Assembly: GCF_000002425.4 (NCBI RefSeq)
Contig: NC_037253.1
Coordinates: forward strand, 17,004,407-17,068,406
Origin: Physcomitrium patens
Taxonomy: Eukaryota > Streptophyta > Bryopsida > Funariales > Funariaceae
Length of the DNA stretch: 64,000 nucleotides
Direction: 5' to 3'
Shown: positions 1 to 64,000 of the stretch, in pieces
Numbering within the stretch: the stretch's first letter is position 1
Layout of the letters: each line of letters begins with the position of its first letter
Program-made: the position numbers and the translations under genes
Notes under the pieces: model-generated
Told to the model about the DNA's origin: nothing
Seen by the model: only the letters and a program-made list of their open reading frames with translations
Databases searched by the model: none

Positions 1-2090
1 ATGTACAACTTCTAATGTCAAATGAAAGTTTCTACAAAGAGAGGTGATCTACTTTCTTTAAAATAAAAAATTTATAATTTAGAAAATAAAGGATTCAAAG
101 GTGAATAGTTCACAACCTTTGAAATACAACAATAAAAGTAGGATAATACACTCGCTTCTAAACTAGACATGAATAAAGAGTTAGTACTTTTGTTAATTTT
201 TCAAGAATAAGAATTTAAAAAAGATAATTAAATAAGTGAAAAATGAATCAAAGAGATATGACAAAATATAAATATGAAAATAATAATATATTTAATAAAA
301 AATTAAAATAGCTATTGTCAAAGATTAAAAAATTAAAAACTCTTGATAGTAGATAGAAAACAAAAAAAAATTGAATAAAATGAACAAGGCTTCATTCTTG
401 CCTCTATATATACTATTTACTTAAGAGCTATATAGTAATGTTCTATAAGACTTTTAAAACATGTCCAATTTGTAAGACAGATGTTTAACTTATAAGAAAA
501 GTTTCTTATATGTGCACAATGCAATAAGCTTTTTTCACAAGCTATTAACACATACAACATATTGCTAAATTATTGGCTAAGTTTCTAATCTACTAATCAA
601 TTGTAGACATGTGTGAAGATGAAAACGCATCTATGAAGCTTATAAGAAGCTTTTTTATAAGAGATTATTTAATTTATCTATTCTTATCTACTTCTACTTA
701 TCCATATTATCTAATTAACTATTAGAGTAAATATATCCATGACAACAACATCTATTAAAATTAAGATGGAGATTTAAGAAAATCTTTGTTATAAAACAAA
801 GACAATTCAATGGAGATTGTATTCTATCTTTAATCTTTGTTTGTAGTTTCTTAGTATTTATAATGCCAAGGAGATAGAGTATCAAAAATTAATAGATTTT
901 ATTTAAAAATTATTTTTTGAAGAGTAATTAAACAAGTCATTGTAATTGTAACAACCTTCAAGATGATGTAATAGAAATGGAGATCTTCAAAAAAAAAAAA
1001 AAATAGAAATAAATGAAAAGAGACAACATATTTAATATCATAGCTTTTAAAGAGACTTCTAATATTTGGTGATATTATTAGAGGTAGAAACCACTTCCAA
1101 TAGTATTTTAAATATTTTAATTTAAAAAAATTATAAATAGCTTAATAATGATTAAATATTATGGTGATTTTTTATTATAATATAAAATAGTATCAATATC
1201 AAAAAGAACCTATCAACTTCCTTAATAGGCAATAAAGATTAGAATATATAGAAAATATAATTTATCACATCTTAAATTTTTTGAACTTGTAATTGCCGCT
1301 CTTTGTAGATCTTGTCTTTAAAAGAAGGGATAATATCACTGACATTTATATTTATTCCAATTATTACTTAGATAGAAGGAATAGAGAGAAATATGTAGAA
1401 TTAGACAAATTCGATAATATGTTATGGAAAAGTTTTTTAAAAGTACTATATATGTATTTTTTTTTATAGATTTTTGTAGGTGATTGGTAGATTTAAAATT
1501 TTACCAATAAGTTGGCCATGTATTATAGATGCTTTATTTATGATACAAAATATATATTTGGTATACATATAAAAAATTGTCTTGTAAATTAGACATGTGT
1601 CATACATATTGAATACATGTTGGTTTTATAGAACGTTGCTACATAGCTTCTACTTAGATAGTATATATAGAGACAATAATAAAGCTTTTTTCACTGCTTT
1701 TAAGTCTATTTGTACTTTTAATTTATTTTCAAGAATTCTTAATTTTTAAATATTTTGCAATAGCTATTTCATTATTTATTTTTTATTTTTTTATCATATT
1801 TTTTTGATATATATTTTGTATTCTTATCTTCAATGATAATATTTTTTAAAAATAAAAAATAACTATCTATGACAACTACATCCTTGGACTTAATTTTCTC
1901 TACTTAAAATATAACATATATTTTAAAAATAATTTATTTTAAAAAATAATGCTCCTAAATTAAAGAAAGTAAATTAAAAAATTAAAATTAAAAAAAATAT
2001 GCAAAGTTGTTTATCCAAGATTACAAAAGTTATTTGAGTCACTTTTAAAAGATAGAAATAAGGAATGTCGATTGAAGATTGATTAAAAGG
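1..2090. other. AT-rich, CpG-poor intergenic DNA, no gene seen
   Basis: Both strands are full of stops and homopolymer A/T runs. A TATA-like stretch near 1661-1675 followed by an A-rich tail could be the promoter part of a decayed LTR belonging to the plus-strand gypsy element that starts downstream, but I could not align it to another LTR copy. No protein-coding exon or RNA gene is supported here. Confidence 0.5.
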
Positions 2091-2995
2091 AGGTGGTTGG
2101 AGCTTTATCATTGCTTATACAAAAATAACAACAAAAAAATAAAAGTTTAACAAATGATGCAAAAGCTGTAGTACTTCCAACAATCCATGCTTATGTCAAA
2201 CATTTTTTTTTGTTTCTAGGATTGAAAATTCAACTATAAATGAGTTAATAAAGTTTATTTGGAAATTAAAGATTAAATTAGCTAAATTTAAGAAGAAAAA
2301 CTTCAAAAAATTTATAAAAAAATCATGAAAATAAAAACTAGATTTATTAAAGAAAAGATTGCTTTCACATTGGATGTGGTACAATAGCATTGATCATCTA
2401 TAAAGATAATATGAAGAATGTATAGATGAATTAGTATTATAGTGCTTTTCAAAGATAGAAGGATTCATTTAAGAAAAAGTAAAGCAATATTGAAAGTAAA
2501 TATTGAAAAATGAGAGATGAAGGTGTTAATAAATAGAATATTTAAGATAAATTTTGAAAAATAATCAATGAAGGTGTCAATAAATGGAATATTGAAGATT
2601 CATGCAATAAAACCAAGAACATATAGTATTCAAGTGAAGCATCTTATTCATGATTATGTAGATTCAAGCATTGAGACATTAAATCAAGTGAGTTCATTAT
2701 GTCTAAATGCTATAAAGTTTGCTAAAAGTAGGGAGTTTAATAGAAATATACTATTTCATGTTGATAATCTATTTTTCAAACTATAGATTAGAATGATTTG
2801 CTTAATACTTTATTGGTTCATGCATATATTATAAAGAGTCAACTTAAGGCGATAATAGAAGAGAAAAAAAAGAAAAATAAGAAAAATGAAGGAGCATCTA
2901 AAAGAAATATGCAATCAAATAAGAAAAGATAAAAACATGATTCTATGAAGACAAGAGATAATAAAGGATTTGCCATCTTTTTTGAAGAAAAAACG
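2090..2995 (+). mobile_element. Decayed Ty3/gypsy gag region (plus-strand element)
   Basis: This is the 5' coding part of a broken retrotransposon on the plus strand. The stretch at 2790-2990 matches, in translation, the gag region of the minus-strand element B near 52,850-53,000: both read LLVHAYI or LYVHAYI, then R/K-S-Q, followed by a lysine/glutamate-rich tail. Frameshifts and stops are frequent, so no Gag protein can be made. Orientation agrees with the protease, reverse transcriptase and integrase pieces downstream. The upstream limit is approximate. Confidence 0.55.
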
Positions 2996-3319
2996 TAAGG
3001 CTTTGATTATGATTTGCAATAGATATTGAAATAGCAATGGATTTGAAGAAAGTTTTAGAAGAACAAATTTTAAATAGGAAGGTAGAATTTATCTTATAAA
3101 GAAGTCCTTGGGATTGTATAATAAGAATTTCATGAGGTTATTATGGATATTATTAAAAAAAAAATGGACAAATTATAGAAGAAACTATGACTTCAAATGC
3201 ATATGAGAAATATGTCATAAGAGATGAAGACATTATTGACCATATATATATCAAGATTTTTCTCATCTAGAATTTATTATAGAGGAAGGTATAGTCATTG
3301 AACAATAATAATAACAAAG

Positions 3320-3830
3320 ACATTGGTAAAGTTGGATAATCTTAAAGAACCTCTTGTGGCATTAATTAATCATGGTTTGGAAATAAATTTGATGTCAAAG
3401 GATTTATATAAGATGGAAAAATTATCTATTAATATAAATTATAGATAATTGATTTGAGATATAAATAATTTAAGGTAAAATTTCTCTAGATCATGTCTAA
3501 ATGTAAAAATTATAATAAGAGATATAAGTAATAAGAAAAATTTCTTTATATAAGAAAACTCTATATATCCTATTATTTCAAAAAAAATCATATATAATGG
3601 ATGCTTAGATAGAGATAAAGACAATAGATAATCAATTAGCATATATACAGATTAGAAGTTATAATAAAAAAATAATCTAATTTTTGATGGTTTGTGCAAA
3701 CCATGATAGAAATAAAGGTATTTTAAAGGAGCATCTTTTGTTAAGAATGTATAAAAAGTTTAGAGATTTTGACATCTCAAAATTTATATCACATACCATT
3801 GTAAGATAGGATTGCAATGGTGTGAGTTTA
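3320..3830 (+). mobile_element. Gypsy aspartic protease remnant
   Basis: A retroviral-type pepsin-like protease fragment. The translation near 3347-3415 reads PLVALINHGLEINLMSKDLY, where NHG stands at the place of the catalytic D-S/T-G (element B shows DHG here). Further down, MVCANHDRNKGILKEH at about 3690-3745 matches the same place in element B (about 52,000). The coding homology runs to about 3830, where a foreign insert begins, and resumes at 5049. The fragment is a pseudogene with several stops; Asn in place of Asp in the motif is probably decay. Confidence 0.7.
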
Positions 3831-5048
3831 AATTTCAATCCTCAATCCCAATTATAAGATGGCCTCAATTAAGAGTTGCTTGTAATTGGTGGTATGAAGT
3901 GAAGTAAGCAATTGGCAAAAGATCAAGGAGGAACAACCACAATACAAGTAAAAGAGACGAAATCAAGTAATTACAACATTCAAAACAAAGTCACAATCCG
4001 TTCATCAGATTTTCATCTAGTAAAAAGTAAAAGTAAAAAAATAAATAAAAAATAGACAGATAATTTTTTTATCTTTCCAATGACATAAAAATCATGTAAT
4101 TTTAAGTTATTATGAGTAAGTTATGATAGATTAAAGATAGAATGTGAATAATAAAAAAGTTAAGTGAATAATTTTTACCTCAAGGGTAACTTGCTTAAGA
4201 AATCAGGAGTTCGAGCCTCACCAAGGCTCACAAGTAGTGTATATTCTCCCCTTCAAGAGGCCTTGAGGCCTTAGTCTTATCTTCCTACCTATACCTAAGG
4301 TGCTATAACCCATATAGAAATTGTGCACCTTTCTTCCTATAAGGACTACACTAGCTGTTAGTCCTCCTATTTTCTACTAGTAAAACTACTTTTTTTACAT
4401 TTTTGACTTTACCTTCGTATTCAAAAACACCCAATTAGCCTAGAAACCTTGCATAGTCTTCAAATCTTGCTTCATTTCTTCATTATGGCTCTCAAGGTGA
4501 TAAAACTCAATTTTACCAAAGTCTTGAAATTTTCTCTAAAAATTCATAAAAAATTCTAAATAAATTCTTAAATATCCTATAATGTTTCTATAATACTAAT
4601 ATCCATACGAAGCTATATTTTCTTATCTTAGTGATTTTTTATAGTAATAAAGTCAATTTAAATCCACTAAAAATTCTATTTTTTATATAATTAACTAAAA
4701 AGACATGAAGCTCTTTTTCATGCTTCTTCTAACTACTAACTTATCATTGATAGGATTTTATAAGTAATACATCTAGATAGGAGCCAATGAAGATATTGGT
4801 TTCAATAACTAACTCTTAATACTTAACAATAAGAAAAATACTAAACTAACTAAGATAATTGCCTCTAAGACTTACTAAGACTCTATTTTTATAACTTTTC
4901 TTCTAATAACACTTTTGCAACTTATAAATACTTCTAAATTATAATAAATACTCGAATAGTAAAAAAAAACTCTCTATTCTTAATATTTGTATAATTGAAT
5001 AACTTAAAACTATGCTTTTAACTAATCTACTAATTAAAATCAATTTGC
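3831..5048. mobile_element. About 1.2-kb insert in the gypsy element, possibly non-LTR
   Basis: Element B runs without a break through this part of the polyprotein, whereas the plus-strand element is interrupted from about 3831 to 5048. The sequence just left of the insert (about 3814-3830) and just right (about 5049-5068) both align to the same 20-bp stretch of element B, differing mainly by transitions, which looks like a 17-bp target-site duplication. Inside, 4208-4218 resembles a tRNA-type internal B box. The segment contains no recognisable protein. A long target duplication suggests a LINE/SINE-type event; the identity of the insert is unknown. Confidence 0.45.
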
Positions 5049-6525
5049 GGGACTTACAAATGGTACAAGCAATGATGGCTTTTTGCCAAATGAAAATAAT
5101 GATAAAGCCATTTTTATGAATAATGTTGAATTATCAAGGGATGATTCAATTTTTTTCAAAAATATAATGAATTTAGATAGAATAAAAAAGCATTATGTTA
5201 AAAACATAGAATACAAGTTAAAGGAAGTAAAAATACTTGAAAAAGATGAAAACACATCAAAGATGTTTAAATCAATTATGCTTTGGTGATACTATAGGAA
5301 AATTACATTTGACATTGAATTTGGATTTTGAGAGTAATGATAAGATAGTGAAGATATATTCTAAAGAATTCTATGATGCAATGAAGGAATTTATAGAAAA
5401 ATATGAAATAATATTAAAAACTAAATAGAAGTCTATAGCAAAAAAATTTAAATCAAGGATATAATCAATACCAATAAATTATAAAAAAAAGGTTAAAAAA
5501 ACTTCTACTCAATCACATTTGAGAGATTCAAAGAAGATAGGGCCTAAATATACAAACGTATTAAGATTGGATGGATTAAAGATTAAAGATGAAAGTATTT
5601 TGATAAGTGTTGAGATAAAGTATTTTAAAGAGATATTATTATACCATAGTAAGTCATTTGTAATTAAGGCATATAAAATTGGTTGTATACATCAAAGTAT
5701 TGTAGTATTGATGGTTATTTTTACCATATCTTATATGCAACAAAACTTATGAGCAATTCCAGTACTAAAGACTTATTTTACTAAAGATAATTAATTTACT
5801 TACTAAAAAAATTAAGATGAGGATTTTAGAACTATCTATTGCATTATATTATAATTGGTGGTTTATGGTACCTAAAAAGAATGAAACATTGAGGTTTATT
5901 TAAGATATGCAACTAGTGAATAAAGTAACTATTTAAAACATGGATTTAAGTTTAGCTAAGAATGAATTTATAGAGGCATTTATGAAAAGCTCAATTTATT
6001 CTATGGATGATTTATATTTGGAGTATAATCATTTTTAATTGGCAATGCAAAGTAGAGATCTGACTATTACAAGAACTTTATGAAATTTAATAATGATGTA
6101 TATATTACCGCATGGGACTATAAGTTTTGTGGCACATATAATAAATGGAATGAATAAAATATTGAGAGATTTTATTTCAAAAAATAATATGCTATTTTAA
6201 ATGATGTGCTCATCGAAAGATACACAAAAGAAAAAAATGATGAAATATTAGGCAAGAAAGGGTATGTTATAAGTTTGATATGGATTATACTATTAATTAT
6301 GAAAAATAATTAATAAAATTGAAAGAAATTTATTTGACTTTATCAAAAAAATAGTCAATATTTAAAATTGATAAAATTCTTGTTGTAGAACATCCATATA
6401 AATCATATGGAAAAAATCATCTCTGAAGAAGGTGGGTGCAATCAAAAGGATGAAAAAATGTGCAAACACTATAAAGATTCAAAAGTTCTTAGAAGTATGT
6501 ATGTTTTATTACATATGAAGAAGTC
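5049..6525 (+). mobile_element. Gypsy linker and reverse transcriptase remnant
   Basis: Continuation of the plus-strand polyprotein. 5049-5750 matches the protease-RT linker of element B (51,180-51,990), including DGFLPNENNDKAI and the SIVVLMVIFTISY segment. The reverse transcriptase follows at about 5845-6500: NWWFMVPKKNETLRFI, QLVNKVTI, YSMDDLYLEYNHF and FVAHIINGMNKILRDFI are diagnostic of the Ty3/gypsy fold. The product would lie in a virus-like particle and copy element RNA. Multiple stops and frameshifts make it dead. At about 6430-6520 the post-RT segment (AIKRMKKCANTIKIQKFLE) is cut off by an LTR of the opposite orientation. Confidence 0.8.
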
Positions 6526-7262
6526 ATAAATTAATCTCAAATAAAAATAATAAAAAAAATTCTAAAGAAATAGAAAAATAAAATCTTTACAAAAATAATA
6601 AAAATAAAAATCTAAATAAATCCTAAATAAATCTTAGATAAATATTAATCAAATCTAAATGTAGTCCTAAATAAATCCTAATGAAATTCTAATAATCTTA
6701 ATCAAACTCTAATTAAATTCTAAATAAATCCTAAAAAATCCTAAATAAATCTTAACTAATTACTAAAACTATATTAAAACCTCAAAAAATATAAATTGAA
6801 CTTTTGATTTTAACTAAAATTTTACACACATCTTAGTCCACAAGCAATTAATAAGCATATAAAATTTGAAGAAAATTGACTTACCAATTTGAAAAAAAAA
6901 ACTTTTTAATTCTCAAAATCCAAATCCACCAAATACATCTCTTATTTTGAAAAGCCCTCAAAACCTCAATATAACTTCAAATTTCATGGAATTAACTCTC
7001 AAAAATCTTTGCATAAGTTTGCTCTCAAATCTCACTTTTTAATCAACCAAAAAACTTTAGAATCACCATAGGTATGCAATTTTGTGCCTCAAGGTCTGAT
7101 TTCGATCTTAATTTACAACCACTCATCTCTAAATGTAAATCCTTTATATTTTGAGGTAATTTTTGTAAAAACTTTTTTTTAATTTCTTCTTAAAAATAAG
7201 TATGTTATTTATTTATTTTATTTGCTCAATGCATTTGATTATATTGGAGAAAAAAATATTGA
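6526..7262 (-). mobile_element. Solo or partial B-family LTR inserted in the plus-strand element
   Basis: The segment starts with the degenerate (A)AATCCTAAATA-type array (6590-6760) typical of the B-family LTR and continues with a stretch, about 6940-7140, that aligns with the LTR at 43,190-43,400 and with 62,880-63,060. It reads in the same plus-strand direction as those LTRs, so it belongs to an element of minus polarity, opposite to its host. Its length is less than half that of the 1.6-kb LTR at 42,050-43,671, so it is truncated or internally deleted. Boundaries are good to a few tens of bases. Confidence 0.65.
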
Positions 7263-8530
7263 ATGGATAAAAGTTTAAGAAAGTTTAACAAAAGGTCCAT
7301 GGGTATTTTCTTTAGAATGCATTTTGATAAAAGCATTCAAAATGAAAGAATAGAATATTACAATGGCTTGTAAGTGGCTTTGAAATTCAATAAAAGATCA
7401 TCAAGGAATTCCATGAAAATTGGTGGATAAGACATTGAGGCATTTAAGCAATATTTGCTTAAGTAAAATAGAGGCTTTAGTGGAAGGTTGTATATAAAAA
7501 TGTAGTTGATTTGAAGGATCTTGTCAAACATATCAATTATATTTAAATATGAGTCATTGAAATAGATTACATCCAACTTATCCATTAGAAATTCCTTATG
7601 TGGTTGATTAATTTAGTTGCAATATTTATGGAAATTAGACAAAAAGATAATTTCGTACTTGCTTGAGAGGATTGTCTAATTAAGTAGAAAGAAGAGCACT
7701 ATGGACAAAGACTATAGAGGTAGTACATTGATTTTTTTTTGAAGATATTATTTGTTGTTATGGTTGTATTAAAAAACTTATGGTGGATAGGGGCAAATTG
7801 AATACAATAGACATATATAAATTCTTCAAAAAAATAGAGATTAAAATTATTTTAATAATGGCTTATAATTTAAAAGCTTATGGCAAGAGTGAATATGGGC
7901 ATGTACCAATTATGAAAATATTAGTTAAGGCATATAATAGAAAAGTGATGAATTGACCTAAGTTATTATTATTTGCATTATAGGCAAGTTACACCACTTA
8001 TAGTACAATTACAAGATACATGTTGAGGGAATAAATGTATAAGCAAAAATCAGTAATACCACTTAAAAAAGTAGTACTTACGTAGAATATATTACCTTTA
8101 AAAGATAGACCTAGTAGAGATGAATTATTAGTAATAAAAATTTGATAACTTGAGAGAAGACCAAATGACATTGAGTTAGCTATTAAGAAGTTGAAAGAAG
8201 TAAGAATAAAGAACAAAGAGAGATTTGATTGTTAGCATCAATTGCAACTTAAGGCTATTCAAAAGAGAGATTGGATATTTATTTATAATAGTAGCTAGGA
8301 CAAGCAATATAATATAAATAAAAAATATGTTAAGAAGTTATTTCAATCTTATATTTTTATTAAAGCTTATAAAAATGTAATATACTTTTTACAAGAGTTA
8401 GATAGAACAAAGCTAAAGTTATCAATTACAAGTAAGTGAATTAAGTTTTTTTGTAAAAAAGGTAATAAAGACATAGTAAATAATGAAGAACAAGATCTAA
8501 AAGACCTTGAAGATGAAGAAATAATCAAAG
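7263..8530 (+). mobile_element. Gypsy integrase remnant with GPY/F-type C-terminus
   Basis: Decayed integrase of the plus-strand element. Core-domain pieces are visible in translation: a YGCIKKLMVDRGKLN segment at about 7760-7800 and MAYNLKAYGKSEYGH at about 7858-7900, in the positions where integrases carry the second catalytic Asp and the Asn-Ala-Glu region. At 8265-8430, DWIFIYNSS, DKQYNINKKYVKKLF and YFLQELDRTKLKL correspond to the GPY/F-like C-terminal module (DWVLVYDS, Q-KF-RRWFGPY and LxELDG in intact families). The same module occurs on the minus strand at 43,870-44,150 and 63,480-63,800. Stops and frameshifts show it is inactive. Confidence 0.8.
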
Positions 8531-8589
8531 ACTGATATAGACCCACATCATTTGGAGTCTAAATTAGCACATTCCAAAAGATGTATAGG

Positions 8590-9290
8590 TTTAGAAGAGG
8601 TAGATGTTGAGATGTGGGTCATTTAATGGCTAAATGGTAGATATTCATATATATTGTACCTACTTTAAGTATACAATTAGATTGTTGTAATTATTATATT
8701 GTTTCAATATATGTATTTATTTATATTAGCAGAGAATCAACCATTAGATTGATAATTGAAAAGATTTAGTAGTGATGATTAGGATAAAGATTGGATGCAC
8801 TATATGTGGTGGCTTATGATTGAATTGCATATGGCAACCTATTGGATTACATGTAATGGCTTTTCATTAGATTGTAAGGAGTGGCTTCTCATTGGACTAC
8901 AAGTGGTGGCTTTCCAATTAAATCATGATATTGCTTTCTATTAGATAAAATAATTAGAGATTTAAAAGATGAAAAGAAGAAGATAGAAACATCTTAAAAA
9001 AATCATTTGGAAGTAATAAAGAGACTTAAAAAAGTGAAGAGAGGTACAAAAAAATATAGTTGAAACTTCTTCTTTGATTTATGAAGAAGACAGATTTTGG
9101 ATTTCAGATTAGAGTCTATTATGATTGATTATAGTATTTGATTAAAACAAGATTTTATGAAAATATTTAAAACAAATTAATCCACTTGTATATAAATTTT
9201 GAGAAAAAAAATTAATTAGATCAAAAAAAAATAAAGTGCTAAAGTTAATTAGGTCTAGCAAATATACAAATTAAAGGCAATATTTTGAAG
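8590..9290 (+). mobile_element. Probable 3' polypurine tract and LTR of the plus-strand element
   Basis: After the integrase end there is a purine-rich tract at about 8596-8607 directly followed by TGAGATGTGGG, a reasonable LTR start (TG) at about 8610. The following 0.7 kb has no coding content and includes the 25-bp minisatellite described separately. No second copy of this LTR was found upstream, so both limits, especially the right one, are inferred. Confidence 0.4.
8811..8955. repeat. 25-bp imperfect tandem repeat, about 5.5 copies
   Basis: Units begin with GGC or a close variant at 8811, 8833, 8858, 8883, 8908 and 8932, spaced 22-25 bp. The unit has the form GGCTT.TCATTGGATTACAAG plus a short TG-rich joiner. 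Copies differ by several substitutions. It lies in the probable LTR of the plus-strand gypsy element and could be part of its U3 region. Confidence 0.7.
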
Positions 9291-9719
9291 GATCAAAACT
9301 TGGTGTCTATAAACATTATGATTATAATAATTAAAATATAATTGTATTATTAAGTTGAAAATATAATTATAAAATTTTAAGGTATTGTGATATTTATTTT
9401 AGGAGATATGTATGAAAGAATAACTAAGTATAAGATTGTGAAAAAAGAATAATGACTAAAAAGTTAACTTAAGGAATTTGTTGGTTACACATGATTCAAG
9501 TTATCAATCAATTTTAGAAATAAAAAATTATAAAGAGATAAGATGTGTGATCTACTACAAAAAGAATCAAATTATTCTATGGATTTTATATTAAGTTATA
9601 TAAATTTAAAATGAAATAGATCAAATTCAGTACTAGTGAAGAATTTGGATATTAATCTAATACAAAGAAGTACCAAGAAAGAATACTAAATAACTAAGAT
9701 ATAAAAATGTAATAAAGAT

Positions 9720-10480
9720 CACTACAACAAGAAGCATTATACTTTCTTGAACCAATAACAAACTTCTCAACAATGTTACATGCAAGGTTTTGGAATTTAA
9801 TAGCATTGATGGTAGTTAATTTTGATCTTTCTTTTTAAAATTGGATTTTTTTTTCTACTACCATTTTTAAATTTCTTTCTCTAAATGTTGTTGTAAAGAC
9901 TTTCTATAATAAATTTAAATCATATAATAGTTTTGAATCATTTTCCATCACAAATAGAAACTAAGAGAGAATTTATTTAGATATGAATATGCCTATGAAT
10001 TGACCTTGAGTAATCCATCATGATATTAGAAATGATGTAACCTTAAATAGAACGTGATTTGTTGTAGAAATCTTTTAAATTATGATATTTTGTCATCAAA
10101 CTTCTTTGTCATAGTAATCTTTGCTTCCTTCATACTTATAATAAAAAAGTTTTTTGGATCATTTGTAAGGTTGATTTACTTGCTTATTTGAAATGTACAA
10201 CTTTGTGGCATAGAAATTGGATCTTTGATATTGTCTTCTTCTATAGGAGTATGAATGGTATGCCTATTCTTGAAATTCTTAATATATGAAATTAATGTCT
10301 TAAGATTATTAAAAAGCTTATGAAGATTTTTAATAATTACAAATCTTTACTTATTTCCACCAAGTATAGCATCCATAATGTATTCTTCCATTTCTATAAT
10401 AGATGAATTTAATAAATGATATGTCAAATTAGAAGAGGATAATCTGTAATCTCTCATATCAAATAAAAATTTCTACAAGA
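9720..10480 (-). mobile_element. Minus-strand retrotransposon gag remnant
   Basis: Reading the minus strand from 10,480 down gives pieces typical of the Retrotrans_gag domain of Ty3/gypsy elements: KEAKITMTKKFDDKIS then FKRFLQQITFYLRLH at about 10,110-10,010, a FTTTFRERNLKMV block near 9880, and KFQNLACNIVEKF near 9790. All carry stops or frameshifts. No protease or pol follows in this orientation, because the sequence below 9.7 kb belongs to the opposite-strand element, so this is an isolated 5' fragment of another element. Confidence 0.6.
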
Positions 10481-10836
10481 TTTTTTTTTTTTTTTTTTTC
10501 TTTAAAGAAAGAATTAATATTAAAAAATAAAAAATATTAGTTTAAAGATGAATATTAAGCAACTTTTATATCATAAGAAAAGAAGTAAGATTATCCATTT
10601 ACTTCTAAAATAAAATTAGAACAGAATATTTGAAATATTATCAAAGTCTTAAAGGCAAAAACTTTGATAATAAAAATAAATAGGTAAAATATATCACAAA
10701 GAAAGATAATAAAAAAACGTATTTTTTAATAAAATACATATATTCACATTTATCAAAAAAATTAAACTTTAATGCAAAAAATAAACTTTACAATAACATC
10801 ACTAAATTTTATTTTAAAAATATATTTTTAGTATAA

Positions 10837-10873
<37 letters not shown>

Positions 10874-12166
10874 TATCAAGTGTAATTTTTTAAACTTCAG
10901 TTACAATTTGATTTTTTAAGATAAAGATATTTTACATATGATAATACTTTATAAATTATTCCAAGAGAATTTTAGTGGCTTCTAATATAAAAAACTATTG
11001 AAGCATCTATTTAATCTTGTGACTCTATTTCTCAAACCTATCCTCTACATTATTGATTGTATAGAATTTTTAACCTCTACTTAATTTTTTAAAAATATTG
11101 GCCATTCTTTCAATAAACCTTACTATAAAACTTAATATTTTTAATATTTATGATTTTAGTTTCAAAATAAAACATTTTCTGAGAAAAATGATACATTATT
11201 TCTTTTGTACAATACTATTGCAAAAAAAAAAAACTCTGATTTTCTAAATAATGTTTAACAATATCTTAAACTTCACAGTAATATTATCTTTGATTAAAAA
11301 TCTTAAACTTTATTAAGACTTTAGAAGACACCTTTTAATATTTTTAAATGTAATATTGGATTTTTTTTCACTCTTAATTTAAATAATAAATTAAATATGT
11401 TTATTTATTAAAAAAATATTAGATAAACACCTCCTTCCTTCATATCTCACACTTTTCCATATACATAGTAAAATTATTTTTTTAAATTAAAAATATTTAT
11501 AAATGAATTTGTTTTAAAAGATTTCTTAAATAAAATTAGTTTTTTTTAAAGAAAATAAAAAATTACATGAGATATATTATTTAATATTCTTAAATTTTAT
11601 CAAAAGAAAAATAAATTTTAAAAAATTCTACAAGCAATTGCATAAAACAATTAATTACAAATTTATTCTAAAATTTTTTAGTATAAATAAAAGATTTATT
11701 GTATGTATATTAAAATTCTTGGCATAAAAAAAGGGATGAAGGAGATGGAAAGAGATGTCTACTCAGTGATTTTAAATATTAGAGCAATATTTTTAATACA
11801 TCATCAATAATTATACAAATAAATAGGTAATGTTGATGTAATTTTTTAAAATTTTATATAATATTATTATATTTTTTCTACTCAAAAACTTTGTTCTATT
11901 ATTTATTATCGTTATCATTTATAATTTAATACTTTTGGCTTTTAAAAAGTTAAAGATCCAGTAATTATTAAAGATATGAATCTAAATAAATTCTAAAAGA
12001 TAATACACTTTTATATCATTGAAGAATAGAGAATTATATATATATAAGACAAAGAAGAATTAAAATTGCTATTGCTAAAGACAATGAAGATAAAAAGTCT
12101 TGAACCAAGACCATATACAAAATATATTGACAAGATTTAAGATTTTATTACTCTAATTTTCATATA

Positions 12167-12218
<52 letters not shown>

Positions 12219-14700
12219 CTACCAATAAGGCATTTTGAAAGCTTCTTAAAGACCAAAAGTCTTATGGCCTAGACACCAAATTTTAGGATGTTGCTAATAT
12301 ATCTTTTTTAAAAGTAAGGATTTTTGTGGCATAAGTTGAAATAGCCACATATTATATATTATGAAAATATAAATATCTAAAGTTTAAAAAACTTCATTAG
12401 GGTTTTAAAAAATATATATTAATTATTTTACATATTTTACATATTTTACATATTTTTATTTATTATTATTTATTTTTTAATTCTATTTATTTAAATAATA
12501 TTTTTATTTATTATATTCCATTAACTATTATTTTTAGATATACTAATATTACTAAGCATTAAGAATCTCTTTTAAAATTTTGGTTCTGATCACATTGTAT
12601 TTTGCTATTTATTTAAAGAATAGTATGTTTTTTTTAAGAAACTTTATCACAATTCTGATGTTATTTAGCTTCAATAAACTTAAATTTTTTTTTGGTAATT
12701 TTTCATATTTTAATTCTTGAAATGAATATAGTGGCTATTAGTTATTAATACTTTAAAGAAGTTCTACAAGTTAATTCTTAAACTTTTTGATGTATACCAT
12801 CTTATTGTCAAAAATATATTCTTAATTAAAAAATAATAATAAGTTTTGATGTATTTGCAATATTTTTACATGACTATCATCTATATTTACTTATAACATA
12901 TCCATGCCAATATATAAGATATTTTAAAAAAACTTTGCACCATTTTAAATCCAGAAAACTTCATTTACTTCAATTCTTGTTTGTTATCGATTTTAGTAAG
13001 AGGCACTAGTAACTACTTTATTTTCAATTTATCCATTATTTTATAATTCCTAATAAGAGACAAATGAAATAAATGATGATTTTTTTTTATTATAATTATT
13101 ATTGATATAAAATTAGATTTTTTTTATGCATAATAAATAAAATAAGTTTTGATAATTAAATTAGTGAGAAGATCAATTGATCTTAATATTACAATAGAAT
13201 ATTTGTACTTGATTATAAATTTGAATGAAGGTTGTTATTTCTTAAGAATATCCATATTAATTTTTAGGCATTCTTAAGACTTATTTAGTTATATTTTTAT
13301 TGTTATAAAAAATTCTACTATCACTATTAAAAACATGGGTCTAAATTGATAAATTTTTTGTAAATATTTATTAGTATTAATATCAAAATTACTATTATAA
13401 TATTAATCTAAACATGAAAAAAAAAAACCAAAAATAAATATTATTTTTACTATTTTCTATATTTTCTATTTAATTATATTTGAATAAAATATAATTTTAA
13501 TATAACATTATAACAAAAATCGTCTTTATCCAAATCTAATGATGAAATCCTTAACTTCTCAATATTCTTCTCAAATGCTTCAAAAATATCTTGTGAGATT
13601 ACTTTAGCAAAAGCTTCATCCCTTAAGAGTATCCTATCAATTAAGATTGGTGTTGATACATCTTCTATCATTACTTTATTATAAAAAAATTCCTTTATGG
13701 TCTATATAATTATTCATAATTAAAAATAGAAGTTATAGGACTTATTAATAAGGAGTTTAAAGGGGCTTTGATATCAAAAGTAAAATATTTTGACTCCTAC
13801 ACCATCCCATATAGGTCGATAAGATGAGTGATAAAGGACTTCATTCCTATTGGTTGAAAGTTATGCCTAATGGGCTTCAAGATGCTACCTAGGAGTACAT
13901 TAGAGTTTGAAGCCACTTTAAGGTGGCTCATTTGAGGCAAGGCAAATCATTCCAAATAAGGCAATTCATTTAAAGTTTGGAAGTTGGATTCAAAAAGCTT
14001 GTATTTTGGACTTGAAGTTAGGTGAAAAAAATGTATAATTTGGAATTTTTGATGAAAGTGATATGATTGCTTGAAGTTAGGATGTGAATTTGGTACCTAT
14101 TATTATTTATTTACGTATATAGAGAGTTTAAGGAAGGCATTCAATAATCAAAGAATGACATTCAAAAGCTAATCTAAAAAAACTATATTTTATGTAGAAA
14201 AATTGATATATTTGAATTTAGAATAAATGAGAAAGAGCTATTAGAAGTTAGTGCTTCAAAACTAGAGTTTGTAAGTTAGGTTTTTTTATGGAGGTTTGAT
14301 TTGGACCATATGTTGAATTTTTAGATGAATTTTTGGCTAAAAATTTCCATAAGTGTGGATGATTAGATTAAAATGTTGTATATAAAAAATTAATGGTATT
14401 TGAGTGTTGGATTTTTGAGATATGGTAGATTTAGTGCATAAATGCTTAGAAATTGACATGTTTGGTACTTAGTAGAAATGAAACAATATTTTAAAGATTT
14501 GTAACAAATTTATGGTTGATTTTTTGTATAAAGATAGTCAAGGGTATAAGTTAACTTGTAGAGAATTTTAAATCCAACAAGACAGTTAGATTAAAAGTTA
14601 TTAAGTGATACATATACTAAAGGAATTTTTATAGGAATAGAAGTGATTTTAGGATATCTAGTAACATCTTGGAAATTCTTGTACATCCTAACCATGTATA
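10480..14700. other. AT-rich DNA with microsatellites, no gene recognised
   Basis: A run of about 19 T at 10,481-10,499 and (TA)n tracts at 10,840-10,870 and 12,169-12,215 are present. A 65-codon minus-strand open frame at 13,474-13,671 encodes an acidic, lysine-rich peptide with no family I recognise; it probably derives from a repeat. 13,790-13,960 contains a slightly more GC-balanced stretch without coding signal. I see no gene here. Confidence 0.5.
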
Positions 14701-15925
14701 TTTGATATAATTATCTTCTTGAAGATAAGCTATAAATAATATTTTTATTTTATAAATTTGGAACTTTGAGCAATTAGTGGTAGCTAGAGGCACAATGCAT
14801 TTTTAAAGCAAATTTTCTCTATTTTGAAATTGGTCGTGAATCAAAGTTATAATCAAATTCCAAAATACAAAACTGTGCTCTTATGACAATTCTAATGTTC
14901 TTTTATAGATTAGAAAGTGAAATTTTAGATAAAACTTTAAAAGGGTTTTTTTGGCATTAATTTTAAGTAATTTAGATGCATAATGAGAGTTTAAAAGTTT
15001 TTCAAAGTGAAAGATGTGTTCAAAGATTTTGGATTTCGAGAAACAAAAAGAAATTTATATATTTAAAAAAATTACTAATATTGTAGCAAATTTTTAAGAT
15101 GAAATTTTTTTGATTTTTTATTAAATTTTTTTTAATTATATTTTATAAATTTAAAGTCAATTGAACAATTAGATTAAAGGATATAGGAGTTTTATTGGAT
15201 TACATTCTTAGATGTTTAAATTTTAGGATCAATGAGGGTTTCTACGATCTTGAAAAATCCACTAGTTTAATTGAAGCAAGAATTTTTAGGAATATTTTAA
15301 ATTTAAGCCTCTATTCTTATGCCAATTTAGAGAGTAGTTGAATGATTCAACAAAGAATATATGATGAATAAAGGTAAGTTTTTAGATTAGAAAAGGAAGA
15401 CAATTAACATTTGAGATTATTAGAAGCTTATTCTTCTAATTTAGAAGTTTGATTTTTTTAAAGTTTGTGTACTTGTTTTTTGTCCAAATATTAAAATTAT
15501 TTAAAATCAATAGTTTAATTAATTTCTATTAAGATTTAAAAACAACAATATAAATCCACCCAAGATTTATCTTGAGCTTGTTTAGGATTTATTAAGGATT
15601 TATTTAGGATTTGCTCAAGATTTTTAGAACTAAATTAAGATTTTATTAGGATTTACTAAGAAATTACTTATAATTTCTATTTTTAGTATTTAAAGAATTA
15701 TTTATTGTTTATTTAAATATCAATTTCTGATATTCTTATGTTATTTTTGTAATTTCTTTAAGATTTTTTTGGATTTGATTAAGATTTGGTTGTAATTATT
15801 AAGATTTAATTAGAACTTATTTAAGAATCTATTAGAATTATTAGGACTTTGTTATTGTAATTTCCAATTCACCTTCTATAGCCAAGTGTCCGATGCATTT
15901 TTAAGCAAGAATTCACATATTACAA
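14700..15925 (+). mobile_element. B-family LTR in plus orientation
   Basis: The right end (about 15,852-15,925) is the reverse complement of the B-element LTR end at 54,395-54,470: both carry a GTGT..ATTCTTAAGCAAGAATGCA-like block followed by an AT-rich CA terminus. Upstream lies the array of (TT)TAGGATTTATT units (15,560-15,860), which is the complement of the AATCCTAAATA arrays in other LTR copies, and upstream of that the about 14,800-15,000 stretch matching 43,190-43,400 in reverse. Adjoining internal sequence was not recognised, so it may be a solo LTR. The left limit is approximate. Confidence 0.6.
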
Positions 15926-16629
15926 CAATAAAAGTAGTACTCAAAAGTAGTACTCAAAGTCACATATGCTACAATATGTAGTTGCTTCTATGCAAGAAGG
16001 TTTTGATAAATTACATACATCCATATCAACATCTTTGTTAGTTTCTGTTACTTTTTAGATGTCATTTTAGATATTAAATAATAATATTATAATTAATTTG
16101 ACTTAGAATGCTTAAATAGGATAAATAAGAGATTAGAAATGATTTTCTTTTGGATTTAGTCTTATCAAGCTATTTTTAAAATAAAACTTTTAGCTTCCTA
16201 GGTGATGCACTTTAATAAGTTATTTGAAGTATTATAATTATTAAGAAAATTATTATTTATTATATATTTTCATGATATATTAATTATAATGTTAATTTAG
16301 ACAATAGAAAAAATTAATGCATAACAATTATCAAATCTTTGATTTATTTTGCATTTCTACTATTACATTCTTCATTTTCTTAAGTTTGTAATATTTATAA
16401 GAATTTCTATAAAATAAATTAAAAAAAAATTAACAAGTCAATATTAATTTAGATACGCATAATTTACATTCTCTAAGATACTTAAATCATTTAATCCTTT
16501 CTTAGTAAAATAAAAATAAATAATACTTTAGTATTGCAAGTATTTTTCTATCATACTATGAAGGACAAAAATCTAAATAAAATTTAAAAGATAAGAAACT
16601 CACGTAATATCAAAAAACAAAAATAAGAA

Positions 16630-16681
<52 letters not shown>

Positions 16682-17640
16682 ATTATTGCTGTATAAATTT
16701 AAGCTAGATAGTTTTGAATCAAGATTAAAATAAAATGAAACCATTAAATAGTTTGAAGATTTTATTTCTTATTGCCATAAATATATTAGCTATTAAGAAA
16801 GACTAAAAGAAGTTACTAAAGACTAAAAGAGTTGTAGATTAAGAATCAAATTATGAGACAACTTAAACACACCACATTATAAGCAAAAAAACTTGTTGCA
16901 CAGTTTTTAAAAGCCTTATTACAAAACTATAGAAATCGAAAGATATAATCTACAATTAGATTATTTTTTTGAGATTTTATAAAAAAAATATTACATATTT
17001 AAAATGTCTACTTACTTTTACTTCTATGTACTCTTATTTATTTAAGTAACACATGCATTTATATATATATATATATATATATACATAAGATTAAAAAAAT
17101 AGATTAATAGATTTTTATATAATAACAAAGAAAATAATAGCTAAGAAAAGCTTATGAATAAAGAAAAGTTAATGAAGAAAAGCTATTTTTTCATAATTTA
17201 TCTTACTCAATCCAAAATTAAAAATATATATAATTTTAATTTTTTAATAAATAATAATTATTAATATTTATTTTTACTCAATGAATTTAATTACTTAACT
17301 ATCTCCAAGTTACATTAGCTAATTCTTTTTTATTTTGGCCAATTTTGATTTATATTAACTATTTTAATCCATCTTAGCTAATTGTAATTTATGTATCCAA
17401 TTTTAATTAAATTAATCCTCTGTTTTTTACTAATCATTCACTAAATCCTACCTTATACATTTTTACCACTTACTTTTGAGTATTATATAATTTCTAATAC
17501 TTACCTTATACTTTGTTTATTTGTGGTGTATTATTACATATTTTTACCTACTAGTATTATTATAGTTTTTTAAATTTATGATTTATTTATTATTTTCTTT
17601 CCTTCTTTTGTCCTTTTTTTTTATTTTAACATTCATATAC
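15926..17640. other. AT-rich intergenic DNA with (TA)n tracts
   Basis: (TA)n microsatellites lie at 16,635-16,679 and 17,060-17,083. A short direct repeat (AAAGTAGTACTC, twice at 15,929-15,955) follows the LTR. No coding or RNA feature is supported. Confidence 0.5.
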
Positions 17641-18270
17641 TCGATATTGTGATTTCCTTGAGCAACCAATAGAATGTGACTATCGTCAGCAACAAAGCTT
17701 TTAAGTTGGGATTCTTCTGAAACTCTGAGCAGAACATGGTTTTAATGACAAAAATTCTTATTGCAAGTACAATTACCCTGGTTTAACTTTCTGTTCCGAT
17801 GTCGCACCTGAACCTGCTTGATGAAAAAAAACATATGAACCAGTCAATGTATCCAGAAAAAACTAATAAATAAATTGTGATTGATATGCCAAAAGACGCT
17901 GTTTTGATGGTCGTAACAATCAAAACTTGTAGCCTTCACAGCCACCGCGCATTGAGTCAATTAGTAAACCCTCCAAGAGCACCGCCCACCAGGATCAGCT
18001 CCCAGTCCACCACTGGAAGTCAATGTCGAAGCAGCAAGAGCAATCTTTGCTGCGTCCATTTCGAGATCCAGGAGCTAATTTCAGACATCAGTTCTCTTGC
18101 TAAACCACCCGTTACTCCCCGTAACCCCCGAAGGTCGCATAAATTGTCAGAAGTGCAACACACAAACATAACCACCATAGAACGCCTTGTACACGTGCAG
18201 ATGCGCACTGGCAGCAAAATGAAACGCTGCACTTGTGCCGACTTAGCACTAGCTTTAAATTAAGATTTCT
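17640..18270. other. Small CpG-retaining island, possible exon of an unknown gene
   Basis: Composition changes abruptly from CpG-free AT-rich DNA to normal CpG content and back at about 18,265. A plus-strand open frame of 128 codons (17,877-18,263) and an overlapping minus-strand frame both exist; neither shows a family motif. On the minus strand a peptide beginning MDAAKIALAASTLTSSGG near 18,050 has a plausible start but quickly meets stops. In this window CpG retention otherwise marks genes, so this may be an exon or a small noncoding gene, but function and strand are undetermined. Confidence 0.3.
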
Positions 18271-19520
18271 GATTTTTTTTTTCTTAACATTATATAAGAA
18301 AATCTTTTAATCCATAATCCAATTTTTTTAGATTTTTTGATTTAGTGTAAGACATTATTATCAATATATTAATTTAATTATTTCTTTTTTGGAACATTTC
18401 CTAAAATTTAATATTTTAAATCTAATTTTAATTATATAAAATTAACTATAAAATTTTGATTTAATATAATGAGTCAAATATCTCAACAAATAAATCGGTA
18501 GAAAATAGTTTTTATTGTTAATATATCAGGTGGGTTATATTTTAAAAAATATATAGTAATTTATTTTATATTTTTACTGGAAAAAATATTTGCAATTTAT
18601 TTTGAATATTTATGTAATTCTTTGCTAGATTCTTGATTATAATTTCTTCACTAAAATTACTTTATTTTGCACTGAATTTTGATAAATACAAATTATAGTT
18701 GAGATTCTTCTAAAATATTAATTTTGTAAGAAAAATAGAATTTTTTTATCAATTATTTAAATTTAAAACAATGTATTTAAGTAAATTTTATATTATTTTA
18801 AAATGCTATCAGAATTAGTTTGAATAAAATATTTTTGTTGTGTTAATTGATACTAAATTTATTCTCTTTTTTGCATAAATAATTTTTTTTATAATTGAAA
18901 ATATTTTTTATTTATTTTAATTGCTTGAATTTTAATTTGTGAAATAATTTCAAACTATATACATATTTATATTTTATTTAATGAATTTATATTTTGATAA
19001 TAATAAATTAAGAAAAATATCAAATTGATCCACCTAAATCTTAAATCAACCAACTTTCTAGAAAAAGACAATTGTTGGCTCCACTAAAACAATTGTTGAT
19101 CATTTTCATTATTTGACATCCTTAAAAACTTTTCTTGTTGCTGAACATTTTCTTCATAAATCACTAGCTTCTCTGCAATGTAAAATTATCAAACTTGCAT
19201 GATTTCATTTATTATAGTCCTTCTTAAGAGTTCCATTCTTTATCATTCTCACTTCCTTGTAGATTCAACACATCATAACGGCAAAATTGAGAGATCACTA
19301 AGGAAGTACAAAACTTTATGCGATGCAAGAGAAGCAGAGTAGAGACAATTGGATCAATTAAGTTTGGAGTGGGTTGATTTAATATTCTTCTAAAGAGAAA
19401 CTAATAAAATAAATAAAATATTTTTAAAAAATCCATGAAATGTTATAATGTAATGACAATATATATATATATATATAGATATATATATATATATAAGAGT
19501 AGAATTTCATAAACATCACC
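18270..19520. other. AT-rich spacer
   Basis: Stops in all frames, long A/T runs and a (TA)n tract at 19,458-19,495. Nothing recognisable. Confidence 0.5.
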
Positions 19521-21627
19521 TCTAATAAATAAGATTATCTTCGTGGTCCAGGAAGGAATTGAGCCTGATACTCACTGTAGTTGCTATGCTGGAGCTGCGA
19601 ATTTCCATCACAATTTAACTGTATTATTTAGAACTTATGTCTAATATTGAAGCCGAATTTCAGAATCTGGTGATTGTTAGGAGTTTCCTATGAAGCTTAG
19701 GAAGTCTGTTTATTTTGAATTTCCCTTTTGCGTGATAGTCAGGTTTTCCCTCTCTGAAATGTCTTCGCTGCTCAGCTTCGAGGTCGCTTCGCTAAGTATC
19801 ATCTTCGTGATATGTGGTGATGACTGTTTTCAATATTTAAGGATGAAGAGTTTTGAAGCAGTGTGTGACATACATGCACACCTCTCAAGTGAAACACAGA
19901 ACGTGCATCAGTTACACAGGCGGTCATATCTATGGCTTAAGGGAATAAAGAATATTACGACTTAAGACTGTTTATTTCCTGTTCTATGGTTCTATTATGT
20001 GGTCAGTGTCCAGATATCCTAAGCGGGTAGGCTTGTGCTGCGATCTTGTGCAAGAATTGACGGTGGCATCATTACTTTGTAATACGAAGGATGTTGCGTG
20101 TAGTAGAATGATTCCCCAAGGAGGCCCTTATCGTGCAGCAATGAAGCTTTCATGCAAAGTGTTGTTGGTGGCGTTCGGATAATACTATAGAGTTTTACCA
20201 GGTTAGTAGATGATGAACATTAGAACCTGGCTGATCACCCCATCATGGTTCATCCAGAATTCCTCTTCAATTGTTTACGATCATTTTAAACTTGTGAAAC
20301 AGTCTTTCTTTCAGGAATCATATGCTAGACGAGCCTTTGTTAGAAAGACTAGCATGCTTTCACAAACGGATGGAGACTACTTCCTTTCAGCTCAGTACTC
20401 TGTTAAGAATCTCTAAAGCAGGCTTCTCTTTCACTGATTCAGTTGTTCCGTGTTTGTTAAGTTTCCATCCAAAAGATTGACAGGCAGGATTTGTGTCAAA
20501 TTATTGCTCCAAGTGACGGATGATGAGTTCTTTGACTGAAACGTGACATTATTGTTTTGTTTGACTACTTTCCAGCAAACCGTATCTTGAGATTAACTTT
20601 GCAGGTACAAGATGAGTTCCAGTACACTCTTGCAGATAGTGGTCATGTTTGAACAGTCAACGGCATCTCTGGCTTACCCTGATGTGTTCATTGCAAAAGC
20701 GTTGCTGAGTCTTTTTGTCTTTCTGATGGAAGCATGAGGTTCCTCTGTCTGAAGATTCCCGTCGATATCTTGAAAGTATTTCACGAGATATCTTAACCTG
20801 GACAACGGACCAGCAACTCCCAGCATAACGGTATTGCGTGAGCCAAGAAAGTACACGAGGCTTCACTTTGAACCACTTTAGTTCCTATTCTTATCATTGA
20901 TTCAGAACTGCAAAAGCCTCAGCAATGGCTAGAGCGTGTTCAAATATAGTCATTTTGATCTGCAGCTTGTGAATTGATGCCGTCGGTGTTATGCAATCCT
21001 GGTATATATATGTCTCGTATTTTTAACACTCTGAAACTGATCATTAGTGTTTGCGGTTCACTACTCTTATTCATGGTGTTGAAGTAACTGATAGTTAGCA
21101 ATAGAGACTTCGTTTCAATTAGTGTTTCTCGAATGGTTAAATTAAGGGTTTGATGAAATTTACAAAAGAATTGATTCATACTATGTGTATGAAATGAAAT
21201 AAATATCTTTAACAAGGTGTATTTTCTCATACATTGATTGATTTGTTTGTGTTTTCTTTCTTTAGGGCAATAGTTTTTAAAGATGGGCTGGTTCACAAGT
21301 TTTTAAACTGAGTCATAAACTAGGAAAAAGAGTTGATAAACTATTTCGTGACTTTCACCTCATTGAGCTCAGTTTAATTGGTCATGGAACGAAAGCGTGG
21401 TTAGACCTGGTTCAGTAACAGGTAATCTTTAATGACGCAACAGATTTAAACACGGTAAACAGAGAGGTTCTCGTATTTGAGGACGATCTACTTATACAAT
21501 AATGCAATTGGCAGAACGAAGAACCAGCAACCTTTGAATGGGGAAATAAATTCATTCGTTAATTCTTCCCCTAGACCCACGACCCACCGTAATACATCTC
21601 AAGATATGGATACATCATGGTTTGATG

Positions 21628-21892
21628 CGTTAGGTGCTTCCACAGCACAAGCCATGTTCTATTAAACTATATGACCACCAAACCTTCTTTGACTACGTCA
21701 TATTTGACAGTATTATACCTGAAAGACGTCTGCAGCTGTGTCACCGTTCAGACAGATGAGATGGCATCGAAGAGAAAGAAGATTGAAGGTCGCGATCCGC
21801 TCGCCCCATTTCTGTTTCGACAAGATCCATGACAAATGAAACCCGCGTGTCAGTCATGTGTGGAGAAACGTACTGAGCGTGTCATGAACCTG
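21628..21892. repeat. Diverged direct repeat, copy 1
   Basis: Aligns with 22,002-22,275 at a spacing of 374 bp. Anchors are GCTTCCACAGCACAA (starting 21,636), TTATACCTGA then CAGACAGATGAGATG, and CATGACAAATG..GCGTGTC..GAGCGT near the end. Substitutions and small indels are common, so the duplication is old. Confidence 0.65.
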
Positions 21893-22001
21893 TAACCTGC
21901 ATTCGATCAACTCGACACGATTGGGTACACACTGACTCCAGATCTCCGCCAGCAGTTTTATCTTGGAATTTCTCCGCATGTCGAAACATCTTGCTTTCAT
22001 G

Positions 22002-22275
22002 CATTCCAGGCTTCCACAGCACAAATCGTGTCTCCTCCTGTGCTGTGTAAACACCCAAAATGCTACGAAGACTATATCCTCTGCTCTTATACCTGAGACT
22101 CCCGCTTCGCTACCACTCAGACTGATGAAATGCAACGTCGGCGAACTCTTGAGAATTGAAATTAGCAACGCACTCGTTCTAGTTCTCTCTCGAATAGACT
22201 CATGACCGATGCAAATCCGCATGAAAGGCACACGTAGAAACACATAGAGAGCGTATCGCTTGGTCGTGATCTGCA
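22002..22275. repeat. Diverged direct repeat, copy 2
   Basis: Partner of 21,628-21,892. The anchor GCTTCCACAGCACAA begins at 22,010, followed by TTATACCTGA, CAGACTGATGAAATG and a CATGACCGATG..GCACACGT..GAGCGT block in the same order. It could be a duplicated regulatory or noncoding-RNA segment; no open frame is conserved between the two copies as far as I can see. Confidence 0.65.
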
Positions 22276-22289
22276 CTTAAACAACTCAA

Positions 22290-23220
22290 AGCAGGTGGGT
22301 GAAAACTGCGACTAACTCCAGAACCCCTCCGCCTCGTCAACCCCGCAATTCACAATGCACTCTCTCCAATTCTCTTCCAACTCCTGACCATCGATCGATC
22401 AATCAACCAGCAACCCAATCGATCAACCGCTGCATGAACGGTAGAGAAATGGAGAGAGTGTGCCATGAAACTGCAAGGTGGTCCAATCGCTCCCTCGTCA
22501 ACCCCCAAGGCCACCTCCTCCTACACACCCCACCGCAACATCCGACCAAAACTAAACGATACATTAGAGCACCATCGCTGGGCACTTAAGTACTCACGGC
22601 CTCCACCACCGGCCGGCCTTCCCAGAAAATCACATTGTTTTCCAATTGGCTGTCGCGCGTTGCAGTAGGTGAAAGGGCATTTGCCAAATCCAGGAAGGAA
22701 AAGCAGCCGCGGCTACAGACTACAGCGAGGTCGTCTCGAAGCAGTGTGCTGATTCCAGAAGCAGCTAGCGGGTAGCTTCAACGGCATCATTCGTTTCCCT
22801 GCCAACCCCACATGACGCGATGGTCCCGAATCTCCATGCTCGGACGCCCCTGAGACTGCTCTCCCTACCTACTACTGCGCCCAGCCCCAACTACTCCGAT
22901 CCCGTGTTACCCACACTGCGATGCCCCCCGTGCCGTTCCCCATTAATCCACGGTGTGCACCCCACTCGACGCGCATCCGCCGCACCCTTCGAGTCTTCGT
23001 CGAATCCTCTCCTGCCCAAGTTACCCAAGTTGGCAGGCCACGATCTGGTCTGCTCCTGCTCTTGCTGATCCTGCTGCGCCGTGAACTGCAATTCAGAGCT
23101 GAGATCCTCCTGTAAAAAGCATCCCTCCCTCTCCCAATTCTCATCTCCGTCGTCATCGTGTCGTCGTCCCTGCGAATCGAGGTTTCCCAGCAAAAGACAA
23201 ATTCTAGAATCCAACGTGTT
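22290..23220. other. GC-rich, CpG-rich block; possible 5' exon or promoter
   Basis: The most GC-rich part of the window, ending sharply at AT-rich DNA near 23,220. On the plus strand 22,820-23,068 encodes an Arg/Ser/Pro/Leu-rich, acid-poor 82-residue peptide that resembles an organellar transit peptide; on the minus strand 23,214-22,891 encodes a Gln/Glu/Asp-rich peptide with a possible splice donor near 22,913. Both cannot be real and neither continues into a recognisable domain. A CpG-rich promoter with 5' UTR is equally likely. The nucleotidase gene begins 2.7 kb downstream and has its own complete first coding exon. Confidence 0.3.
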
Positions 23221-24263
23221 TTTATTTATTTACATAAATTTTGTAATTTGTATTCCATGGCATAACCAAAGGTTTATTTGTTGATTGGTTTTCATGAAGT
23301 GGGGGTCTAAAGTTGTCCATGTTTTCTGTATACTTGTTTGTCATTTATGAAAAAAAGAAGTTGGTCAAATTAGAACCTATTTTTTCATGTTTTGGGATTA
23401 TGTACTAATTATTTTTTGATTTGTAAAAACATTGGTTGTTCATTTAGAAGTATCGACTATATTATCCTTTCAAATATTATAGTTTTCAAATATCAACTAA
23501 GATAACATTTTAATTAGTTCTCATTTGTATTTCTTGTTTAATAAGTTCATCCATAGTACATCATTAATTATCTAAGAAATGACTCATACAACAAATAAAA
23601 ATAAACTGTTACAGTATTGGTCTTCAAAAAGATATGTTCATATAATATGTAAAAAAAACATAGATTTTTATTTTAATTTATTTTCTATTATTTTCAGTAA
23701 TATATTTCATTTTAAAAAATCAGTCTTTAAAAGAAAAATTATTTCTCTGAAAAAATGTTAAGATTTGTGTTGTAAATTTTTGTAAATTTATTTTTTGCCT
23801 ACAATATCAATATAAATCATTAAATTTCTAAGTGAACAAATTTCAGAATATAGTTAAAAGATTAAAAGAATAAATATGTACGGAATGTTTAATTTTTTTT
23901 TAAAAAATAGAGCTTTTTTTGTTTTAAGTAGAAATAATTTTTTTTAAAACTTATCTTCTTATAAGAGAGAATTATATTTAATCAAACTTTTATTTTGTCC
24001 AATGTAAATTTTTCTTAAAAAATATATCAGTTTTTTTAAAAATAGAAATGATTAATTATCTTTTACTTTCATCCTAAATTCTTAATTTGTGAATTCATTG
24101 TGAAAATTTCATGTATTCATTTACAAGATAAAATACATTTACATCAAGTATTTATATATGTTTACCTCTACAGCACATTTTTTTGATAAATCTATATTTC
24201 GAAAGTAAATTTTAGATATTTAAAATTCTTTGTTGATTTATTTAAATTTTATTTCAAAAAATA

Positions 24264-24303
<40 letters not shown>

Positions 24304-25140
24304 CTATTACACAATGTAACTCATTATTTATAAGAATTAGTTTGAGAGTTTTTGTCTTTTGAATCAATGTTCAATGGTAGATTTTTGGAACTTGAACAGA
24401 GAGAATCATATATATATATTAAATATTTTATATTTATATAAAATATATATATATTTATTGAGAGAATCATATATAAATATTTATATATATAAATACATAT
24501 ATATATATATATATATATATTTGTATATATTAACAAAAAATATATATATTTATGTATATATATTTATTTATTTATATATATATACATTTTAAATTGATTT
24601 GTTACTTTTTACTATCTATTTATAGAGAATTTTGTAATTAGAGATATTTAATTCCTGCTCATTACAAAAAGATAATAATTACAGATTATGTTTTAAAGTA
24701 TTTAGCCAAGCACTATGTCACAAAAGAATAAGGAAAGAGAAACAGAAGTAGGAACATTGTTAAATATATGCATCTTAGCCATGAATGTTAAATTTTATTT
24801 TCAACCTATGAGTTTTTTTAAGAAAGATAATAAATTTTGAAATTAACAAAACATAAAATCATGTTGGTTTTAAAAGTGGTCTTGCATATTACAGAATTGA
24901 ATAGAAATTAATGAAGGTTTCATTTTGTATATGTCTAGTATTCAAAATTTGAGGTTGAATCTACACAGAATTTCGTTCGAAAAATTTATTAAATTAAATT
25001 AGTTAAAGCATGAGAATAAAAAAATATAGAAAATCCATTTGTTTTAATGTTGAAACAAAACTAGTATCATATATACATTACTCATTTTTTTATTAAATCA
25101 TGAAAATGAAATAATTATCGAGATAATTTATTATTAAAAT
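23220..25140. other. AT-rich intergenic DNA with (TA)n microsatellites
   Basis: Pure and interrupted TA tracts lie at 24,263-24,299 and 24,405-24,592; the latter mixes TATATT, TATTTA and TATATG blocks and produces spurious Tyr/Ile-rich open frames on both strands. No gene. Confidence 0.6.
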
Positions 25141-25902
25141 AATTATATATTATTCATGATTTTTGGGAACTATTTGAGAGAGCTAAAAATTGTGAGTGAA
25201 GAGGCTCTTCGCTCAAGGGGTGAGAAGTGACCATCATCCCTTTCGCGTGAACGAATGAAAACAAATCAGGCTCGTTCAAAGCGGAGCCGTTTTCATTCAT
25301 CCAAAATGAAAGTCCACGTGGGTGGACAAGGGTTGTGGCCACTATCGATGAATGAATAATTCTCATGGATGACCTACGAATGAATGTAGCGGTGGCTCGA
25401 GGTCGGGAAGGCGCTTGAGCTTTGGGTGCTGTGGAGATTGGTGGCGGAGCAAGCATGGCGCTAGAATTTCCAAATCCGCTTTACCAATGTGAGCGCACAT
25501 TATCAATGGGTATGTGGTAACTACAAAATTCTTGCTGGATTTTTTAAGGGTTTTGGCTTTGTCTTTGTGTTACAGTTTTTTCCAAGGTCCGGTGTCGCTT
25601 TTTGGGATTCTGTTTTGGTTTTGAATATAGTTGCGTGTGTGAATCTCCCCTCGAATTCAATTCGATGATGGTTCCAGCTGCAATTTTGCCTCGATGAGAT
25701 TGTTGCAGATGGATTTCAGTCGACTGTTGACAGTGCAGGCCCGTTGCTTCATCACAGGGGGCTTCATTTGGCAGCAGAATCTCGTGGTAGTGGTGTAGGT
25801 TGAGGGGATGAAGGGTGGGTAGATTAGGATGGTGGATTGATGCAGATTGAGAGTTTGTGGGTTTCTGTGGCCTTGAATCTGGAGGATTGCGTGAGGACTA
25901 CA
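25140..25902 (+). promoter_or_regulatory. Putative promoter/5' UTR of the 5'-nucleotidase gene
   Basis: CpG content rises at about 25,150, 0.75 kb upstream of the first coding exon. An open frame on the minus strand here (25,154-25,456) has no motif and is probably a shadow. Two in-frame ATGs (25,837 and 25,903) precede the coding exon, so the transcription start must lie upstream of at least the one used. No TATA box could be picked out with confidence. Confidence 0.35.
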
Positions 25903-28900
25903 ATGGAATCAACTTGTTTTTCTGCTGCAGCTTCCATGTCGGCAGGACATCAATTGCAGAGGCTGCCGTTGTTGGGAATCGCAAGTGCGACTTGCATCAT
26001 ACGGCCGATGACTTCCCCCACTCCGCCAACTTTCCGTCGGCCTCGGAGGCGGGCATGGGATGGTTTGAGGCAGACTCCGATGATTTGCGGGAGGGGATGC
26101 ATGGCGGGAACATGGAATTTCAGCGCTGGTGCCTGCTCAACAAGAGAGACGTATTGTGCTGCTGTTGCGAAATTTGGTGGACGCGCTGACAATATTGCTG
26201 GTAGGTTTTTATATTTCATAATTCTTTGTGTTCCGGGGATTCTAGTTGAAATGTCACATTTTTCCAGAAAACTATTTTAACTAGGACAAGTTTTGGTATT
26301 TGTGCTACCTTTGAACTGGTTTTGAAGATGAAAGTAATCTTGAGATGCCCTTGTAGAATTACGGTTTGAGAAGATGACTCCGCCGTCTATGGAAGTGTTT
26401 GGCGTGCTTGTTGAGATTGTCTGGTAATCAAATCTGACCCCACAGGCGCTTCTTAATTTACTTAAACCATAAATTTACTCTAGGTACAATACGATCGTCC
26501 CTGTCAAGGTCTCTAATTCAATCCGATCATGCCAACTAACATCGAGTACCAAGTATCATGATTCAACACCCTATCGTACACATCGTACATAAATGCTTGT
26601 GTCAGGTTTAGTCGAGCATAGTTTCTCTATCGCCCTGTAGGCATCAGGAATTACATGTGCTTAACTTGCACGCTCTTGACAAATGGTCTTGCGTTTTGTC
26701 GTTCAGTTCTTATGTGTAATTAGATGCTAGCATAAGGCCCTTTCCTTTGGCCTCAACCGTTCAAGCTGGTCATCGATAATTATTCCATTCTCAAGCCTTT
26801 TCAAAAGTCTTACAGCGGTTCATGTTGAAGTCTCTCAATTAGAACATCGACAACTCGTATACTGATATGTTGGAGAGATATTTCGCAGGTGATAACGGGA
26901 ACGTCAAGAGCCAGATCAAATGGCCACTGCTTGCATCGCAAGTGGACCAATATACTACCAGCAATGGGGTAGTTGCTGGAGAAGATGGAGATGTTTTGTG
27001 GAGCGGTCGCTGGTGGGCTAGACCTCTTGACACGCGGAAGAACATATTTTGCAATCGGTCTCTCAACATGAAAAGCATTGTGGCTATCGGATTCGACATG
27101 GACTATACTCTAGCGCAATACAAGGCAGACACTTTCGAAAGTTTGGCGTATGCTGGAACAATTCAAAAGTTGGTGAACAATTTGAGTTACCCCCCAGAAG
27201 TGGGTTTCTTTTCCCTCAGACTTGTCTTCATGAACTCCTGGTGTTCAGCTCCTTGTTTAGGCAATTCAAGCGCAATTCTAGTTAGTTTCGGGTGTTTCTT
27301 GCCCGAAAATGGGGGAGAGTCCAGGATCACGGTACACCAAATTTGCAGCAATACAACTGATATGAATAACTTTTGCTCATAAATCAATTAAAGCAACTCA
27401 TGACAGCGGTAAATCGAGATACGCAGCAATCATCTTTAATCTACTGCATCAACAAGACAATTTTGATCGGTGTAGTTGAACTTAAAGACTCTTTTCTGTG
27501 CAGCTGTTAGAATGGAGGTTTGACTGGAGATTTATGGTTAGGGGTCTGGTGCTCGATAAAAGACGTGGTTGCATTCTCAAGGTGAGAACGCGGTTGCGCT
27601 CGAAAATTTTAAGGTGTTTTATTCAAAAGTTACGATGTTCTGGATTCTGTTTAGGAAGCAGAGTTTGATTTTTGAGACCGACTCTCTGACTAGTTGCCTC
27701 CATTTCTGAAAGGAGTCCACTGTCTGGTTATTGAAGGGCTCTTGCATGCATGTAAATTCAGATTCCATCGCGAGATGAAGACTTTGTTAAAGGCGCTCGA
27801 CCCAGACATTACCTTTTACAACGCAATTACTTTTTTATTTTTTTATTGATGAGAATTGGATGACCAGGCGTTGACGCCGTCATATCAGTTTGTGGTTTTG
27901 AATTATATTGAAAGATGACGAAGATTGGGCTTTGTAACAAGAATGTTCATGGTGTGACATTTCCGACGTGGATGGTGTATCACGTGCTGGCAGATGGATC
28001 GTCACAAGTATGTAAAGGTGGCTTATCACGGATTTCGGGAATTGAGCCGGGAGGATCGGCAAGCCATGTACGGCAACACCTTGTCACGTGAATCGTATGA
28101 TGAACCGGATTACGCATTAATCGACACACTTTTTTCGCTAGCCGAGGCTTATTTGTTCATGCAGCTTGTGGACTTCAGAGACGCTTTTCCAGACAGAATC
28201 CCCGCCGTTGTCAACGAGTACGTGACTTTAACATTTGCTACTGAACTTGAACATGCAAATAACAGCTATATGACCACTTGCTGAGTTTGGGCTCGTCTTG
28301 CTGTGTTTGATTTCATCGTTCTTACTAATCCTGATTTAATCATTTGGCAGTTACTCACAGCTGTATAAGGACGTGAGGGCGGCTGTAGACCTTTGTCATC
28401 GGGACGGTACAATAAAACAGGCTGTCGCAAACGAACCCAGCAAGTAATAGTCTATTTCATTAAATATGAAATTGAGTATCTTACGAAGATATGAAGTTCA
28501 CTGATCTCAAGCGATTGCCGTTAACTTTATGTACTCTTTTAAAGAGAATTGTTTCAGGTAGAATTTTGTAGAAGTCTAGACTTACGTAAGGTGAGTGCTT
28601 GACACTTCTTGACTTCAGGTACATTAACGAGGATCCCCTGATAGTTCCAATGCTGAAAATGCTCAAGCAATCTGGACGTAAGACATTTCTTGTAACAAAC
28701 AGGTGGGTTTCTTGTTGTTCGAACTAGTAAATTGCAGCCGCACTCGAAAATAGATGAAGATGAAGCATAGGATACTTGTGATAAGTACTGTCGGCTGATG
28801 ACTGTCTAATGTTTTAGCAGCACGAACTTCGAAACTGATTGTTTTGACGTTTTTTCTGTAGTTTATGGGATTACACGCATGTTGTCATGAATTACTTGTG

Positions 28901-31835
28901 TGGAAAGTGTGGCACCGATGGTGGTATCCCTCGAGATGACGAATGGCTCTCCTACTTCGATGTTGTCATTACTGGAAGGTCAGTTTTCTTCTCTCCACTA
29001 ATTCTAGTTCACAATGGAGTTTGAATCTATAAACTTTGGAAGCTTTCATTTGAACTTTTCTTATATTTTTCTACCACCGCCCGCGTTTTGAAATGGCTGT
29101 TGTTGTGGACATAGTGCGAAACCCTCGTTTTTCATGGATGGGAGTAGAGCCTCTCTTTTTGAGGTAGACATTGTAACAGGCATGCTACAAAATACCGACT
29201 CTGGCACACCCATGGCCCAGGTGATTTCTATTTATATATATTAGTGTGTTTTTACCATTATAAGTATGTTCATTGGTCGGTTAGTTATAGTGAAGCGATT
29301 TAAACCTTGGAACATTGATGTAATTTTACCTTTTACTTTTCTCTCAATTTGCAGATTGGTGGAGTTGGTCTTCAAGCTACTGTGTTGCCAAATCCAAATG
29401 TGAAACAAGCCTGTCGAGTGTTTCAGGCAAGCTACTAGTTTACTTTAAATCTTTGAAAGTTACTTAACTTGGCTGTTGTTCTCAGATCTCAATTAGGGAC
29501 TTGAAATTTTTTTCGCTCTCTAATTCTGTAATATGTTTGATGATATTTTTTATGAAACTTGGAGCAGGGGGGTTGTGTTGCTCACCTGCACAAGCTGTTG
29601 TCCATCGAGGCTGGTTCTCAGGTGCTTTTTACTTGTCCTTCAATGTTTTATAATAGTATGAAATAATTTTCTCTTTTCATGTACTGATGGGACATTGCAC
29701 ATGTAATCACGTTGTATTTGCGCTTCAATTTTAGTTTCTTTTAATCGTATTAATTTCGTTTGTTCTGTGGATGGAATTGTCATACATTGCTCGAAGCATA
29801 TAAGGTGTGTAAATGATCGTTGAGGGAGCAGTTTCTTAGAATTTTGAAGTGATTGGGTACTGTCGCAATTAACACTTCCGAATCTACGCTTTTTGAAGCT
29901 GACCAGACATGGATTCTATTTTGACGCTAAAAGAATTGGTTCAGGTTTTATATGTAGGTGATCATATTTATGGGGATATTCTACGAAGCAAGAAAGAGTT
30001 AGGTAACGTTCTTATTTGATTGAGACAACCATTTTGTATAATAACATGCTTATTACATTCAGGTTAGCTTTGTAGTTTGGATGCTTGTAGGCACATGGAT
30101 GCTCTTCCTTACCGCGCACTACTCTTGTTAATTCGCAACCGTTCACGGCACATTCTTGTTGCATTAATTTAAATGTTTGACCTTCTAACCTCATATGAAA
30201 TCGTGTTTGCAGGATGGAGGACAATGCTTGTAGTGCCAGAATTAGCGGTCGAGCTGGATTTACTCCATCAAACCATTAGAACTCGGAAGGTAAAGCTGGA
30301 CCAAGTTACATCAAACTTGCGAGCTCAAGTTTCACTTGTATATGCTTCTCCTTGTTTAGTGTTTATCTCTAACTGATAGTATTATTAACCTTCATTGGGA
30401 CATTAACCATTGAGCTTCGAACCTGCGAAAAAGAGCTTACGACGGCTAAAGTGATATTGCAGTCACACTATAAGAGGGATCGGGATGTATATTTGATAGG
30501 GTAACAATATCTAGTATATTCCTTTCGTGGGTTGGTTTTTGCTCTTACAAGCACCTGTTCTGTGGTCGTCAGCAGGGATGTTTTCACTAGCCTTAATACT
30601 TGAATATACTCCTGGGCTGTCAGTATCTCATTCATTCTTGAGTGGTGAACTGGTTTATGCGTTGTTAATGAGAAAGCGGTTAATAGCGTATCCTGATTAA
30701 CATCTAATCAACACACGGAAATGCCTCTATTACTGTGACTGCAGGGGATTTCCGAGTTGCGCAATCAACGTGATGAAATAGAAGATAGTCTTCAACGTTT
30801 GGAATGGTGTCTCAGGTATGTTCCGACGGTTGTATATGCGGCTGACATTCGTAGCCTCGGTACATTTGTCACACTCGGAAAGTCCTGAAAACTCAATGCA
30901 AGGACCTTGTTGGTCTACCAAGGTTCTTTTTTTTTTTCTTTTGTTTCCTCATCCTGCATGTGAAGCACAACAGCAGCGTAGAGATGGTTCCGAACAAATG
31001 ATTCATTTCTTATTTAATGTAAGCTCTATGGAGATGTGCAGATTTGAAGAACACGCGGATGAGGAGCGGCAAAAGCTAGAGCAGGAGGTGGCCCAGTTGC
31101 GAGTAAGCAGTCCTTTAAAGCCTGCTCCCAACATTTCTTTCCAACAAGGAATATGAGGTCGACTTTTCGAGAATTTGAATTTCGAATGGTTAAAGATGTT
31201 TGCGGTATTTTAGTAGTGCTTATGGGACTTTGTAGATTAAACGTTTTGGGAGTGTTGGATAGGAGGAGGATGAAGCCATACGCGAACAACACCGCCAGGC
31301 CCAAAGGGACTGCCATCACATGGTATGCATAACCAGTGTACCAGTTGAAGTTCCTCCGCTCGATTCTACGGAAGTAAAACATTTCCCATCTAACTGCAAT
31401 GTCGCACTTTGTTCACAGTTTCATAAGACATGGGGGCAGCTGATGAAGACAGGCTATCAAAATTCTCGGTTTGCTCATCAGGTTTGTCGAACATTGATGT
31501 ATTTCTCTACCATATCTGTCTATCATCCTCATGTAGCTGGATAATCGAGCTTCTCCCACCCTTCTCCTTGTAAAGATCTGCTCGATTTCCATCCGTGGAT
31601 TAATGTTTGAAGAAACACACAGATTCAAACGATCTCTTTTAATGCAGAATGCTAGTTATGATCGTTTTAATGTATTTTTTTTCATAAGTTGACCTTACGA
31701 ATTGTGTTCTTATTTTTGTGGGATCAGGTGGAGAGGTTTGCCTGCTTGTACACTAGTCACGTCACTAACCTATGCTACTACTCTCCTAACAAGAGCTACC
31801 GGACCACAGAGGATTTTATGCCTCATGAGCTTTAA
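25903..31835 (+). CDS. HAD-IG family cytosolic-purine-type 5'-nucleotidase, 17 exons, 642 aa
   Basis: Predicted to hydrolyse nucleoside monophosphates by the HAD aspartyl-phosphate mechanism. Exons: 25903-26200, 26889-27199, 27504-27581, 27994-28221, 28361-28443, 28619-28702, 28862-28978, 29115-29220, 29355-29426, 29568-29621, 29945-30002, 30213-30289, 30745-30815, 31042-31102, 31263-31322, 31419-31481, 31728-31835; phases agree and the sum is 643 codons. HAD motif I is DMDYT (nucleophile D169), motif II VTNS (T359), motif III K402 in AKPSFF, motif IV VGDHIYGD (D483, D488). A coiled-coil-like Glu/Gln/Arg segment lies at about 520-570 and the conserved tail GYQNSRFAHQVERFACLYTS follows. Residues 1-60 are Ser/Arg-rich and acid-poor, suggesting a mitochondrial or plastid transit peptide; an alternative in-frame ATG at 25,837 adds 22 residues. 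Intron 9 has a GC donor. The exon 4/5 junction is the least certain. All catalytic residues are present, so the gene looks functional. A piece of its 3' end is duplicated at 55.1 kb. Confidence 0.9.
29427..29567 (+). other. GC-AG intron in the 5'-nucleotidase gene
   Basis: Exon 9 ends TTTCAG and is followed by GCAAGC; the intron ends GAGCAG. Reading phase is kept exactly (24 codons in exon 9, 18 in exon 10), and no GT nearby gives an in-frame join that preserves the conserved CRVFQ-GGCVAHLHKLLSIE segment. GC-AG is the known minor U2-type intron class. Confidence 0.75.
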
Positions 31836-32919
31836 GGTGTCTGGTGATGAGGTATGAGTAACACATTAAGTCATGATCAATCCCTCCCTTTCCAGATATC
31901 TCTCAATTTGGAAATAAAACTTATATAGAAGAGTAAACCATTAAGTCATGATTATTCCCTGCCTTTCCAGATATAGTGTTGTGTAGGATCAATAATTAGT
32001 TGCAAGCATTTGACATTCGGCGCTTTAGATATTTAAAAGACTCCATAGGTTAAACGTTCGTCAAGGGCCCTCTGAGGGTTCCAATGTCCGACAAATGAGG
32101 ATGGTGCTGCCATCAGGGTTATTTAAATACATCTTAATGTGCGGCATTAACTCTTCCATATGTGTTTCTTTCCCTCTGAAATTATCGTATCTTGCAATCG
32201 ATTACTTATTAAGATCGACGTTTTGTCATTGGTCATTTTCAGGGTTGGAGTTGTAAGAGAACCAGAAAAAACCCAAGCCCAAGAACCAAGAGACAGCAAT
32301 AAAAAATCACATCAAATTTCAGAATTTCAAATTTAGTATTGCATGAAAATGTTCTTAATGATGTTCTTTATTGATCAAAGTGAATAGTAGAGGATATTTG
32401 TTAATTTTTTATAACAAGCTGACACATAACTAAGGAGAAACTAAGATTTTAACAAAAATAATAATAACCCTAAAATTAATGACAAGTGACTTCTACAGTC
32501 AGAAGCATCATGGCCTTCCTCAACTCCACGCTTATGATCGGTAACCCAATTCAATCAAAGACTGTACAATATATGTATTTAAAAAATACTGCTCACAATT
32601 TACATCAAATCAAGAGCATTGGTAATACAATACAGTTCCAATGACCCTGATTACTTCAATTTGGACGATGTCAGTCATGCTGTATTCTATGCAAAGTAAT
32701 TAATGGTATCATGACTTGTGCATAAAATTTCTTATTACATCTACAATCCCTAAGCATGATCTGAGCTGCATTAAAAACCAAAACACCAAATCTGTTGCAC
32801 GTACCTAACAAAATTTCTCCCATCCTTAACATCTTACAAGCATCAACCGATTCCAAGGTCGAAGAAATCCACACACTGTACTCTGCACAACGGACATTAC
32901 AATCCAAAATGTGCACACT
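31836..32919. other. Convergent intergenic region, 3' UTRs of both genes
   Basis: The nucleotidase (plus) and RLK1 (minus) converge here with 1.08 kb between stop codons. 32,097-32,335 and 32,390-32,620 have decayed counterparts at 55,460-55,690 and 56,277-56,590, showing that this flank was duplicated together with RLK. From about 32,620 to the RLK1 stop the two copies are identical. No further gene is seen. Confidence 0.6.
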
Positions 32920-35900
32920 CTACCTGGCCCAGGGGAGGAATTGGGTTCCGTGGATTTCGGCAGAGGATGAGAAGTTACCATAACTACTGTCGTTACTCGC
33001 AGAACCTTCCAAAGCTATGGCACCCGTCAGCTCCAGCACCACTTCGTTGATCGTTGGCCTATGTTTGCTTCTGGGCTCCACGCTTTGCAACGCAATCTCA
33101 GCAACTTTCCAAAGCGCATCGACATTCGGATGAGACGCTCTCACCGCAGGATCCAGTATAGCCTCGATATTCCCTTGCGCCAGACTCGCCCGAACCTGAA
33201 CATAACAACATGCCTCAGAATTGCCCCAGTGCATTGTTTCTGCCCCAGAAAGGTCACACTCCGCTTGCATATGCTACAAACGATGCTGCTCATTGCTGCG
33301 TCAACTTTGGTGCTCGCGAATAAAATTACCCAGTCACAGATGTTCCATTCCGTCGGCTTCGACCGGTCGACGGGCAGACGTCCTGTGATCAATTCCAGAA
33401 GTACCACTCCGAAGCTAAAGACGTCGCTCTTGGCAGAGAGCACATTTGTGGAGAAGTACCTGGACAGTTGCATTGCATGAATTCAGTCCTTCATACTCAA
33501 GCCTTCCTCAACAGACTGCTACATCCAACTTCTGGTGCGTCGCCCTCCACTCATTGTCGAATCACAACGGCATCTACGGAGTGAAACAAGAACTGAAACC
33601 TGAAAAGTACGATTGCAGATGTATGGCTTACTCTGGATCCAGGTACCCAGCTGTGCCCTTGACAAACGTGACGACCTTTGTTATGTCCTCATCACCAACG
33701 AGCCTTGACAGCCCAAAGTCTGTCAGTCTCCCTTCGTATTTGGTGGTGATGAGGATGTTGCTGCTCTTCACATCACGGTGTATCAAACTCGGACTGCACC
33801 CTTTGTGTAGGTACTCCAACCCTGCAATCATTCCACGAGGACCAGAGAATTATGCGCAAGCTGTGCACTCCACTTTGGTGCAGCATATCACATCAAAGGA
33901 AATTGCTTCAAGTGCATTCCGGCACAATACCTGATGCTGCATGGAGGGCAATGTTAAGTCGGGTCTTCCAGTCCAGCACATCCGGTCCAGAATTGGCAGA
34001 GCCCTCTGTTGTCAATCGAGACCTATGAGCCGTTAGCGTTCAAAATGTTCACGAACGTCGAGGTACGTGAAAGCAAGTGGAGTAGGTCAAAGCTTATGGG
34101 AGGAATCGGAAAACGTCGCTGGTCATGGCCTATCCTGAACCAGTCGAGACAGGATGTTCAAAGCTCACCAGATGTGACTGTACCACTGAGATGGTCTCGC
34201 AGGGAGCCCCTGTGGATATACTCGTAGATCAACATCATCTGCATCCCTGGTACTCTGCAATATCCTACAAGATTTACAAGATGCTTGTGGTGGACTCTGG
34301 ACAGAATGTCGACTTCGTTGAGGAACTCTGTCTCCCCTTGGCGAGATTCTTTATCGAGGACCTTCACTGCAACTTCTCTGCCATCCGTCAACCTGCCGTA
34401 GTACACGGGGCCGAAGCCTCCTCTCCCGATCACCTTCTTGTAGTTGGCCGTTGCAGCAACGATCTCGTCGGGAGAGAATTTTCGGGCACCTGTGGTCATA
34501 GATTGTAAGTGCCTGCTTCCATCTTCCAGCTATATTGCTGCGTGAGAGTAAATGAGTCGTTGACCAACAGCTGCACGCGGTACAATTCATCGCTGCTTTA
34601 GGGTGTAGGGTGTGAGATAAAGCTAACAACTGACCTCCATGAATGTTTGAAGTTAGGTTGATGTTGATCTCCTTGCTTACAATGTTTGGATTCGAATTTC
34701 CAACTATTAGGGTGTCCATATCTTTTGCAGGACGACGATTTCGACGGCAAACTAAGTAGTACACAAGAGCAACCACGATCGCCACAAATGCCACTCCTCC
34801 TGCCACTCCACCTACAATGGCTGCAGTATTGGTTGAAGGCGATGCTGGCAGTGTCGCATTCAAGAGCGGATTTCCGTAGTAGCTAACAAAGAGTTGCACA
34901 AACGCGCTTGAGTTAGGAAGTATGTACGTTGCTGTTGTGACGTCACACAGCTATGGGCCTGTAAGTTGCTAGATGATGTTGGAACAAGGGACAGTATCTT
35001 ACGTGAAATTCCAATTCTTGCTCGAGAACGCTGAGGGGATTTTGCCACTGAAGTTGTTGTTCTGCACAATCCTGCAACTCGGAAAGGGACATGACCACAA
35101 TGATGACAAAAGCTCTGTGATAATCAGCGGGGTTTGTGGTAAATGTTGATTACACTATGGTTTGGTAAGAGTGGGTCAAGAGTGCTCACAACTCGCGAAG
35201 CTTTGGTAGAAAAGCAAGCCACTCTGGAAGCGGTCCACTCAGTGCGTTGTCTTGTAAATGTCTGGACATAGACACAAACGCGTAGGTTAGTGCCAATTTG
35301 CTGCGGAATGTGAATTGGATTCGTATTTTGGAACCACCAAATAGTTAGGAACTCACAATGTTTTCAAGTTCGTCAAGGCACTCAAGTCAGGTAGTTGCCC
35401 CGTCAGAGAGTTGCCATCCAACTTCCTGCACATGGAAAGGACGTCCCAACCTCAGCCATATGGAATGGCGCGGGAAATTGATCGGCATGGAAGGGTGTTC
35501 AACTGGCTACAGGAGGGGGCTCAGGACGTTTGTACACTTACAAGGTGGTGAGGTCTAGAAGGTCGTTGAAGCTGGGTGAGATGGCTCCAGTTAAGTTTTC
35601 TGCTGATAGTACTCTGGGAAGGTTGATTCAGAATTGGAACCAGGTCAGAATTGAAATGGCTACTTTCCAGCATGATTGGATCAACCTGCAGAGTAAAGTG
35701 CAAACGTGAGGAAACGATAAACGCAAACATCTTACACTGTAAGAACGGCTGGATTTTCCGTTTTGTCCACTGAACTACAATTGATCCAATGGTGAGGTTT
35801 TGGGAGACAAGGGTCGCCTCGCCAACTTGTCAAATTCATGTCCACCTTGATGCTCTCGATTGCAGCCCAGTCCCGATCGTTTGTAGGTGCAACCAGTGGG

Positions 35901-37353
35901 TCGCAAATTTTGTAGATCTCCATGGCGGTCAGTATGGGACCTTTCATCGATGTTCGGAACGGATCGGGATAGAAGATAATTCTTGACTGTTGTTTAATAT
36001 TGGCTTCAGTCAGATTAACACCATATAGCTTTAATGTTGCTCCTGTCTCATTTACCACATTTAGCAGTGAAGGCTCAGTTTCTCCAGGTTCAAGTAGGTT
36101 GAAGATTCGATCCGTTTTGTTGGTTGTCAAGTCGAGCTCCACAAAGTAATATTGTATATATGCTTTGAAAGGTTCGCTTGGGTTCAAGTCAATTGTGAGG
36201 TTCCCGTTGGTTGTCATCCCACTACGCAAAACGTCTTGTGGGGTTCCTTTCAGATAAATTGGAACCGAAGATGTGCCAATTCTCGTGTCACTTTTTGCTT
36301 GAAGTCCAACTGGCGTTGAAGTACATATAATAGCACTGGCACACCTTAGCGGATATTCATTTTCGTTGGATTCAATGACGGATGGATACCAGTATCGATC
36401 GTAAGGATCGCCAGGGTACCTGGAATGCGGTCGGCACGAAAAGCGTATTCATAAGTTAGAAACATTGACTCAAGGAGAGGCAGACGTTTTCACCAGTGGC
36501 AAACCCAAAGCGTCATATTGAAACTTACTTTATGATATTTTTGTTAATTTGTGAGCCGCCAAGATAGAAACGGGTCTGGGTGGTCACTATCTGGTTAGTA
36601 TCCAACCAACCAGTTATAAACTCAGATACCATCGATTTCTCAATAGCACGGAGTGCAATATTAGAGATGAAGGGGGTACTATCACTTGGATCCTGCACAA
36701 GGCAAAGCGATGTTTCGTTCGTAGCCGCAGTCTGAAATGTCACCTCATGTATGAACCTATCAGACACATCTAGAATTGAGACAGTCTCGAAAATTGTGGA
36801 ATCCAAGCCTAATTGAAAGCTAGGTGGGGACATGGATTTGTCGTAGCCTCCATGATAGAATCCAAGTCTCATAATATAAATACTTCTGGGTTTTACTGGA
36901 AGTGTGAAGCAATTCTTGGTACGGGATTCTCCTTTGAAGTAGCGAAGAGCCTTTTCCTCTGGCCAGTCGGTGTTGGGTAGATTGCGCGCGATTTTTCCAG
37001 TTGATACGAAAGCATCATCTGGATGCCATGTTATGCCATGCTTATCTGTGTACTCTTTTGAGGCGCCACAGTCGAGGTGCAGGAAGTCTGAGCCAATTTG
37101 AAACAACTCACAGCGTTGGTGCCTCCGAGGACTTCACGGCGGATGGAAGAAGTCTAATAGACTCGTAAGGACAGACCAACATCCTATGTGTGATATTGGA
37201 TCGGGGAGCCGGAAAGGAATGGACACAACAATAAAAACCTCTCGAAAACTAAAGCATCACAAACTTACCAGTTTTAGGATCTACCACACTCCACGCACCA
37301 GGAACACTGACCATGCAGAATAGCAGTGCCAACACTCCCCATAGCGAGTCCAT
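32920..37353 (-). CDS. RLK1: malectin-like/LRR receptor protein kinase, 13 exons, 960 aa
   Basis: Plasma-membrane receptor kinase, probably sensing an extracellular ligand. Exons on the minus strand: 37353-37269, 37087-36529, 36419-35736, 35613-35542, 35425-35357, 35261-35190, 35071-35003, 34882-34635, 34522-34169, 34005-33931, 33821-33632, 33459-33330, 33195-32920; phases agree and the total is exactly 961 codons. A signal peptide covers residues 1 to about 21. A malectin-like domain (about 29-415) ends in [15 protein letters not shown]. LRRs (about 440-537) are encoded by 69/72-nt exons in one phase. The transmembrane segment (about 557-581) is followed by RRNRR. The kinase has [11 protein letters not shown] (652-662), K673, HRD (777-779), DFG (797-799) and GYLDPE: an apparently active RD kinase, close to plant LRR-I/malectin receptor kinases. 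RLK2 is a near-identical copy at 56.9 kb. Confidence 0.93.
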
Positions 37354-38680
37354 CAAGATGAACGCACTAGTTGGTGTGACCCAAAATCTCCTCCGACACT
37401 TCACACGCTTAGAACAGCGTCCCTGTGCTCACTTCTGGAACCCGACTTGTAGTCACCCCTTCTCACTCTGCACCTGCCTCCCTGCTGCAGCAATTGAGTT
37501 GGGGTGGACACATTGTGCGTGATGAAGTTGGGACATTGTCGGCAAGAGACTGGTAGTTTACCGACTTTAAATCATAAGTAAGAAGTTTGTTAGATTAATT
37601 TTTAGAAATCAGAATTCCAAAAACAGAAATTAAAGTACTGAATAGTTTTGAAATGTCTGTTTATACTTTGATAATATTTTATTATTAATATTTGAAAAAT
37701 TTTATTTATTATTTGGTTTAAAGTTAATATAAGTAAGTATTTTGTAAGATTAAAATATTTACACAACAATACAAACATAATTTAACAACTTATTAAAATA
37801 AATACCTTTTTTTATTTAGCATCCATATGGTTTTTGAAGTATTACCTTTCATAGTTAATATGATCAAGAACTATTAAAATTCTGTTTTCTTTTTCTTTTT
37901 CTTTTTTTTTCTTTTATTATCTTCTAACAATTGATTCTTATGAATAGAATAAGCAGACTTCAATATAAAGTGGCTGTTTAGTTTGTTGTAAAAGTATAAA
38001 TTAGTATTTATTTTTTAATTTTATTATTCACTTCTTAAAATATAGTTTACTTTCTTATCCTAAGTACACTTACTTAATACAACAAAATATTTTTTGCTAT
38101 ATGAATTTTTATTATTTCATAGTAATTCAATACTATTATAAAAAAATTGTTTTAACCATGTATTAGATTATTGAGTGAATGATAAAATGTTAAGTATTCA
38201 AATAATTAAACATTCAAAAATCAAACAGACCACAGCATGTTTATATACCACAATTACATGATTGATTTTTTGTATTTTATCAAGCCATCAAATATTCACC
38301 AAACCAAAAACACAGACATCTAAAATCCATGTTTCAAAATCAGCCCTTCCAAAATAATGAACTAAGAATACTAAATACAACACATTCACATAACACACAT
38401 GATTCCCTACTAATAAAGAAAATCATCCCCATGCCCCTTTGTTCCATATCCCCCATCACCATGAGCTTTGTCTCCCCTACCCCGACAAAATAAATAAATA
38501 AATAAATAATCAATATTAGTAAATTTTAAATATAAAAAATTCAACCCCGTAGAAGGACACGAGACAAGACAACATCAATACAACATTCAATTCATGAATT
38601 TATTATTAATTGAAATCATATTTACATACAAAAAGGATCTTATAATGTTCATACAAGAAAAGTGGCACTTTTGGAATATG
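37354..38680. other. RLK1 upstream region, then AT-rich spacer
   Basis: 37,354-37,565 is CpG-normal and identical (one mismatch seen) to 61,320-61,531 upstream of RLK2; it is presumably the proximal promoter/5' UTR. Identity stops abruptly at 37,565. Beyond is AT-rich DNA with no coding signal. Confidence 0.55.
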
Positions 38681-40990
38681 CCTCAAAACCCAAACTCATG
38701 AATGTAGGAGCTTGACATGAGTCGCACACCAACATCCATTTCTGCTGGCTTTGTCATCATCATCCCCATGCACTCTTTCATAGATCCTTTCCTTTGCTTC
38801 CCTTTGTCCCAGTCTCTTGTACACGTCACCCTGAATGAATGAAGGAGAGGGAGAGGAAGATTCCACATCCTTCTTGGTCTTCCAGTTCCATACAATGGAG
38901 ATTTATTTCTTCCTTTCAAAACGAAATCTCCATTCAAACTGTTGAGATCATTAAATGTAGCCAGTGCTCTCCATAACATTTATTGTGGACTACAGTAAAT
39001 ACCATAGCTACAATATTTAAAGTCTAGTGGAGAAGTACTGTTTATCCTCTCCCCTTTTTCTTCTTGTATACGAGTACAGCCAGATCAATAGAATTTTACG
39101 TGTGAAGCTCGCTCTCCTTAAAAACCCTCTTGTGTGTATGACTTACTACTACTCTTGTGAGTGTGTATTACTTACTATTACTCGTGTCTTTCTAAACATT
39201 CTCAACACAAACTAACAATGACAAATGGGGGCTTTCCTGTTTTGTGTTCCCAAAGGTTCCTGCCACTATGAGATCTCATGGGAACTTGTTCCACTTATAT
39301 TATTCCAAGCCTTTGTTTTCCAAGCCTTGAATGTGTCATGGGACATGGGCAGGTGAGGAACAAACGTTTCATTCATTCTGGGTGGCACATGGATCACCTG
39401 GAGCTTACAACTGACAGCATGAAATACCATATATATACATATATTTATATTAAATATACATGGTAGATGCATACTTAATATAAAAAAAAATGTTAAAAAA
39501 TTGTGTATTTAAAATTTAAAAAATTACAAAACTATACATGTGTATATACAAGGTTGTGTATTTAAAATTAACTTGAAAGTTTCATGGTCCTAAGTTTATT
39601 TAATTTTATTTAAAATGTTTAACATGATATATCTGATATTTAAATTGCAGGTTTTATAAAACATGCAATTTACTCATATGTGGTAATGTAGCTGAAATTC
39701 GTATTACTATACAAAAAAGTAAGTTGTATGTTCACAAAAATCAAAATTGGCAGTAAATAGTATAATTCAAAATTAAAGTACCATTAAAATCATGCTAAAA
39801 ATGAATAAGAGAAGGATATAATAATCCTACAACAGATTATATACTATTTTCAAATATGGTCCTAGAAAAATTTCTGGGATGCGAAGCGTTTTATTTATTT
39901 ATTTATTTATTTTGGCAATATATACTAATGAAAACACATTATGTCTAAAGAATGAATATATATATATATATATGCACATATAGAATGCTAGGGCTGCACA
40001 GCACTGTTCAAACAGAGGTTTCTGGTTTCGACACATCGACCGCCCAAGTAAGAAGTTCTAAAGTGAACTTTCCTCTTTCTTGTCTCTCTTTCTTTCCCAT
40101 TCCTCAAATGACGTGTCAGGGCCTTCCAAGTCAGCACCAAGTGTGTCCCGGAACCCATTCCTCCTGCCTTTTACTTTCTTACCATTTTTCCAAATTCTCA
40201 CTTACTTTACTTTGACAAGGTGAGTGGGTCTCTCTCTAGCTAGCTTTCTTTACTCGGTGCTCAGGCAATTGCTCCACTCCCCAACTACGATGCCCTACAA
40301 TTTCTACCAACCTCAGAAACGCTCACACATACACACACCCCCACCATGAGAGTGAAAAGAGAGCGACAGAGAGAGTGGGCAGCAGCAACAGAGGATCATG
40401 GCCACCAATATATGAGCAGCAGCAGCTCAAAGGAAGAGGGCGACAAAATTGCGTGTGCCCAAATCAGCCTCCTCGGATTTCCCGCAGTAAATCCCACGTC
40501 GGCCACCGTGACATCCTTGCTCACCTCACTCTCACCGCAAAGAACGTTGACTTTGGAACCAACCCTGCGGGAGGATTTCCCAGAATGGAGTGAGACCTAC
40601 CTATGTATCTACGTATTTTACCGTATATATATTAACACGTGTGTTAATGTTACTGCCGCGGGGACTGCTCTTCCTCTCCTCTGTTCCTCCTCCTTTGGCC
40701 GCCTCCACGGATTATCCCACGGCTGAGATTTCACGATCCATCCTTGACTGCGATCCCCCTGTTCCCACACTTTGTTCCCATCCTACTGTTCCCATATCGT
40801 GACCACGTCAGCCGCGAATCAGAGGCGATGAAGGTTTGTGTTGTTCTGTGCAATTGGAATTGGAATAATATATGGTTCCCAATCTGACGTGATTTAGATG
40901 AATTCTTTGCATTAGCACTGGGATATTTTAGGAGGATTTGATGTAACCATGAAACATAGAAAGTGATGTCAGTGATAATAATAATCAATC
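38680..40990. other. CpG-retaining region, probable unrecognised small gene or regulatory island
   Basis: Composition is gene-like, particularly 40,000-40,850. Open frames on the plus strand at 40,346-40,726 (126 codons, starts MRVKRERQRE) and 40,375-40,593 (72 codons) overlap in different frames; a minus-strand 98-codon frame lies at 38,683-38,979. None has a family motif. The CT-rich stretches (40,060-40,210, 40,660-40,720) look like plant 5' UTRs. I cannot assign a protein, so this may be the 5' part of a gene with unrecognised exons, a noncoding gene, or a regulatory island. Confidence 0.35.
40109..40892. promoter_or_regulatory. Cluster of ACGT-core (bZIP-type) sites
   Basis: ACGT cores with C-box/G-box-like flanks occur at 40,109-40,118 (TGACGTGTCA), 40,494-40,500 (CCACGTC), 40,803-40,810 (CCACGTCA) and 40,885-40,892 (TGACGTGA). 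ACGT sites bind plant bZIP factors and are rare in the CpG-depleted remainder of the window. Function here is inference. Confidence 0.35.
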
Positions 40991-42049
40991 TACTTGTTAT
41001 TAGGGCTAGTTAAATGGGGGGACCACTAAGACAATTGAAGTCGTAGAGTTTTCTGTTCTTGGCCTTGAACCAGCAAGCTAATATAATTTTTCGGAGGATT
41101 GAGCTAAATGTAATATTTCCATGGTGTTTGAAAATTTGGCATTCAAATGGCATTGGTCGTTATTGTGCATGCAATGAATGAATAAATACATTTAATAATT
41201 CGTTGTAAAATTCAAGAATTATAACTTATAAGAATAGAAATAAAATCTGTTATGAAATTGAAAACGACTTTTTAAAATCATAGATATAATAAAATTTTCA
41301 TTCAAATACAGTTATAAGAATATATATATATATATATATATATATTGAATCTTTTGTGGTAATATTTTTTTTTTAATACTTACATTCTTTATTTTCAATA
41401 TTTTTTTACTAAATGTTGGGAAGAAATAATTTTCATCCATGAAAGTAGGTTTTAATAATCAAATAATATAAACCATGGTATTGCAGCATAATGATTCATA
41501 TGATGATTATTGTTTTTTTGGATTTTAAAATGATCCTCATAGAGAGTATAAAAGAATAAAAATAAGATTTTAGTTTTATTTTTTATGATGTGGATTTATA
41601 AAGTCACAATATGAATATTTATTAGATGGTGTGTGTAATGATGGACCTTTGTTTTCCTAAGTTCAAATGGATCTCACATGAAATATGACTTAATTCTATT
41701 TAAATACTATTCAACAATTCTTTGTAGAATTCAAATGCAAATAGTCTTTTAGTATGAGTAATTTAAATTGAACTTAACTAATGCAAGAATTATATAATCA
41801 TGGTGTCAATTTTTTTTTTTATGTGGATAGAATTTAGATGGCATTAATGACACTTGGATTTGAAAAAAATTCCCTGTAGTTTTGAACAAGCACTATGGTG
41901 AATCATGAAATTGTCATATAGATTGATTACTTATGGAAGTTCAATATAATATTTTTAGAATGTATAATGTTGATACAATGTGATTTTTGGCTGTGCAAAT
42001 TGGTTTTTGTACACAATATTATCAATTCAATCTTCAATCCATACAATAT
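40991..42049. other. AT-rich spacer
   Basis: Contains a (TA)n tract at 41,320-41,345 and no coding signal. It ends at the LTR terminus at 42,050. Confidence 0.5.
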
Positions 42050-43671
42050 TGTTGTATTATGTGTATTCTTATTTGAGAATGCACTAGGCTTCTAGTTATG
42101 GATGATTAGTAGAAATACAAAAACAATCCTATCAAGTCTAATAGAATCTTAAATAACCTTAAGTAGACCTTAATAATCCTAAAAAAAATTTAACCAATCC
42201 AAAATAAATTTAAAAGAAGTTATAAAAGATATACAAAGGAGTCTCAAACTAATTCCAAAGAAAAATAATAAGAAATCTTAAAGAAATATAAAAATAAATC
42301 TTTAAAGAAATAAAAATAATCTTAAAGAAATATTAGAAATAAAAATCTTTAAAGAAATAATAAAGAATCCTAAAGAAATACTAAAAATAAAATATTAATA
42401 TAATCTTAATTAAAATTTTAATTGAACCTTAATCAAATCTTAGTTCTAATCCTAATTGAAATCTCAATCGAACCTTAATGAAATCTTATGTCAAATTTTA
42501 ATGAAATCCTAATAAAATTCTAAATCCTAGACAAATCCTATTCAATCCCTAGTCAAGTTCTAAATCAAACTCCAAGCAAAGCCTAATCCTAATCAAATCC
42601 TAGACCAAATCCTAAGCCCTAACCAAACCATAGACAAACCCTAAATCAAATCCTATAGCAATTTGGAACCTCAACAACTAATAATCAAATCATTGATATC
42701 AACTCAAAATTCGTATACTTCTTAATATCTTAGTTAGAAACAAGCACTAGAAAGATGAAATCAATTACAATTATGAATTGAAAGAAATGCAAGATAATCC
42801 AATTGAGTATTGAGTGGCATCCTACTCCTACCTAAATGCTGAAATTTAAGCACCAATACCTCTATTTTCAAGTCTTCAATTGCTTTCAAATTTCACCTAA
42901 ATATTAGAAATCAAGTCTAGTATTTACACAAATTCACTTCAATTCAATTGAATTTTTTTTGAAGATCTTAAAAATACTCATTGAACTTCAATCTCTAATT
43001 TTTGAAACTTCAACCTACAAAAACCTTTATATACTATGATCGAATTGTTTGATTGACTTCAAAATTTGCATACACATTTATAACTAACATACCAATATAC
43101 TTCCTAAAATTCATTTATATTCACCTTACAAAACTCAAAAAATTATCAAATTTAAAAACATATTTTTATTTTTTAAAATCTAAACCAATCAAAAACATTA
43201 CAAACCTTGAAAATCCCTCAAAAACTCAATATTGATTCAATTGACATAAAACTAATCCTCAAAAATATCCCTTCAAGTTTTTCTTCAAAAATTGATCTTT
43301 GGTCTACTAAAGAACTCTAAAGTCACCATATGTATATGGTTTTGTCCCTTGAGATCTAATTTTGATCTAGGTTGATAATCAATTCTCTCTAAGTATCAAT
43401 TTTTGGCTTCTTGATGTAAAATACAATAAAATCTATTCTTAATTCTTTCCTACATATTTTTATATTATTTAATTTTCTAATCTATTTTATTTTACCTATA
43501 AAGTAAGTAAAAGCATATTTTATAAAAAGAAATATTAACACCTTTTAATTTTATTATCTTTTTGAATATTATCTATATTTTTAAGATAATTTGTTATAAT
43601 ATTTTAAAATTAAATCTTCTATAATATAATGTTTTCTTCTCTCTTTCATTCAGTAGTCATATTACATCACA
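42050..43671 (-). mobile_element. 3' LTR of gypsy element B (about 1.62 kb)
   Basis: In element orientation (minus) the LTR begins TGTGATGTAATATGAC at 43,671, immediately after a polypurine tract (43,674-43,686, complement GGGAGGTGGATAT), and ends at 42,050. The first 70 bp on the plus-strand side (42,050 on) align with 54,395 on. The LTR contains the degenerate AATCCTAA-type array at 42,110-42,660. It is the longest copy of this LTR in the window. Confidence 0.75.
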
Positions 43672-43673
43672 AT

Positions 43674-45919
43674 ATCCACCTCCCTTGAACATGTCCTTCT
43701 TGCAACATGTGCCAAGTTTTTTTTTCATTATATTGATATAGGGTATTTTGCATCTCCATGAAATTCTTAATCTTTAATTTGTTCATCTTCTTCCATTTCA
43801 ATGTCCCATAATAGATTTTATTCTTCATTAAAAAAAATATCTTCACCTCTTTGTTCAAATAACTTTATTTATTTGTCTACTATAGGTATCTTCAATTTTA
43901 TACCATCAAGTTCTTGTAACAAGTATGTTCTATTATTATATACTTATTTGACAACATAATGTCCAAACAATCTCTTTGCAAATTTTTTTGTTGTGCAATA
44001 TTGATTGTCTAAGCTATTATCATAAATTAACATCCAATCGCCAACTTCAATTGTCTTAGGTTATAATTGATGTTTCTCTTATCAAATATTTCTTTATTAT
44101 TTTTCCTTTCTTCTTTCAACCTCTTTATTATTGCTTCAATATCATTAGATCTTCTTTTTAATCATTGAATCCATAATGCTAAAAATTCCTTTTCATTGAA
44201 ATCATCCTTTTAAGGTAATATATTCCATGTATGTACTATCTCTTCTATTGGCATCTTCAATTTTTATCTATGTATTAATTTAGAAGGCATAAAACATGTT
44301 ACTGAGCTATAAGTTATTCAATCAACTCATAATACAAGTAGTAGTAGTCTGGGCCATTCATATGCTTTGCCATTGCATGTCTTTACTAATGCCTTAATAA
44401 TAGATGAATGTCTACGCTCACGCTTACCATTACCTTACGAATTATATGTTTTTTTTAATAAAAAGTTTAATTCTCATTTCGCTAAAACATTCTTGTATTT
44501 TTCTTCCATCCAATTCACTCCTTTCAACTATTATTTTTTTTAATACAACTATAGCAATAAATAATATCTTTCAATAAAAATCAGCATACACCTTTAGTAT
44601 TCTTTGTTTTTAATGCTTGTCTTTCAACCATATTGGATAAATCTTCTTGTGCAAGTATCAAATACTTCATTTGTCCAAGTTTCATAGGCATGTGCATTTT
44701 ATATTAAACTAAGGTACTAAATCTACCATCTACTTAAAATGTAAAGCTAAAAGATAAGTTGGATGTAATCCATCTCAATGCCATATGTTTGAATATATTT
44801 GGTAACTTTCACAAGATCATATAAAATTTGCTATACCTTTGTGCATGCCCTTTCACTAATATTTTACTTTCAATTTAATAAATGTTGTCCAAATATCCCC
44901 ATACCATGTTCATAAACTTTTATAAAATTCCTTAATAATCTTTTATTGAGCTTCTAAACCACATATCTCCTATTGTAGTACTTCTCTTCTTCACTTTAAA
45001 TGCTTTTATAAATATCCATCATGTAAAAAATATTCATAGGCTTTCTTACGGATTTTCTTAAATTCTTGATTTTTCCATTCTTCTTGTCACTTTAATGTGC
45101 TTAAATACTCCTCAACATCTTTCCATTTTCCTTCATGTAAATCTCTTGAAAATATTTCTAATGATGTATTTAAATATATACCTTCTTCTTTTGATAATAA
45201 ATTAGTATAAAAATTTGTATCCACATCATCTTCTAAATCAATCATATTTTCTTCATTGTAGTACCTTAGTCTTGATAACATATCTACAACTAAATTTTCT
45301 TTTCCTAAAATATATTTAAATTCTAGATTCATAGATTTGATAGTTACTATCTATCTAAATATAGTAATATTAAAAATTTAATAATTTGTAATTATGTTCA
45401 ATAAAGATAGAAAATATATTTTTATAATTACTAATGCATCAATCAAGTATTTTTAAAATTTTTCATAGTTATTATTATATCCCATAATTTTTTTATTGAT
45501 TTGTACATACGTCCTTTTCTTAACATTCAAAATCTTTGTTTCAAACTTTACTACATATCTATTCTCTTATTCATCATCTTATCCAATTGCTCAACCTATT
45601 CCAATTAGACTTGTATCAATTGTTAATATCACTAGCCTTCTATATTTGTAATTAATTTTCTTCAAAGTTAGAGATTAAAAAAAAAAATCTTTTAATTTTT
45701 TCATTATTTTTTTATTCTTTTTTTTATTAATTTTTTTATTCTTTCTAAATAATTCATATAATAGATTTATTACATGTGTAAAATAAGGTATTTATATATA
45801 ATAGAAAATATATGCTCCTAAAAATCTTTTAATTTTTGTTGTATTTGTACATTCTTTCATTTTTTTAATAATATCAATCTTTCCTATATTAGGCTTATAT
45901 CTATATAATCTATACATAT
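43674..45919 (-). mobile_element. Element B, 3' half: RNase H and integrase
   Basis: Downstream part (in element orientation) of the pol gene of B, separated from its RT by nested element A. Just below 45,915 the frame reads YRYKPNIGKIDIIKKMKE and then FLGAYIFYYIYIPYFTHV, the connection after RT. RNase H ends with FKYILGKENLVVDMLSRL at about 45,320-45,260. Integrase core pieces lie at about 44,900-44,250 and the GPY/F module (MLIYDNSLDNQY, KKFAKRLFGHYVV, LLQELDG) at 44,020-43,890. Frameshifts and stops abound. The copy is inactive. Confidence 0.8.
45915..45919. repeat. Target-site duplication of element A, left copy
   Basis: CATAT immediately left of the LTR of element A; the same five bases are at 50,586-50,590 at its other end. 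Five base pairs is the usual Ty3/gypsy duplication length. Confidence 0.75.
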
Positions 45920-46476
45920 TAAAATAAGATTGAATATTCTAAAAGATCTAAAACCCTTCTAGCCTATAGCAACATAAATTCCATCACAAAATAGGACAAG
46001 ATGGACCAAAAGAAAATTAAGAAAAACTAAACAAAATAAAATATGAAAGAGAAAGTAAAGCTAAAAGAGATAGAACAAAACATAACAAAAAATACAAAGA
46101 TCACTTTACCAAGAAAAAGAGACCAAAGTCATACTTAACCAAATATCTCAAATGGTCTCAATCAATCCTATTTAAACTTTGTTGAACTATTCTAGAATTT
46201 TCTAGAATATCCCTAATGATAGGTCCTACCAAGTTAACCACCCTTTTAGAAGATTCTAGAGGTGGATCCTATCTTGATAACCACCCTCCTAAAAGGTTCT
46301 AGAAATGGACTCCACCTAAATAACTACCCTTACTTCTTTTAGGATGTTCCATAGTAGATCCTACATGGACCATCAACCAAATCCCAATTCTAAAACTTCT
46401 AAAAACTTTCCAAAAACAGCCCTAATTACCTCCCTCTATATCTCAATAATACAATTATCTTATCCATGCTCCATTA
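45920..46476 (-). mobile_element. 3' LTR of nested gypsy element A
   Basis: Aligns along its length with 50,082-50,585. Shared landmarks are AAAACCCTT near the left end, ATCCTATTTA..CTTT, GGATCCTACCAAG-like and TTCTAGAA blocks, and TTATCCATGC near the right end. It is 557 bp against 504 bp for its partner because of indels in an A-rich tract. Purine-rich sequence (complement of 46,483-46,493) lies just outside the right end where a polypurine tract is expected. Confidence 0.85.
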
Positions 46477-49440
46477 TGGTTAATCCTCCTCTACAAAAGC
46501 AAAACGTCCTTGTTTTGCTCCCGATGGTACCTCTAGATTGTTTCTTGGTAATGGATGAAATTCTATATAAGTTTCTATGTTGCATCTTGAATAGAATAGC
46601 CTTTCTAGAAGATCTTTTATTGAAGTTGTAGACATCTATGACCACAAAGAAGATAGCGATGCTACAAAATGTTGTCTACTTCATACTCTTATTGGTTATC
46701 AATCACAATTAGTGGTTGTGGTGGTTGATGTCCCTCTGAGAAGTACCTTAGTTTAATATAAAATTCTTTTAGTTGCAAAATATGGAAGATTAGATGGATC
46801 CAAATATGTGGCAAAAGTTGAAGGCAATATATAATATCAAAAATCATTGCAAAAATGTAGAAAGATATAAGCCATTGAGATGCCAACTTATGGACTTAGA
46901 TTGATGTAGCAAGTAGAAAATTAGCATTAAAAAATAATAATTGATCACCATTTTAGAAGGTCTTATATTGTCGATTGTTATCCGCATATGGCTTCAATTA
47001 ATTCTATGTGATTAGGAGGTAGTATCGTGCTTCCTACAAGGCAGTTGTAAGTCATTGTATAAACTTTTTTGTTGTTAAGTTATTGGTGTAGATGAGGCAA
47101 TAAAGAGTTGCTAGCATAATTGGATATTGACCAATGTTAAGGAAGATTGGTGAATAATTGGTACTTGCTTCAATACTATCATTGTAAAAAAATTTCAATA
47201 GCATCAAATATTCATTCCAGTCATTATGATGAATTGCCACAAATGTCCATAGCATATCATCTAAGGTTTCAATTGTATGCTCTATTTGTCTATCCATTTG
47301 AGGATAGAAGGCCGTAGATATGGCAAGTTGTGTATCCAATAGCTTAGATAATGTCTGCCAAAAATTCTCTATAAAATACAAATTTTGATTTAAAATGATG
47401 ATACGACATAATTCATGGTGAAAAAAAATAGTATCAAAGAAGATCCATATAAGTGTATTGGTATCAATATCAAATTTTACCATAGCCAAATAAAGTTGCT
47501 TCAAGAGTTGGTCCATAAAGAGAGCAATCGTTGTGTAATTATGAGGCGTTTGTGGCAAACACATATTGAGTTCTATGATCACTTGCTCTTAATATGCCAT
47601 AAATAGTAGAATTAGCTCTAATAGCTTAAGAGATGTCATGTTGCATGCTTTATTACATTGACTTGATTTGCAAGAGTCCACAAATGCTTGAATATTACAG
47701 TCCAAACTTTTCTAAAATCACTTCTTTGAGATTTGTTTTAGAGTCTTTCTATGCCTTAAATACTAAGATATTGGAATTTTGTATCTCTCTTAAAGTATCC
47801 ATATTTAGAATATAGCATCGTTACATATATATATATATATATATATCTATTTTTTAAAATAAAATAAGCCATTAATAAGATTATGATTTTAATACTATAA
47901 TCAATTGTTAATCATCTTGAAATAAGCATCCTAATATGTAACTTCCTTCTATTTTATCTCTTTGATTAGGTTTAAAATTATACTATTAATAGTAAAAACT
48001 TTTATCTTGTTCTCTAATTTGGCCTTTAAGTCTAGTCTTCACAATAAGTTATTGCATAATATGTTATTGCTCTTATTTGGATTCAAGCTAAATATTAAAA
48101 AGTTGCAATTGTTCTTCCTAACAATAATATCATGATTTCATATTTTCTAAATATAAATCATATAGCAAGAATTGATTGTCAGTCCAAACAATCACTAGCT
48201 TTTTCAGTAAATAATATGGTTACATTTTTGTAGCATGTATAAGTACTAATTTTTCTTAATTACATATAGAAAAATTAAGCTTTGTCTTTTTGAGCTTGCA
48301 TGATTCAAATGCCACAAGTTGAAGGCCCTTATCAAAGTCTTATTGAAAGACTGCTCTAATAGCAAAGTTGAAAGTATTAATATCAAGTGTACATAGAAGA
48401 TTGGGATCATACAATTGTAATATTGGAATAATAATCAGTGTCTCCTTTAATCTATCAAAGACACTTTGCTGCTCCAATTTCCATTCAAATGAGGAACTTT
48501 TTTCCAATAGGCTTATCAATGAGGTAGTAATGTATACAAATTTCTAAATAAAATGATAATAATATCCAATAAAACCTAAAAATGAGTAGACTTCAAAAGC
48601 ATCCTAAGAAATTGGCCAATCTTTTATTATTTTTATCTTATCCTATTCTATGCGCATGCCCTCAAAAGACACTATATGCCCTAATAACATGACCTTTGAC
48701 TTTCAAATTTTATACTTTGACTAGTTGTAATAGAAGTAACTATCTTATAGTTGATACAACACTTCTTGTAGGTATTACTCATACTCATTAAGAATTTTTC
48801 TATAGACTAAGATATCATCAATAAATACAATTATATACTCATCTAAAAAGTCTCAAAAGAATCTATTCATGTGATCCATGAAAGAAGCCAGAGTATTGGT
48901 GAGGCCAAAAGGTAAACAAGCCATTCAAAATGTCCATAGAACATATTGAATGCCATCTTTTTTATATCCTTGTTTACAAAAAGTGTTTGCCAATAGCCAA
49001 TGCAAGTTCCAATTTCCTAAAGATGGTTGTATTTTGAAGTTGGTCAAGAAGATCATCCATCCTTAAAAGTGGATGTTTATTCTTAATAGTTTGCTTATTG
49101 AGGCCTCGACAACCGATGCAAAGCCAAAGTCTACCATCTTTTTTAGGTGCAAAGAATATAGGTACTTTCCATAGTGACGTGCATTTTAAAATAAGGTCCT
49201 TCTCTAAGAGTTCTTCTAATATCTTTTGTAGCTCTTTAAGTTCATTTAATGCTAGGCGATAAATTGGCTGACTTCTTTGTTTAGGTTGATGCAATAATTA
49301 TATATGAAAAGAGACACCTCAATCAGGTAGCATACTATAAGGTAAGTCAATTAGAAAAATATCTTGATATTCACTTATGATTTGTTCTACACGTTCTATT
49401 CTTTTGATTGTCTTTCCTACCATTGAGGTAAGATTTGGAA

Positions 49441-49481
<41 letters not shown>

Positions 49482-50081
49482 ATTGATTGCTTATATTATA
49501 ATTTCTTCTTCATAAAGATCATTCTTATAAATAAGCTTTTAGCCTCAAATCATTTTATTACTTTACTCCATATAGAGATACAAAGAATCACCTTGCATCT
49601 ATTGTCTTTGAAAGAGATCATTCTTGCTATCCAATTAGCTTGCTTATTTTTGACCTTTAGCTATGGCATACCAAAGATAATGTCATATCTGAGCTTTATT
49701 ACCATGAACTTCTCTCTTAACGCATAGATATTATTCAACCTTAAGATTTTTTCTTCACATGATTTATTTTATACAATCTCTTGATCATCAATTAGATGTA
49801 TATTTCTTCCTTTCATCACCGTGATTTTAATCCCAAATCAATTAGCAATCTCAATCTCATTTGAGCCTGTATTTGGGATGATTCTACCATATCTCTCATG
49901 CTGCAATTTCTTTGCCAAATTTTGTTATCATAATGCCTTCTATCCTTCCAATTGATTTCTTAAGAGTAGCTTGTAGTAGCCCCAAAATAATAATCAATAT
50001 GACTACAACAACTAATCTCTAACTACACAATGATTATTAATATATTACTAAAGAATAGACTATCATTTGCTTTAATACAAG
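46477..50081 (-). mobile_element. Element A internal region: RT, RNase H, integrase
   Basis: Minus-strand pol of a Ty3/gypsy element. Reverse transcriptase: 49,294-48,974 is an open frame with LNELKELQKILEELLEKDLI, PIFFAPKKDGRL and GLNKQTIKNKHPLLRMDDLL, continued by FGLTNTLASFMDHMNRFF and the polymerase motif FIDDIL at 48,811-48,825. RNase H-type sequence follows to about 47.9 kb. Integrase: 47,582-47,052 with LAISTAFYPQMDRQIEHTIETL and HHNDWNEYL. The gag-protease part between RT and the primer-binding site is under 0.8 kb, so most of gag is missing. Stops and frameshifts make it non-autonomous. Confidence 0.85.
50069..50080 (-). other. Primer-binding site of element A (initiator-tRNA-Met type)
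   Basis: One base inside the 5' LTR, the minus strand reads TTGTATTAAAGC, 9 of 12 matches to the plant gypsy primer site TGGTATCAGAGC; two of the three mismatches are transitions of the kind seen throughout the decayed repeats here. Confidence 0.65.
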
Positions 50082-50585
50082 TGAAATGGGATTAAATTCT
50101 CTTAAAGATATAAAACCCTTTTAGTATATAGCAATATAAATTCTATCAAAAAATAGGACAAAATGGACGAGAAAAAAATTAAGCAGAATTAAAAATAAAG
50201 ATAAAACAAAGTAAAAATAAATAAAACAAAATAAAACAAAATAAAATAAAAAATGTAAACCAACCTTTACTAAGACAAAGGAATTAAAGCCATACTTGAC
50301 TAAATGCCCTAAATTATCTTGATTAATCCTATTTATACTTTATCCAACCATCTTCGAACTTTTTAGAATGTCCTTAATGATGGATCCTACCAAGATAATC
50401 GTCCTTCTAGAAGATTCTAGAAATGGATTCTATCTAGATAATTGCCTTTAATTCTTCTTATATTTTCTATGGTGGATCCTATATAAACCACCAACTTAGC
50501 CCCAATTCTAAAAAAATTTCAAAAATGGCCCTAATTATGTATTTTTACATGTCAATAATATAATTATTTTATCCATGCCTTGTTA
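50082..50585 (-). mobile_element. 5' LTR of nested gypsy element A
   Basis: Partner of 45,920-46,476. The left terminus is TGAAATGGG (TAAAATAAG in the other copy: three G-to-A changes). Its right end at 50,585 is followed by CATAT, the target duplication. LTR-LTR divergence is high by eye, so insertion is not recent. Confidence 0.85.
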
Positions 50586-50590
50586 CATAT
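50586..50590. repeat. Target-site duplication of element A, right copy
   Basis: CATAT directly right of the 5' LTR of A, matching 45,915-45,919. Confidence 0.75.
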
Positions 50591-52742
50591 GTGTTCTACT
50601 ACCAAATCTTCTTTTACTTGAAATAATAATTTTGTCCTTGATAAGGTTAAAATAACTTCTCCTAACCTTATCAAAATCTTCTCACAATCATCAATATGAT
50701 CCACCACAAACTTCTTACATCTCTTTGAATCCAATGTCTCATCTTTTCTTTCTTCTTTACATTATTTAATTAGCTTATCATTTAGGAAAGATATTTTTAT
50801 ATTTAGAATAAATTTTCTTAATATCTTATTCATTCCATTCATCATATGTGCTACAAAATTTATAACCCTTTGTAATAAGGTATACATTTTGCCCAATCTT
50901 AATAGTATCTTCATAGTTATTAAATCTCTACTATGCATTTTCAATTGAAATTGATCATATCTCAAATAAAGATCTCTCATAGAATAAAATTTTCTCTCAA
51001 TTCAACCACAGATGCCATTACAAATTCATCCACAATTGGACTTGAATCCATATTATGTCATTTATTGGTTGCATATCTTGAATAATCTTCAATATTCTAT
51101 TCTTATTACATACTAAAAACCATCAATTAAAATATGATGTAATAAACTATTCTATAATTTCTATTATAATATTTTCATTGAGTAATTTGACTAGAATTGC
51201 CCTCAAATTCTATGGTTCATGTGGAATTGTGAAAACAACCATAGGTACTACAATACTTAGATCAATGCACCCTATTTCATGTGATTCAAATAAAAATATC
51301 TTATCATATCATAAAAGCATATCTTTGAAACATTTCCCTTTATTTCTTATCAAAAATTCTTCACATCCAACTTTTAAATCATCTAATGTTAATTCATCTT
51401 TGAATTCATGACCTATTTTTTTGGGATTCCTTGAATTATGTTGCATAAAAGCCTTCTCAATCTATTATTTAAAATCCAATGGTAGTAGAAATACCACTAT
51501 TTTAATCTTTTTTGAAACAATTTTATATTTTGCATTCATTATCATTTCATACTTATTCATATATTCTTTCATTACATCATAAAATTGCTTAGAATGGATG
51601 TTTATTATCTTATCACCACCTTCAAAATCCAAATCTAATAACATTTAAAAATTATCTATAGTATCATTAAAGCAAGATTCTTCAAATATTCCTAATATGT
51701 ATTCATCTTCATCAATTATTCTATATTTCTTCAACTCATATTTTATATTTTTTACATTTTTTTTTCTATCTTTTTCAAATTATTTATATTTTTTAATAAA
51801 ATATATCCATTCCATAATAATCCTATAATGGCCTCATTTCTTTTACTAGATAGAAAGCCATCACCCTTTGCACTATTGCAAGTCCACTTTATAATGGCCT
51901 TTAGTCAAAAAATCCTTTGAGTCATTAAGATCTTTAAATTCTTTGTGTATCCTTGATAAAGGATGCTCTCTCAAACTATCTCAATTTCTTTTGTAATTTG
52001 CACAAACGGTTAAAAATTACATGACCTTCTTTCAAGCTTAACTTCTTACATAGGCCAAACCATCATCTAAAACTTTTGTTTCCATTCACGTGGCAATAAT
52101 ATAACGGTTGTCCTAATATAACAGGATATGTAGACATATCTTGTGCTAAGAAATTTTATTCATAAATAACATCTCCTATTGTCACTTTGATATTAGGACA
52201 AGGTCCATACAAATCCTTCTTTGAATTTTTTATTTTTCTTATAATCTTTCTATGTTCAATATCAATAAGTCATTTTTTTTCTTTTATGTAATTCTTTTGA
52301 AATTAAATTAATTTCAAAACCATGATCAATTAATGCCACAATTGGTTCTTCTAAATCTTCTAATTTTACCAAACTTTCTATAGTAGTCATAGTTCAATGA
52401 CTTCAAGAATAATGAATAAAAGCTTGAATCACATCATCTTTTTTTTATAAATCTTACTAGCAAGATGTCTCCAAAAAATTGCATTTCATCTTCTTCATCT
52501 TTATTTCTTTCCATTGCTCTTGTTTATTGTACATTTAATGTCATAATATCTTTAATAGATAGTCATTTTTTCTTTATTATATCAATAATAACTTCATAAA
52601 ATTCACGCTTTGCAATTCCTAGAATTTTACCAATTATGAATTCAATCTTTTTATTTATAATCTAATCCTCTAATACTTTCTTCAAATCAATAGCAACTTC
52701 AATATTGGATTGTAATTTATAAGTAAGAGCCTTTGCTTTTTC

Positions 52743-52790
<48 letters not shown>

Positions 52791-54394
52791 TTGTAGAAAT
52801 ATTCTCTATTCTCTCATAATGTATAGGATTCTTTTCTTATTGTGTTTTTTCTCCCCTTATAGTTTTTTTTGATAGTCCTTCTTTATTTTCATCTCTTCTT
52901 TGTTTTTCTTCTATTAATCTTCATGTTGACTCCTTGCAATATAAGCATGTACCTATAATCCATCTACTGGATCATCCAACCTAGTAATTTGCTAAATATT
53001 ATTGCCAACATGTTTTAAATAATCTCTAATAATTTTTTTCCTTTTCAGCATAATTCATTTCATTTAATCCCAAAGAACTAGATTCTTCAAAAAATTCAAG
53101 ATTTATGCTTAAATGTTTGCTTAGATTTGCTTAGATTTGCTTCCATCCAATATGTTGATGCTTCATTCTTTGAGATTTTAAATGCTTTCTTTGTAAGCAC
53201 CTTTATCCTCTTTTTATCAAAGTTTGTCTCTAATTTTTTTCCACTCTCTTTTAAGTATATCATACCATCTTTAAAAAAAAAAAAAAAAAAACTCCTTTAC
53301 GTAATGCCTTTATAAAAACTTTACATTTTCTTCTTAAATGATCTAAGCTATTACATCACATGAACCTATGTACTACAACTTCCATTGGTCTTGATTTTTA
53401 TTTTATTGATATTTTTTATGATTGACTCATCTCTTCAAGTTTTGTAAATTTTATTTGTAAATCTCTCATCCATGGTATGATTTCATCAATGTCCATTTTT
53501 TTCTTTTTTTGATGTAACCATTGAAGATTGAATCATAGACAAAGAATAATTAATAGGCATTTTTACTTTAGATGTTTGCAATGGTTTTTAAACACTTACT
53601 TTTTCTTTTATCCTTTTTATCTTTATAAGCAATCCTATTGCCTCTTCTACTTCCTTCTAATTTGTTATCAATCTTTCTTCTTCTTCTTTATCTTGAAGAA
53701 AAATTTGCAACTTCCCTTATAACTCTTCATCAGTCACTTGAAGAAATAATTCCACTTTGCTTAAATCTAATAATTATCTTTTTTTCTTTGATAAATAAGA
53801 ATATTATCTTTCAAACTCTCTAAATAATTTTGTTTCTTAAAGATCTTTTTCAATCTACTCAAAAAACTTCTATGTAATACAATTACTATTTTCCAAAAAA
53901 AATTCATTCTTTAATGCTTGAAAAAAAAATTCCATAAACCTCCAAAATGTCCTATGATGGACTTTACTTGATTTCTTATCTCTGATGCAAAGACTAATTC
54001 AAATAATTAAACCATCTCGTTTTCAAAAACATGCATCAATCCCATTTTTTTTACATAATACATTAAATATTTTATAATATTCTTCTCTTCAAATTGATCA
54101 ATCTTAACCACAACTACTTGTAATACTTTGTTTTCTATAGCCTCTTTGCATTCTTTAACTTGTTGTTGCATGAATAGGAAAAAAGCCTCAAACATACTTA
54201 TAGAATTGAGATCAAAATATTTACTTTGTCTTCCACTTGAAGTACCAAATAAAGTACCATCTAAAACCTTTCTTTCCATTTCCTTCTCTTTCTTCTTCAT
54301 AATTCAAATAAATCAAAAAAAATAATCAAAAGAAATAAAAAAAAAATCTAAATACCTTTCACCTCAAGCTTTTCATTTGAGATTCACCAAATTA
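50591..54394 (-). mobile_element. Element B, 5' half: gag, protease, linker and RT
   Basis: In element order: gag from about 54,300 (MKKKEKEMERKVLDGTLFG, later KIDQFEEKNIIKYLMYYV) to about 52,850; protease at about 52,380-52,310 (PIVALIDHGFEINLISKEL); linker 51,990-51,180 with DGFLSS and IVVPMVVFTIPHEP; RT at 50,980-50,762 (LYLRYDQFQLKMHSRDL, FVAHMMNGMNKILRKF). The reading continues to VVEHICN at about 50,600, where element A interrupts it, and resumes at 45,914. Stops and frameshifts are common. This is the same family as the plus-strand element at 2-8.6 kb and the fragment at 63.3 kb. Confidence 0.8.
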
Positions 54395-55086
54395 TGTCAT
54401 ATTATATGCATTCTTGCTTAAGAATACACTCAGTACTTTGTTGTGGAAGATAAGCAAAAAGCAACAACAATCCTACTAAACATAATAGTCTTAAATAAAC
54501 TTTAAGTAATCCTTAAGGTTTACTTTAAGGTTTCAATTTAATTCTAATCAATTTTTAATCAATTGAAAATTTATTTAAAAGATATTATAAAATAAATACA
54601 AAGAAGTCTTATTATAACCTTAAAAAAAATAACAAAAGAATCTTAAAGAAATAAAAAAATAAACCTTTAAAGAATTAATAATAAATTTTAAAAAATGTGA
54701 AAAATAAAAACTTTAAAGAAATAACAAAGAACATTACAAAAGTACTAAAAAAATTCTAAATAAATCCTAAATAAATCCTAAATAAATCCTAAAAAATCCT
54801 AATTTAATCTTAATTAAAACCTTAATAAATATTAATCAAACCTTAAATCAAATCTTAATTGAAACCCTAAATGAATCTTAATAAAGCTTAACCAATTCCT
54901 ATGTCAAGTCCTCATTGAAATCCTAATTAAAATCCTAATGAAACTCTAATGAACCATAACCAAATTTTAAATCAAATCCAAATTAAAATCCTAATTGAAA
55001 TCCTAATGAACCTTAATCAAATCATAGATCAAATACTAATTGAAATCCTAATTAAATCTTAATAAAACTTAATCAAATCCTAGTAA
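54395..55086 (-). mobile_element. Truncated 5' LTR of element B
   Basis: Starts TGTCATATTATATGCATTC at 54,395 and matches the LTR at 42,050 on, including the AATCCTAA-type array (about 54,480-55,080). Only about 0.69 kb of the expected 1.6 kb is present: at 55,086-55,088 it changes directly into the duplicated nucleotidase 3' end. The LTR was therefore cut by, or used as a breakpoint of, the segmental duplication. Confidence 0.7.
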
Positions 55087-55087
55087 T

Positions 55088-55440
55088 TGCCATCACATGG
55101 TACATATCACCAGTGTACTAATTGAAGTTCCTTTGCTTGATTCTTCTAAAGTAAAACATTTTCCATCAAACTCCAATGTTGCACTTTCTTCATAGTTTCA
55201 TAAGACACGGAGGCAGCTGATGAAGACAAGCTATCAAAATTCTCAAACATTGATATCTTTTCCTACCATATCTGTCTATCATCCTCATGTAGCTAGATAG
55301 TTGAGCTTCTCTTATCCTTCTACTTGTCAAGGTCTGCTCAATTTTCATCCATAAATTAATGTTTGAAGAAACACACCAATTCAAATAATCTTTTTTAATA
55401 CAAAATGCTAGTTTTGATCATTTCAATGTATTTATTTTTA
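55088..55440 (+). pseudogene. 3'-end fragment of the 5'-nucleotidase gene
   Basis: Decayed copy of 31,310-31,665: end of exon 15, intron 15, exon 16 and part of intron 16. Exon 16 lies at about 55,188-55,245 and reads FHKTRRQLMKTSYQNS instead of FHKTWGQLMKTGYQNS. Exon 17 and the stop codon are missing; the sequence jumps to the counterpart of about 32,097. Many changes are C-to-T or G-to-A. It cannot encode a product. Confidence 0.8.
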
Positions 55441-55889
55441 ATGAGTTGACCTTATGAAATGTGGATGGTGCTGCCATCAGGGTTATTTAAATACATCTTA
55501 ATGTGGGGCATTACCTCTTCTACATGTGTTTCTTTCCCTCTGAAATTATCGTATATTGCAATTGATTACTTATTGAGATCAACGCTTTGTCATTGGGCAT
55601 TTTCAGGGTTGGAGTTGTAGGAGAACCAGAAATAACCAAAGCCCAAGAACCAAGAGACTGCAATCAAAAATCACATCAAATTTTAGAACTTCAAAAGAAA
55701 CCAACATGTTGCCATCAACGCCAATTGGTATTAGGTTTGCACATTTAAAACCTTGATAGTATGGTTAGTTGACCTTTGTGATTGTTTAATTTAACAAATG
55801 TATGGAAGTATATTAGGCCAAGAGTACATTAGATGGATTACAGGGTGGGATTGTTTATTAGTACAAAATGTTTGATGTGTCAAATTTAA

Positions 55890-55925
<36 letters not shown>

Positions 55926-56885
55926 TCTGTTATCTTTCTGGAGCTAATGTATTGTACGACTCATTGTGTGATACTAGTGTTTTTTTTGTATCTGATTCAA
56001 TTTTTGAAGTTGACTTATCTTCTAATCATTGGTTCTTAGTTTATCTTTAAAGTTTATGGAGAGGACACTGTAATTTTTTTTTAAATACTCATTTCGTTAA
56101 TTATTTTGATACTAAATAATAGATAGCAATTTCTTATGTAAATAAAGTTAGTTTGATTGAATGATTTATTTTTATACTTCTATTCTACTACAGACAGCAC
56201 AAAATCTAATTCAAAAATGTGATTGTAATGCTCATTTTTGTAGCATTGCATAAAAATGCTCTTTATCAACAAAAGTGATTAGCAGGGAATAATTGTTAAA
56301 TTTTTTCTAACAAGCTGACACATAACTAAGGAGAAACTAAGATTCTAACAAAAATGATAATAATCCTAAAATTAATGACACGTGACTTCCACAGTCAGAA
56401 GCATCATGGCCCTGCTAAAATTTCCTCAACTCCAGGCCTACGATCCAAAGTTTGCACATAGGGTTAGGTACTCATTGTGCCATTGGTATCCAAATCCAGT
56501 GCATAAACCAATAGGGTGTTGTACACTGCAGAATCGTTAATCCAATTCAATCATAGACTCAAGATTTGCATCAAATCAAGAGCTTAAGTAATACAATACA
56601 GTTCCAATGACCCTGATTACTTCAATTTGGACGATGTCAGTCATGCTGTATTCTATGCAAAGTAATTAATGGTATCATGACTTGTGCATAAAATTTCTTA
56701 TTACATCTACAATCCCTAAGCATGATCTGAGCTGCATTAAAAACCAAAACACCAAATCTGTTGCACGTACCTAACAAAATTTCTCCCATCCTTAACATCT
56801 TACAAGCATCAACCGATTCCAAGGTCGAAGAAATCCACACACTGTACTCTGCACAACGGACATTACAATCCAAAATGTGCACACT
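55441..56885. other. Duplicated intergenic flank with a unique insert
   Basis: 55,460-55,690 corresponds to 32,097-32,335 and 56,277-56,590 to 32,390-32,620, both visibly diverged. Between them, about 55,695-56,230 has no counterpart in the first copy; it includes a (TA)n tract (55,890-55,925) and a short open frame of no recognised family. From about 56,590 to the RLK2 stop the copies are identical. Confidence 0.6.
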
Positions 56886-59800
56886 CTACCTGGCCCAGGG
56901 GAGGAATTGGGTTCCGTGGATTTCGGCAGAGGATGAGAAGTTACCATAACTACTGTCGTTACTCGCAGAACCTTCCAAAGCTATGGCACCCGTCAGCTCC
57001 AGCACCACTTCGTTGATCGTTGGCCTATGTTTGCTTCTGGGCTCCACGCTTTGCAACGCAATCTCAGCAACTTTCCAAAGCGCATCGACATTCGGATGAG
57101 ACGCTCTCACCGCAGGATCCAGTATAGCCTCGATATTCCCTTGCGCCAGACTCGCCCGAACCTGAACATAACAACATGCCTCAGAATTGCCCCAGTGCAT
57201 TGTTTCTGCCCCAGAAAGGTCACACTCCGCTTGCATATGCTACAAACGATGCTGCTCATTGCTGCGTCAACTTTGGTGCTCGCGAATAAAATTACCCAGT
57301 CACAGATGTTCCATTCCGTCGGCTTCGACCGGTCGACGGGCAGACGTCCTGTGATCAATTCCAGAAGTACCACTCCGAAGCTAAAGACGTCGCTCTTGGC
57401 AGAGAGCACATTTGTGGAGAAGTACCTGGACAGTTGCATTGCATGAATTCAGTCCTTCATACTCAAGCCTTCCTCAACAGACTGCTACATCCAACTTCTG
57501 GTGCGTCGCCCTCCACTCATTGTCGAATCACAACGGCATCTACGGAGTGAAACAAGAACTGAAACCTGAAAAGTACGATTGCAGATGTATGGCTTACTCT
57601 GGATCCAGGTACCCAGCTGTGCCCTTGACAAACGTGACGACCTTTGTTATGTCCTCATCACCAACGAGCCTTGACAGCCCAAAGTCTGTCAGTCTCCCTT
57701 CGTATTTGGTGGTGATGAGGATGTTGCTGCTCTTCACATCACGGTGTATCAAACTCGGACTGCACCCTTTGTGTAGGTACTCCAACCCTGCAATCATTCC
57801 ACGAGGACCAGAGAATTATGCGCAAGCTGTGCACTCCACTTTGGTGCAGCATATCACATCAAAGGAAATTGCTTCAAGTGCATTCCGGCACAATACCTGA
57901 TGCTGCATGGAGGGCAATGTTAAGTCGGGTCTTCCAGTCCAGCACATCCGGTCCAGAATTGGCAGAGCCCTCTGTTGTCAATCGAGACCTATGAGCCGTT
58001 AGCGTTCAAAATGTTCACGAACGTCGAGGTACGTGAAAGCAAGTGGAGTAGGTCAAAGCTTATGGGAGGAATCGGAAAACGTCGCTGGTCATGGCCTATC
58101 CTGAACCAGTCGAGACAGGATGTTCAAAGCTCACCAGATGTGACTGTACCACTGAGATGGTCTCGCAGGGAGCCCCTGTGGATATACTCGTAGATCAACA
58201 TCATCTGCATCCCTGGTACTCTGCAATATCCTACAAGATTTACAAGATGCTTGTGGTGGACTCTGGACAGAATGTCGACTTCGTTGAGGAACTCTGTCTC
58301 CCCTTGGCGAGATTCTTTATCGAGGACCTTCACTGCAACTTCTCTGCCATCCGTCAACCTGCCGTAGTACACGGGGCCGAAGCCTCCTCTCCCGATCACC
58401 TTCTTGTAGTTGGCCGTTGCAGCAACGATCTCGTCGGGAGAGAATTTTCGGGCACCTGTGGTCATAGATTGTAAGTGCCTGCTTCCATCTTCCAGCTATA
58501 TTGCTGCGTGAGAGTAAATGAGTCGTTGACCAACAGCTGCACGCGGTACAATTCATCGCTGCTTTAGGGTGTAGGGTGTGAGATAAAGCTAACAACTGAC
58601 CTCCATGAATGTTTGAAGTTAGGTTGATGTTGATCTCCTTGCTTACAATGTTTGGATTCGAATTTCCAACTATTAGGGTGTCCATATCTTTTGCAGGACG
58701 ACGATTTCGACGGCAAACTAAGTAGTACACAAGAGCAACCACGATCGCCACAAATGCCACTCCTCCTGCCACTCCACCTACAATGGCTGCAGTATTGGTT
58801 GAAGGCGATGCTGGCAGTGTCGCATTCAAGAGCGGATTTCCGTAGTAGCTAACAAAGAGTTGCACAAACGCGCTTGAGTTAGGAAGTATGTACGTTGCTG
58901 TTGTGACGTCACACAGCTATGGGCCTGTAAGTTGCTAGATGATGTTGGAACAAGGGACAGTATCTTACGTGAAATTCCAATTCTTGCTCGAGAACGCTGA
59001 GGGGATTTTGCCACTGAAGTTGTTGTTCTGCACAATCCTGCAACTCGGAAAGGGACATGACCACAATGATGACAAAAGCTCTGTGATAATCAGCGGGGTT
59101 TGTGGTAAATGTTGATTACACTATGGTTTGGTAAGAGTGGGTCAAGAGTGCTCACAACTCGCGAAGCTTTGGTAGAAAAGCAAGCCACTCTGGAAGCGGT
59201 CCACTCAGTGCGTTGTCTTGTAAATGTCTGGACATAGACACAAACGCGTAGGTTAGTGCCAATTTGCTGCGGAATGTGAATTGGATTCGTATTTTGGAAC
59301 CACCAAATAGTTAGGAACTCACAATGTTTTCAAGTTCGTCAAGGCACTCAAGTCAGGTAGTTGCCCCGTCAGAGAGTTGCCATCCAACTTCCTGCACATG
59401 GAAAGGACGTCCCAACCTCAGCCATATGGAATGGCGCGGGAAATTGATCGGCATGGAAGGGTGTTCAACTGGCTACAGGAGGGGGCTCAGGACGTTTGTA
59501 CACTTACAAGGTGGTGAGGTCTAGAAGGTCGTTGAAGCTGGGTGAGATGGCTCCAGTTAAGTTTTCTGCTGATAGTACTCTGGGAAGGTTGATTCAGAAT
59601 TGGAACCAGGTCAGAATTGAAATGGCTACTTTCCAGCATGATTGGATCAACCTGCAGAGTAAAGTGCAAACGTGAGGAAACGATAAACGCAAACATCTTA
59701 CACTGTAAGAACGGCTGGATTTTCCGTTTTGTCCACTGAACTACAATTGATCCAATGGTGAGGTTTTGGGAGACAAGGGTCGCCTCGCCAACTTGTCAAA

Positions 59801-61319
59801 TTCATGTCCACCTTGATGCTCTCGATTGCAGCCCAGTCCCGATCGTTTGTAGGTGCAACCAGTGGGTCGCAAATTTTGTAGATCTCCATGGCGGTCAGTA
59901 TGGGACCTTTCATCGATGTTCGGAACGGATCGGGATAGAAGAAATTTTTCGACCCAGGTCCAATATTGGCGCTATCGTTATAAACACCATATAGCTTTAA
60001 TGTTTCTCTTGTTCGATTTACCACATTCACCAGGAAAGGCTCAGTTTCTCCAGGTCCAACTAGGTAGAAGCTTCGATCCGTTTTGTTGGTTGTCAAGTCG
60101 AGCTCTACAAAGTAATATTGTATATATGCTTTGAAAGATACGCTTGAGTCCAAGTCAATTGTGAGGTTCCCGTTGGTTGTCATCCCACTACGCAAAACGT
60201 CTTGAGGGGTTTCACTCAGATAAATTGGAACCGAAGATGTGCCAATTCTCGTGTCACTTTTTGCTTGAATACCAACTGGCGTAGAAGTACATGAAATAAT
60301 ACTGGCATACCTCATCGGATAAGAATTTGTGTAGGATCCATTGGCGGATGGATACCAGTACCGATCGTAAGGATCGCCAAGGTGCCTGGAATGCGGTCGT
60401 CACGAAAAGCGTATTCATAAGTTAGAAACATTGACTCAAGGAGAGGCAGACGTTTTCACCAGTGGCAAACCCAAAGCGTCATATTGAAACTTACTTTATG
60501 ATATTTTTGTTAATTTGTGAGCCGCCAAGATAGAAACGGGTCTGGGTGGTCACTATCTGGTTAGTATCCAACCAACCAGTTATAAACTCAGATACCATCG
60601 ATTTCTCAATAGCACGGAGTGCAATATTAGAGATGAAGGGGGTACTACCACTTGGATCCTGCACAAGGCAAAGCGATGTTTCGTTCCTAGCCGCAGTCTG
60701 AAATGTCACCTCATGTATGAACCTATCAGACACATCTAGAATTGAGACAGTCTCGAAAATTGTGGAATCCAAGCCTAATTGAAAGCTAGGTGGGGACATG
60801 GATTTGTCGTAGCCTCCATGATAGAATCCAAGTCTCATAATATAAATACTTCTGGGTTTTACTGGAAGTGTGAAGCAATTCTTGGTACGGGATTCTCCTT
60901 TGAAGTAGCGAAGAGCCTTTTCCTCTGGCCAGTCGGTGTTGGGTAGATTGCGCGCGATTTTTCCAGTTGATACGAAAGCATCATCTGGATGCCATGTTAT
61001 GCCATGCTTATCTGTGTACTCTTTTGAGGCGCCACAGTCGAGGTGCAGGAAGTCTGAGCCAATTTGAAACAACTCACAGCGTTGGTGCCTCCGAGGACTT
61101 CACGGCGGATGGAAGAAGTCTAATAGACTCGTAAGGACAGACCAACATCCTATGTGTGATATTGGATCGGGGAGCCGGAAAGGAATGGACACAACAATAA
61201 AAACCTCTCGAAAACTAAAGCATCACAAACTTACCAGTTTTAGGATCTACCACACTCCACGCACCAGGAACACTGACCATGCAGAATAGCAGTGCCAACA
61301 CTCCCCATAGCGAGTCCAT
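56886..61319 (-). CDS. RLK2: malectin-like/LRR receptor protein kinase, 13 exons, 960 aa
   Basis: Paralogue of RLK1 at a constant offset of +23,966 bp, with every splice site kept: 61319-61235, 61053-60495, 60385-59702, 59579-59508, 59391-59323, 59227-59156, 59037-58969, 58848-58601, 58488-58135, 57971-57897, 57787-57598, 57425-57296, 57161-56886. Domain order and the GxGxFG, K, HRD, DFG and DPE motifs are as in RLK1, so it should be an active membrane kinase. Exon 2 differs by two residues (T to R, D to G); kinase, transmembrane and LRR parts are identical as far as I can read. Exon 3 residues 216-363 (second half of the malectin-like domain) differ at about 38 positions without length change. 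The two receptors probably differ in ligand or partner recognition while sharing signalling output. Confidence 0.92.
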
Positions 61320-62200
61320 CAAGATGAACGCACTAGTTGGTGTGACCCAAAATCTCCTCCGACACTTCACACGCTTAGAACAGCGTCCCTGTGCTCACTT
61401 CTGGAACCCGACTTGTAGTCACCCCTTCTCACTCTGCACCTGCCTCCCTGCTGCAGCAATTGAGTTGGGGTGGACACATTGTGCGTGATGAAGTTGGGAC
61501 ATTGTCGGCAAGAGACTGGTGGTTTACCGACCGGGCAAAACGTATACCGATTTCTTGGTCAGTTTGTTTATTGTCAAGATACTTCGGAGAATCAAGGATT
61601 GAAATACTCACCCCACATTTTTGTTGGGTAGCTAATTTTAGTAGTGGAAAATGAACATTATGAGCCCTTCATTTAGTCCTTTAATGGTGAACTACACAGG
61701 CGAGAAAGTCTAACGTAAAAAGTTAAAACTGGTGTCAACAGGATATTGATTCAATCGACGTGTATAAATAACTCTATTTAACTTTTGTATCTACCTGTTA
61801 TGTGATCAATCAATTTGTATAAGTATAAATTGTGAGCAGGTGGAAATTTAATTATTTCTTATTACACCAATATCTGTAATTAGTGTTAACCACTCTATTT
61901 GCAACATGTAGAAACAAATTTATTAATGTATTGAGTTACTTTCTTAACTTCTTTGTTTCATGTTAATCCAATTGTTGAATCTTTTTGTGGTTGCATTTTG
62001 CATAACAATATCTAAACTAATATCCAAATAGTGATATACAATAAATATGGATATTGATGTAGATTGCATAATTTTAATAAGGTGATTACAAGAATTATAC
62101 AATAAAGTAGAGTAAGGCAATCTTATCTTTGATCATGTAACTAGCTTGATGACGTTCATCTTCTTTTAGCTTTTACTTTTATGATTCTTCTTCTAAAGAC
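61320..62200. other. RLK2 upstream region, then AT-rich spacer
   Basis: 61,320-61,531 equals the region upstream of RLK1; identity ends at 61,531 (37,565 in copy 1). A short CpG-bearing stretch continues to about 61,600 without a match in copy 1, then the DNA becomes AT-rich. No gene. Confidence 0.5.
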
Positions 62201-63329
62201 TAAATACTTAAAATACTAAATATAGAAATAGTAATTGAATCTTAATCAAATTCTAATCAAATCCTAGATCGAACCTTAATCAAATCCTAATCAAATCTTA
62301 ATTAAATTCTAACCTAATCTTAGACCAAATCCTAATCAAATCCTAACCAAATTCTTAATAAGCCTTACACTAGTTTGAATTTCAAATAACTGATGATTGA
62401 ATTGTTGATTTCAACTTAAAATTTGCATAATTTTCAATAACTAATCTGGCAATAAGCACAAAAGTTTTGAAGAAAATCAAACATATCAAATAAAAGTTAA
62501 TCCCAAAATTCTACTTGAATGTTGGCTTGCCTCTTCTAACCTTGATTTTGATATTCTATTAAAGTCAAGTTCACTATTTGTGCATAGAATTTTATTTCAA
62601 TTTAAATAGTAGATTGACAAATATCATAGAAATCCTCATTGATCCTCTATATTACAATTCCTAAGAGCTTAATATGTTTGAGCTTCAATAAAATTTAAAT
62701 AAACCATAAGATCAAGCTCAAACTTGCAATACAAACTACACACAGTAATACTTACAATCACAAAATTTCATCTATAGATCATCTACAAAACTCACATAAT
62801 TGTCCAAAGTACAATTCTTTGAATTTTTCAAAATCAAAATTAACTTAGAAACAACCCTAATTTTGCAAAGCCTTTACAAAGTTGTTACAAACTCAAATCA
62901 TTGAAATCTAATGCTCAAAAAACCTCTCTTAAGTCTCTTATCAAAGTCTACTCGCCGATTGACCAAAGAACTCCAAAGTTGCTGTAGGTCTATGGTTTTG
63001 TGCCCCATGGTCTAATTTCAACTTTGGTTCACAACTAGTCCTCTTTGGATATCAATTCTTAGTATTTTGAAGGAATTTTGCTAAAATCTACTTTTAATCT
63101 TTTCTTAAATATACTTATATCAAATAATTATTTTATTTGCTTTGATTTGGCTCATTTATGGTAATACAAAGTAAATAAAAGTCTCTTATATAAAAAATCA
63201 ACATTAAGACTAAAGTTTTTATTACCTTCTTATTATTTATCATTATTTTTCTACTATATCTTTCTACTAGGCTCATCTATAATAAAATAATTTCTTTCTT
63301 CTTCCACCTAATGGTTGTATTACTACACA
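62200..63329 (-). mobile_element. 3' LTR of another B-family gypsy element
   Basis: Carries the AATCCTAA-type array (62,220-62,370) and the stretch at 62,960-63,060 that aligns with 43,325-43,400. In element orientation the LTR begins TGTGTAGTAATAC at 63,329, right after a polypurine tract (complement AGAGGAGATAGATGT). The distal end is not recognisable before 62,200, so it is probably truncated. Confidence 0.65.
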
Positions 63330-63830
63330 ACATCTATCTCCTCTATAATTTATACATCCTCTGGCTTGTTTCAATAATTCTTAAATATGTTGATGTATGA
63401 GGTTCTTCATCTTAGTCAAATTCTTAGTCTTCAATTTGCTTCTTTACTCCTATTTTTATATCACTTAATAGATTTTGTTCTTCATCAAAATATGTCCATA
63501 CATCTCTTTGTCTAAATAATTTGACCAACTTGCATGCTATAGGTGTCTTCAATTTTGTTCCATCAAGTTTCTATAAAAAATATGTATCATTGTCATAGAC
63601 TTCTATTATAATATATGGTCCAAACCAATGTTTAGAAATTTTTTGTAATATACTATTTTGGTTATCCAAACTATTATTATAGACTAAGACCCAATCACTT
63701 TCTTCAATTGTTTTAGGCCATAGTCAATGTATTTTATAAAATCTTTTCTGATTCTTTTTTCTTGCTTCTTTCAACTTTTCTATTGTTACTTCAATATCCC
63801 AAACAAAGGAGGATTTAGAGCACACATCAA
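63330..63830 (-). mobile_element. Integrase C-terminal fragment, B-family element
   Basis: Aligns base by base with 43,672-44,150 of element B: the complement encodes the GPY/F-like module (DWVLVYNNSLDNQ, FGPYIII, LDGTKLK-like pieces) at about 63,700-63,540. The similarity ends near 63,800, after which the last 170 bp are unrelated AT-rich sequence. This is a third member of the family, in the same orientation as B. Confidence 0.7.
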
Positions 63831-64000
63831 TGTCAATATAGAATCAAATACAAAGAATCATTTTATAAGATCAAGTTGAAGTACATCAAAGATGCACGTG
63901 AGTTATTTTTGCAATGGCAAGCATATTGCACAAGAGTTAGAGCCTTGCAAAAAGATTTATGTTATTACAAGGAATAGATTATCAATTTGAGATTACTAAA
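63830..64000. other. AT-rich end of window, nothing recognised
   Basis: The sequence changes abruptly from the integrase fragment at about 63,800, probably by another insertion or deletion. No coding feature is visible. Confidence 0.4.

Follow-up and report, generated by a model that had tools for sequence, protein, structure and literature searches.

An old peak of divergence in the ectodomain of two tandem receptor kinases of Physcomitrium patens, probably left between tracts of gene conversion

Results

Gene models and domain order

The window, i.e. the whole 64,000-nucleotide stretch of Physcomitrium patens DNA analysed here (G000:C1:17,004,407-17,068,406, C1 being the first contig), carries two tandem genes for malectin-like/LRR receptor kinases, RLK1 and RLK2, both on the minus strand (Table 1). 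In our hand-built models both genes are intact, with an open frame and GT-AG borders at all 12 introns, and by eye both proteins show hydrophobic stretches at the N-terminus and at the position after the LRRs. The best match of RLK2 in the protein search is P0001, a P. patens protein that is 100% identical over residues 29-500 and bears the source name 'probable LRR receptor-like serine/threonine-protein kinase At1g67720', a name that we take to place it in LRR-I. In P0001 the malectin-like domain (PF12819, 33-386), the LRRs (LRR_8, 464-521) and the kinase (PF07714, 636-912) all pass the Pfam cut-offs and follow one another in the order expected of a malectin-like LRR receptor kinase. Genome-wide searches covered the 470-Mb assembly of 101 contigs.

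Table 1. Features of the RLK1/RLK2 pair and its shared flank (window coordinates)
Feature	RLK2 or single position	RLK1 counterpart	Strand	Remark
RLK2, malectin-like/LRR receptor kinase, 13 exons, 949 aa	56886..61319		-	hand-built model
RLK2 exons 1-7	61319-61235, 61053-60495, 60385-59702, 59579-59508, 59391-59323, 59227-59156, 59037-58969		-	hand-built model
RLK2 exons 8-13	58848-58601, 58455-58135, 57971-57897, 57787-57598, 57425-57296, 57161-56886		-	hand-built model
RLK1, 949 aa		32920..37353	-	exon structure of RLK2, every exon 23,966 bp lower
Divergent patch (RLK2: codons 216-363 and one intron base)	59943..60400	35977..36434	-	64/458 sites differ; RLK1 block from the alignment to RLK2
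Homogenised tract 3' of the patch, 3,355 bp	56588..59942	32,622-35,976	-	0 differences
Homogenised tract 5' of the patch, 1,131 bp	60401..61531	36,435-37,565	-	3 differences
Shared 3' flank piece	55088..55463	31,311-31,706	.	54/375 sites differ
Shared 3' flank piece	55457..55695	32,093-32,331	.	18/239 sites differ
Shared 3' flank piece	56256..56445	32,361-32,539	.	19/179 sites differ
Stretch in the RLK2 flank only, about 560 bp	55696..56255		.	indel since duplication
Stretch in the RLK1 flank only, about 386 bp		31707..32092	.	indel since duplication

Divergence along the gene pair

RLK1 and RLK2 align without a gap over 4,974 bp (32,592-37,565 / 56,558-61,531) at an offset of 23,966 bp, and the 73 differences between them fall into groups of 6, 64 and 3. 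The 64 lie in a single sharp-edged block of 458 bp, the patch, whereas only 9 of the 4,516 aligned sites outside it differ. Six of these nine crowd into the first 30 bp at the extreme 3' edge of the alignment, and the remaining three are found at RLK1 positions 36,682, 36,721 and 37,555. Runs free of any difference extend for 3,355 bp on one side of the patch and, on the other side, for 247 bp adjoining it and for 833 bp further on.

The patch makes up most of the second malectin-like half-domain, within the limits of PF12819. Its intron edge consists of a single differing base (60,400), 15 bp inside intron 2; the patch then runs from the first codon of exon 3 to codon 363 and stops short of the conserved end of the second half-domain. 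Between the two proteins 38 of the 148 patch residues differ, compared with 2 of the other 801. At the level of codons, 44 of the 148 in the patch are changed, 38 of them by replacement, while the other 801 carry two replacements and no silent change. RLK2 also has one extra N-glycosylation sequon in the patch (N230) and one that is moved by a residue (350 to 351). These counts largely bear out an earlier note on this DNA, which had described two receptor kinases nearly identical in exons and introns at this offset, a block of about 460 bp that differs heavily without any change in length, and about 38 changes in some 150 residues (216-363). The block had also been placed in exon 3 and the adjacent intron edge, of which the intron part shrinks to the one base; the two replacements elsewhere had been set against 810 residues instead of 801; and the statement that nearly every changed codon is a replacement holds as a count (38/44), but random placement of the changes already leads one to expect about 78%.

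The tract 3' of the patch contains the rest of exon 3, the LRRs, the transmembrane segment, the kinase and the 3' end, and the 5' tract contains most of intron 2, the first malectin-like half-domain, the signal exon and 212 bp upstream of the ATG. Both exon 2 replacements, T151R and D164G (RLK1 to RLK2), are among the three differences of the 5' tract. Since an outgroup copy, RLK3, carries the RLK2 base at both, RLK1 looks derived at 36,682 and 36,721. The two bases (60,648 and 60,687 in RLK2) lie 39 bp apart in the first malectin-like half-domain. Residual differences are unevenly distributed between the sides (3/1,131 in the 5' tract versus 0/3,355 in the 3' tract; p = 0.016), so the two tracts appear to differ in age or history, which fits separate events.

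The shared 3' flank and the upstream ends

The two genes share a 3' flank of three collinear pieces in which 91 of 793 sites differ, i.e. 11.5% (interval 9.3-13.9%); the poorly aligning stretch 32,540-32,591 / 56,446-56,557 was left out of this count. Genome-wide, the flank segment 55,088-55,695 (608 bp, two of the three pieces) matched the two loci and, apart from these, just a 51-bp fragment of another contig, and the third piece was found at the two loci within the 273.6 kb around the cluster that were searched for it. Because the 608-bp main part is confined to the two loci apart from that fragment, the flank belongs to no repeat family. We take it to be single-locus DNA that was duplicated together with the genes and has diverged since, and its 91 differing sites and two indels indicate a duplication older than the homogenised tracts.

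The patch is equally diverged: its 14.0% (10.9-17.5%) overall and about 9.4% (4.4-15.8%) at silent sites lie in the same range as the 11.5% of the flank. The identical tracts, in contrast, show 0 differences in 4,435 sites (upper bound 0.07%). With a patch as diverged as the flank and 4,435 bp free of any difference, the straightforward view is that the rest of the gene was homogenised and the patch was not.

At the other end, the two genes are nearly identical up to 212 bp upstream of their start codons, where the likeness breaks off abruptly (37,566 and 61,532 upwards). A strict search upstream of 37,565/61,531 gave no further match between RLK1 and RLK2. A looser match that runs on through AT-rich DNA was discarded, as its 53-58% identity is a level also seen between unrelated stretches. 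Convincing similarity thus ends 212 bp upstream of the ATG, so that the promoters and the regulation of the two genes may differ.

A third, broken copy

Does the genome hold a donor for the patch? The whole assembly contains three matches to it, namely the patch itself, RLK1 at 89% and RLK3 at 72%, the latter in inverted orientation (C1:16,901,798-16,902,157). The frame of RLK3 is broken by stops in exon 3, the front of exon 2 is missing, and the homology ends within exon 5, so that the kinase exons are absent as well; we regard this copy as a pseudogene. An intact third paralogue matching the patch was not found in the DNA search of the 470-Mb assembly. Being broken and only 72% identical to the patch, RLK3 was rejected as a conversion donor and served as an outgroup instead. 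Of the 64 differing patch sites, it shares the RLK1 base at 23 and the RLK2 base at 29, and matches neither copy at 12 (p = 0.49), a split which suggests that both patches changed to a similar degree, as expected of two drifting lineages. The protein search with the patch region returned P0001 alone (1 of 625 candidates), and no close moss relative occurred among the best 120 of the 279 protein matches of RLK2.

RLK3 as a whole is an inverted, broken relative (G000:C1:16,901,069-16,902,870) about 140 kb from RLK1. At 4-5 kb from it lies a kinase-domain match with 49-63% identity to RLK2 (G000:C1:16,906,719-16,907,758, minus strand), which is on the strand opposite RLK3 and is perhaps a separate receptor kinase gene.

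Selection on the patch

Nei-Gojobori counts for the one RLK1-RLK2 pair, restricted to the patch, gave 52.5/331.8 replacement sites and 10.5/112.2 silent sites, corresponding to a dN of 0.178, a dS of 0.100 and a dN/dS of 1.78 (one-sided p = 0.025 by codon bootstrap, 0.048 by Fisher test and 0.026 by random placement). In the random placement of the same base changes about 12 silent codons were expected and 6 were seen. The replacement excess suggested by this single pair is modest and marginally significant. Selection on amino acids alone cannot make the contrast between the patch and the remainder, since the copies are not alike at silent sites either: about 10.5 of 112 such sites differ in the patch, compared with 0 of 580 elsewhere. 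As for position, if 458-bp blocks were placed at random in the aligned tract, about 2% of them would have 95% of their length within the second half-domain, a post hoc figure for which the half-domain was approximated as residues 216-386.

Is the second half-domain variable in general? Among 53 relatives, angiosperms and others, taken from the 120 listed, the patch columns were no more variable than the first half-domain (mean entropy 1.07 vs 1.28), and the replaced patch columns no more variable than the unchanged ones (p = 0.65), so general hypervariability of the second half-domain found no support in these 53 relatives and was set aside. Within the moss ectodomain, the patch least often carries the family majority residue (21%, vs 32% in the first half-domain). 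The exon 3 frame had no match among solved structures at E 0.001, and the profile of alignment A1 matched 3,024 sequences, of which the 60 listed have their best stretches on the LRR or the kinase, none of them on the malectin-like part.

Discussion

We consider it probable that, after an old tandem duplication, gene conversion homogenised the copies to either side of the patch but did not reach the patch itself. Once produced by the duplication, RLK1 and RLK2 would have accumulated a divergence of roughly 10-15%. At a later time, interlocus gene conversion would have overwritten two tracts, one of about 3.4 kb and one of about 1.1 kb, that enclose a 458-bp island, leaving the original divergence only in the island and in the DNA beyond the tracts. 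The patch is probably not newly hypervariable and keeps older differences between RLK1 and RLK2, visible as a local peak of divergence between paralogues with homogenised sides (64/458 versus 9/4,516 sites). Tandem genes of P. patens have been noted as very similar, and conversion has been proposed as the cause (PMC3045890). In the open-access literature we found no paper that deals with the RLK1/RLK2 pair, or with malectin-like kinases of this moss undergoing conversion.

Why would the island have been spared? We speculate that the copies came to read different ligands or partners through it, in which case conversions covering the island would have been removed by selection; in the kinase, the LRRs and the first half-domain the copies need not differ, and these parts would have been free to be homogenised. 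The two copies may accordingly sense different things through the island. We infer conversion as the homogenising process from one genome, and selection as the sparing cause likewise; towards the latter we lean slightly, although column variability among the 53 relatives lends it no support. A serious though less favoured account has the same history with the patch spared by chance, two independent neutral conversion tracts having ended on either side of it. Two chance tracts leaving a neutral gap would look the same, the unequal residual differences on the two sides make separate events plausible, and the selection statistics are weak; yet the block lies almost exactly on one half-domain, its dN/dS is above 1, and the homologous half-domain is the divergent block in alleles of the Arabidopsis kinase OAK (PMC3136440).

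Explanations that start from a recent duplication fit less well. The earlier note had proposed either diversifying selection or conversion from a third paralogue. In the second case, a recent whole-gene duplication would have been followed by conversion of 458 bp of one copy from a diverged third paralogue; sharp edges and a gap-free alignment are what a conversion tract would leave, but the genome search for a donor turned up only the broken, inverted copy at 72%, and a recent duplication would have left the adjoining flank near-identical, whereas it differs by 11.5% and two indels. We therefore judge this course of events improbable. In another account the duplication is again recent and the patch arose by point mutation, either with strong diversifying selection or through local hypermutation; the 38 replacements among 44 changed codons and the dN/dS of 1.78 speak for it. 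Against it stand the silent sites, which differ in the patch and are unchanged elsewhere, and the outer flank, which is as diverged as the patch; among all the accounts we give this one the least credence. The interpretation given in the earlier note is thus partly supported. The evidence base is a single assembly, in which near-identical sequence might have been copied between the loci during assembly or polishing. Such an artefact seems quite unlikely to us, given that both genes are open and correctly spliced throughout and that the loci have distinct flanks. In addition, the RLK2-type protein P0001 is assigned to a contig of 30,315,119 bp, compared with 30,242,098 bp here, which suggests that a second assembly holds RLK2; this protein comparison bears on RLK2 alone, the relatives of RLK1 having been clustered at 90%.

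By analogy, the pattern of conversion around a spared island would be that of the human red/green opsins, whose paralogues are homogenised but retain old divergence in a narrow peak at a functional site. In opsin exon 5, selection maintains a divergence peak in the face of gene conversion (Teshima and Innan 2008, cited in PMC3924837). The likeness comprises tandem copies about 24 kb apart, homogenisation by conversion and a sharp divergence peak over what would be the specificity-setting part. For the opsins, however, maintenance of the peak is documented by orthologues in several primates, and it is known what the differing residues do, whereas the moss pair comes from one genome and from sequence only. 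Unlike the opsins, RLK1 and RLK2 appear homogenised in exons and introns alike, with an outer flank that is still diverged. Another close system is the GOT1p1/GOT1p2 pair of the copepod Tigriopus californicus, which differs in being an enzyme and in having population data (PMC3728101).

The nearest parallel in domain and family is OAK (OUTGROWTH-ASSOCIATED KINASE) of Arabidopsis thaliana, likewise a malectin-like/LRR receptor kinase, encoded by 13 exons and belonging to a tandem cluster, whose versions differ at 55 of 152 residues (180-331) versus 19 of 721 elsewhere; the divergent block coincides with the second malectin-like domain, which its authors attribute to positive selection or gene conversion; they also describe a tract of 2.7 kb that was recently converted between paralogues (PMC3136440). 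In OAK the versions are alleles of two accessions that cause a hybrid outgrowth phenotype via promoter and ectodomain, whereas RLK1 and RLK2 are two paralogues in one haploid genome, known from their sequence; a further likeness is that the promoters of RLK1 and RLK2 may differ too. In an Arabidopsis pan-genome, AT5G59680 of the OAK cluster belongs to the 20 orthogroups that rank highest in nonsynonymous ratio, and the table of positively selected sites includes AT5G59670 (PMC12382012). With P0070 as a proxy for OAK, whose numbering we assume to be similar, residues 180-331 align with residues 198-372 of the moss protein, a span that takes in the whole patch (216-363). The moss patch would thus fall on about the same half-domain as the divergence between OAK alleles.

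Mosses and the lineage of Arabidopsis parted several hundred million years ago. It is a tentative idea, which we regard as doubtful at present, that LRR-I kinases have a recurrent specificity module in their second malectin-like half-domain, at which near-identical receptors have been kept different independently in mosses and in Arabidopsis while conversion equalised the rest. If so, such pairs would be natural receptor sets that differ in input but share their output, and they might act as heteromers, as has been proposed for OAK; the parallel, if it holds, would point to the specificity-setting part of malectin-like LRR kinases, for which few ligands are known. RLK1 and RLK2 would amount to a natural domain swap, with common promoter-proximal DNA, first half-domain, LRRs and kinase, and with essentially 38 residues of one half-domain differing; as gene targeting is efficient in this moss, one could test directly how this half-domain affects ligand choice. 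The pair also calls for caution, because with two near-identical genes alone a block can seem hypervariable when it is the remainder that was homogenised.

Besides the gene pair, the window contains a partial gene of the 5'-nucleotidase family on the plus strand (25,828-27,382, with a PF05761 match in frame at 26,843-27,382). It also holds two sets of inverted repeats of 1.3 kb and about 66% identity (50,563-51,821 / 5,130-6,420 and 43,778-45,080 / 7,261-8,529), which are probably old transposable elements.
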